Shown here piece after piece: positions 1 through 44,571 of a stretch of 44,571 nucleotides of DNA (positions are counted from its first letter, which is position 1; each line of letters starts with the position of its first letter). Origin of the DNA: Onishia taeanensis (GTDB lineage: Bacteria > Pseudomonadota > Gammaproteobacteria > Pseudomonadales > Halomonadaceae). Below the pieces are notes generated by a model. It did no database searches and was not told where the DNA came from. It saw only the letters and a list, made by a program, of their open reading frames with translations. The stretch lies in NCBI RefSeq assembly GCF_900100755.1, contig NZ_FNCI01000020.1:1-44571 (forward strand), given 5' to 3'. A program made the translations under genes and the position numbers.

Positions 1-2
1 CC

Positions 3-203
3 ACGCCTGAACGCATGGTTCGGCGCATGGCAACCGTCGAGCCCACCTTCGCTACCTTGAAGCGCCTGCTCAACAAGGGGCGGCTGACCTGCTGGGGGCT
101 CGCTTCCGCCGCCAGTGAATATAGCCTGGGTGTGCTCTGTTATAACCTGATGCGGGTGATCAATATCCTTGGGGTGAAGGGGGCGTTGGCCAGGCTCTGT
201 TGA
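3..203 (+). CDS. Transposase, C-terminal fragment (partial at window edge)
   Basis: The reading frame is open from base 3, before the first ATG at 15, so the gene runs in from outside the window. About 66 residues are visible. They carry the pattern of the end of IS1182/IS5-type DDE transposases: an R-x-x-A-T-V-E-P-T-F-x-T-L-K block, where the family usually has TVEHPFGTxK with the catalytic Glu, followed by Y-N-L-x-R-V-I-N-I-L-G close to the C-terminus. The Glu of TVE is present. Taking ATG 15 as a start would create an artificial small protein, so this is called a partial transposase. Whether the full copy is active cannot be seen. Confidence 0.75.
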   Translation, partial: TPERMVRRMATVEPTFATLKRLLNKGRLTCWGLASAASEYSLGVLCYNLMRVINILGVKGALARLC

Positions 204-250
204 GTCCGGCCTCGCCCTCTGTCGCCATTTCCAAAACTGGCACTGAAATG

Positions 251-281
251 AAGACTGCCCCGGCAAAGCCGAGGCAGTCTT
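251..281 (+). terminator. Hairpin after the transposase stop, probable terminator
   Basis: A stem of 14 pairs with one mismatch (AAGACTGCCCCGGC against GCCGAGGCAGTCTT) closes on an AAA loop. It lies about 50 bases after the transposase stop and inside the IS end. There is no clean T-tract on the plus strand. On the minus strand the stem is followed by TTCATTT, so it could also stop leftward transcription leaving asd. Confidence 0.5.
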
Positions 282-361
282 CTGGAGCGCCGCCCCGAGG
301 CTGGTGACGGGTTATCACACAGCCTCCAGAAGGGAGGCGTCAGAGACGAGCAAGGCGCGGA

Positions 362-1474
362 TCACTGCTCGCGCAGAATCTTCAGCATGCGCTTGAGCGG
401 CTCGGCGGCACCCCACAACAGCTGGTCGCCGACAGAGAAGGCAGAGAGATACTCGCCACCCATGGCCAGTTTGCGCAGACGGCCCACCGGCACGTTCAGA
501 GTGCCGGTAGCGGCAGCCGGCGTCAGGCCATCGATGGTCGCATCCTTCTCATTGGCGATGACCCGCACCCACTCATTGTGCTTGGCCAGGCGGTCCTCGA
601 TCTCGTCGAGCGGCACATCCTGCTTGAGCTTGATGGTGAAGGCCTGGCTGTGAGAGCGCATGGCACCGATGCGCACGCAAAGACCATCGATGGGAATCGG
701 GTTGTTATCCAGGCCAAGGATCTTGTTGGTCTCGACACCGCCCTTCCACTCTTCCTTGCTCTGGCCGTTTTCCATCGGCTTGTCGATCCAGGGCAGCAGG
801 CTACCGGCCAGCGGCGCACCGAAGTTTTCGGTCGGGAAGCTTCCGCTGCGCATGGCCGCGGTGACCTTGCGATCGATGTCGAGGATGGCACTTGCCGGAT
901 CGGCAAGCTCGCTGGCCACGCTGTCACGCAGACCGCCCATCTGATTGAGCAGCTCACGCATGTGCTTGGCACCGGAGCCGGAAGCGGCCTGATAGGTCAT
1001 CGAGGTCATCCACTCGATCATGTTAGCCTCGAACAGACCACCGAGGCCCATCAGCATCAGGCTGACCGTACAGTTGCCGCCGGTGAAGGTCTTGGTGCCG
1101 CGGGCCAACTGAGCGTCGATGACGTCACGGTTGACCGGATCCAGCACGATGGTGGCGTCGTCGGCCATGCGCAGGGTGCTGGCGGCATCAACCCAGTAGC
1201 CCTTCCAGCCGGTCTGGCGTAGATCCTTGTAGACCTTCTCGGTGTAGTCGCCGCCTTGGCAGGTAACGATCACATCCAGCGCCTTGAGTGCGTCCAGATC
1301 GAAGGCGTCCTTGAGTGGAGGCACATCCACGCCGATATCGGGACCGGGCTGACCGACCTGGGAAGTGGTGAAGAAAACCGGCTCGATGCCGACGAACTCA
1401 TTGTCTTCCTGCATGCGCTGCATGAGCACGGAGCCCACCATGCCACGCCAACCCACGAAACCGACTGTCAACAT
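362..1474 (-). CDS. asd: Aspartate-semialdehyde dehydrogenase
   Basis: This enzyme reduces 4-aspartyl phosphate to aspartate semialdehyde with NADPH, the branch point to lysine/diaminopimelate, threonine and methionine, and in this family of halophiles also to ectoine. The protein has 370 residues, matching the Gram-negative Asd type (E. coli about 367). The N-terminal nucleotide-binding motif VGWRGMVGS is at residues 7-15. The catalytic Cys lies in GGNCTVSLM at residue 135, the same number as in E. coli. A good Shine-Dalgarno, GGAGG, sits about 7 bases before the ATG. It is the last of four minus-strand genes (leuC-leuD-leuB-asd), 113 bases after leuB, so it may share the leu transcript or use its own promoter in that gap. 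Confidence 0.96.
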
Positions 1475-1504
1475 GTGAAGTCCTCCAAAAAGAATTAGCC
1501 GTCA

Positions 1505-1510
1505 AGTATA
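1505..1510 (-). promoter_or_regulatory. Possible -10 element for asd
   Basis: The minus strand reads TATACT about 30 bases before the asd ATG, in the 113-base gap after leuB. No good -35 box was found at 16-18 bases, so this is only a candidate for an asd-specific promoter. Confidence 0.25.
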
Positions 1511-1587
1511 CACGACGCACTACCGCCGCACAGGCGGAGATATTTCCACTTAATCTTCAAATACTTAACAAACACACCCACTCACAC

Positions 1588-2667
1588 TCAGCGAGCCTCG
1601 AAGGCCGCCAGCACGGCATCGCCCATCTCGCCGGTAGACACCTGGCGCGTACCGGCATAGGCAATATCGGCGGTGCGCAAGCCATCGTCCAGCACCTTGC
1701 CGACAGCCGCCTCGATGCGCTCGGCCAGTGCGGCCTCGTTCAGCGAGTAGCGCAGCATCATCGCCACCGAGAGGATGGTCGCCAGCGGGTTGGCAACGCC
1801 CTGACCGGCGATATCCGGCGCGCTGCCGTGGCAGGGTTCGTACATGCCCTGACCGTCGGCGTTGAGCGAGGCCGAGGGCAGCATGCCGATCGAGCCGGTG
1901 AGCATGGCGGCGGCATCCGACAGGATGTCGCCAAACATGTTGCCGGTGACGATGACGTCGAACTGTTTGGGCGCCCGCACCAGTTGCATGGCGGCGTTAT
2001 CGACGTACATGTGGGAGAGCTCGACGTCCGGGTATTCCGGCGCCAGACGCTCCATGACCTCGCGCCACAGCATGGTGGCCTCGAGCACGTTGGCCTTGTC
2101 CACCGAGCACAGCTTGCCGCCGCGCTTGCTGGCCATCTCGAAGGCCACTCTGCCGATACGCTCGATTTCGCTTTCCGAGTAGACGTAGGTATTGAAGCCT
2201 ACCCGCTGGCCGTCGCGCTCCTCGATGCCGCGCGGCTGACCGAAATAGATGCCGCCGGTGAGCTCGCGCACGATCATGATATCCAGGCCGGAGACCACCT
2301 CGGGCTTGAGGCTCGAGGCCTCGGCGAGCTGCGGATAGAGCAGCGCCGGGCGCAGATTGCCAAACAGCGACAGCTCCTTGCGCAGCCCCAGCAGGCCTTT
2401 CTCGGGACGCTTGCTGATATCTTCGAGCTTGTCCCATTTCGGCCCACCCACGGCGCCCAGCAGAATCGCATCCGCGCTGCGCGCCTGGTCGAGCGTCGCC
2501 GCTGGCAGCGGTTCACCATGGGCATCATAGCCCGCGCCGCCCACCAGCCCTTCTTCGACGTCGACGTCCAGGCCACTGGCTTGGCAGGCCTTGAGGATCT
2601 TGACGGCCTCGGCGGTGATTTCCGGGCCGATGCCGTCACCCGGCAGAACGAGAATCTTGCGGCTCAT
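1588..2667 (-). CDS. leuB: 3-isopropylmalate dehydrogenase
   Basis: This enzyme carries out the NAD-dependent oxidative decarboxylation of 3-isopropylmalate to 2-oxoisocaproate, the third step of leucine synthesis. The protein has 359 residues, the normal family length. The N-terminus has the family pattern LPGDGIGPE (residues 8-16). The substrate and metal region is visible as [10 protein letters not shown] and, further on, NMFGDILSD, which carries the Mg-binding aspartates. It follows leuD after an unusual 209-base spacer that contains several inverted repeats, whereas leuC and leuD are only 3 bases apart. The start at 2667 gives the standard N-terminus [12 protein letters not shown]. Confidence 0.96.
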
Positions 2668-2737
2668 GTACTTTAGCTCTCTTGGACAAACGGGCCCGCA
2701 TGGCGGACCCGGTCATTCGATGATTGTGCCGCCAGGT

Positions 2738-2805
2738 GGGGAGCGCCCACCCGGCGAAAAAAGATGGCGCTTCCCTGCGCGTTCGCCCCCAAAGGGCATC
2801 CCTTT
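2738..2805 (-). other. Structured spacer inside the leu operon (leuD-leuB gap)
   Basis: The 209-base gap 2668-2876 between leuD and leuB is transcribed but codes for nothing recognisable. It holds a 10-bp imperfect stem (2738-2747 with 2766-2775, one G-T pair), a perfect 6-bp stem AAAGGG-CAT-CCCTTT (2791-2805), and a GGCGAA/TTCGCC pairing (2753-2758 with 2782-2787) that would compete with the first stem. A repeat-type element or a processing or attenuation site are both possible. Confidence 0.4.
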
Positions 2806-2876
2806 TCTTCAGTGTCCAGCGTTGAGGCTGGAAGGTTGGCCCCACGATGGCAGACATCGGCAGGGCCGGTTCGCTA

Positions 2877-3530
2877 TCAGGCCTTGGCCGGCTCGCGGAA
2901 CAGCCAGGGCCGTGCGGCCCGATGCTTGGCTTCGAAGTCGCGAATCGCATCTTCGTCTTGCAGGGTGATACCGATGTCGTCGAGGCCGTTGAGCAGACAA
3001 TGCTTGCGGAAAGCATCGACGTCGAACTCGAAGATTTCGCCGGCCGGCGTTGTCACACGCTGGTTCTCGAGATCCACATCCAGACGGTAACCTTCGTTGG
3101 CCTCGACTTCCTGGAACAGCCGCTCGATGATCTCTTCTTCGAGGGTGACCAGCAGGATGCCGTTCTTGAAGGCATTGTTGTAGAAGATGTCGGCGAAGCT
3201 AGGCGCGATCACCACGCGAAAGCCGAAGTCCTCGAGTGCCCAGGGCGCGTGTTCGCGCGAGCTGCCACAGCCAAAATTGCGGCGGGCCAGCAGCACGCTG
3301 GCGCCCGCATAGCGCGGCTGGTTGAGCACGAAATCAGGGTTGAGCGGACGCTGTGAGACATCCTGGCCCGGATAACCTTCATCCAAATAGCGCAGGGCAT
3401 CGAACAGGTTGACGCCAAAGCCGGTGCGCTTGATCGACTTCAAAAACTGCTTGGGAATGATCAGGTCGGTATCGACGTTGGCCCGATCGAGCGGCGCCAC
3501 CAGGCCCTGCTGACGTTCAAACTTATGCAT
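2877..3530 (-). CDS. leuD: 3-isopropylmalate dehydratase small subunit
   Basis: This is the small subunit of isopropylmalate isomerase. With LeuC it interconverts 2- and 3-isopropylmalate through dehydration and hydration. The protein has 217 residues, normal for the bacterial form. Swivelling-domain hallmarks are visible: [13 protein letters not shown] near residues 19-31 and [14 protein letters not shown] near residue 86, which binds the substrate's carboxylate. The start at 3530 lies 3 bases after the leuC stop, with AGGAGG within the end of leuC, so the two subunits are translationally coupled. Confidence 0.96.
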
Positions 3531-3533
3531 GGC

Positions 3534-4985
3534 TCAGGCCTCCTGGGACTGTTGGTCTTGATGGGTGCCAAACTGGCGAACATCGACGAAATGACCGGCA
3601 ATCGCCGCGGCGGCCGCCATCGCCGGACTGACCAGATGGGTGCGCCCGCCGAAACCCTGGCGACCCTCGAAGTTGCGATTCGAGGTCGAGGCACAGTGCT
3701 CGCCGGCACCGAGCTTGTCAGCGTTCATGGCCAGGCACATTGAGCACCCCGGCTCGCGCCATTCGAAGCCCGCCTCAGTGAAGATCTTGTCGAGGCCCTC
3801 GGCTTCGGCCTGACGCTTCACCAGCCCAGACCCCGGCACCACCATGGCGAGCATGATGGAATCGGCGACCTTGCGCCCCTTGGCGACCTCGGCGGCCGCA
3901 CGCAGATCCTCGATACGCGAGTTGGTGCAGGAGCCAATGAATACCTTGTCGAGGCGAATATCGGTGATCTTTTGCTTGGCCGCGAGCCCCATGTATTCCA
4001 GTGCCCGGCTGTAGCTGCCCTTGACGGTATCATCGACGGACTCGGCAGGATCGGGGACCTCGCCGGAGATGCCCGTCACCATCTCGGGGCTGGTGCCCCA
4101 GCTCACCTGAGGCTCGATGTCCTCGGCACGAATCTCGACCACCTTATCGAAGTGGGCATCGGCGTCGGAGACCAGCTCGCGCCAGTCGGCGACGGCGGCG
4201 TCCCACTGCTCGCCACGGGGGGCGAAGGGGCGCTCACGCAGGTAGTCGATGGTGGTGTCGTCAACGCCGATCAGGCCGACCCGGGCGCCCGCCTCGATGG
4301 CCATGTTGCAGACCGTCATGCGGCCTTCCATGGACAGCTCACGCATCGCACTGCCGGCAAACTCGATGGCATAGCCGGTGCCGCCGGCGGTGCCGATCTC
4401 GCCGATGATCGCCAGCACCACGTCCTTGGCGGTTACGCCGGTGCCAAGAGAGCCTTCGACCCGCACCTGCATGTTTTTCATCTTCTGGGCCAGCAGGCAC
4501 TGGGTGGCCAGCACGTGCTCGACCTCGGAGGTACCGATGCCATGGGCAAGAGCCGCAAAGGCACCGTGGGTCGCGGTGTGCGAGTCGCCGCAGACCACCG
4601 TCATGCCCGGCAGGGTTGCGCCCTGCTCAGGGCCGACCACATGCACGATGCCCTGGCGGGCGTCGTTGATGCGAAATTCCTCGATGCCGAAGGCTTCACA
4701 GTTATCGTCCAGGGTCTCCACCTGGATCAGCGACACCGGATCCTTGATGCCGGCATTGCCCTCGGCGCGCTCGATCACCGTGGTCGGCACGTTGTGATCG
4801 GGGGTGGCGAGGTTGGCATCCAGGCGCCACGGTTTACGCTTGGCCAGACGCAGCCCCTCGAACGCCTGGGGCGAGGTCACCTCATGCAGCAACTGTCGAT
4901 CGATGTAGATCAGCGCGGTGCCATCATCGCGCTCCTTTACCAGGTGCTGTGACCACAGCTTGTCATAAAGCGTCTGGCCTGCCAT
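3534..4985 (-). CDS. leuC: 3-isopropylmalate dehydratase large subunit
   Basis: This is the catalytic [4Fe-4S] subunit of isopropylmalate isomerase, of the aconitase family. The protein has 483 residues. The cluster ligands are visible in [11 protein letters not shown] and in the closely spaced [23 protein letters not shown]-type sequence ([14 protein letters not shown] here) is also conserved. It is the first gene of the minus-strand leu operon. The upstream region 4986-5342 carries AT-rich dyads and a divergent LysR gene, so a LysR-type regulator is the likely controller. No leucine-rich leader peptide was seen, so classical leu attenuation is not supported here. Confidence 0.96.
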
Positions 4986-5102
4986 GTCTCTCCTCCACGG
5001 GGCTGTCTTCGCCCTCTGATTGATCTCGCCGCACCCGATGCGCTTGGCATCCAGGGTGTCGCTGCCATGCCCCGAGGTTAGGGGGCACTACACATAAAAG
5101 CA

Positions 5103-5139
5103 ATTCATGTTATTTATGATATGAATTCCATACTGGAAT
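5103..5139. promoter_or_regulatory. AT-rich double dyad, probable LysR operator and leuC promoter region
   Basis: Two inverted repeats lie side by side in the only AT-rich stretch between leuC and the LysR gene. ATTCAT-N12-ATGAAT covers 5103-5126, and ATTCCA-TAC-TGGAAT covers 5125-5139. The second fits the T-N11-A form of LysR-type recognition sites (T 5126 to A 5138). The position between divergent genes is typical for autoregulated LysR control. It sits about 120-150 bases before leuC. Confidence 0.5.
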
Positions 5140-5187
5140 ACCAGTAGCCGATACGACATCATCTCCGCCACCGATACCATAAGGCTG

Positions 5188-5317
5188 TGTCTGAAAATTC
5201 GACGAGCGAAGGCCAGACAAGGCAAAAATTGGCGAAAGAGCGGAGTTTACGGGGTGTAAATGAGCATCTTGAGCCGATTTTTAACGCCGTATGGGCGAGC
5301 GCAGTACTTTTCAGACA
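5188..5317. repeat. Folded dispersed repeat, copy 1 (short form, 130 bases)
   Basis: The element is bounded by a perfect 10-bp inverted repeat, TGTCTGAAAA (5188-5197) and TTTTCAGACA (5308-5317). Inside, AAAAATTGGC (5224-5233) pairs with GCCGATTTTT (5273-5282) with one wobble. The centre GTTTAC-GGGGT-GTAAAT forms a tip, so the whole element can fold into one long hairpin. The blocks CGACGAGCGAAGGCCAGAC and AACGCCGTATGGGCGAGCGC recur almost unchanged in copy 2 at 11743-11955, while the stem bases differ in a compensating way. It lies just upstream of the LysR gene. Confidence 0.75.
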
Positions 5318-5342
5318 TTGCCTAGGCTATTAAGGAGCCACC

Positions 5343-6266
5343 ATGGACACCCAAAGCCTACAGGCCTTCCTGGCCGTCACCGACTGCGGCTCCTTTTCGC
5401 TGGCCGGCGACCAGCTTCACCTGACGCAACCCGCGGTCAGCAAGCGCATCGCCACCCTCGAGGAGCAAGTCGGCTCGCGCCTTTTCGACCGTATCGGCCG
5501 CCGGGTCACCCTGACCGAGGCCGGCGCCCTGCTGCTACCCCGTGCTCGCCAGATCCTGCTGATGGTCGACGACAGTCGCCGCGCGCTGTCGAACCTTGCC
5601 GGCGATGTGGCCGGCAGCCTGACGCTCGCCACCAGCCACCATGTCGGCCTGCACCGGCTGCCGCCCCTGCTCCAGGCCTTCACCCACGACCACCCGGCCG
5701 CCAATCTGGATCTGCGCTTTCTCGATTCCGAGCAGGCCTACCAGGGCGTACTCGACGGCGCCCTGGAGATCGCCGTGGTCACCCTGGCCCCGGTACCCGA
5801 CCCACAGCTGATGGTGGTCCCGGTATGGATCGACCGGCTGCGCTTCGTCTGCGGCAATGACCACCCTCTTGCCCAGCATGCTGTACGCGGCGAGCGACTC
5901 TCCATGTCGGCACTAGCCGCGCACCCTGCCGTATTGCCGGGCCCCTTGACCTTCACCCGCGGCATCGTGCTGGAGACCTTCTCCCGGGAGGAACTGAGCG
6001 TAGAAGTGGGGCTATCGACCAACTACCTGGAGACACTGAAAATGATGGCCTCGATCGGGCTGGGCTGGAGCGTACTGCCGGAAAGCATGATCGACGAGGA
6101 CCTGCACATCTTGCCCATCGACCACCGCCCCATCGAGCGGCCACTGGGCTATCTGGTACATCGTAACCGCACCCTCTCCAACGCCAGCAAGGCGATGATC
6201 AAACTGCTCGAGACCGCACGCACGCCCGAGGCCCGCCAGTGGACGCCGCCAACCGCCAAGACCTAA
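5343..6266 (+). CDS. LysR-family transcriptional regulator, divergent from leuC
   Basis: This is a DNA-binding regulator of 307 residues, the usual LysR length. The N-terminal winged helix-turn-helix is clear in the first 60 residues (LQAFLAVTDCGSFSLAG, then LTQPAVSKRIATLEEQVG). An effector-binding domain of the periplasmic-binding type follows from about residue 90. An AAGGAG-like site precedes the ATG (TAAGGAGCCACCATG). It faces the leu operon across an intergenic region with two dyads, so it most likely controls leuCDB and itself. The inducer is unknown; 2-isopropylmalate would be natural, but that is inference from context. Folded repeat copy 1 ends 25 bases before its start. Confidence 0.9.
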   Translation: MDTQSLQAFLAVTDCGSFSLAGDQLHLTQPAVSKRIATLEEQVGSRLFDRIGRRVTLTEAGALLLPRARQILLMVDDSRRALSNLAGDVAGSLTLATSHHVGLHRLPPLLQAFTHDHPAANLDLRFLDSEQAYQGVLDGALEIAVVTLAPVPDPQLMVVPVWIDRLRFVCGNDHPLAQHAVRGERLSMSALAAHPAVLPGPLTFTRGIVLETFSREELSVEVGLSTNYLETLKMMASIGLGWSVLPESMIDEDLHILPIDHRPIERPLGYLVHRNRTLSNASKAMIKLLETARTPEARQWTPPTAKT

Positions 6267-6356
6267 AGGCTCATTTTGCCGGTGCCTGCTGGATCGGATT
6301 TCCCGGCTTGCCCGGGCTTGCCGACTTGCCTAGCATGCTAATTTTCGTTCGGACTC

Positions 6357-7739
6357 GTGCCCATGCCGCCTCACTTCTCGCCGCCAGCAGCGGACGAGCA
6401 ACGACCGTCGCCTCCCACTCCCGCCAAGACTAGCGGGCGTCAGCGATTGGCAGGCCTGATCATTGCCCTCGGTCTAGGCTTGCAGATTGCGCGCCTGGCC
6501 GGCGCCAATGGCGTGGCGCCGCTGGTCGGCATCGCCTTCTGGCTGGCCATCACCCTGCTGTGGCGCGACCTGCCCACCCGCAACCGTCGCCAGGTCGGAG
6601 CGCTAGCGGCGATCGGCGCGGCGCTGCTGGTGATCAGCCGAATCCTCTACGGCGAAACCCTTGCCTGGGAGCAGGTACTGGACGGCAACATCTTCGTGGT
6701 CGCCATGCTAGTGGGGGTCAGCTTCATCGGCCTGATCAATCGCCGCCCACCCTCGCCAGGCACCCGGATACGCGGCGGGCGGGGCGTGATCACCACCTGG
6801 CTGAGCGTCCACCTGCTCGGCGCGATTCTGAACCTATCCTCCGTCTTTCTGATCGGCGATCAGCTCAAGCGCACCGACGGCCTGCGCCTGCCCCAGCTAC
6901 TGACGCTCAACCGGGGGCTCTCGAGCGCGGCATTCTGGTCGCCCTTCTTTGCCGCCATGGGCGTGGCCATGGGCCTGGCGCCCCGGCTCGACTTCGCCGT
7001 GGTGCTCGCCGCCGGCGTGCCACTGGCCGCCCTTTCAGGCGTGCTAACGCGCCTCGAGCTGGCCCGGCGCTTCGATCTCGAGCATGTCGAAGGTATCTCG
7101 CTTTCCCCCCACGACCTGCTGATGCCGGTGGGCCTGGCGCTGCTGGTGCTGGGCTTCCACTATGGCCTGACGCCGACGCTATCCATCGTCAGCATCATCA
7201 CCTTCTTGCTGCCCGCCACGGCGCTTGCCGCCAATCTGCCCCGCGGCACGGCCTTTACCGCGAAGCGAATGGTCCAGCATACCCGGGAGCGACTGCCGAC
7301 AATGCGCGGTGAAATCTCACTCTTCCTGGCGGCGGGGCTCTTTACCCAGGGGCTCTCGACCTTCATCGATGCCGCGACTGGCGGTCAGTGGGTGCTGTTC
7401 GAGCACTTCGGAGCCGGGGAAGCCATGCTCAGCTATTTAGCCATCGTCGCCAGTGCCGTGATCGGGCTGCACCCGATCATCGGCATTTCGACCCTGGCCT
7501 CGCTGCTGGACCTGGATAGCGCCAACCAGACGCTGGTCGGCATGGTCGCCCTCAGCGCCTGGGCAGTGGGAACGGCCACCGGGCCACTGTCGGGCATCAA
7601 CCTGTCGCTGCAGGGCCGCTATGGCATCAGCGGTGGGGTGATGATGCGACATAACCTGATCTATGCCCTGGTCATGTCGCTGGGGGTGTGCCTAGCCATC
7701 GGCCTACTGGCCGCCCTGGCTGGCGCGGGCGGTCAGTAG
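6357..7739 (+). CDS. Polytopic membrane protein, permease-like, not assigned
   Basis: The protein has 460 residues with a proline-rich cytoplasmic N-terminus of about 28 residues, then roughly 11-12 hydrophobic segments. The stretch HPIIGISTLASLL near the C-terminal third, followed by a small-residue TATGPLSG loop, recalls the ion-transporter superfamily (ArsB, NhaD, DcuC and related carriers), where similar re-entrant motifs are found. That comparison is weak and no substrate can be proposed. The start is a GTG at 6357 or the ATG two codons later at 6363; neither has a convincing Shine-Dalgarno. It is a single gene between the LysR regulator and the convergent YbeL-like gene. Confidence 0.7.
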   Translation: MPMPPHFSPPAADEQRPSPPTPAKTSGRQRLAGLIIALGLGLQIARLAGANGVAPLVGIAFWLAITLLWRDLPTRNRRQVGALAAIGAALLVISRILYGETLAWEQVLDGNIFVVAMLVGVSFIGLINRRPPSPGTRIRGGRGVITTWLSVHLLGAILNLSSVFLIGDQLKRTDGLRLPQLLTLNRGLSSAAFWSPFFAAMGVAMGLAPRLDFAVVLAAGVPLAALSGVLTRLELARRFDLEHVEGISLSPHDLLMPVGLALLVLGFHYGLTPTLSIVSIITFLLPATALAANLPRGTAFTAKRMVQHTRERLPTMRGEISLFLAAGLFTQGLSTFIDAATGGQWVLFEHFGAGEAMLSYLAIVASAVIGLHPIIGISTLASLLDLDSANQTLVGMVALSAWAVGTATGPLSGINLSLQGRYGISGGVMMRHNLIYALVMSLGVCLAIGLLAALAGAGGQ

Positions 7740-7820
7740 CGGGTTCGTCTGACATGATGGGTTCGCTGGCGAGACAGCCGCTAACGTTGCCCACGCCCCT
7801 GAAACCCAAGGCAAGCGGGT

Positions 7821-8345
7821 CTATTGGCTGGCGGCCTGAGGCCCCCGCGCGAAGTAGCGATGCCCGCACTGATGACAGGGCTCGAGGCGCGCCACCTCGC
7901 TGAGCGTGACCTCACTGCCGCAGTGCACGCAGCTCAAGAGGCCGGGGGCAGTCATCTCGCCCTCGCAGTAGTCGGCGCGGGCCGCTTCCAGGTCGTCCTC
8001 GAAGCGCAGCCGGTCAATCACGGTACGGTCGGCGATCGAAAACAGCGCGTCCGAGACCCGCCGTGACAGCACGTCGAGATCGATACCCAGCCAGCTGGCC
8101 ACGCCTTCGCCGCCGGCCGCCAGATAGTGACGCATATCTTTCAGGTCGCGCTCGACCCAGGCGCGCAGCAAGGCCAGTTCGTCGCGGGTGTAGTCCTCGA
8201 CCTCGGCCTCGAACTCCACTGCATCGTCGAGCTCCTGCTGCAGGTTCTCCCACGACAGCTCCTTGGCGCCATCCTGCAGCCGCCCCAAAAGACGCTCATA
8301 GCCTTCACGCAGGCGATGGTCTGAATGCTTATCCTGATCGCTCAT
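7821..8345 (-). CDS. ybeL: DUF1451 zinc-ribbon protein, YbeL-like
   Basis: This is a small soluble protein of 174 residues. The N-terminal two thirds are charged and helical. The C-terminus carries a zinc ribbon with two CxxC pairs, CVHCG and CHQCG. The same kind of protein (YbeL) sits next to leuS in E. coli, which supports the name; its function is not known. The start is placed at 8345 and not at an upstream in-frame ATG at 8381, because AAAGGAGG lies 5 bases before it. It is divergent from leuS, with about 200 bases between them. Confidence 0.85.
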   Translation of the reverse strand: MSDQDKHSDHRLREGYERLLGRLQDGAKELSWENLQQELDDAVEFEAEVEDYTRDELALLRAWVERDLKDMRHYLAAGGEGVASWLGIDLDVLSRRVSDALFSIADRTVIDRLRFEDDLEAARADYCEGEMTAPGLLSCVHCGSEVTLSEVARLEPCHQCGHRYFARGPQAASQ

Positions 8346-8533
8346 CTGAGCCTCCTTTGACCCCTTCCTTGATCTGGCCATGCTCTGGCCAAGTGCGGAG
8401 CCCCTACCTGCTCAGGCCCCGCTGCGGTATGCTTGGTCCCCATTTAGACGCTATCTTCCCGTGCCATCAAGCCTTTTGCTTCTCAATCGCATGGGAAAGT
8501 CCGCCGCTTTTCGCCACCGACGCTACAAGGTAA

Positions 8534-11146
<2,613 letters not shown>

Positions 11147-11218
11147 CACATTGCTGGATAACGGATTGTTGGGAAAAGGTTGTCGGATCAGCCGGTCAAG
11201 CACACGAGGGAATCGAGC

Positions 11219-11734
11219 ATGCAACGCCGCCACTTTCTGAAGCAGGGTCTCAAGGTCGCCATGGGCGCGGCCGCCGTGAGTGTGCTGGGGCTTGGCCTCA
11301 GCGGCTGTGGCTTTCAACTGCGGGGCTATGGCGAGTCCATTCCCGCCCTGAGTGCCTTGGCGCTGGCCGGCCCCAATGACGACCTCACTCCGGTGGTGCG
11401 CAGGGCCCTGACCAGTGCCGGCACGCAGATCGACGATCAGGCCGAGCTGCGGCTCAACCTGGGGCGCGCGACCATCAACGAGACTAACCGCGGCTTGGCC
11501 GGCGCCGGCAGTCGCGACATCGACCTGACCCTGACGGTGCCCTTCTCGGTGCAGCGCCAGGCCAACGATGCCTACCTGCTCGACCAGCAGACTCTCAACG
11601 TCAGCGAGCGCATCAGCATCAACGACAACGATCTGCTGGCCCAGGATGACGCCCGTCGTGCCGCCAGGGAGAGACTTCGCGAGGCCGCCGCCCGCCAGCT
11701 TCTCGAGCGGCTGCGGCCACTGGCCGAGCAATGA
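11219..11734 (+). CDS. lptE: LPS-assembly lipoprotein LptE
   Basis: This outer-membrane lipoprotein plugs the LptD barrel and helps place lipopolysaccharide in the outer leaflet. The protein has 171 residues. The first 30 residues form a lipoprotein signal: a basic start (MQRRHFLKQGLK), a hydrophobic core and a lipobox LSGC, followed by GFQLRGYG, the sequence typical for LptE just after the lipid-bearing Cys. The start is set at ATG 11219, which has GAGGGA 7 bases upstream, and not at an in-frame TTG at 11180 that would add a hydrophilic tail before the signal. Next in line is holA, but separated by folded repeat copy 2. Confidence 0.92.
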   Translation: MQRRHFLKQGLKVAMGAAAVSVLGLGLSGCGFQLRGYGESIPALSALALAGPNDDLTPVVRRALTSAGTQIDDQAELRLNLGRATINETNRGLAGAGSRDIDLTLTVPFSVQRQANDAYLLDQQTLNVSERISINDNDLLAQDDARRAARERLREAAARQLLERLRPLAEQ

Positions 11735-11742
11735 TAGTCAAG

Positions 11743-11955
11743 GCCCTGCCTCGAAACCTCGACGAGCGAAGGCCAGACCAGGCAAAAGCTCGTGACAAAT
11801 CGGCAGGACTGCCGATTTGGGCAGCTTCAGCTGCTCGAAGAGCGAGCGACATGGATGTCGCGAGTCCGTAAACGGAGTTTACAAAGGAGTAAATGAGTAT
11901 TTTGAGCGAGCTTTTAACGCCGTATGGGCGAGCGCAGACAGGTTTTAGGTAGGGC
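11743..11955. repeat. Folded dispersed repeat, copy 2 (long form, 213 bases)
   Basis: The ends GCCCTGCCTCGAAACCT (11743-11759) and AGGTTTTAGGTAGGGC (11940-11955) pair imperfectly. AAAAGCTCG (11784-11792) pairs perfectly with CGAGCTTTT (11907-11915). Conserved blocks match copy 1 at 5188-5317. This copy has about 70 extra bases made of three small hairpins: a 10-bp stem at 11797-11818, GCAGC-TTCA-GCTGC at 11821-11834, and GCGACAT-GG-ATGTCGC at 11846-11861. It sits in the transcribed gap between lptE and holA. Its right arm contains AGGTAGGG, which could be the holA ribosome binding site. Confidence 0.75.
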
Positions 11956-11958
11956 CGT

Positions 11959-13017
11959 ATGAAGGTATTTCCCGACAAGCTCCCCCCGGCGCTAGCCAAG
12001 GGCCTGCCGCCGGTCGTGATCGTCGCCGGCGACGAGCCACTGATCCATATGGAAGCCTGCGATGCCGTGCGCACCGCCGCCCGCCAGGCCGGTATCGAGG
12101 AACGTGAGGTGCTGCACGTCGAGAACGGCTTCCAGTGGGGGCGGCTTACCGAATCCGCCGCCAGTCTGTCGCTGTTCGCCTCGTCGAAACTCATCGAGCT
12201 TCGCCTGGGAGGCCAGGCCCCCGGCCAGGAAGGCGGCAAGGCACTGGAAGCCTACGCCGAGCAGATGAAGGGCAGCGACAACGTGCTCTTGATCATGGCC
12301 GACAAGCTCGACCGCCGGCAGCAGCAGAGCAAGTGGTTCAAGGCGCTGGACAAGGCCGGCCTCTTCGTGCCGGTATGGCCGGTGGATCATCAACGCCTCG
12401 GCTTCTGGATGCGCGATCGCGCCAGCCATCACGGCCTGAACATGGATATGGACGCCGCCCGCCTGCTCGGCGAGCGCACCGAGGGTAACCTGCTGGCCGC
12501 CGACCAGGAGCTGCAGAAGCTCGCGCTGCTGTTGCCGCGGGGCGCCAGGCTGGATGCGGCCGCGATCACCCAGGGGGTGGAAGACAGCGCACGCTACGAT
12601 GTCTTCACCCTGAGCGATGCCTGCCTGCGGGGCGAGCGGGAACGCGCCTCGCGAATCCTCAAGAGCCTGCAGCGTGAGGGGCTCGAGGCGCCCATCGTGC
12701 TGTGGGCACTGACCCGTGAGCTGCGCACCCTGCTCTCGCTCTATCAGCACCTTGATCAGGGCCAGAGCTTCGAGCATGCCTGCAAGGCACAGAAGCCGCC
12801 GATCTTCGACAAGCGGCGACCCGCCTACCAGCAGGCCCTGAACCGGCTGCCGGTCAAGCGCCTGCACAAGCTGCTGCTGTTTTCCCAGCGCCTGGATCTC
12901 GCCATCAAGGGCGCCAGCGCCATCCCGCTGTGGGACGGCCTCCACGACATGGCGCTGACCCTGGCCGGCGGCCGCGGCCTGCTGGCGGAATCGCCGCAGT
13001 CCTACAAGGTCGGCTGA
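11959..13017 (+). CDS. holA: DNA polymerase III subunit delta
   Basis: This is the clamp-loader wrench subunit, which opens the beta sliding clamp. The protein has 352 residues (E. coli HolA about 343). The N-terminal part has the family pattern PPVVIVAGDEPLIHMEACD near residues 14-32 and an inactive AAA+ fold without a Walker A motif. The middle shows the typical RTEGNLLAADQELQKLALL helix region. The C-terminal collar domain ends near residue 340. In most relatives lptE and holA nearly touch; here a 213-base repeat separates them. The ATG at 11959 is 5 bases after AGGTAGGG at the repeat's right end. Confidence 0.96.
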   Translation: MKVFPDKLPPALAKGLPPVVIVAGDEPLIHMEACDAVRTAARQAGIEEREVLHVENGFQWGRLTESAASLSLFASSKLIELRLGGQAPGQEGGKALEAYAEQMKGSDNVLLIMADKLDRRQQQSKWFKALDKAGLFVPVWPVDHQRLGFWMRDRASHHGLNMDMDAARLLGERTEGNLLAADQELQKLALLLPRGARLDAAAITQGVEDSARYDVFTLSDACLRGERERASRILKSLQREGLEAPIVLWALTRELRTLLSLYQHLDQGQSFEHACKAQKPPIFDKRRPAYQQALNRLPVKRLHKLLLFSQRLDLAIKGASAIPLWDGLHDMALTLAGGRGLLAESPQSYKVG

Positions 13018-13102
13018 TTCGGCTCATCCCTACTCTTCCACCGCGGCTGCTGAAAGCCTCGCCAAATGATGCGCTGCGGGCCACACCCCGCAGCGCCCTC
13101 AC

Positions 13103-15070
13103 CTAGACACCCACCGCCCAGCTGGTTCGGCCCAACTCGATGACGCGGGCCACTTCCTCCTCGGGAACCGCGTTGATGTCGCCAAGCTCCAGCGGATCCA
13201 GGTGATAGACGTATAGCCGCGAGGCAAACTCGGCGATGGGCAGTGACGCCTCACCGTTCAGCTCATCGTTGCCCTGAATCGCGCAGACGATGCCCTGCCC
13301 CCAGTCCTGGCCGCTGTCGTTGTTGGGGTTATAGAAGTAGACGCGCATCTCGTCCTTGGGGTCCAACGCCACACGCAGGATCGTGATGGCGTGTCGCCCC
13401 ACATAACGCCCACCGCTGTCGGTGACAGCGATACCCGCAGGCTGCGGATGTATGACCGGCATATGGCCGTTGTAATAAGGGTGGTAGCTGGCATAGAACT
13501 GACGAATGAACCCCGCGTAGTCATCGATCTTACCGGTATCGATGTTGACCACCACACGGAAACCGTGGCCCACCCACCAACCATAGAATTCCGGATTGAT
13601 CCAGCGGTGCAGGTCATCGTCACGCTCACCGCAAAGTCGCCCCATTTCCATGTAGAGGCGATCCAGATGCGGTACCAGAATCAGCGACACGGCATCGACA
13701 TCCAGCGGGGGCTCCTTGGCAAGACCGGCGTCCAACCCCTTGGACGATATCTGCTGGCCCTCGAACCGCGTGAGCACCTCATCATCCCGCGCGGCCCAGG
13801 CCACCAGCTGCAACAGGTAATCCGGATCGTTATCGGCCCACATGGACAAGCCAATCACCGACTGACAGGTGGGGTTATTGCCCTGCCCGACGCCCAGCGG
13901 CAGCCCCAGAATACTCAGCACACCGGCAAGCAGGTAGACCCTGGGGGGATGCGCGTCGCCAAAGACCCCTATCAAGGTTTCCGAGGTGGCGGCGGACAGC
14001 TTGAGCTCGATTTGCCGCCACAGTCCGGCGGCGACCGTTGGTGCGAAGAAGGTGCCACGTTCGAGCATCATGACCAGGCCATACACGGCCTGGCTGGATT
14101 CAGCAAAAATAGCCTCATCAATTAGCCGGTACACCAGCGCGCTGTAACATTGCAGGGCATCGATGCCCGTCATGCTCAGCCCCAGGGCCTCGGGAATCAA
14201 GTCGTCGAACTGGCCGCGCAGGTGGCGCAGAAAGACCGCGTGATATGCCGATACCAGCCCCGTCTCATGCATCGCCTGCGCGAAGGCATCCGCCTCGTCG
14301 GCCAGAGTGTCTCGGTTCATGGCCCCTAGGCGCTCGAGATACACCGTCACGCCCGGATCTTCACTGCAGCCCGGGGTCGGCCCAAAGAGTGCACTGACCA
14401 GGCAAGCAGCGCCCTCTGTACCAGCGGTTTCGATGTTCGGGTCAAACAGACACTTGGCAATCTGGCTGATCATTTCCTTGATGCTGTCGGTCTGAATCGG
14501 GCGTTGGGCCAACAGACGCCTGACCTCATTGACCAGGCTGGCAAGAATGCTCTCGTAGCCCAACCGGGCCAGCAGGTATTGATACAGCGACTGGACGATG
14601 GTTCCCAAGCCCTGTGGGCGCTCGCGGTCCGCCTCGCTCATCTGCCCGGCCAACAGGTCCAGGTTCAAGGCCATCACCTGAGTCAGAAAATTCCTGGCCT
14701 GTTCGGCGGAAATCCCCGGATGAAAGTAGTCACCCGAGGCCACCGCCAGCAGACGAAGCTCGCTGAGCGCCTCGATAACCGTGATCTCGGCGCTGCTTTG
14801 TCGCAGTGAACGCACCGCCAGCACCGGCTGCAGGATGGAAGGCTGTGCCCAGTCCCGCCCGGCGAAGACTCCCGCCTCTTCCACATCCGAGACGCGAGCA
14901 TAGAGTGCATCCAGCCCCTCGCTCATCGTCATGACGACCCTGGCCGACTCCAGCACCTCGTCGGTTGGGGCTTTGGGGTCCGTCGCGCGGGCTTGGCTAA
15001 GCCGCTCAAGGGCCATCTCGAAATCGGCGACCGCCTGAGGCATATCGATAGCGAGGCTTTCTGTGTTCAT
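13103..15070 (-). CDS. Orphan protein with a papain-like Cys/His/Asn pattern, not recognised
   Basis: The protein has 655 residues and no signal peptide or membrane segment. Residues 1 to about 380 are a mostly helical region of unknown family. From about 390 a peptidase-like layout appears: Cys402 in GQGNNPTCQSV at the start of a predicted helix, His560 in GRHAITILRV, and Asn581 in VYFYNPNND. The spacing and local sequence resemble papain-fold and calpain-type enzymes, where His is followed by a strand and the Asn lies in a YNP/RNP context. This is pattern reading, not a family match. The start at ATG 15070 has AAGGA 11 bases upstream; an in-frame ATG at 15100 has none. It is a single gene, convergent with holA and divergent from the transporter. 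A large intracellular cysteine hydrolase is the best guess. Confidence 0.7.
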   Translation of the reverse strand: MNTESLAIDMPQAVADFEMALERLSQARATDPKAPTDEVLESARVVMTMSEGLDALYARVSDVEEAGVFAGRDWAQPSILQPVLAVRSLRQSSAEITVIEALSELRLLAVASGDYFHPGISAEQARNFLTQVMALNLDLLAGQMSEADRERPQGLGTIVQSLYQYLLARLGYESILASLVNEVRRLLAQRPIQTDSIKEMISQIAKCLFDPNIETAGTEGAACLVSALFGPTPGCSEDPGVTVYLERLGAMNRDTLADEADAFAQAMHETGLVSAYHAVFLRHLRGQFDDLIPEALGLSMTGIDALQCYSALVYRLIDEAIFAESSQAVYGLVMMLERGTFFAPTVAAGLWRQIELKLSAATSETLIGVFGDAHPPRVYLLAGVLSILGLPLGVGQGNNPTCQSVIGLSMWADNDPDYLLQLVAWAARDDEVLTRFEGQQISSKGLDAGLAKEPPLDVDAVSLILVPHLDRLYMEMGRLCGERDDDLHRWINPEFYGWWVGHGFRVVVNIDTGKIDDYAGFIRQFYASYHPYYNGHMPVIHPQPAGIAVTDSGGRYVGRHAITILRVALDPKDEMRVYFYNPNNDSGQDWGQGIVCAIQGNDELNGEASLPIAEFASRLYVYHLDPLELGDINAVPEEEVARVIELGRTSWAVGV

Positions 15071-15473
15071 GACACCGGCATTCCTTCCATTGCGACGCAT
15101 TACGACGACGTTGCCAAGCCTTCATGGGTGGAGCATATAGGGAAAGCATGACGGCTGATACGCCTGCTGACCACGGGTCTCGGTGCCTGGTGCTTTCTCA
15201 CTCGAGCGCCTCCTGTCCGCTTGCGCGACATCACGCAGCGCCACAAAGTAAGCGACCGCTCATGCGCTTGAATCACCATCATCAATAATTGGCATTTTGG
15301 ATCGTCATCTATACCGATAACAAATGGCTATGCTGCTCTGCTACGCTTAGTTCCGTTCCCGCGCCGGCATCCCTGTCCGCGTGATTACCGGCGCTAGCCC
15401 TCGCGCGCAGCACCGTCATGCCGAGCCGGCGCCCTCTGCCGGCCTTGAGACACCATCACCAAGGAGACGACGC
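15071..15473. other. Divergent intergenic region before the transporter operon
   Basis: About 400 bases separate the orphan protein gene from the transporter. No convincing gene is seen. A possible promoter-like pair, TTGGCA (15289-15294) and TATACC (15310-15315), has only 15 bases between boxes, so it is weak. The last 90 bases contain an open frame continuous with the permease, but they have low coding character and the better start is the TTG at 15474. Confidence 0.35.
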
Positions 15474-16139
15474 TTGGAACTGCTTCAATATGCTTTGGAC
15501 AACATGGAGCTCTTGCTGACCCGCACCATCGAGCATATCTCGCTGGTGGGTGTCGCGGTCGGTATTGCGACCCTGACGGGGGTGCCGATCGGCATCGCCA
15601 TCACCAAGAACGAGCGTGCCGCCAAGACCGTGCTCTACATCGCCTCGATCATCGTGACGATTCCTTCCATCGCGCTGTTCGGCATCATGATCCCGATTCT
15701 GTCGATCATCGGACAGGGCATCGGTTACATGCCGGCGGTCATCGCGGTGCTGCTCTATTCGCAGCTGCCGATCATTCGCAATACCTATACCGCCATCAAC
15801 AATGTCGACCCGGCCCTTCGCGAAGCCGCCCGCGGCATCGGCATGAGCCAGAACCAGCGCCTGCGCATGGTCGAGATCCCGCTCGCCGTGCCGGTGATCA
15901 TGGCCGGCGTGCGCACCGCTGTGGTGCTCAACATCGGCGTCATGGCCATCGCCGCCTACATCGGCGCAGGCGGGCTCGGCACCTTCATCAGCCGCGGCAT
16001 TTCTCAGTCCGACCCGCGGCAACTGATCCTCGGCGCCGTGGCCGTCAGCGTACTGGCGATCATCGTCGACTATTCACTGCTGGCGCTGCAGAAGCGCCTG
16101 ACGCCCAAGGGCATGGAGCGCGCCGCCGCCACCCCCTGA
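15474..16139 (+). CDS. Compatible-solute (betaine/choline-type) ABC transporter permease 1
   Basis: This is an inner-membrane permease of the OpuC/OsmU type, 221 residues with about five to six membrane segments. The EAA loop that docks on the ATPase is visible as EAARGIGMSQNQRLRMVEIP. The family signature NIGVMAIAAYIGAGGLG follows. The start is placed at TTG 15474, since AAGGAG lies 7 bases before it and the resulting N-terminus (MELLQYALDNMELLL) is standard. An in-frame ATG at 15381 would add 31 unrelated polar residues. It is the first gene of a permease-ATPase-permease-binding protein operon, the gene set of quaternary-amine uptake systems. Confidence 0.9.
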   Translation: MELLQYALDNMELLLTRTIEHISLVGVAVGIATLTGVPIGIAITKNERAAKTVLYIASIIVTIPSIALFGIMIPILSIIGQGIGYMPAVIAVLLYSQLPIIRNTYTAINNVDPALREAARGIGMSQNQRLRMVEIPLAVPVIMAGVRTAVVLNIGVMAIAAYIGAGGLGTFISRGISQSDPRQLILGAVAVSVLAIIVDYSLLALQKRLTPKGMERAAATP

Positions 16140-16184
16140 GCCGTCATTCGTGCCACATTCTGCCGACCAGACAAGGACCGCTTC

Positions 16185-17363
16185 ATGATTCGACTCGATA
16201 ACCTGACCAAGGTCTTCGATACGCCCAAGGGCGCCGTGACCGCCGCCGACCACATCAGCATGGAAGTCCCGAGCGGCGAGATATGCATCCTGCTCGGCCC
16301 CTCAGGCTGCGGCAAGACCACCAGCCTGAAGATGATCAACCGCATCATCCGCCCGACCTCGGGCAAGGTCTTCATCAATGGCGAGGACACCAGCAGCCTC
16401 GATACCCAGGCCCTGCGCCGTAATATCGGCTACGTGATCCAGCAGATCGGCCTGTTCCCCAACATGACCATCGAGGAAAACATCACCGTGGTGCCCAAGC
16501 TCTTGGGCTGGGACAAGGCCAAGTACCGAGAGCGCGCCCGTGAAATGATGCGCATGATCGCCCTGGAGCCGGATGCCTTCCTCAAGCGCTATCCCAGCGA
16601 GCTTTCCGGCGGCCAACAGCAGCGTATCGGCGTGGCCCGTGCACTAGCCGCCGACCCCCCGGTAATGCTGATGGACGAACCCTTCGGCGCCATCGACCCG
16701 ATCAACCGGGCGGTGATTCAGGACGAGTTCCTGAAAATGCAGCAGGACCTCAAGAAGACGATCATGTTCGTCAGTCACGACATTGACGAAGCGATTAAGA
16801 TGGGCGACCGCATCGCCATCTTCCGCGCCGGCAAGCTGGTGCAGTACTCGGAACCCGACGAACTGCTCGCCGCCCCCAAGAACGACTTCGTCGAATCCTT
16901 CCTCGGCGAGGACCGAGCCCTCAAGCGCCTCAACCTGGTCAAGGTGCGCGACCTGGCAAGCGACGAGATCGGGCTGGTGCGCCCGGACGATAGCCTCGAG
17001 ACCGCGCTCAAGCGCATCGAAGAGTACGGCTATCAGAACAGCATCGTGATGGTGAACGACAAGCGGCAGCCGGTGGGCATCATCAACGCCGCGGTAGCCC
17101 GCACCACCAGTGGCCATTGTCGCGATCATTTCATGAGCGTGCCGGTGGTGGTCAGCCTCGACGACGACCTGCGCAAGGTCGCCTCTTTGATGTTTGCCAA
17201 CGACATGACCTGGGTCGCCTGCGTCGATGATGACGGCCGTATCGTCGGCCAGATCACCCAGCGGGCGATCACTCATCACCTGGGCTCCCGCTACCGGACT
17301 CACTCTCGCGACCAGGCCACTCTGGATGCCGCGGCATCGCTGTCACCGGCCGACAAGGAGTAA
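16185..17363 (+). CDS. Compatible-solute ABC transporter ATP-binding protein with CBS domains
   Basis: This ATPase subunit drives osmolyte uptake. The protein has 392 residues. Walker A GPSGCGKT is at residues 38-45, the signature LSGGQQQR at 140-147, and Walker B VMLMDEP at 160-166, followed by the H-loop VSHD near 196-199. From about residue 245 two CBS modules follow, as in OpuCA and ProV-type proteins, where they sense ionic strength or nucleotides. It lies 45 bases after the first permease gene and 3 bases before the second, so the three are one translational unit. Confidence 0.95.
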   Translation: MIRLDNLTKVFDTPKGAVTAADHISMEVPSGEICILLGPSGCGKTTSLKMINRIIRPTSGKVFINGEDTSSLDTQALRRNIGYVIQQIGLFPNMTIEENITVVPKLLGWDKAKYRERAREMMRMIALEPDAFLKRYPSELSGGQQQRIGVARALAADPPVMLMDEPFGAIDPINRAVIQDEFLKMQQDLKKTIMFVSHDIDEAIKMGDRIAIFRAGKLVQYSEPDELLAAPKNDFVESFLGEDRALKRLNLVKVRDLASDEIGLVRPDDSLETALKRIEEYGYQNSIVMVNDKRQPVGIINAAVARTTSGHCRDHFMSVPVVVSLDDDLRKVASLMFANDMTWVACVDDDGRIVGQITQRAITHHLGSRYRTHSRDQATLDAAASLSPADKE

Positions 17364-17366
17364 GCC

Positions 17367-18098
17367 ATGCCGACGCTGAACCTCTCTGGGGCAATGCGCC
17401 TGCTGGTGCTGGTGGCCGTCTTCGTGGCTGGGGTCTGGAGCCAGTCCAGTGGCGTGATCGACGACTTCATCTTCTACCTGCCAGATATCCAGTATCTGGC
17501 TGTGCAGCACCTGTGGCTGACCGCCATCTCCGGCAGCCTGGCGATCATGACCGCCATCCCACTGGGGATTCTGCTGTCGCGCCCCAGCATGCAAAAGGTC
17601 GCCGAATCCGCGATGCAAGTACTCAACGTGGGCACCACCATTCCCACACTTGCGGTGCTGGCGCTGTCGATGAGCTTTCTGGGCATCGGCACCGTGCCTG
17701 CGGTGTTCGGTCTCTTCGTGGCCACACTGCTGCCCATCACCCGTAACACCTACACCGGCCTCAAGGGCGTCTCGCCGGCTCTCAAGGAAGCCGCAGCAGG
17801 CATCGGCATGTCGCCCACCCAGCGTCTGCTGCGGGTCGAGCTGCCCAATGCCCTATACGTGATCTTCGCCGGTATCCGCACGGCACTGGCCATCAACGTC
17901 GGCACCGTGCCGTTGGCCTTTTTGATCGGGGCCGGGGGCCTTGGCGAGCTGATCTTCACCGGCATCGATCTCTACGACCCGGTGATGATGCTCTCCGGCG
18001 CCATTCCCACGGCCTTGCTGGCGATTGGGGTGGATATGCTGATCGCCATCATCGCCTTCCTGCTGGTACCCAGGGGAGTGAACCCAAGCCGAGCCTGA
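17367..18098 (+). CDS. Compatible-solute ABC transporter permease 2
   Basis: This is the second inner-membrane permease, 243 residues with an extra N-terminal membrane segment compared with the first. The EAA loop is visible as EAAAGIGMSPTQRLLRVELP, and NVGTVPLAFLIGAGGLGELIF forms the conserved C-terminal block. Its ATG comes 3 bases after the ATPase stop. Two different permeases in one operon suggest a heterodimeric channel, as in OpuCB/OpuCD and YehW/YehY systems. Confidence 0.93.
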   Translation: MPTLNLSGAMRLLVLVAVFVAGVWSQSSGVIDDFIFYLPDIQYLAVQHLWLTAISGSLAIMTAIPLGILLSRPSMQKVAESAMQVLNVGTTIPTLAVLALSMSFLGIGTVPAVFGLFVATLLPITRNTYTGLKGVSPALKEAAAGIGMSPTQRLLRVELPNALYVIFAGIRTALAINVGTVPLAFLIGAGGLGELIFTGIDLYDPVMMLSGAIPTALLAIGVDMLIAIIAFLLVPRGVNPSRA

Positions 18099-18212
18099 TG
18101 CAGGAACCCAAGCCCGGCAAGGACGCATGACCTACGACAAGACGCATGACGGACGTCTCGTCATTCACCACCAATAATTAATGATCGATACATCACAGAC
18201 AGGAGCGACACC

Positions 18213-19094
18213 ATGAAAACCCTGATGACTCTGCTCACCGGCGCGGCACTGGCCGGCACCCTGGCGACCGCCCAGGCCAACGAGATCGTGGTCGGTGGCA
18301 AGAACTTCACCGAGCAACAAATCCTTGCCAGCATGACCAGCCAGTACCTCGACGGCCTGGGCTATGACGTCGAGAAGCGCTCGGGCATGGGCTCCGCCGT
18401 GCTGCGCCAGGCCCAAGAAAACGGCCAGATCGACCTGTACTGGGAATACACCGGCACCTCGCTGATCAACTACAACGACGTCACCGAACGCCTGTCGCCG
18501 CAAGACACCTACACGCGGGTCAAGGAACTCGATGCCGAGAAGGGCCTGGTCTGGCTCGCGCCCTCCGATGCCAACAACACCTACGCCCTGGCCATGCGCG
18601 AAGAGGATGCCCAGAAACGCGGCATCGAGACACTTTCCGACCTTGCTGCGGCGATCAACGACGGTGACGAGCTGACCTTCGCCCTGAATGCCGAGTTCTA
18701 CGCTCGCGAGGACGGCTGGCGCCCGCTGCAACAGGCCTATGACTTCCGGGTCGGCCGCGGCGACGTCAAGCGCATGGATTCCGGGCTGGTCTACCAGGCG
18801 CTGCGCGATGGCCAGGTCGACGTCGGTCTGGTATTCGCCACCGATGGCCGCATTCCGGCTTTCAACTTCCAGGTGCTTGAAGACGACCAGAGCTACTTCC
18901 CGGCCTATGCCCTGACCCCGGTGGTACGAGAAGAAACACTCTCGGCCAACCCTGATCTCGAGGCTCAGATGAACGCACTTTCCGCCCTGCTCGACGACAA
19001 CACCATGTCCAGCCTCAACGCCCAAGTTGACGTCGAAAAAGAAACCATCGAGCAGGTTGCCGAAGGCTTCCTCAAGCAACACGAAATGCTGTGA
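18213..19094 (+). CDS. Periplasmic glycine betaine/choline-type substrate-binding protein
   Basis: The protein has 293 residues with a Sec signal peptide (MKTLMTLLTGAALAG core, cleavage expected after ATAQA at about residue 22). The mature part begins NEIVVGGKNFTEQQIL, the usual start of OpuCC/OsmF-type binding proteins. SGMGSAVLRQAQENGQIDLYWEYTGT carries the aromatic residues (YWEYTG) typical for binding quaternary ammonium groups. AGGAG lies before the ATG. It is the last gene of the transporter operon and is closed by a strong terminator. The exact ligand (betaine, choline, carnitine or another) cannot be read from the sequence. Confidence 0.92.
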   Translation: MKTLMTLLTGAALAGTLATAQANEIVVGGKNFTEQQILASMTSQYLDGLGYDVEKRSGMGSAVLRQAQENGQIDLYWEYTGTSLINYNDVTERLSPQDTYTRVKELDAEKGLVWLAPSDANNTYALAMREEDAQKRGIETLSDLAAAINDGDELTFALNAEFYAREDGWRPLQQAYDFRVGRGDVKRMDSGLVYQALRDGQVDVGLVFATDGRIPAFNFQVLEDDQSYFPAYALTPVVREETLSANPDLEAQMNALSALLDDNTMSSLNAQVDVEKETIEQVAEGFLKQHEML

Positions 19095-19137
19095 TCGGCG
19101 CCTGAGTGGGTATCGCCCCGCTTGCGTGATCGTCTCG

Positions 19138-19165
19138 AAGGCCGCCCCAGAGCGGCCTTCTTTTT
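19138..19165 (+). terminator. Rho-independent terminator after the transporter operon
   Basis: An 8-bp perfect stem, AAGGCCGC (19138-19145) with GCGGCCTT (19152-19159), closes a 6-base loop and is followed by CTTTTT. It separates the transporter from the MmgE/PrpD gene, so the next genes need read-through or their own promoter. Confidence 0.9.
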
Positions 19166-19195
19166 GCCACCCGCCCTGCTTGCGAGATCACTGCC

Positions 19196-20542
19196 ATGCC
19201 TGAGCCGACGAAACAGGAACTCACCGCGCACGAGTCCACAGAGGCGTCGATTCCTCTCGACTGGATACACCGGGTCGATCTTTCGACCCTCAACGAGGGC
19301 GACCTGCACCAAGCCAAGCGCTGCCTGCTCGACCTGCTGGGCGTGGCCGCCGGCGCCACCCGCACAGCGCTTGCCGACAAGGCCGCGCGCTTCGTGACCA
19401 CACAGCACGGCGGTAACCGTCCGCTGCTGTTCGCCCCGGGGCGGGCCTCGCCCACCGGCGCCGCCTTGCACGGCGCCTGGCTTATCGATGCGCTCGATGC
19501 CCACGACGGCCAGGTGCTGACCAAGGGGCATTGCGGCGTGGCGTTACTGCCCGGCCTGCTTGCCCTGCCCGAGACCACCAAGCTGTCGGGACACGACTTT
19601 CTTGCCCTGCTGGTCTACGGCTATGAAATTGCCACCCGTGCCGGCATTGCCCTGCATGCGCAGAGCCCTGACTACCACACCTCCGGTGCCTGGAACGCGC
19701 TAGGCGTCGCCGCTGTGGCCGCACGCCTGCGCGGCTTCGACATCGAGCCCCTGCATCACGCACTGGGTATCGCCGAGTTCTATGGCCCGCGCAGCCAGAT
19801 GATGCGCTGCATCGACCACCCGACGATGCTCAAGGACGGCTCCGGCTGGGGTGCCATGACCGGTATCTCGGCGGCCCTGCTGGCCGAGGACGGCTTCACC
19901 GGCGCCCCGGCGCTGACCGTGACGGCACCAGAAGTCGCCTCCCTATGGCAGGACCTGGGCAAACGCTGGTACGTGCATGAACAGTACTTCAAGGCCTATC
20001 CGGTGTGCCGCTGGGCGCAACCGGCGGTAGAAGCCGTGCTCGCACTCCCGGCGGATAAGCGCGAGCCGGCAAGGATCGAGCGCATCGAGATCGTCACCTT
20101 CCATGAGGGCAAGCGCCTGCATGTGACCCACCCCACCACCACCGAGCAGGCCCAATACAGCCTGCCCTGGTCGGTGGCATGCGCGCTTGGCCGTGGCAGC
20201 GTCGATGTCGCCGGCGTCTGCGACGAGCTGAGCGCCCCGGACCTCAAGGCCCTGGCCAGCAAGGTAGAGATTCACGAGGATGAGGCCTTCAACGCCCGCT
20301 TTCCCGCCGAGCGCTGGGCACGTGCCAGGCTGCATCTCGATAGCGGCGAGGTGATCGAAAGCGCCGACTTCGAGGCCCGCGGCAACCCGGACACGCCTCT
20401 CACGGATGCCGAAGTGATCGCCAAATATCAGGCACTGGCGGAGCCCGCGCTAGGTGAGCGAGCGACTCGGCTGCGCGAGGTGGTGATGAGCCTGGAGGCG
20501 CGGCCCATAAGCGACCTGCTGGCCCTGCTGGGCGAACCTTGA
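19196..20542 (+). CDS. MmgE/PrpD family protein
   Basis: The protein has 448 residues, the normal length of the MmgE/PrpD family, which includes 2-methylcitrate dehydratase, cis-aconitate decarboxylase and iminodisuccinate epimerase. Family features include the N-terminal LLDLLGVAAGATRT region, NGA-like helices, HDGQVLTKGHCGVALLPGLLAL near residue 105, and KAYPVCRWAQPAVEAVLAL near residue 265. There are no membrane segments. It lies 31 bases after the transporter terminator and 76 bases before a nitrilase-family gene in the same direction. No methylcitrate-cycle gene is near, so PrpD itself is unlikely and the substrate is unknown. Confidence 0.85.
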   Translation: MPEPTKQELTAHESTEASIPLDWIHRVDLSTLNEGDLHQAKRCLLDLLGVAAGATRTALADKAARFVTTQHGGNRPLLFAPGRASPTGAALHGAWLIDALDAHDGQVLTKGHCGVALLPGLLALPETTKLSGHDFLALLVYGYEIATRAGIALHAQSPDYHTSGAWNALGVAAVAARLRGFDIEPLHHALGIAEFYGPRSQMMRCIDHPTMLKDGSGWGAMTGISAALLAEDGFTGAPALTVTAPEVASLWQDLGKRWYVHEQYFKAYPVCRWAQPAVEAVLALPADKREPARIERIEIVTFHEGKRLHVTHPTTTEQAQYSLPWSVACALGRGSVDVAGVCDELSAPDLKALASKVEIHEDEAFNARFPAERWARARLHLDSGEVIESADFEARGNPDTPLTDAEVIAKYQALAEPALGERATRLREVVMSLEARPISDLLALLGEP

Positions 20543-20618
20543 AGCACCACCATGCGGGTGCGATGATCCGCGGCAATGGCCCACCACCCCTTCCGTCATC
20601 CCACAGCGAGACGCGACC

Positions 20619-21461
20619 ATGCACTATCAGGATCACCTGCGCGTCGGCGCCGCCCAGATCAACGCCACCCTGGGCGATGTCGATGCCAATCTCGAGCGCC
20701 ATCTGGATATGATCGCCAAGGCTCGCCACGCCGGGCTGGAGCTGCTGGTCTTTCCCGAACTTTCCCTGACCGGCTATGGCCTGGGTAACCAGGTGATCGA
20801 ACTGGCCTGCCCGGCCGAGGACCCGCGGCTTGCGGACCTCGCCCAGGCCGCCGGCGATATGCAGGTGGTGGTTGGCTTCGTCGAGGAAGCGAGCCCCGGC
20901 GAATACTACAACGCCCTGGCGATTTGTCAGCATGGCGCGCTACAGGCCGTGCACCGTAAGCTTAACCTGCCGACCTACGGCGGCCTGGAGGAAGGTAAGC
21001 TCTTCACTCACGGCAGCGAATTGACCCATGTGCCAGTGCGCCAGGGCTGGTCCGCGACCTCGCTAATCTGCGCCGACCTGTGGAACCCCGGCCTGGTGCA
21101 TGCCGCCCTGCTGGCCAGGCCCACGGTGCTGTGCGCGCCGATCAACTCGGCATCCGGCATCGTCAGCGACGACTTCTCCAACGAACAGAACTGGGCCATC
21201 AACCTTCAATTCTATGCCATGACCTATGGCACGCCGGTGATCATGGCCAATCGCTTCGGCCCCGAGGGCGGGAGCCACTTCTGGGGCGGCTCACGCATTC
21301 TCGGCCCAAGAGGCGATATCCTGGCGTTGGCCGAGGATCGGGAAATGCTGATCGAGGCGCGACTATCGCGCACCGCCATTGCCAGAGCCCGCTTCGAACT
21401 TCCCACCCACCGAGACGCCGATACCCCGCTGGTACGCGAGCTGATGGCCGGCTATCGCTGA
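20619..21461 (+). CDS. Nitrilase-superfamily carbon-nitrogen hydrolase
   Basis: The protein has 280 residues. The catalytic triad of the superfamily is complete: Glu47 in FPELSLTGYG, Lys114 in HRKLNLPTYG, and Cys151 in ICADLWNP. The sequence around Glu and Lys is closest in style to the glutamine-hydrolysing domain of NAD synthetases, but there is no synthetase domain. It probably hydrolyses an amide or carbamoyl bond. It follows the MmgE/PrpD gene in the same direction with a short gap, so the two likely act in one pathway, perhaps on a compound imported by the transporter upstream. That link is inference. Confidence 0.85.
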   Translation: MHYQDHLRVGAAQINATLGDVDANLERHLDMIAKARHAGLELLVFPELSLTGYGLGNQVIELACPAEDPRLADLAQAAGDMQVVVGFVEEASPGEYYNALAICQHGALQAVHRKLNLPTYGGLEEGKLFTHGSELTHVPVRQGWSATSLICADLWNPGLVHAALLARPTVLCAPINSASGIVSDDFSNEQNWAINLQFYAMTYGTPVIMANRFGPEGGSHFWGGSRILGPRGDILALAEDREMLIEARLSRTAIARARFELPTHRDADTPLVRELMAGYR

Positions 21462-21482
21462 CGCCGGCGAAAGCCCTCCGGC

Positions 21483-22013
21483 TCAGCGCCAGTGAACCGG
21501 ATATCGCCGGTGACGCGCCAAGTTATTGACCAGAATCGCCACCCCCAGCATCAGGACGCAGCCGATGCCCACCGGCAGCAGCGGATACCACCACCCAAGC
21601 GCGTGTACCTCAGGGCCGCCGATGACGGCGATCAGCGCCGCGGCGGCACCGGGAGGATGCACGGTGTGAGTCAGTTGCATGACCAGAATGGCCAACGACA
21701 CCGACAGCGCCACGGCCACCGCCGTCACCCCCAGTAGTTGGAAGCAGCCCACCCCCACCATGGCGGAGAGCATGCTGCCGAAGAGTACATTTCGGGGCTG
21801 CGCCAAGGGGCTTGCAGGCACGGCATAGATCAGCACAGACGTCGCCCCAAAGGAGCCCACGATCAGCAGCTGGCTGCTCAGCCAGTGAGCGCTCAGCCAA
21901 CTGATGGCCAACATGCCGGCGAAGGCGCCAAACCAGGACCAGAGCGCATCGCGCCAGCAGGCGCGGTTACGCTGAATGGGTTCGCCGCGCATTTTCGAGA
22001 GATACGTTTTCAC
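21483..22013 (-). CDS. HPP-family integral membrane protein
   Basis: The protein has 176 residues with about four membrane segments. Both family hallmarks are present: GSFGATSVLIYAVPASPLAQPRN and the HPP motif in THTVHPPGAAAAL. Some plant and cyanobacterial members transport nitrite, but for bacterial single-domain members the role is not settled. The start shown is GTG 22013 with a GAGG-like site upstream; an ATG at 21992 would remove seven residues. It is convergent with the nitrilase-family gene and divergent from the PA2779-like gene. Confidence 0.85.
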   Translation of the reverse strand: MKTYLSKMRGEPIQRNRACWRDALWSWFGAFAGMLAISWLSAHWLSSQLLIVGSFGATSVLIYAVPASPLAQPRNVLFGSMLSAMVGVGCFQLLGVTAVAVALSVSLAILVMQLTHTVHPPGAAAALIAVIGGPEVHALGWWYPLLPVGIGCVLMLGVAILVNNLARHRRYPVHWR

Positions 22014-22309
22014 TCAGCCGCCTCAGCTGCCTTTGCACAAAAAGAGTGCAGGAGTCTGTCAAAGCGGATCAGGAAAGTGAAGTTCGCCTTATCTATATGA
22101 CTATATCCTGACCTAATGGAACGCCACGCTCACCGCCGTGGCTACTGGCCACCTGCCTCTTCGAAGCGCATGCAAAAAAGGCATGAAAATCATCGTTATC
22201 TCGCCTTATACTGGAAGTGCATCGCGTGTCGAAAGATCGTTCCCAAGACTTGGACGTCTCGGATCATCAAGAAGAAGCCAAAAGCCATTTAAGCCACAAG
22301 GATCATTCC

Positions 22310-22711
22310 ATGATGAAGAAACTCGCTCGCGTCATTAGCCCGCTGTTGATTGCCTTCCTGGTACTGGGCAGCCTGCCCGCCGTAGCATCCGTGCCGGCCA
22401 CACAGGCCAACGACCTGGTCTCGACTCAGGATGCCCTCAGCGCTTCGCAAGTGGCCTCCGATCGGGAACGCATCAACGAGCTGCTAGCCCGCGAAGACGT
22501 TCAGCAGCAACTGCTGCTGCAAGGCGTTCAGCCGGCAGATGTAAAAGCCCGCGTGGCGGCACTATCCGACGAAGAAGTGTCCCAGATGGCCAACCAACTC
22601 GACGAAATGCCGGCCGGTGCCAGCGTGGTTGGCGCCCTGTTCGCGGTGTTCGTGATCCTGCTGGTCACCGACATCCTAGGCCTGACCAATGTTTATCCCT
22701 TCGTACGTTGA
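22310..22711 (+). CDS. PA2779-like small exported/membrane protein
   Basis: The protein has 133 residues. A signal peptide (MMKKLARVISPLLIAFLVLG core) ends near ASVPATQA. A charged helical middle carries Gln/Leu-rich turns, and a C-terminal hydrophobic segment (VVGALFAVFVILLVTDILGL) may anchor it in the membrane. The arrangement with a C39-like lipoprotein peptidase directly downstream matches the Pseudomonas pair PA2779-PA2778. AAGGA lies 7 bases before ATG 22310. The function of the family is not known; the peptidase next door could process or bind it. Confidence 0.8.
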   Translation: MMKKLARVISPLLIAFLVLGSLPAVASVPATQANDLVSTQDALSASQVASDRERINELLAREDVQQQLLLQGVQPADVKARVAALSDEEVSQMANQLDEMPAGASVVGALFAVFVILLVTDILGLTNVYPFVR

Positions 22712-22715
22712 TCGT

Positions 22716-23684
22716 ATGACGCGCCCATTTCAATGGCACCTGCCGAACGCCCGCACTGCGGGCGTTCTGCTTTGTGTGCTAAGCCTTCTGCTACTGGCCG
22801 GCTGTGCCAGCACGCCGCGCATCTCGAGCCCCGAGCGACTCGGCATCCCTCAACAGGCGAGCATCGCGGATGTGCCCTTCTTCGGCCAGCGCGACTACCA
22901 GTGCGGCCCGGCCGCGCTTGCCATGGTGCTCAACGACAGCGGCGTGGAGATAGACGTCGATGCCCTGATCCCACAGCTGTTCCTGCCCAACCGTCAGGGC
23001 AGCGTACAGCCGGAAATGCTTGCTACCGTTCGGCGCCAAGGCCGCGTTCCCTTCGTGCTCGACAATGACATCGAATCGCTGCTCGAGACGCTGGCCGCCG
23101 ACCAGCCGGTGGTGGTCATGCAGAACCTGTCGCTGCCCATCGCCCCGCTCTGGCATTACGCCGTGGCCACCGGCTATGATCTCGACCAGGAAATGATTCG
23201 TCTGCATACCGGGTTCAAGCCCAATCAGGACATGGCGCTCTCGACCTTTAACGCCACCTGGGCCCGCAGCGATCGCTGGGCGATGGTCGCCCTGCCACCC
23301 GGCGAGATTCCTCCCGGCATCTCCGCCCAGGCAGCGCTCAGCGCCATCAGCAATGCCGAAAGGGTGCAGGGCGCGGTTGAACTGCAACCCAGTTGGGAGG
23401 CACTCGTCGAACGCTGGCCGGGTCTCGCCATGGGCTGGTTTGGGCTCGGCAATGCGCGCTACGCAAGCGATGATAGAGCCGGCGCTGCCAATGCCTTCCG
23501 GTTTGCCACCCTGCACGACCCTGAGCTTGCCGCCGCCTGGCTCAACCTGGGGCTGACGCTACATGGCCTCGGTGAGGAGCAGGAAGCCCGCACCGCTCTC
23601 GAGCAGGCCGCCGCTCTGCCGGGCAAGTGGCAGGAGACGGCCGAAACCAAGCTTGCGGCACTCTTCCCGAAGGAGGCCCCCTGA
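22716..23684 (+). CDS. C39-like cysteine peptidase lipoprotein with TPRs (PA2778-like)
   Basis: The protein has 322 residues. The lipoprotein signal ends in LLLLAGC with Cys30. A papain-like C39 domain follows, with Cys63 in QRDYQCGPAALAMVL and His147 in PLWHYAVATGYD. The C-terminal 100 residues contain two tetratricopeptide-like repeats (WFGLGNARYASDDRAGAANAF and AWLNLGLTLHGLGEEQEARTAL are the helix pairs). The start at 22716 gives a standard signal; an in-frame ATG at 22689 overlaps the preceding gene and adds nine residues. It lies 4 bases after the PA2779-like stop and 2 bases before a YjbQ gene. Confidence 0.85.
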   Translation: MTRPFQWHLPNARTAGVLLCVLSLLLLAGCASTPRISSPERLGIPQQASIADVPFFGQRDYQCGPAALAMVLNDSGVEIDVDALIPQLFLPNRQGSVQPEMLATVRRQGRVPFVLDNDIESLLETLAADQPVVVMQNLSLPIAPLWHYAVATGYDLDQEMIRLHTGFKPNQDMALSTFNATWARSDRWAMVALPPGEIPPGISAQAALSAISNAERVQGAVELQPSWEALVERWPGLAMGWFGLGNARYASDDRAGAANAFRFATLHDPELAAAWLNLGLTLHGLGEEQEARTALEQAAALPGKWQETAETKLAALFPKEAP

Positions 23685-23686
23685 GC

Positions 23687-24106
23687 ATGTGGCAACAGAA
23701 TGAGATTCGCCTCGCCCCGCGTTCGCGGGGCTTTCATCTGATCACTAGCGACATCGAAAGCGGCCTTGAAGGACTGTCTGGACTTAGCGTCGGCCTGGTG
23801 CACCTTCAGCTCATGCACACCTCGGCTTCGCTGACCCTGAACGAGAATGCCGATCCGGACGTGCGCCACGACATGGACGCTTTCCTGCGCCATATCGCAC
23901 CGGGCGACCTGCCCTTCTTTCGGCACACCATGGAAGGACCGGACGACATGCCCGGCCATATCGGCGCCAGCCTATTCGGCACGCAGCTGACGTTGGCGAT
24001 AAGAAATGGCCGCCTGGCGCTCGGCACCTGGCAGGGTGTGTGGCTTGGCGAGCATCGTGACCATGGCGGCTCACGGCGGATTCTCGCCACCCTGAACGGG
24101 GAGTGA
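23687..24106 (+). CDS. YjbQ/UPF0047 family protein
   Basis: The protein has 139 residues, normal for this family of small trimeric proteins. Conserved signatures are LMHTSASLTLNENADPDVRHDM near residue 45 and GPDDMPGHIGASLFG near residue 85, which form the putative metal or active site. Members were reported to have weak thiamin phosphate synthase activity, but the physiological role is open. The start at 23687 is preceded by AAGGAGG (23670-23676), located inside the end of the peptidase gene, so it is translationally coupled to it. It is convergent with the PRPP-synthetase-like gene. Confidence 0.9.
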   Translation: MWQQNEIRLAPRSRGFHLITSDIESGLEGLSGLSVGLVHLQLMHTSASLTLNENADPDVRHDMDAFLRHIAPGDLPFFRHTMEGPDDMPGHIGASLFGTQLTLAIRNGRLALGTWQGVWLGEHRDHGGSRRILATLNGE

Positions 24107-24135
24107 GGGCTGGCAGCCAAGGCTGGCGTTAGGCT

Positions 24136-25038
24136 TCAGCCGCCTTGCAGCACCTCGTACAGCGCTTTTCCCAGCGTCGGCGCCATGGCCACGGCGTTGC
24201 TCGGATGGGCGATGCAGTCGGTGCTCCATACTTCGTTGACGCCGGCCTGGCGGATCAGCTCCATTGCATCGCCGGCGAAGAGCGCATGGGTCATCGCCAC
24301 ATCGACCGAGTCCGCACCCGCCGCCAGCACCGCCTCGATGGCACGGGCTAGGGTGTGGCCGGAACTGGCGATATCGTCCATCAGCACCACCTGACGCCCG
24401 CACAAATCGAGATCCGGCAGCGCGATCTCGACCCGAGTGTCGCCGTGGCGCACTTTCTGGCATACCCCATGCTCGAAGCCGGTGGCGGCGGCCGCCATCT
24501 CGATCCATTGGCTCGATTCGGCATCTGGCCCCATCAGGATCGGGTTGCTACGTTCCATCCGGATCAGGTCCGCGAGCCTGGGCGCACCGGAGAGCGTCAG
24601 CGCCTTGATGCGCGGCATCACCTCTTCGAGGCGCGAGATGCGATGCAGGTGAGGGTCGACGGTGATCAGTGCATCATAAAGCTCGTCGATGAAGCCCCCA
24701 ATCAGCGGCTGGCTGACGATTTCACCGGGATGGAAGGCGGCATCCTGACGCATATAGGCGAGATACGGCGCCACCAGCACCAGTCGCTTCACGCCCAGCC
24801 TTCGGGCGTGACGGGCAACCAGCAGCAGTTCCACCAGCTTTTCATTGGGCCGGTCGAGGCTTCTGTACACCACCAGCGTGGCAGGCAGGGCTCCGTCGAG
24901 CGGCGGCGCCAGGGTCAGCATCAGCTCCTGATCGGGAAAGTCATGGCGCTTGATGAGACTTGCCTCAAGCCCGGCTGCTTCGGCCAAGCGCAACGCTGGC
25001 ACTGCTTCACCCTCGAAATAAACAAGCCGGGTAGCCAT
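24136..25038 (-). CDS. Divergent ribose-phosphate pyrophosphokinase-like protein
   Basis: The protein has 300 residues with the two-lobed PRPP-synthetase fold. Conserved points are the ATP-site block YLAYMRQD with the flexible continuation, His in TVDPHLHRI, Lys in CQKVRHGDTR, and the PRPP loop VVLMDDIASSGHTL. The last two differ from classical Prs (VDDIVDTGGTL), so it belongs to a side branch and not to the housekeeping enzyme. Its ATG overlaps the stop of the AMP-phosphorylase-like gene by one base (TGATG), which means tight coupling. A role in turning ribose-phosphate from nucleotide breakdown into PRPP, or the reverse, is inferred. Confidence 0.85.
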   Translation of the reverse strand: MATRLVYFEGEAVPALRLAEAAGLEASLIKRHDFPDQELMLTLAPPLDGALPATLVVYRSLDRPNEKLVELLLVARHARRLGVKRLVLVAPYLAYMRQDAAFHPGEIVSQPLIGGFIDELYDALITVDPHLHRISRLEEVMPRIKALTLSGAPRLADLIRMERSNPILMGPDAESSQWIEMAAAATGFEHGVCQKVRHGDTRVEIALPDLDLCGRQVVLMDDIASSGHTLARAIEAVLAAGADSVDVAMTHALFAGDAMELIRQAGVNEVWSTDCIAHPSNAVAMAPTLGKALYEVLQGG

Positions 25039-26687
25039 CAGAACTCCACGTTCAGCCGGGTAATCTCATCCGCGCGGCCGATGTTAAAGGCATGATCGCG
25101 CTCACAGGACTGGCGTGCGAAGGCCATCTCGGCGTGATGGGCGGCATACACGCAGTAGAGCGGCTCGCCGACTTCGACCGTATCGCCGATGCGCTTAAGC
25201 AGATCGACCCCTGCCCCGGCGGGCTTTGGCGCCCCGGCCAGACGCGCGATGCGCGCCAACTTCAGATTGTCGATGCCCGTCACCACGCCGGCTTGCGTGG
25301 CCATCACCTCGAAACGGTGGGGCGCCAGCGGCGGATGCTCCAGGTCGAATGGCATGCCGCCCTGGGCATGTATGATCGCCTGCATCTTTTCCAACGCACG
25401 GCCGGAATCGAGGATATCTCGAGCGATGCCGAAGCCGTCCCCGCCGCGCACATCGGGGTCGAACTCGAGCATGCGTCCCGCCAGGCGCAGCGCCTTCTGC
25501 CGCAGGTCATTGGGCGCGTCGGCATGATGCGTCAGCACCCGCATCACGTCGCGGGCCTCGAGCACCGGACCGATGCCGCGCCCGATCGGCTGACTGCCGT
25601 CGGTGATTACTACATCGAGAACCAGCCCCATGCGCCCGGCCACGAATTCGAACAGCTTGCGCAGGCGCCGCGCCTCGGACATGGAGCGCACCTTGGCGTG
25701 TGGACCTACCGGCAGATCGAGCAGCAAATGCGTCGACCCGGCAGCCACCTTCTTGGATAGGATCGAGGCCACCATCTGCCCCGGCGAGTCCAGGTACAGC
25801 GGGCGCTCGACGGCGATCATCACGTCATCGGCCGGCGACAGCTCGCTGGTGCCGCCCCAGGCCAGGCAGCCGCGGTGGGTGCGCACGATTTCTTCCAGCG
25901 TATGAAAGGGCAGATCTACCTTGGCCAACACCTCCATGGTATCGGCGGTGCCCGAAGGCGAGGTGATCGCGCGCGACGACGTCTTGGGACACAGCAGACC
26001 ATGCGCCGCGACGATGGGCACCACCAGCATCGAGGTGCGATTGCCGGGAATGCCGCCGATGCAATGCTTGTCGACCACCGGGTGCTCGTGCCAGTCCAGC
26101 CGCCGCCCGACCAGAGACATGGCATCGCTCAGGTAGAAGACTTCCTCCCGATCGAGCTCCCCCTGGCTGCAAGCGACGAGGAAGGCGGTCAGCTCGATCT
26201 TCGAGTAACGCAGCTCGGCGATATCGCGAATGATGTTTTTGAGATCCTGGCGGGACAGACGCTCACCGGCGATCTTGCGGTGCAGGGCCGGAATCGAGGC
26301 CGGGGGTTCGGCCTGAGAGATACTGACCGGATGCCCTTCCACTTCGCCAAGCGCCTTGAAGGCATCCTCGGAGAGCCCCAGCTGATGACAGGCAACGATG
26401 GCCGGATCATCAACGACATTGAGGCTCGCCAGGATACGATGGCCATTAGTGCGCACCTCGACCTTTGAGAGCGCCTGAAAGCCCTCGGCGCGATAATGCG
26501 CGCAATCACGATGCAAATAGGCTACGTTCTCGCGATAGGTGTCGATGCCCACCCGGCGAAGCAGCAACGGGGTAAGGGTGTCGTCATCAAGGTGCTGCGC
26601 GTCTCGAACGCTACCCTGCCCGGCTTCTTCGCCGGGAAAGGTACTGGCAGGCTTGTTGGGCGTACCGGGGTCGCTTTTCTGCGTCAT
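25038..26687 (-). CDS. AMP phosphorylase / thymidine-phosphorylase-family protein, archaeal type
   Basis: The protein has 549 residues, with an N-terminal extension of about 120 residues absent from DeoA. The phosphorylase signature reads [25 protein letters not shown], then [21 protein letters not shown]. This is the form seen in archaeal AMP phosphorylases, not the GDKTT/SGRGLGHTGGTLDK form of thymidine phosphorylase. The expected reaction is phosphorolysis of a nucleoside 5'-monophosphate to base and ribose 1,5-bisphosphate. The start is ATG 26687 with GGAGGG 5-6 bases upstream, three bases inside a TTG. It is followed by a PRPP-synthetase-like gene in overlap. No RuBisCO or R15P isomerase is in the window. 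Confidence 0.88.
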
Positions 26688-26830
26688 CAATGCCCTCCCT
26701 TCAAGGCCAGGAAGCCGACTAAGGCAACCCCCTCCTCACCTGAGACAGAGGGTGTCACGGGTAATGCGGCCGAAACGGCATCTTCGAACATGGCTGTGCT
26801 CTGTGAAGGCCGCTGAGGCCTGGACTAAGC

Positions 26831-27313
26831 CTAGCAGTGCAGGTCGCTCGAAGACGCATCCGTCGTCGTTTCGGCGACGATCTCGGCGACCATCTCTGCG
26901 TTGCTCACCCCGACCTCACGAAACCCAAGGCTCTTGTAAAAGTCGCTGGCCACGTCATTGCCCGGCACATAGCAGACCGTGATGCGTCGCGCCCCCTCCT
27001 GCTCGAGAAGCGCATCCAGTGTTAGGCGCATGCCCTTACGACCAATACCGCAGTGCTGAAAATCCCTGCCCACCATCAAGCGGTAGATATTGAACTCTCT
27101 CGGTTTGCCTGCGTAGGCAAGCGACTCGTACATGATGAATCCCACCGGCTCACCACCGACGCAGATCGCCCGCGCCACGCTATGTTCGCTGAACAGTGAT
27201 TCGGCAATCGAATAGGCATTGTCCGCCACAAACTGGCGCTGCTCATCCGACACCTTCAGGCGTGCTACCTGATCCCAGTTATGCTTGGTGATGGGTTCTA
27301 GAGAGATCTTCAT
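26831..27313 (-). CDS. GNAT-family N-acetyltransferase
   Basis: The protein has 160 residues with the GNAT fold. The acetyl-CoA loop is visible as VGRDFQHCGIGRKGMRLTLDAL, and the last conserved strand as SDFYKSLGFREVG. The overall style (NWDQVARLKVSDEQ at the start, IYRLMVGRDFQ before the loop) resembles spermine/spermidine acetyltransferases of the BltD/PaiA kind, so an amine is a possible substrate. The start is placed at ATG 27313; nine codons upstream look non-coding. It stands upstream of the AMP-phosphorylase operon in the same direction, with a 143-base gap. Confidence 0.85.
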   Translation of the reverse strand: MKISLEPITKHNWDQVARLKVSDEQRQFVADNAYSIAESLFSEHSVARAICVGGEPVGFIMYESLAYAGKPREFNIYRLMVGRDFQHCGIGRKGMRLTLDALLEQEGARRITVCYVPGNDVASDFYKSLGFREVGVSNAEMVAEIVAETTTDASSSDLHC

Positions 27314-27641
27314 TGCAACCGCCCTTTTCGCCATGCCCACAGGGCTGACGGTTCATGAAGCAGAGATGTCGCGTTGGATTCGATCGACTGTCATGCAAGT
27401 GTTGCTTGCTTCCCCTCACTATAGATCAATGGCGGAGAGGCTCATGATGAAGTGGCAGGCGATGGTGGCCCTGGATGAGAAGGGCTTAGATAAGATGGCG
27501 CCCGGATGGCGCTAGGCGGGATGATCTGAGAGATCAAGGGGCAGAAGAAGAAGCGGCCAGCGGTAGAAAGCCCGGCAGGGAAAGGGAAAGCGCATGGCGG
27601 CCGATGTCAGCCGGCCGACACTCCCTCTCAAGAGTGTCACT
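27314..27641. other. Intergenic region between the GNAT and YrbL-like genes
   Basis: There is no supported gene in these 328 bases. A 7-bp hairpin, GACACTC (27617-27623) with GAGTGTC (27632-27638), lies just after the YrbL-like stop. It could end that transcript, although a T-tract is missing. Confidence 0.4.
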
Positions 27642-28274
27642 TCACGCGCATATTTCATCCACGGTATCGAACAGCGTCACTTCCTGGCGCTTCCACTGCC
27701 GCTGGGTCTTGATCCGGGAAAAGGGCAGACAGCGCTGATAGAGCGTGAACTTCCAGTCAGGCTTGCGGCTACCAAAGCCATCCACCAGCACCAGAATCGC
27801 GTCATTATCATCATCGCCGGGGCGAACCATGAGGTTATCGGTATTCAAATCCGAAATGACCACCGAGTAGCGGGTCGCCCAATGCTTCAACACAGCCAGC
27901 ATCCGAACGAGCTGACTGCGGCTCACCTGCCCTTTGTGCAACGCCTCACGCAGGGTTAGCGCTGACCGCCCGTCATCTTCCTGAACGCGCTCCAAGGCAA
28001 GCCCCGGCCCTTGGCGGGTATTCACCCAACCGTAGCAATCGACGACATGGGTCAGCGGAACGTGTCGCTCTTTGAGGTGATTGAGATAGAACCACTCAAC
28101 GATGCTCTGTTCTTGGCACTCGGCGTAGCGCTCCGGATGGCGCGCCACCTTGATGCACTGACCGGCATCATTCGGATGGACGTAACAGTCACGCTTGTTG
28201 CCCCGGCCAATGCGCAGGCTGTTATCAAGCTCGAGCGCGGCCTGATCAGAGACATCTGGAATCAAATACGTCAA
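27642..28274 (-). CDS. YrbL-family protein (kinase-like fold)
   Basis: The protein has 210 residues and matches the PhoP-regulated YrbL family. The N-terminus has a strand-rich GRGNKRDCYVHPNDAGQCIKVAR region resembling the Gly-rich and Lys regions of kinases. The motif VVISDLNTDNLMV, with Asp and Asn in the position of a catalytic loop, and a later LVDGFG in place of DFG support a protein-kinase-like fold. Function is unknown. The start is a TTG at 28274 with AAGGA about 6 bases before it. It is a single gene, divergent from the FrnE-type gene. Confidence 0.8.
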   Translation of the reverse strand: MTYLIPDVSDQAALELDNSLRIGRGNKRDCYVHPNDAGQCIKVARHPERYAECQEQSIVEWFYLNHLKERHVPLTHVVDCYGWVNTRQGPGLALERVQEDDGRSALTLREALHKGQVSRSQLVRMLAVLKHWATRYSVVISDLNTDNLMVRPGDDDNDAILVLVDGFGSRKPDWKFTLYQRCLPFSRIKTQRQWKRQEVTLFDTVDEICA

Positions 28275-28575
28275 CGTCTTTCCTTGTCGCCTTCACGACA
28301 CCACTGTCCGGCGGTCATTCCTCTACGCCCATTAACGCCCCGAGGCGCTAGTCCCCCTGAACACGAACGAGATATTTGGCAGGATGGCGCACAAAAAGAT
28401 GACAATACTATTAAGCCCGCTAAAAAAGTCAATGTAGCGCACTTGTCACCGTCATCTGAAGCGCTCTCACGGAGCCCGATATATCGCAGGGCTGGAGTCG
28501 ATTTTCGAACCGAGCATTTGGCCGAGAGGGGCTGGCGGGCTAAGGTGTGGCGATACTTACGCGATGAGATACCCC
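28275..28575. other. Divergent intergenic region between the YrbL-like and FrnE-type genes
   Basis: About 300 bases with locally lower G+C around 28380-28440 must hold the promoters for both directions. No clear operator, RNA or coding region was recognised. Confidence 0.4.
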
Positions 28576-29226
28576 ATGAGCTCACCTCGCATCACCATCG
28601 ATGTGTTCAGCGACTATGTCTGCCCTTTCTGCTATTTGGAGGAGCCGGAGCTGGAGGCCCTCAAAGCCCGCTTCGGTGAAGCAATCGCCATTCGCTGGCG
28701 GGCCTTCGAGCTGCGCCCAGAGCCCATACCGACGCTAGAGCCCGACGGCGACTACCTGCACGATATCTGGGCACGCGCCGTTTACCCGATGGCAGAAGAA
28801 CGTGGCATGGCCCTGCGCCTGCCGCGCATCCAGCCGCGCTCCCGGCTGGCCCACGAGGCGACCGCCTGGGCAAAAGACCTCGATGCCCAGAGCATTAGCG
28901 AAAAGACCAACATCGCCGACACCCTGCGCTCGGCACTGTTTCGCGGCTTTTTCGAAGATAGCCTCGACCTAGCCGACCCGACGGCCCTGGTGGCCGTGGC
29001 CAAGGAGCTCGGCCTGGATGGCGAGTCACTCGAGAATGCGCTGGACGAAGGGCACTATCGCGAGCAGGTACTGGCTGACCAGCGGACTGCACAGGAGCTG
29101 GGGATTCAAGGCGTGCCGGGGCTACGCTTCTCGCTCGATGGCGAGCATGCCGGCATCCTCGAAGGCGCACAGCCGCGACGCCAGCTGCTGCTGGCCGTGG
29201 AGCGACTGCTCGACCTGATGAAGTAA
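28576..29226 (+). CDS. DsbA-family oxidoreductase, FrnE-type
   Basis: This is a cytoplasmic thioredoxin-fold protein of 216 residues. The redox motif is Cys16-Pro-Phe-Cys19 in DYVCPFCYLEEPELEAL, with the inserted helical domain typical of DsbA. The conserved cis-proline region reads GIQGVPGLRF. There is no signal peptide, in keeping with FrnE and 2-hydroxychromene-isomerase-like members that act in the cytoplasm, often in stress defence. ATG 28576 is preferred over 28564 from the family N-terminus. A reductase gene follows after about 30 bases. Confidence 0.88.
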   Translation: MSSPRITIDVFSDYVCPFCYLEEPELEALKARFGEAIAIRWRAFELRPEPIPTLEPDGDYLHDIWARAVYPMAEERGMALRLPRIQPRSRLAHEATAWAKDLDAQSISEKTNIADTLRSALFRGFFEDSLDLADPTALVAVAKELGLDGESLENALDEGHYREQVLADQRTAQELGIQGVPGLRFSLDGEHAGILEGAQPRRQLLLAVERLLDLMK

Positions 29227-29257
29227 ATGACCCCGTGCCAGCCCGATGAGAGAACGC

Positions 29258-30175
29258 ATGACCGACGGCCCAATCACTGTTTTCGGCGGCACCGGTTTTC
29301 TGGGCCGGGCCATCACCCGGGAACTACTGGAAGCCGGCCACAGCGTGCGCATTGCCGCCCGATCACCGCACCTGCCTAAAGACATCGATGATGGCGATCC
29401 CATCACGCTTTGCCGCGCGGATATTCAGGATGAGGACAGCGTCGCCCAGGCGCTGGAAGGGGCCAGTGGCGTCGTCAATGCGGTAAGCCTGTATGTGGAA
29501 TCGCGCCGGCTGACGTTTGATTCCATCCACGTCGAGGGAGCCGGCCGCCTGGCCAGGCTCGCCCACGCAGCGGGCATAAGCCGGCTGGTGCATGTATCAG
29601 GAATCGGCGTCGACGAACACTCAGCATCGCCGTATGTGAGCGCCCGCGCCCGGGGCGAAGCGGCCGTGCTCAAGGCCTTCCCCAAGGCCACTTTGCTGCG
29701 TCCCAGCGTCCTGTTCGGGCCCGATGACGCCTTCCTGACGACCTTGGAAAAACTCACTCGCTTGCCAGCGATTCCCCTCTTTGGTCAGGGCGAGGCGCAG
29801 CTACAGCCCGTCCATGTGAAGGATGTCGCCCGCGCGGTAGGAAAAGTGCTGGGGCCACGCCCACCGGCCTGGCGGCTCTTCGAGCTGGGCGGCGAAGACG
29901 CGATGCGCTATCGCGACATCATAAGGCTAGTGATGGCCCACTTACACCGCGACCACCCGCTGGTGCCCATTCCCATGCCGATATGGCGCATGCTGGCCAC
30001 CCTGCTCTCGCCCCTGCCAAGCCCTCCGCTGACTCACGACCAGCTGTCGCTGCTGGCGCAGGACAACATCGTCGGGCCTGATGTCGGTACCTTCACCGAC
30101 CTGGGCATCATCCCCCGCTCGCTGCGCGAAAGTCTGCCCGGCTGTTTGATCCCGCCTGAACCACGACACCACTAG
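29258..30175 (+). CDS. NAD(P)-binding SDR-type protein, NDUFA9-like
   Basis: The protein has about 305 residues. An atypical short-chain-dehydrogenase Rossmann motif lies near the start (VFGGTGFLGRAI). The middle has VHVSGIGVDEHSASPYVSARARGE, where the usual YxxxK catalytic pair is changed to YxxxR, as in complex-I NDUFA9-like and quinone-related members. LRPSVLFGPDDAFL is the conserved block after it. Such proteins often bind NADPH without strong catalysis. The start is ATG 29258 or 29246. It probably forms an operon with the preceding FrnE-type gene. Confidence 0.85.
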   Translation: MTDGPITVFGGTGFLGRAITRELLEAGHSVRIAARSPHLPKDIDDGDPITLCRADIQDEDSVAQALEGASGVVNAVSLYVESRRLTFDSIHVEGAGRLARLAHAAGISRLVHVSGIGVDEHSASPYVSARARGEAAVLKAFPKATLLRPSVLFGPDDAFLTTLEKLTRLPAIPLFGQGEAQLQPVHVKDVARAVGKVLGPRPPAWRLFELGGEDAMRYRDIIRLVMAHLHRDHPLVPIPMPIWRMLATLLSPLPSPPLTHDQLSLLAQDNIVGPDVGTFTDLGIIPRSLRESLPGCLIPPEPRHH

Positions 30176-30271
30176 TTTTCGCCTCGCTTAGGCCGCTCTT
30201 CGATTTTGCTACGCTTTAGATGTGGCTTGTCGCCACGTTTATGCACCAACGGTTCAGGAGGGTGAGCCGTC

Positions 30272-30820
30272 ATGTCGCTTACATCATCAAAAATGATCCG
30301 GCTGGGTCGCCCCATGCCAGTTTTCGATTTAGAGGATGCCCACGGCAAGTCGACCAGTAGCAAGCAGTTCATTGACAGCCCCTTGCTGGTGGCCTTTATC
30401 TGCAATCACTGTCCGTTCGTTAAGCACATCGCCTACGGATTAGCCGACTTCGCGCAGGAGTACCGCGGCCACGGACTGCAGGTCGTCGCCATCAACAGCA
30501 ACGACTTCACCAAACACCCGGCTGACAGCCCGGAGCAGATGATTGAAGAGAAACGCCGCCGCGGCTACACCTTTCCCTATCTGGTCGATAAAACGCAGCG
30601 AGTCGCCTCCGACTTCGATGCCGCCTGCACACCAGACTTTTTCTTGTTCGACCACCACCATCGTTTGGCCTACCACGGCCAATTCGATGCCAGCCGACCC
30701 AGCAAGGATCTGCCAGTCACCGGCAAGGACTTACGAGCGGCCGCCGATTCGGTGCTCGCAGGCACCACCCCGGACCCCGATCAGATGCCCTCGACGGGCT
30801 GTAGCATCAAGTGGAAATAA
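30272..30820 (+). CDS. Thioredoxin-fold AhpC/TSA-like protein
   Basis: The protein has 182 residues. The motif CNHCPFVKH (around residues 50-58) replaces the usual CGPC, as in a common family of redoxin-like cytoplasmic proteins. TPDFFLFDHHHRLAYHGQFD contains the cis-proline. A conserved C-terminal CSIKWK gives a third cysteine. AGGAGGG lies before the ATG. The substrate is unknown; thiol-peroxidase-like or redox-relay roles are usual proposals. Confidence 0.88.
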   Translation: MSLTSSKMIRLGRPMPVFDLEDAHGKSTSSKQFIDSPLLVAFICNHCPFVKHIAYGLADFAQEYRGHGLQVVAINSNDFTKHPADSPEQMIEEKRRRGYTFPYLVDKTQRVASDFDAACTPDFFLFDHHHRLAYHGQFDASRPSKDLPVTGKDLRAAADSVLAGTTPDPDQMPSTGCSIKWK

Positions 30821-30835
30821 ACCCATCGGACCTTG

Positions 30836-31777
30836 CTAGAGTTTCCAAGGCAGCGGCGGCGGCATAAGGGCCTCGCCGTCGTAGTCGGTAATGCTACCGA
30901 AGCGCTCAGCACCGGCTTCCCAGTCCCGCTGCGCCTCCGCGATCTCGGCCTTGCTATGGCCAACGAAGTTCCACCAGATCAGGATCTCCTCATCCAACGG
31001 CTCGCCGCCGATCAGAATGGCCCGACCGCCCGCCGGAAGTGACAGCGTAACGTCCTCACGCCCACGCCCCAGATAGGCCAGTTCATTGACCGCAAAGCTC
31101 TCACCTTCAATGCCAAGCTCACCTACCAGGGGCAATACGCCGTACTCGAAGTCTTCCCGCAGTGAAAGCCGCAGGGTGCTCTGCCCGCGGCTAAAAAGAT
31201 CCACCCCCACCAACGGCGAGAACGCCAGGGTCGGCGCCCGCCGGCCGTCGAGCTCACCTGTGAGCAACGTGAAGGTGACACCCTGCTCTTCCCAAGACGG
31301 CAGTTCGGGATAGTGATCGAAGCGCGGGACGGTGCGTCGATCCGCTTCCGGCAGCGCGATCCATAACTGAGCGGCATGTAGATGTGTCTCGCCGGGCACC
31401 GATTCTTCGGTGTGGCTGATGCCACGGCCCGCCGTCATCAGATTGACCTGGCCAGGGCGAATCACTTGCTGGTTGCCCTGGCTGTCTCGGTGCAAAATCT
31501 CGCCCTCGATCATCCAGGTGAACGTCTGCAAGCCGATGTGGGGGTGGGGACCGACCCGCAATCCGCGGGAATCGCCCTTGAAGACGCTCGGCCCGGCATG
31601 ATCGAGGAAGCACCAGGCCCCTACCAGCCGGCGTTGCCGCGAAGGCAACACGCGGTTGACGGGAATTCCCCCGACATCGGCCGTTCGAGGCCTAACATGC
31701 TGAATCTGATGCTTGCCATCAACGACCGGGCAGTCGCGGGACGACCCCAGGTCGCGGTCTTCAATGGGATTGCTCAT
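30836..31777 (-). CDS. Pirin-family protein
   Basis: This bicupin protein has 313 residues. The N-terminal cupin carries the metal ligands in PHPHIGLQTFTWMIEGE and the later Glu/His of GRGISHTEES. The C-terminal pirin domain includes GGEPLDEEILIWWNFVGHS. Pirins bind Fe, and some act as quercetin dioxygenases or as regulators. AAAGGT lies 6 bases before the start. It is convergent with the thioredoxin-fold gene, only 15 bases away. Confidence 0.93.
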   Translation of the reverse strand: MSNPIEDRDLGSSRDCPVVDGKHQIQHVRPRTADVGGIPVNRVLPSRQRRLVGAWCFLDHAGPSVFKGDSRGLRVGPHPHIGLQTFTWMIEGEILHRDSQGNQQVIRPGQVNLMTAGRGISHTEESVPGETHLHAAQLWIALPEADRRTVPRFDHYPELPSWEEQGVTFTLLTGELDGRRAPTLAFSPLVGVDLFSRGQSTLRLSLREDFEYGVLPLVGELGIEGESFAVNELAYLGRGREDVTLSLPAGGRAILIGGEPLDEEILIWWNFVGHSKAEIAEAQRDWEAGAERFGSITDYDGEALMPPPLPWKL

Positions 31778-32125
31778 GGGTGTACCTTTCGGCTGTCATG
31801 AATGCGGTTAGTTCTGAGCGGGTAGCTAACCCGCAGCGAACCAGCGTGACTCCGCTGAGTGTAGCCCTGCTTCAGGTAGCGTAGTCGGGCAGCCACCAGC
31901 ATGACGCCCAAACGAAAACGCCCGCCCCGGCAAGCCGGGGCGGGCGTTATGTTCGGCCCGTCGCATCCATCAGACTGAAGGATGGACGAAACAGACGCCT
32001 GGGCGGTATGTGAACCGCGTGCTGTGGCCCTTCAGAAGTGGCTCTTCAAAGGTGGCCAGACTGACTCACTATCTGGCCATCACCCTTCAACAATGGCATG
32101 AAGGCCCAAGCGCACGCCCCGAGAT
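31778..32125. other. Intergenic region between the pirin and PEBP genes
   Basis: This 348-base stretch codes for nothing recognisable. It holds a small dyad, GCGGGT-AGCTA-ACCCGC (31818-31834), about 40 bases upstream of the pirin start, possibly an operator. It also holds the PEBP terminator listed separately. Confidence 0.45.
31917..31948 (-). terminator. Terminator after the PEBP gene
   Basis: A perfect 15-bp G+C-rich stem (31917-31931 with 31934-31948) has an AA turn. On the minus strand it is followed by TTCGTTT, as expected for a terminator of the PEBP gene ending at 32126. Nearly the same hairpin occurs at 38482-38510. Confidence 0.8.
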
Positions 32126-32602
32126 TCAACCGCGCCGATAAGTGCCGACCAGGCGGTTCATGCCCAGAATATGCGGCTCGAGCTTGGTCAGCAGCTCGGG
32201 CTGTGTGAGGCCCTCGGGCAGATCGGTGTGCGCATCCAACGCCAGCACCCAGAAGTAGTACAGGTGGTCACCATGGCCTTCCGGCGGCATCGGCCCGCTA
32301 TAGCCGTTCTGGCCGGTATCGTTGACGCCGCTGGTGCCCACCGTCGTCGCCTCGTCCAGCGCAGTGATCTCGGCCGGCAGGTTGTAGAGCAGCCAGTGCA
32401 CGAAACCATAGCTGCCGTTCTGTACCAGCGGCGCATCCGGGTCATGGCAGATTACCGCGAAGCCCTTGGTGCCTTCGGGAGCGTCTTTCCAACTGAGAGC
32501 CGGCGAGACGTTTTCCCCTTCCCCGGTGTGTTTGGCGGGAATGGCCCCGTGGGCTGAGAACGCGGAACTGGTGAGCTGCATGCTCGAAGGTGCAAAGGCC
32601 AT
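32126..32602 (-). CDS. YbhB/YbcL-type PEBP family protein
   Basis: The protein has 158 residues of the phosphatidylethanolamine-binding / Raf-kinase-inhibitor-like family. The two anion-pocket motifs are visible: FAVICHDPDAP and, later, YSGPMPPEGHGDHLYYFWVLALD. There is no signal peptide. AGGAGG lies 8 bases before the ATG. Its cellular role in bacteria is not settled. Confidence 0.93.
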   Translation of the reverse strand: MAFAPSSMQLTSSAFSAHGAIPAKHTGEGENVSPALSWKDAPEGTKGFAVICHDPDAPLVQNGSYGFVHWLLYNLPAEITALDEATTVGTSGVNDTGQNGYSGPMPPEGHGDHLYYFWVLALDAHTDLPEGLTQPELLTKLEPHILGMNRLVGTYRRG

Positions 32603-33098
32603 GAGGGAAACCTCCTGTGGGGTGGATATCGTTGGAAACGAAGTCAGACGTCTTCGCGCATGCGACGCCGCTATATCAGTTCATGATGGTAGCAGATGAC
32701 TTATTCAACCCGTCGCGCAACGCCGAGGCACTATCTAGACAACTCGCCCCGTCTGCGCATGGGCTCGACTCGTGGGCAGCATGGAAGGCATGGATAAGGC
32801 TGCCGAATGAGTGGGCGGGGTGAAGTCAGTGCGACAGGTTAAGTGACAGCAAACGGCCGGGAGACAGGCAGTACCATCTTCCCGTGTTAGCGATGGACGC
32901 TCGACGACTTAGGCTCCCGCCTAATCGCGGCCCTTGAGCGTGGTGACGGCATACTCTGAGGAGCCACGGCTTCTTTTCCGCATGGGATTTTCGCTACCAG
33001 GGTCTAGGTAGCGAAATGTTCATACTGACGGTGGCCCCGGGCGCCAGGGGAAGCAAGAAGGGCCACGGAAACCACCTCAGAGCATGCCCGCGCCCAGC
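32603..33098. other. Gene-free stretch of about 500 bases
   Basis: Small open frames here lack family features and ribosome binding sites. I see no RNA gene, repeat or strong hairpin in it. Confidence 0.45.
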
Positions 33099-33482
33099 CT
33101 AGTTAACGGTATTGCCTTCAATCAGCATGCCATTGCCTTTGATGGTGCCGTCTTGGCGTAACACCATAGAAGGCCCGTCAATGCTGACCTGATAGCAGGT
33201 GGTATCTTCACCGTAGTCGAAGCACATCTCCCCTTCGCGGGTGGTCCAATTGCCTGTATAGCCCTCGCCGTGAATGGTGCCATCCGGCGCATAATATTCG
33301 TTGAAGGCGGAACCCGGGGCGCTCATGCTGCCCTGATAGGAGTGGCCGCTAACGGCAGAGGCGATAGCCTCACCGCTGAGCTTCGTATCAGCGGCCGCTG
33401 AAGCCGATGTCAGCATTGCGGCTGAAAGGAGAACGGCGGACAACGTCGTGAGGATAGGGGCTCGCAGTGGAATTGTATGCAT
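33099..33482 (-). CDS. Small secreted protein, function unknown
   Basis: The protein has 127 residues or slightly fewer. The N-terminus is a clear Sec signal (PLRAPILTTLSAVLLSAAMLT core) with cleavage expected near ASAAA. The mature part looks like a small beta-rich domain with two cysteines, in GEMCFDYGEDTTCYQV. Asp/Gly turns and a W-T-T-R motif recall DUF995-type exported proteins, but that match is loose. The start is placed at ATG 33482, where AGGAAA lies 9 bases upstream; the longer frame to 33611 lacks coding character. Confidence 0.7.
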   Translation of the reverse strand: MHTIPLRAPILTTLSAVLLSAAMLTSASAAADTKLSGEAIASAVSGHSYQGSMSAPGSAFNEYYAPDGTIHGEGYTGNWTTREGEMCFDYGEDTTCYQVSIDGPSMVLRQDGTIKGNGMLIEGNTVN

Positions 33483-34155
33483 GGTGATCATTTCCTCTAT
33501 CTTGTTGAGCCAATGTTTCCAATAAGCTGATGATTCGCAGGAACCTTTGTTATAAACCACCAAGTTCAGCCGGGTTGATCCGCTGAAGGTTTGAGTTGAG
33601 GCTGTGCCCATACGGCGACGAGCAGCGCCTGAAGCACTGTGTCAGGAAACATCATTAGAGTCACCTACCCCCAAGAGCGAGCGGCATCTGCGGTACTAGC
33701 CGATGGTCAGTCACCTTGCCCAATTACTAGCTTTCACGCCGGCATGAGAAGCGATCGCTGAAGATCCTACCGTAGGCTCCCAGCTCTTCCACTAGCTACT
33801 AGCTTCCGTGCTTACTACCGCAGTCATCATGGGAGGAGCAGCATTGGCGATGGGATTTCTATGACGCAAGCGTCGTCTTCAACACGTTCACCGCTGGATC
33901 GCCACTTCTATAGCGGAGGGGATACCTGCGGCCATCTACCCGACAGCGGAACGGCAGCTAGCCGCCCAGCGTATGAGATAGCAGGAGCACTCGCGGTGTG
34001 GCACCGCGAGTGCCCTCTCGCAGGAGAGTGCTGTCCGGGGTCTAGGTGGAAGCCAGACAGTAACAAGGCAATGCCGAGAGCCTGCAGGACTTGCTTTACC
34101 CTAGACGCTTCACCAGAATTCTCGCCCTTTCCCCTTTCCCACTAGGAGACATGCC
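33483..34155. other. Gene-poor accessory stretch with an isolated hairpin
   Basis: About 670 bases without a supported gene. It includes a perfect 12-bp hairpin (GCACTCGCGGTG at 33987-33998 with CACCGCGAGTGC at 34002-34013, loop of 3). The hairpin has no T-tract and is followed by a second small CTCTC/GAGAG stem (34014-34027), so it is more likely a repeat remnant than a terminator. Confidence 0.45.
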
Positions 34156-34479
34156 ATGGAACGCCTTTTCATCTACGGAACGCTTGGCCCCGGCCGCCCC
34201 AACGAACACGTCATGCAGAAGATCGGCGGCACCTGGGAAGCAGGAAGCATCAAAGGCCGGCTCATCGAAGCGGGTTGGGGCGCCGAGATGGGGTTCCCCG
34301 GCTTGGTGCTGGACGACGCCGGCGATGATATCGAAGGCCATGTTTTTGTGTCGGAGAACCTGTCTCAGCATTGGACTGCGCTGGACGACTTTGAAGGGGA
34401 AGAGTACCAACGACAACTGACAACGGTGATACTATCCACGGGTGGCACAACTGAAGCCTACGTATACGCTCTACGCTGA
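34156..34479 (+). CDS. Gamma-glutamylcyclotransferase-like (AIG2) protein
   Basis: The protein has 107 residues with the short cyclotransferase fold. The substrate loop YGTLGPGRPNEH is near the start, and the catalytic Glu candidate lies in LDDFEGEEYQR. Members act on gamma-glutamyl amines or peptides, but many are uncharacterised. AGGAG lies 7 bases before the ATG. It stands alone in a gene-poor region. Confidence 0.85.
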   Translation: MERLFIYGTLGPGRPNEHVMQKIGGTWEAGSIKGRLIEAGWGAEMGFPGLVLDDAGDDIEGHVFVSENLSQHWTALDDFEGEEYQRQLTTVILSTGGTTEAYVYALR

Positions 34480-34538
34480 AGCACTGATCGCATCGCTGAC
34501 ATTCTGTGGGCGCCGGGTCTTCTTCTCGGAGTCTGACA

Positions 34539-34727
34539 CTATCCCGGTGTGTTTTGCTTTAGGTGTCGACGGTACTCATCCAGCGTTTCACCGGTGAGAC
34601 GCCGGAACATCGCGATAAACGCTAAGGCAGTGGCATAGCCTAGATCCACGGCAATGCCTTCGACCTTTGCCCCGGGCCTCCTGACGCAGAGGCGCTGCCT
34701 CCACACCGACAGCGACCTCTGATTCAC
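34539..34727 (-). pseudogene. AraC-family regulator fragment (C-terminal helix-turn-helix)
   Basis: About 60 residues are left. LSVWRQRL and IAVDLGYATALAFIAMFRRLTGETLDEYRRH are the usual AraC DNA-binding segments, of which I quote only the parts. The spacer between them is shorter than in intact proteins and no effector domain is in frame upstream, so this is a decayed remnant. Confidence 0.65.
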
Positions 34728-34742
34728 TGCGCGGTGCGTCTT

Positions 34743-35006
34743 TTACCAGAAGGCTGGATCATTGAACGCCTCGACACACTGCACCGCCCCCTTCAGCGGC
34801 GTTATCTCAGCCTCTGTGAGCGACTGTGCGAGCCAGCCCTCGGGGTATTGCAGCTTAAACGGCACGGGGATAAATGCCTCAGTGACCAGCGCAAAGCCAA
34901 CACGCGAGTAGTCGTTCGGATCACCATAGGTCACAGCGATGTCGATCTCCGCCTCACGCAGCGCCGGCAGAGGGGTAGCTTCTACAGACGCTCCGATCAT
35001 CGGCAA
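34743..35006 (-). pseudogene. Probable LysR effector-domain fragment
   Basis: The frame of 87 residues has LREAEIDIAVTYGDP followed by GFALVTEAFIPV, like the middle of a GcvA-type LysR effector domain, where one expects GEIDLAIRYGD and a later PVCSP. No helix-turn-helix is present. It directly precedes the AraC fragment on the same strand. The identity is tentative. Confidence 0.4.
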
Positions 35007-35127
35007 CCCGACAGCTATCAGTCAAATGAGATCGTTGGTACTTCTCTGATATTAACGCCGCCAACACGCGCAGCTTTGTAGTGGAGGCGAAGCCGCAACG
35101 TAAAAGCTGTCGCCGTGATTGGCCTGG

Positions 35128-35985
35128 TTATATTTCTTCCGAGATGGCACTTTCTTGGCCGCACGAGTTACAACTAAGGACAAATTCTCCCGAATTTTCT
35201 CCACCAACGATATCATAGTCCATGCTCTTGCATTCCGGACACTTGGGTTCGTCATCAAACCCTAAGTATTTAAGGAATAGGTTTTGAATTACAGATACTG
35301 CAGAGCATGTAAAAAGAAGGCATATCTTTGCATCTGGGATATTTTTATTGGGAGAATGCACGACTTCGGAAGACTGGTCCCAGGCCGACTCGATTAAATC
35401 TCTACAGCGTTTGCGGAGATTGCTATTTCGCTTGCCTACTGCATAGATATTGATGACGGCCTTAGCAATACCTTTGAAATCTGCGGACTTCAACCCATGA
35501 TCTTTGAGAAGCTCAGGGTTTCCTTTTGCTAAAACCCCAGCCAGCTCAATGAGACTCTCTCTGCAAGTAAGACCGATAGACTGAATGTCTTCTGGTCCGG
35601 ACACATCGTTTAGCTCAAGTGCCGCACTATTAAGCCTACGGCTTATCGATTTTATGCCATCAATGTCGAGTGGAACTTCGTCGATTACATGTTTGAACGT
35701 CTGATGGTGTCTTGCTTGAAGTCTTTGAGTTATCCCCATATGGAACGAGTAGGCCTCGTCAGCCGAGAAGTAGAACTCGTTCTGCGTATACAGGTTCATA
35801 GGAGCGCTTTCTCCTTCGACAACCCACCAATTGCCACCGCTAGTCCTAATATTCCATACATGAACCTCATGCCCTAAATCATCAAAAGTTTGCTCTACCT
35901 GCATATTTTTGATGTCATCAACATCATTATTTGCAAGGTAAGATGCAATCCTCTGTTCGGCATCTATGCGATATTCAGGTGTCAT
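35128..35985 (-). CDS. AT-rich accessory gene: helical protein with C-terminal zinc ribbon
   Basis: The protein has 285 residues. Base composition is clearly lower in G+C than the neighbours, with AT-type codons, which points to recent transfer. An N-terminal domain of about 90 residues (WNIRTSGGNWWVVEGESAPMN in the middle) is followed by a helical region (residues 100-240) with features such as CRESLIELAGVLAKGN and VVHSPNKNIPDAKICLL, reminiscent of HEPN-like or DUF4145-like helical domains. A zinc ribbon follows with Cys249, Cys252, Cys272 and Cys275. No canonical HEPN RNase motif is seen. I do not recognise the family. A defence-type role is only a guess from context. Confidence 0.7.
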   Translation of the reverse strand: MTPEYRIDAEQRIASYLANNDVDDIKNMQVEQTFDDLGHEVHVWNIRTSGGNWWVVEGESAPMNLYTQNEFYFSADEAYSFHMGITQRLQARHHQTFKHVIDEVPLDIDGIKSISRRLNSAALELNDVSGPEDIQSIGLTCRESLIELAGVLAKGNPELLKDHGLKSADFKGIAKAVINIYAVGKRNSNLRKRCRDLIESAWDQSSEVVHSPNKNIPDAKICLLFTCSAVSVIQNLFLKYLGFDDEPKCPECKSMDYDIVGGENSGEFVLSCNSCGQESAISEEI

Positions 35986-36406
35986 TTTCCTCTACTTTTC
36001 TGATTGCCTTAAATATATAACAGTGATTATACAGAACGCTCGTTTATTGACTTGAACGAGCGAGCGCGTTCAATACTCTTATACTGCCACACCAACCCAT
36101 TGATTTCTCAATGCATTTCTATTTACGCGGCTATATAGCACCAATAAACGTGCCTACTGCCTTTGCCGGCATGTCTGCTTTGGGTCAAAGCCCGAAGGCA
36201 GCTACGAAGCACTTCAAGCGAATATCGGCTTCACCACGCTACCGCCGGGTGAAGCCATTACAGGCAACACCTTCCTGGCAGTCGTGACCGTTTTGGGCAC
36301 GCCCCTTCCTCGGGGAGATAAGCACTTGCACTCCCCCTAACCTACCGTGCCTTAGCGTTGATTTATATGGTGCTTGATTGGAAATAACAGGGCCAGGCTC
36401 GCCGTG
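35986..36406. other. AT-rich intergenic region upstream of the accessory gene
   Basis: The stretch includes an 8-bp dyad, CGCTCGTT (36037-36044) with AACGAGCG (36055-36062), about 50-80 bases before the accessory gene. It may be an operator or a terminator remnant. Around 36190-36330 an open frame without a start exists, but it cannot be matched to a family. Confidence 0.4.
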
Positions 36407-36823
36407 CTAGGCAACATCGTCACTGGGGCCGATCCAACAGAAGGGGTTGTAGGCGACCTCCCACAGATGGCCGTCTGGGTCTGCGAAGTAGCCTGAGTAA
36501 CCGCCCCAGAAGACCTTTTGTGCGGGCTTAACCAGTGTGGCGCCAGCGGCAACTGCCTGGTCGAGAAGCGCATCGACTTCGGCTTCCGAGCCCAGGTTGT
36601 GCGCCAGGGCAACCCCACGAAAGCCGCTGCCTTCGGCTGGCACGCCGGCGTCCTCGGTGAGGGCGTCGCGACCATACAACCCGAGCCAGCTACCGTTAAG
36701 CGGGAAGAAAGCCACACTCGGCGATGATTCCATGCGCGGCAGGCCTAGCCCCTGCTCGTAGAACCGAACCGAACGAGCGATATCGCTCACACCAAGGGTA
36801 ATCATGCTGATTCTGGGGTTCAT
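36407..36823 (-). CDS. VOC-superfamily (glyoxalase/bleomycin-resistance-like) protein
   Basis: The protein has 138 residues with two beta-alpha-beta-beta-beta modules. ISMITLGVSDIARSVRFYEQGLG marks the first module, and FADPDGHLWEVAYNP the second, with the conserved metal-type Glu. AAGGAG lies 9 bases before ATG 36823; an in-frame ATG further upstream has no support. The substrate cannot be predicted for this very broad family. Confidence 0.9.
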   Translation of the reverse strand: MNPRISMITLGVSDIARSVRFYEQGLGLPRMESSPSVAFFPLNGSWLGLYGRDALTEDAGVPAEGSGFRGVALAHNLGSEAEVDALLDQAVAAGATLVKPAQKVFWGGYSGYFADPDGHLWEVAYNPFCWIGPSDDVA

Positions 36824-36944
36824 CTGGACTCGCTCCTTCACCATGGCCTTATGCCGTACCCAAAGCTTGGTTGGCTTGGCGCGGGTGCACAAGCCGGAAG
36901 GTGTGAGCCAGAAAGCCCCTAGCGTGCTTGAGGCGCAAAAAAAC

Positions 36945-36969
36945 GCCTGCCCGGGGAAACCAGGCAGGC
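36945..36969 (-). terminator. Terminator after the GGDEF gene
   Basis: A 10-bp stem with one mismatch (GCCTGCCCGG with CCAGGCAGGC) closes on GGAAA. On the minus strand it is followed by GTTTTTTTG. It ends the diguanylate cyclase transcript. Confidence 0.85.
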
Positions 36970-37015
36970 ATGAATGTTTGGTATGTCGCGTCGCTAACGG
37001 GGGAAGCCTAAGCGC

Positions 37016-38014
37016 TTAACTGCGCGACTGGCTGGGCTCCCACTGCTGGGCTTTATTGGCCCCCTCAGAAACTCGTCTGGCATGGCTTTTGGTATCAGCA
37101 GCAGTGGTATCCGCTGCCACAACGCGATTCTTGCCTCTGCGTTTGGCTTCGTACATCGCATTGTCTGCGCGTTTCAGGGTGTCTTCGTACGAGCGGTCTT
37201 CGGGCAGCATTGTCGCTACCCCGATACTGACGGTGGCGGATACACCCTCATCGATACACAGGCGGCTCAGCTCGCGGTTGAAACACTCGTGTAACCGGTG
37301 GGCAAACTGAACGGCTTGCCCCATTTCAATATTGGGCAGACCGATCACGAACTCGTCCCCACCGAAGCGGCAAGCAATATCGGTTTTCCTTAGCTCTGAG
37401 CGACACACCTTACTGACAGCGACGATGATTTCATCCCCGGCGTAATGCCCCAGGGTGTCATTAACTTTCTTGAGGTTATCGAGGTCAAACATCAGGATGG
37501 AGGTCGGCACCGAGTGCCTTGCAAAGGCTTCGTATAGAAGAGTCAGGTCGAGCTCAAGCCTTCTACGGTTGAAAAGCCCGGTAAGCTGATCGGTGTCGCT
37601 GAGCTCGCGCAGTTGGACTTCCATTTCGTGTCGCTCGGAAATGTTGCTGGCAACCCAGAGCACCACGTCTTCACCGTCAACCTGAAAATCAAGCGCCTGA
37701 ATGCGGCCTTCAAACCAAATGGGCTTCCGGGGGCCTGTCCACTGCAAGCCTCTGACATCGGCGCCGCTTAACTCATATTCTCTAATTAAAAGCCTGTGGG
37801 AATCCAAAGCCAGCTCGATCTGCTGCAAAAACCAGTCTGCTTTGTCTTTTTTCACTATATCGGCAATGTTCTGACCGACGAGCCCAGTCCCATCGTGGTA
37901 GTAACGCGCATCGCGGCCACCGAACACCGCTACGTATTTTCCACTGCGCGACAGTATAAAGACCGGGTCCGGCAGGGCTTCCAGCACAATGCCCATCTGC
38001 TCGATGCTAATCAT
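37016..38014 (-). CDS. PAS-GGDEF diguanylate cyclase
   Basis: The protein has 332 residues. Residues 1-130 form a PAS-type sensor domain (LEALPDPVFILSRSGKYVAVFGG start, LWVASNISERHE at the exit). A GGDEF domain follows from about 135, with DTDQLTGLFNRRRLE at its start. The catalytic motif is GGDEF at 218-222, intact. The inhibitory I-site RxxD is present as RKTD at 209-212, five residues before. It should make cyclic-di-GMP with product feedback. There are no membrane segments. It is a single gene with its own terminator, divergent from nothing close. Confidence 0.95.
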   Translation of the reverse strand: MISIEQMGIVLEALPDPVFILSRSGKYVAVFGGRDARYYHDGTGLVGQNIADIVKKDKADWFLQQIELALDSHRLLIREYELSGADVRGLQWTGPRKPIWFEGRIQALDFQVDGEDVVLWVASNISERHEMEVQLRELSDTDQLTGLFNRRRLELDLTLLYEAFARHSVPTSILMFDLDNLKKVNDTLGHYAGDEIIVAVSKVCRSELRKTDIACRFGGDEFVIGLPNIEMGQAVQFAHRLHECFNRELSRLCIDEGVSATVSIGVATMLPEDRSYEDTLKRADNAMYEAKRRGKNRVVAADTTAADTKSHARRVSEGANKAQQWEPSQSRS

Positions 38015-38546
38015 GAAAACGTCCTGCCCTCTCCGTCCGAGAAATCGGAAGCCCTGTGAAGCCTATTGCAGGCAATCGACGGCGCCCTGTCCTGCTGAAC
38101 ATGTCCTAGTCAACATGCAAGCGGCTCTACCCCAACACCCACCGATTGCCTTGGCTGGAACGTGCACCAGCCCAACGCTCGCCGACATCCAGCCGCACTT
38201 CGATGCGAAGCACTCTCCCCACGCTGCTGCCAGGTGATGCCATGGTAGGCGCCACTTTTCCTGTCAATCTGAACCAGCAGGTGCCACGCTTCGCAAAACC
38301 GGGACCTCGATACTCATAAATTAACCTATTTTTACGTTTATTTACATTAAGATTGTTTGAACATACACAAACACCGGCACGACACTGCCTGGTCAACGTC
38401 ATCGTTAGAACCCGCTTGTATAAAGCATCCCCTTCGGGGGCCTTCGTCAGGGAATGTCGCAGAGATGCTAACGCCACAAAAACGCCCGCCCCGGCAAGCG
38501 GGGCGGGCGTGGGCATCAACGAGGTAAGCTACTGACTTTTTAAAAC
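38015..38546. other. Intergenic region between the mmsA and GGDEF genes
   Basis: These 530 bases hold the mmsA terminator and an AT-rich patch around 38310-38360 that could carry the GGDEF promoter. A small CCCC-TTCG-GGGG hairpin lies near 38430. No gene is supported. Confidence 0.45.
38482..38510 (-). terminator. Terminator closing the mmsA operon
   Basis: A perfect 12-bp stem (ACGCCCGCCCCG with CGGGGCGGGCGT) has loop GCAAG. On the minus strand it is followed by TTTTGTGG. It is almost identical to the hairpin at 31917-31948. Confidence 0.85.
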
Positions 38547-40034
38547 CTAGGACGGAAAGCTGAACTGGGCGCTCTCCTGGGCGCTGCGCTGCGGCCAGCG
38601 CTGGGAAACCGCCTTGCGGCGGGTATAGAAGCGCACGGCATCTGGCCCATAGGCATGCAGATCGCCGAACAGCGAGTCCTTCCAGCCGCCGAAGCTGTGG
38701 AAGGCAACCGGCACCGGCAGCGGCACGTTGATACCCACCATGCCGACCTCGATGGCATCGGCGAAGCGGCGCCCGGCCTCGCCATCGCGGGTGAACACGC
38801 AGGTGCCGTTGCCGTACTGGTGGGCGTTGATCAGCGCGATGGCCTCTTCGAAGGTCTCGACGCGTACCACGCACAGTACCGGGCCGAAAATCTCGTCGCG
38901 GTAGATGCTCATTTCCGGGGTGACTCGATCGAACAGGGTCGCGCCGAGGAAGTAGCCCTTTGATCCCTCGACCAGCGGATGCTGGCGACCGTCGACGACC
39001 AGCTCTGCGCCGGCAGCGGCGCCCTGCTCGATGTAGCCAGCAACCTTGTCGCGCTGGCCGGCGTTGATCAGCGCGCCCATGTCGAGGCCCTTCTCGGTGC
39101 CCGGGCCGATCTTGAGTTCGCGGGCCTGGCCTGCCAGGCGCTCGACCAGAGCATCGGCGGTGGCCTCACCCACGCACACGGCCACCGAAATCGCCATGCA
39201 GCGCTCGCCGGCACTACCGTAAGCGGCGCCGATCAGGGTGCTGGCGGCGTTATCGATGTCCGCATCCGGCAGCACCACGGCATGGTTCTTGGCGCCACCC
39301 AATGCCTGGACGCGCTTGCCCTGCTGGGTGCCGCCTTCGTAAATCTTGCGCGCCACCGGCGTAGAGCCGACAAAGCTCAGCGCGCGGACCTCGGGCGCCT
39401 CGATGAGCGCATCGACGGCTTCGCGGTCGCCGTGGACGACGCTGAACAGCCCCCTTGGCAGCCCTGCTTCGTCGAGCAGTTCGGCCATCTTCACGGCGGC
39501 CGAGGGCGCCTGTTCGGAAGGCTTGAGAATGAAGGCATTGCCACAGGCCAGCGCCATCGGGTACATCCACAGCGGTACCATGGCCGGGAAGTTAAACGGC
39601 GTGATGCCGGCGACGATGCCCAGCGGCTGGTGGTTCGACCAGGTATCGATGCCGGGGCCGGCATTATGGGAATACTCGCCCTTGAGCAGCTCCGGCACGC
39701 CGCAGGCGTACTCGACGTTCTCGATGCCGCGCTTGAGTTCGCCCATGGCGTCCTCGAGCACCTTGCCGTGCTCTTCGCTGATCAGCGCGCAGATCTCCTC
39801 GGCATCACGTTCGAGCAGCGTCTTGAAGCGATACATCACTTGGGCGCGCTTGGCCGGCGGCATGTCGCGCCAGGCGGGCTGGGCCTCGCGGGCGGCGTCG
39901 ATGGCGCGCTGCACGGTGGCGGTATCGGCCATCGCCAGGCGCCGCACGGGTTCGGCGGTGGCCGGGTTGATCACCTCGAGGGTGCGTTCGCTAGCGACGG
40001 CTTCACCGGCGATGTGATGGTTCAGGGTATGCAT
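38547..40034 (-). CDS. mmsA: CoA-acylating (methyl)malonate-semialdehyde dehydrogenase
   Basis: The enzyme oxidises methylmalonate or malonate semialdehyde with NAD and CoA to propionyl-CoA or acetyl-CoA with loss of CO2. The protein has 495 residues, as in MmsA/IolA. The catalytic Cys is at 279 in GSAGERCMAI. The usual aldehyde-dehydrogenase motif ELGGK is changed to ALGGAKNH, the form in this CoA-dependent family that lacks the general-base Glu. PFNFPAMVPLWMYP is the family's substrate and cofactor loop. It is the last gene of an operon with an M24 enzyme and a 2OG oxygenase. Without valine or inositol genes near, a role on malonate semialdehyde (as for DddC) is possible. Confidence 0.93.
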   Translation of the reverse strand: MHTLNHHIAGEAVASERTLEVINPATAEPVRRLAMADTATVQRAIDAAREAQPAWRDMPPAKRAQVMYRFKTLLERDAEEICALISEEHGKVLEDAMGELKRGIENVEYACGVPELLKGEYSHNAGPGIDTWSNHQPLGIVAGITPFNFPAMVPLWMYPMALACGNAFILKPSEQAPSAAVKMAELLDEAGLPRGLFSVVHGDREAVDALIEAPEVRALSFVGSTPVARKIYEGGTQQGKRVQALGGAKNHAVVLPDADIDNAASTLIGAAYGSAGERCMAISVAVCVGEATADALVERLAGQARELKIGPGTEKGLDMGALINAGQRDKVAGYIEQGAAAGAELVVDGRQHPLVEGSKGYFLGATLFDRVTPEMSIYRDEIFGPVLCVVRVETFEEAIALINAHQYGNGTCVFTRDGEAGRRFADAIEVGMVGINVPLPVPVAFHSFGGWKDSLFGDLHAYGPDAVRFYTRRKAVSQRWPQRSAQESAQFSFPS

Positions 40035-40112
40035 CAGGGGATGACTCCAACCTCGGGTCGTGTTCTCAGTGTTCGGGCCGGGCCTTGCCCGGCGTGTCTT
40101 GTGCGAGCGTGC

Positions 40113-41396
40113 TCAGACCTGACGGCCCAGCAGGGCTTCATCGAACGGATAGCGTGAGAGCTTCTCGATGCCGGTGTCGGTGACCAGCACTTCTTCCTCG
40201 AGCTTGACGCCGTCGGCACCGCCGACCTCGCCGATATAGCTCTCGACGGAGACCACCATGCCGGGCTCGAGGATGCCGTCCTTCGAGAAGCGGTCGAAGT
40301 CCATATGGTGAGCCACCAGCGGCGTTTCGCCGTGCATGCCAACGCCATGAATGATCGACGGATAGCGACGATCAAGAAAGCGCTCGGGAATCTTCCAGGC
40401 CTTTTCCGCGATCTCGCGATAGCTCATGCCGGGCCTGAGGATCGACATGTTGTGGTGCACCTGATCATAGGCCATCTGGTAGAGGCTCTGCTGGTAGCCG
40501 CTGGGGCGGCCCGGCCCGACATGGAAGGTGCGCGAGAAATCGGAGTAGTAGCCGTGACAGCCGATGGTGTCGGTGTCCAGCGCGATCAACTCGCCGGGAC
40601 GTACGACGCGGTCGCTCGCCTCGTTGAACCAGGGGTTGGTGCGCGGGCCGGAAGACAGCAGCCGCGTCTCGATGAACTCGCCGCCCTGCTTGATGACGTT
40701 GCCATAGAGAGTCGCAAACAGCTCGGTCTCGGTGATGCCCGGCTTGATGGCGGCTTCCACTTCGGCCACTGCGGCCTCGCTACCGGCCATCGACTGTGCC
40801 AGGCAGGCGATCTCTTCCGGCGTCTTGATGCGGCGGCAGTGCAAGGTGTCCTGCATGCAGTCGAAGACCTCGAGGCCCTGGGCCTCCAGCGAGCGAGCCA
40901 GGTTCAGGGCGCAGCGGTCCAGGCCGATCTTCTTGTTGCCTTGGCCGTGCTCTTCCATCAGTTCGGCGATCTCGATGCCGAAGGGATCCGAGGACAGGTT
41001 GTCGCGCTGGTTGACTGCCGACCACACCACCTTGGAGGTGCGCGATTCATCGATGGTCTCGAGCCAGGTCGAGACGTGGGCGCTGCCCGGGTACTCGAAA
41101 AGGATCACCGGGCCTTCCAACGGCACATAGATATAGCGCGTGGAGTTGCGCAGGAAGTAGCCGAACATGTTGCGCGAACCGGTGGCATAGCGCTGGTTGT
41201 AGGGGTCGAACAGCACCACGGCGCCATAGCCCTGCTCGGCCATCATCTGGCGCAGGCGCTTGAGACGCCCGGTACGCAGCTGCACCGGGTCGAAGGCGGT
41301 GGGAATGCTGTCGCCGTTGCCCACGGGCGCCGAAGGCACCACCGGGATAGTGGCGGGTTCGTTGTCGGTCAGGTTGTCGAAATCGACGATGCTCAT
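40113..41396 (-). CDS. M24-family metalloenzyme, DddP-like
   Basis: The protein has 427 residues with the creatinase/aminopeptidase-P (pita-bread) fold. All five metal ligands of M24 enzymes can be seen: the Asp in ALDTDT, the Asp in YSDFSRT, His in IHGVGMHGE, Glu in VSVESYIGE and Glu in KLEEEVLV. The blocks ETRLLSSGPRTNPWF and YPFDEALLG are close to those of the DMSP lyase DddP, but the Asp six residues after the metal His in DddP is Gly here (HGVGMHG). It is therefore a relative and not DddP itself; ectoine hydrolase DoeA and Xaa-Pro peptidases are more distant. The start is ATG 41396, two codons inside a TTG. It is the middle gene of the operon. Confidence 0.85.
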   Translation of the reverse strand: MSIVDFDNLTDNEPATIPVVPSAPVGNGDSIPTAFDPVQLRTGRLKRLRQMMAEQGYGAVVLFDPYNQRYATGSRNMFGYFLRNSTRYIYVPLEGPVILFEYPGSAHVSTWLETIDESRTSKVVWSAVNQRDNLSSDPFGIEIAELMEEHGQGNKKIGLDRCALNLARSLEAQGLEVFDCMQDTLHCRRIKTPEEIACLAQSMAGSEAAVAEVEAAIKPGITETELFATLYGNVIKQGGEFIETRLLSSGPRTNPWFNEASDRVVRPGELIALDTDTIGCHGYYSDFSRTFHVGPGRPSGYQQSLYQMAYDQVHHNMSILRPGMSYREIAEKAWKIPERFLDRRYPSIIHGVGMHGETPLVAHHMDFDRFSKDGILEPGMVVSVESYIGEVGGADGVKLEEEVLVTDTGIEKLSRYPFDEALLGRQV

Positions 41397-41469
41397 GATC
41401 AAGCTCTCTGTTTATTCGTTGCCGTATTCGCGGGGAATCTGCATAGGTCCGACCGTGGCGTCATCGCCT

Positions 41470-42351
41470 TCAGTCGGCCAGGCTGTCGCTGCGCTGCATG
41501 CCCTCTTCGAGCAGCCGTTCGTGAACCGGGGCCATGCGACCGAAGATGCGCTTGGCGCGCTCGGGGCGGCCGATGAAGCCCGGTTCCTTGGCGTAGGCGA
41601 AAATCACGGTATGGCGCTCGCGGTCGCCCTCTACCGGGGTGACTCGGTGCAGCGAATAACGGCCGAAGAACACCTGCAGATCCCCCGGCTGAAGGTCGAG
41701 AGACTTGAGTCGCGAGCGGTCGCCGTCGATGACCTGCTCGACCGCGTCGAAGTTTTCGCCTTCGGGGCTGCGGATGCCAGGGGCGTACTCGAAGCGCCCG
41801 CCGCCTTCGGACTGGCGAGTCATCATGGTGACGATGAATTCGTTGGTGTCGTAGTGCCAGGGATGCTGGCAGCCTTCGCGCAGCACATTGACGACCAGAT
41901 CCGCCAGGGGGTCGGCGTACTGGTGGATCTCCTCCATGCCCACCACGCTTGCGATGAAGTGCTGAAATCCGGGGTGGGAATAGACCTGGCGGATGATGGT
42001 ATCGCCGTCGATGCGGTCACCGGCAACGAAGCCGTTGGTGCGGTCATCGAAGCGGTTCTTGGGATGCGAGGCCGGCAGGCTCGGGTCGGCGTCGCTGTTG
42101 TAGGGGTTGGTCTCGGTCTGGTTGTAGTGCGCCTGCGGCGACAGGCGCTCGGTCTCGCGTTCGAGCCGCGCCAGGGCCTCTTCGGGCACGAAGCCCTTGA
42201 GCACCACACAGCCATCCTGGCCAAGCTGCTGTCGGCATTCGGCGATCAGCTCGCGCCCGCGGTCCCCCTCCAGGTGGTGAATGGGGTAACGTTCCAGGTC
42301 GATCAGCCCCTGCAGTGAAGTATCGTCTTCCTGAATGCGGTGGCTTTGCAT
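41470..42351 (-). CDS. 2-oxoglutarate/Fe(II)-dependent oxygenase, PhyH/HalD-like
   Basis: The protein has 293 residues with the double-stranded beta-helix. The iron triad is complete: His166 and Asp168 in WHYDTNEF, and His235 in RYSLHRVTPVEGD, with Arg246 positioned for 2-oxoglutarate. The HxD form argues for a hydroxylase; radical halogenases such as BesD, which share the RYSLHRVTPVEG block, carry HxG. GGGRFEYAPGIRS is also typical for this small-molecule-acting subgroup. AGGAG lies 7 bases before the ATG. It is the first gene of the operon, facing a divergent LysR gene, so it probably makes the first modification of the substrate. Confidence 0.9.
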   Translation of the reverse strand: MQSHRIQEDDTSLQGLIDLERYPIHHLEGDRGRELIAECRQQLGQDGCVVLKGFVPEEALARLERETERLSPQAHYNQTETNPYNSDADPSLPASHPKNRFDDRTNGFVAGDRIDGDTIIRQVYSHPGFQHFIASVVGMEEIHQYADPLADLVVNVLREGCQHPWHYDTNEFIVTMMTRQSEGGGRFEYAPGIRSPEGENFDAVEQVIDGDRSRLKSLDLQPGDLQVFFGRYSLHRVTPVEGDRERHTVIFAYAKEPGFIGRPERAKRIFGRMAPVHERLLEEGMQRSDSLAD

Positions 42352-42456
42352 GTCGTTGCTCCTGCCTGATCAATAACGTATAGACAGGGTAGAGAGACAG
42401 GATTAATAATAGAAATGAATGGTTCAGATATAAAAGATTGCAAGGGCTCATAGATC
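42352..42456. promoter_or_regulatory. Divergent promoter/operator region of the oxygenase operon
   Basis: This 105-base AT-rich region separates the LysR gene and the oxygenase gene. It holds a direct repeat GACAGG at 42383-42388 and 42396-42401 (period 13) and several A/T tracts. No perfect T-N11-A dyad stands out. By position it should carry the LysR site. Confidence 0.45.
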
Positions 42457-43350
42457 ATGGATACCGACCTGCTACGCGCCTTCGTGACGGTGGCCGAATG
42501 CGAAGGGTTCAGCGCCGCCGGCAAGGTACTGCACCGCACTCAGTCTGCCGTCAGCCTGCAGATCAAACGCCTCGAAGACCAGATGGGCGAGTCGTTGTTC
42601 GAGCGCACCAGTCGCAGTGTAGTACTGACACCGCCCGGCGGCCGCCTGCTGCCCTACGCACGTCATATCTTGAAGCTGCAGGACGAGGCGCAGCGGGTCA
42701 TGGGCGTGGAGCGCCAGGGCGAGTTGATCCGGCTTGGTACCTCCGAAGAGCAGGCCAGTACCTACCTGCCCGAGCTACTGCCGCGCTTTGCCGCCCGCTT
42801 TCCCGAAGTGCGCCTCGAAGTCATCTGCAGCATCAGTGGCTCGCTGGTACATGACTTTCAGGAAGGCCTGTTGGATGCCGCCCTGGTGGTTCGCCACGGG
42901 CCGACCCAGACCGGCAGGCTGCTAGGACGCGAGCCGATGGTTTGGGTAGTAGCCGAGGATTGTTCGGTCAGCGACTGGGAAACGCTACCACTCGCCATGA
43001 ATCCCGAAGGTTGCACCTTCCGCGCCCATGCCTTTGCGGCACTGGGCCCTACCGACTGGCGCTGGGACGTGCGCTACTCAAGCCAATCTCCCACCGGTAT
43101 CAACCTACCGGTTCAGGCGGGTCTGGCGGTCACCGTCAAGACCCCGCGCAGCGTTCCCGAAGGCTGTCGTATCGTCGGCGATGACGAAGGGCTACCACCG
43201 CTTGGGCATGTCGAGATCGAACTGCACCGCACGCCGGGGCATTCAAGCGATGCCTTCACCGCCTTCTGCGATGAGCTGGAAGCCATCGTCACCGGCACCG
43301 ACTCGCTGGAGTCGCTCAAGTATGTGGCAAGCCAAGGAGCAGGTGACTAG
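42457..43350 (+). CDS. LysR-family regulator, divergent from the oxygenase operon
   Basis: The protein has 297 residues. The N-terminal helix-turn-helix reads LLRAFVTVAECEGFSAAG then TQSAVSLQIKRLEDQMG. The effector domain starts near residue 90 (GELIRLGTSEEQASTYLPELL). The divergent arrangement with the oxygenase-M24-mmsA operon points to a dedicated activator, likely responding to the pathway's substrate. The serine/threonine-rich ligand loop after residue 95 (TSEEQAST) is in the usual inducer site. Confidence 0.92.
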   Translation: MDTDLLRAFVTVAECEGFSAAGKVLHRTQSAVSLQIKRLEDQMGESLFERTSRSVVLTPPGGRLLPYARHILKLQDEAQRVMGVERQGELIRLGTSEEQASTYLPELLPRFAARFPEVRLEVICSISGSLVHDFQEGLLDAALVVRHGPTQTGRLLGREPMVWVVAEDCSVSDWETLPLAMNPEGCTFRAHAFAALGPTDWRWDVRYSSQSPTGINLPVQAGLAVTVKTPRSVPEGCRIVGDDEGLPPLGHVEIELHRTPGHSSDAFTAFCDELEAIVTGTDSLESLKYVASQGAGD

Positions 43351-43409
43351 TCTTTCTTAGGCTCGACCGCGCCTGGCCACTAATGGGCCACCAACAGGAG
43401 TCGCTTGTC

Positions 43410-43868
43410 ATGGAGTACGACATTCAGTTGAAGCGTATCTATGCGCCACCGGAGGTAGACGACGGGGCGCGCGTGCTGGTTGACCGGCTGTGGCCCCGGG
43501 GGAAACGCCGAGAAACGCTGGCACTGAGTGACTGGTACCGCGATGCCTCACCCTCCAATGGCCTGCGCCGCGACTGGCATCAAGAAAAGATCAGCCACGG
43601 CGTTTTCACTCGCCGCTATCGTTGGGAAATGGCGGATGCCAAGGACTGCCTGCTGCCGCTGATGCGCTTGGCACGTCGCGGCCGGCTGACGCTGCTATCC
43701 GCCGCGCGAGACCTCGAACAATCTCACCTGCCGATCCTGCGCGAGGCGCTGCTTGAAGCACTCACCGTGGAAGACCGCGAGGCAGACGACAGCGCCCCCA
43801 GCTCGCCGCCCTGCTATGCCACCTCAATGCCCGACGAGCCTGCAGCCAACCAACGACCGGAATCTTGA
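43410..43868 (+). CDS. DUF488-family protein
   Basis: The protein has 152 residues of a widespread family of unknown function. The family block RVLVDRLWPRGKRRE is at residues 21-35, and a later LTLLSAARD near 100 is also typical. The last 30 residues are low-complexity and not part of the domain. The start is ATG 43410 with AGGAG 10 bases upstream, nine codons inside a longer frame. It follows the LysR gene in the same direction. Confidence 0.88.
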   Translation: MEYDIQLKRIYAPPEVDDGARVLVDRLWPRGKRRETLALSDWYRDASPSNGLRRDWHQEKISHGVFTRRYRWEMADAKDCLLPLMRLARRGRLTLLSAARDLEQSHLPILREALLEALTVEDREADDSAPSSPPCYATSMPDEPAANQRPES

Positions 43869-43979
43869 GACGCCGCCAGCCGGCGCCGAGCCAAAGCCGC
43901 GCAAACCGACGAGTTAACCACTTACCCACTATTCGCTTGTCTCTGGCCAGTCGCCCGGCTGGCTGGCACTATTTCACGC

Positions 43980-44444
43980 ATGACCCGACGCCTACTGATT
44001 GTGGCCCATGCGCCCTCCCCCAATACCCAGCGCCTGCGCGAGGCCGCCGAGCGCGGCGCACGCCACCCGGATCTCGATGACATCGAGGTAAGCGTAAAAG
44101 CACCGCTCGACGCGGGGCCCGACGACATTCGCGGCTGCGATGCCATCCTGCTCGGCACTACCGAAAATCTGGGCTACATGAGCGGGGCGCTGAAAGACTT
44201 CTTCGACCGCAGCTACTACGCCGTGCTCGAGGAGAAACAAGGCCTGCCCTGCGCGCTCTATGTGCGTGCCGGCCATGACGGCACCGGCACCCGTCGAGCA
44301 GTGGAGTCGATCGTCACCGGGCTGCGCTGGCGTTGGGTGCAGGAGCCGCTGATCCTGCGCGGTGATTGGCAGGAGGCCTTCGCCGATCAAGTAGAGGAAC
44401 TGGGACTCTATCTGGCCGCCGGGCTGGATGCCGGGATCTGGTGA
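43980..44444 (+). CDS. Flavodoxin-fold NAD(P)H-dependent oxidoreductase-like protein
   Basis: The protein has 154 residues. The N-terminal RLLIVAHAPSPNTQRL is a flavodoxin-type phosphate loop in which SPNT takes the usual place of the FMN-phosphate residues. GTTENLGYMSGALKDFFDR is the second flavin-contact block, as in NADPH-dependent FMN reductases. YVRAGHDGTGTRRAVESI is the third. It may act as a flavodoxin or a small quinone/FMN reductase. It is the last intact gene before the right IS end. Confidence 0.85.
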   Translation: MTRRLLIVAHAPSPNTQRLREAAERGARHPDLDDIEVSVKAPLDAGPDDIRGCDAILLGTTENLGYMSGALKDFFDRSYYAVLEEKQGLPCALYVRAGHDGTGTRRAVESIVTGLRWRWVQEPLILRGDWQEAFADQVEELGLYLAAGLDAGIW

Positions 44445-44510
44445 ACGGCGTTCTGAACTGGAAACGGCGCCCCTAAAGAGGCTGTGTGAAAACAGCCTCC
44501 TAAGCTGGCA

Positions 44511-44545
44511 AGATAGCCGTGAACTCACCCGTTCACGGCTATTTT
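44511..44545 (+). terminator. Terminator-like hairpin just before the IS transposase start
   Basis: A 12-bp stem, ATAGCCGTGAAC with GTTCACGGCTAT, is followed directly by TTTT and then the transposase ATG at 44549. It probably blocks transcription entering the IS from outside, a known protection device of insertion sequences. Confidence 0.7.
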
Positions 44546-44548
44546 TGT

Positions 44549-44571
44549 ATGCGACACCTACAAGGACAGCC
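44549..44571 (+). CDS. Transposase N-terminus (partial at window edge)
   Basis: Only seven codons are visible (MRHLQGQ). The start resembles IS1182-type transposases, which often begin M-R-x-x-x-G-x-x-R-x-Q. The position, 71 bases inside the IS end, fits. It would be the 5' part of the same kind of gene whose 3' part lies at 3-203. Confidence 0.55.

Follow-up and report, generated by a model that had tools for sequence, protein, structure and literature searches.

A probable two-operon module for uptake and breakdown of a betaine-type compound around an oxygenase-M24 gene pair in Onishia taeanensis

Which compound is handled by a catabolic-looking gene cluster that combines a 2OG oxygenase, a relative of the lyase DddP and a semialdehyde dehydrogenase? 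The question is raised by a stretch of 44,571 nucleotides from Onishia taeanensis (Halomonadaceae; assembly GCF_900100755.1, contig NZ_FNCI01000020.1, positions 1-44,571 of the forward strand), hereafter the window. Open reading frames and family models confirmed the three minus-strand genes and the divergent LysR gene at their head reported in a preliminary description of the locus:

38482-38510, minus strand: intrinsic-terminator-like hairpin 3' of the MmsA gene, with a 12-pair stem (11 G-C pairs) and a T-rich tail
38547-40034, minus strand: CoA-acylating (methyl)malonate-semialdehyde dehydrogenase type (MmsA), 495 aa, TIGR01722; optional member
40113-41396, minus strand: DddP-related M24 metalloenzyme, predicted metal-dependent hydrolase or lyase, 427 aa from ATG, PF00557
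41470-42351, minus strand: Fe(II)/2OG oxygenase of the BesD/HalD kind, predicted hydroxylase, 293 aa, HxD...H triad
42352-42456, strand not assigned: region between the two divergent genes, carrying a conserved operator-like site (15-mer core), possibly a LysR site
42457-43350, plus strand: LysR-family regulator, 297 aa, HTH_1 and LysR_substrate domains, divergent from the catabolic genes

The intergenic gaps, previously given as 66-80 bases, measured 78 bp between MmsA and M24 and 73 bp between M24 and the oxygenase (67 bp with an alternative TTG start of M24, which extends the ORF to 41402 in the ORF list), and the divergent starts of the oxygenase and LysR genes were separated by 105 bp. 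A terminator-like hairpin, as expected after the last gene, was also found, its stem being the longest among six terminator-like sites in the window, against 4.4 expected in shuffled sequences.

Conservation of the cluster was analyzed in 80 related loci from named genomes. Gene maps made with a simple ORF picker, which called some antisense frames, were checked by tblastn; in locus L196 the M24 frame was broken into two ORFs. In the 80 loci, the oxygenase gene was followed by the M24 gene in 80/80 loci, and the LysR gene was divergent and adjoining in 77/80. Divergence of the oxygenase and of M24 was correlated (r 0.90 for 25 pairs), a value not reached in any of 5000 permutations. No relative was found in viral contigs. 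MmsA, which scored 659.6 bits against the MMSDH model TIGR01722 (cut-off 448.5), was directly downstream of M24 in 44 of the 77 loci where 1.8 kb or more of sequence follows that gene, in one of them after a 1.5 kb gap. MmsA-like genes occurred elsewhere in 8/8 checked genomes whose locus lacks it, so conversion of malonate semialdehyde is an optional or shared step. The conserved core is therefore LysR, the BesD/HalD-type oxygenase and the DddP-related M24 protein: the expectation of a conserved, catabolic-looking module that recurs outside this strain was borne out for these three genes, but not for the "exact trio" with MmsA as a constant member.

The assignment of the oxygenase to the HxD enzymes of the HalD/BesD kind, as proposed earlier, agreed with motif, fold and Pfam model (PF23169 HalD, 62.9 bits, cut-off 26), whereas no NCBIfam model was matched. 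Identity to the BesD/HalA/HalB/HalD halogenases and a BesD-like lysine hydroxylase (PDB 7jsd, 6nie, 7u6j) was 17-19%. Residues H166-Y-D168 aligned with H-W-G of the halogenase HalB, and D168 was kept in 127/127 alignment rows. Since the motif is HxD where halogenases have HxG, a halogenase was rejected and the oxygenase is, as far as motif and fold tell, of the hydroxylase type; partner genes and substrate class also differ from those of the BesD/HalD group.

The window also contains a partner operon (15381-21461), overlooked in the preliminary description, so that the cluster appears to be half of a larger system:

15381-16139, plus strand: OpuC-type ABC importer, permease 1; clusters with relatives matching PF00528
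16185-17363, plus strand: OpuC/ProV-type ABC ATPase; TIGR01186 proV 349.8 bits (cut-off 326.6), CBS domain in a relative
17367-18098, plus strand: OpuC-type ABC importer, permease 2
18213-19094, plus strand: betaine-type substrate-binding protein (OpuAC); PF04069 232 bits, over cut-off
19196-20542, plus strand: MmgE/PrpD-family protein, possible dehydratase or epimerase, by PDB matches and clustering with an MmgE_PrpD-matching protein of locus L102
20619-21461, plus strand: nitrilase-superfamily carbon-nitrogen hydrolase, by curated models and co-occurrence with the oxygenase

The two operons lie 21 kb apart in the window, and in relatives the transport operon stands beside the trio. By sequence, the binding protein fits PF04069 and the aromatic-cage and carboxylate contacts of the OpuC/ProX type: six of seven betaine contacts (K13, Y63, T66, Y111, R149 and Y214 in ProX) are kept as K30, Y79, T82, Y124, R165 and Y232, while Y190 is replaced by F208. 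Together with the ProV-type ATPase, this places the importer with the OpuC/OsmF/ProX systems (PF04069; AfProX), yet here it sits with catabolic genes, and the binding protein, at 183.7 bits, falls short of the OsmF model NF049931 (cut-off 400) and so is not OsmF itself. The best PDB matches of the MmgE/PrpD protein were IRG1, IDS-epimerase and cis-aconitate decarboxylase (E 5e-17 to 1.6e-7), and the best curated models for the hydrolase, the glutaminase part of NAD+ synthase and N-carbamoylputrescine amidase, were both far below cut-off.

In a survey of 151 genomes of the family, the hydrolase was detected in 51 of 52 genomes with an oxygenase ortholog (at least 75% identity) but in 2/99 without one (Fisher value 1e-36, which ignores kinship among genomes). 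Both genes were on one contig in 44/51 genomes and within 30 kb in 39/51, the nearest being 2.2 kb apart. The exceptions were G857, which has the pair without the hydrolase, and G877 and G779 (a fragment), which show the reverse; where a diverged oxygenase paralog alone was present, the hydrolase was found in 1/14 genomes, and it was absent from the genome of the Roseibium locus L102.

Transport genes also accompanied other oxygenase-M24 pairs. An OpuAC binding-protein or BCCT gene was found within 1.3 kb of 8/8 paralogous pairs picked before their neighbours were seen, and within 10 kb of 12 of 17 pairs from 13 genomes (1.4 expected), a non-random set composed of those eight and nine already seen, with two M24 end points estimated. 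Such genes are common in halophiles, with seven BCCT and seven OpuC genes in this genome. Neither gene type was found within 10 kb of either G380 pair or of the G664 pair, and one of the G380 pairs adjoins a peptide-type binding protein. In three Litchfieldella/Halomonas loci (L066, L079 and L085; Pfam scan on L066 only) a Liv/Urt-type importer stood by the pair, and the same genomes carry the hydrolase. Other contexts included an MttB-family methyltransferase and an M19 peptidase (L137), MttB-family and sarcosine-oxidase-like genes (L151), the order MttB, GbdR-like regulator, M24 and OpuC in Sinorhizobium meliloti (L159), and, in Paracoccus denitrificans (L160), OpuC, hydrolase and PrpD close to a ring-hydroxylating oxygenase. 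For the S. meliloti stretch, a literature search with its locus tags returned a single hit, which was unrelated, and the pSymA record of strain 1021 is without annotation there.

Taken together, the two operons probably form a module that takes up and breaks down a zwitterionic compound of the quaternary-ammonium (betaine) type. That the compound belongs to the betaine class, already suggested earlier and now backed by the importers, can be proposed with good confidence. Osmolytes of this type store much of the carbon and nitrogen in saline and marine environments and give rise to methylamines. Modification rather than breakdown, for example synthesis of a hydroxylated betaine as protectant, would suit halophilic hosts, and 2OG hydroxylases, such as EctD, often make hydroxylated solutes; the hydrolases, MmsA, the catabolic-type LysR arrangement and the MttB and sarcosine-oxidase-like genes beside relatives make it improbable.

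A DMSP or DMSOP route, with M24 as a DddP lyase, MmsA in the role of DddC and the oxygenase acting on a side product, was examined through the M24 protein. OpuC systems can carry DMSP, and M24, as had been noted, does resemble DddP more closely than any dipeptidase: DddP was the closest curated model (NF043017, E 5e-96) and provided the four best solved structures (among the DddP entries, PDB 4s01 and 4b28). The six DddP metal ligands given in PMC4108388 (Asp295, Asp297, Asp307, His371, Glu406 and Glu421) correspond to D274, D276, D286, H350, E385 and E401 of M24, the Glu421 position being D or Q in some homologs, and Tyr366 is also kept. On the other hand, Trp95 is Tyr, and Asp377, the favoured catalytic base in that source, is replaced by Gly356; of 111 homologs at 60% or above, 110 likewise have Gly at this position, the remaining row being incomplete there. 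M24 scored 322.3 bits against a cut-off of 600, which Rhodobacteraceae DddP controls (L127, 903.1; L124, 840.0) and L144 (635.3) exceeded, and it fell on the opposite side of a 100/98 branch from DddP, with a 2OG-oxygenase partner in all 80 loci. The DddP-like C-S lysis proposed initially is thus unsupported, given the loss of Asp377 and the missed cut-off, and by these tests M24 is predicted not to be a DMSP lyase. The DMSP 3-hydroxypropionate branch with MMSDH (DddA/DddC), like valine-type MmsA, shares with the module an MmsA over the family cut-off, but no DddA or DddD gene was seen at this locus and MmsA was missing beside the pair in 33/77 loci. The DMSP route is therefore very unlikely. 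Outside the tree, the homolog L147 had a Gly-like sequence at the Asp377 site, while the tree rows L152, L153 and L162, whose neighbouring oxygenase is distant (31-43%), retain the Asp. The predicted structure of M24 was poor (mean pLDDT 55.6), and no reading rests on it.

Equally unlikely is turnover of peptides or N-methyl-peptides by an ordinary Xaa-Pro peptidase placed by chance beside the oxygenase. Prolidases are the next structural-sequence relatives of M24 after DddP, the public annotation reads 'Xaa-Pro peptidase family protein', and one paralogous pair (L134) lies by a peptide-type binding protein; yet the oxygenase pairing is invariable, betaine transporters stand beside pairs, and no curated prolidase or aminopeptidase model was near its cut-off (best, PRK09795, 69.7 bits against 393), on which ground an ordinary peptidase was rejected. 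Variant ectoine or hydroxyectoine breakdown by an EctD-like hydroxylase and a DoeA/EutD-like M24 hydrolase involves the same two superfamilies in the same kind of host and is the least probable reading, as the ectoine hydrolase models were matched weakly (NF038259, 53.7 bits, cut-off 575; TIGR02993, 20.7 bits, cut-off 613), regulator and partners differ, the importer is of the OpuC type and EctD was absent among the fold matches listed for the oxygenase, although the two may yet be kin.

For the betaine-type module, a tentative and rather doubtful sequence of steps may be outlined. The importer (15381-19094) would take up the compound, as its pocket residues and families suggest; the oxygenase would hydroxylate it or a product of it; and M24, a metal enzyme without the base of DddP, would cut a C-N (or C-C) bond of the hydroxylated compound. 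Amide and isomer or dehydration steps may fall to the carbon-nitrogen hydrolase and the MmgE/PrpD protein, in no assigned order, and MmsA, where present, would convert a C3/C4 semialdehyde product to acyl-CoA. As guesses, the substrate could be beta-alanine betaine, gamma-butyrobetaine, carnitine, proline or hydroxyproline betaine, an amino-acid betaine amide or a creatine-like compound. Importers and, in several relatives, neighbour genes resemble those of glycine-betaine and carnitine catabolism, but the oxygenase-M24 pair replaces or supplements the Rieske, MttB and gamma-butyrobetaine dioxygenase enzymes.

No paper describing such a pair was found in searches of the open-licence PMC literature. 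It is conceivable, with the odds somewhat against it, that the pair represents a general way of dismantling betaines, through BesD-like hydroxylation and C-N cleavage by an M24 enzyme of a lineage neighbouring DddP that has lost the lyase base, copied and matched to OpuC, choline-type ABC or BCCT importers; if true, there would be a family of oxygenase-M24 routes in addition to those through Rieske, MttB and CutC enzymes. In Halomonadaceae, Stappiaceae and other Pseudomonadota, a new route would account for genes that now carry the labels 'hypothetical' or 'Xaa-Pro peptidase'. It would also caution surveys against taking each DddP-like M24 gene for a DMSP lyase, and it offers an evolutionary case in which the DddP base was lost in a clade mostly adjoining a hydroxylase.

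The LysR protein would govern the oxygenase-M24 operon via the conserved intergenic site, ATTCATTTNNATTAT read towards the oxygenase (ATAATNNAAATGAAT on the reverse strand). An operator shared by both operons was not convincingly found upstream of the transport operon: the match there outdid every one of 60 shuffles only in the two loci from Natronospirillum, L088 and L094, and 57 of 60 in the window. Between the oxygenase and LysR genes, the 15-mer core was matched at 13 or more positions in 78 of 92 intergenic regions, the same regions from which it was derived.

The window bears out the features on which the preliminary description had based a catabolic module of an oxygenase, an M24 enzyme and MmsA: the gene calls and the gaps between them, the divergently oriented LysR gene and a hairpin resembling a terminator. 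The most likely start of the M24 gene is the ATG at 41396, not the TTG at 41402. Conservation was evaluated in 80 loci, obtained when named genomes were scanned once for the oxygenase. Most belong to Halomonadaceae; the few others come from Natronospirillum, Marinobacter, Ectothiorhodospiraceae and Roseibium. The M24 gene followed the oxygenase gene in all 80, and the LysR gene was adjacent and divergent in 77; in the remaining three (L066, L079 and L085) it lay approximately 5 kb upstream, with other genes in between, which in L066 encode a Liv/Urt-type ABC importer. MmsA was directly downstream in 44 of 77 loci having enough DNA to tell, and other MmsA-like genes were present in all eight genomes checked (8/8), whose own locus lacks MmsA. 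Of 398 genomes taken from across the phylum, 41 had an M24 match (E ≤ 1e-60) and 23 an oxygenase match (E ≤ 1e-25). By the coordinates listed, the eight best oxygenase matches (at least 279 bits, seven genomes) all adjoin M24; for the 17 weaker matches listed, no neighbour appears among the M24 places listed. Genes for a DUF488 protein (N3i subclade) and a flavodoxin/FMN-reductase-like protein (43383-44444) also follow LysR in some relatives.

Genes for an OpuC-type importer, a carbon-nitrogen hydrolase and an MmgE/PrpD protein adjoin the trio in relatives (e.g. loci L037, L088, L095 and L150), and form one operon in the window (15381-21461). Among 151 family genomes, 52 had the oxygenase at 75% identity or more; the hydrolase was found in 51 of these vs. 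2 of the 99 others, one of the two being a fragment (Fisher's exact test, 1e-36, kinship not corrected for), and in 1 of 14 genomes with a diverged oxygenase paralog only (the fragment). Hydrolase and oxygenase shared a contig in 44 of the 51 genomes and were at most 30 kb apart in 39 (minimum 2.2 kb). Between both operons, G+C falls to 0.52 (34001-36000) vs. 0.60-0.65 in the window, possibly marking an insertion. A 15-mer in the spacer between LysR and the oxygenase is strongly conserved: 78 of 92 spacers, near-copies among them, match it at 13 positions or more. Upstream of the transport operon no convincing copy was detected, so this LysR may or may not control that operon.

The binding protein of this operon (18213-19094) belongs to the OpuAC family (232 bits, over the cut-off), its nearest PDB entries being acetylcholine/nicotine-sensor, ProX and OsmF proteins; OsmF itself was discarded (183.7 bits vs. 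400 needed). When mapped on Archaeoglobus ProX, whose betaine contacts we take to be K13, Y63, T66, Y111, R149, Y190 and Y214, it was identical at six of the seven, with Phe at Y190, and the predicted pocket suits a trimethylammonium group plus a carboxylate.

Additional oxygenase-M24 pairs, 42-48% identical to that of the window, occur in Halomonadaceae. Nine paralogous oxygenase loci were picked before their neighbours were known; in eight, M24 adjoined the oxygenase, and every one of these eight pairs had, within 1.3 kb, an OpuAC binding-protein gene (L192, L193, L194, L199 and L200) or a BCCT gene (L196, L197 and L198), as assigned by Pfam scans for seven and, for L199, by homology to a scanned protein and a family search. 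Also present in L193 are a regulator resembling GbdR and a protein whose closest match is gamma-butyrobetaine dioxygenase, with a score under its cut-off. The ninth locus, L195, lacked M24 and gave no OpuAC or BCCT match using the reference set; its oxygenase paralog (9795-10670) lies in the same 20 kb as a gene resembling MmsA and class III aminotransferase genes. The Chromohalobacter-like genome holding L192 and L193 (G837) has three paralogous oxygenase-M24 modules. Every one of them comes with a regulator or importer of its own, and two have choline-type binding proteins. Among 17 pairs in 13 genomes, which are not a random sample, OpuAC or BCCT genes lay within 10 kb of 12 (random placement would give 1.4; P 1e-10) and within 25 kb of 14. 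Oxygenase and M24 distances were correlated (r 0.90 over 25 pairs; 0 of 5000 permutations as high), common descent of the genomes adding to this value.

The family nearest to the window M24 protein is DddP, and all six DddP metal ligands described in PMC4108388 are retained. However, Asp377, favoured there as the base, is replaced by Gly in 110 of 111 homologs of at least 60% (one is truncated), and the window protein scored 322 bits vs. a DddP cut-off of 600 (Rhodobacteraceae controls: 840 and 903 bits, n = 2). In a tree of 44 rows, chosen rather than sampled, a branch with 100/98 support separated 27 rows, all Gly at the Asp377 position, from 17, all Asp; an adjoining oxygenase gene was present for 21 rows of the Gly group and for 3 of the Asp group. 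The window M24 protein is built like DddP, yet is no DddP by the tests applied.

Families, motifs, pocket residues and co-occurrence were observed, and we infer a betaine as the substrate class. In the proposed route, whose bond broken and step order are a guess, the betaine would be imported, hydroxylated and then cleaved by the M24 enzyme in a metal-dependent manner; the hydrolase and PrpD steps could fall anywhere in this order, and MmsA, where present, would convert a semialdehyde to an acyl-CoA. No paper on the oxygenase-M24 pair was listed in searches of an open-licence library, and we place the module, as a probable variant, within betaine-osmolyte catabolism.

Methylated amines are the theme common to four further contexts. 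Locus L137 has an MttB-family methyltransferase and an M19 peptidase in its neighbourhood, and L151 presumably carries MttB-family, FAD oxidase and sarcosine-oxidase-like genes. On S. meliloti pSymA (L159, 7374-17829), MttB-family, GlxA regulator, M24 (62%), isochorismatase, OpuC importer, MR/MLE and Ldh-family genes occur, with no oxygenase inside the 21 kb shown; this is probably another betaine catabolic island, without oxygenase. Paracoccus denitrificans plasmid 1 (L160, 6469-14994) has OpuC importer, carbon-nitrogen hydrolase, acyl-CoA dehydrogenase, CoA ligase and PrpD genes side by side and may encode a variant of the proposed route that depends on CoA; this stretch also has a ring-hydroxylating oxygenase, and the oxygenase-M24 pair is absent from it. 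In rhizobial operons (L140, 3020-10101; L146, 9685-16981; L148, 4447-10480), genes for an MttB-family methyltransferase and an FAD oxidoreductase accompany an M24 gene whose product retains Asp377 of DddP (L148: 483 bits, under the DddP cut-off). These M24 proteins form a second group outside DddP that belongs to methylated-amine catabolism. Distant oxygenase relatives (33-37% in the rows shown) were found on enterobacterial plasmids (Pantoea 70 and Klebsiella 7 of 92 records), annotated as 2OG-Fe(II) oxygenase or arpA, some beside M14/DUF2817 genes.
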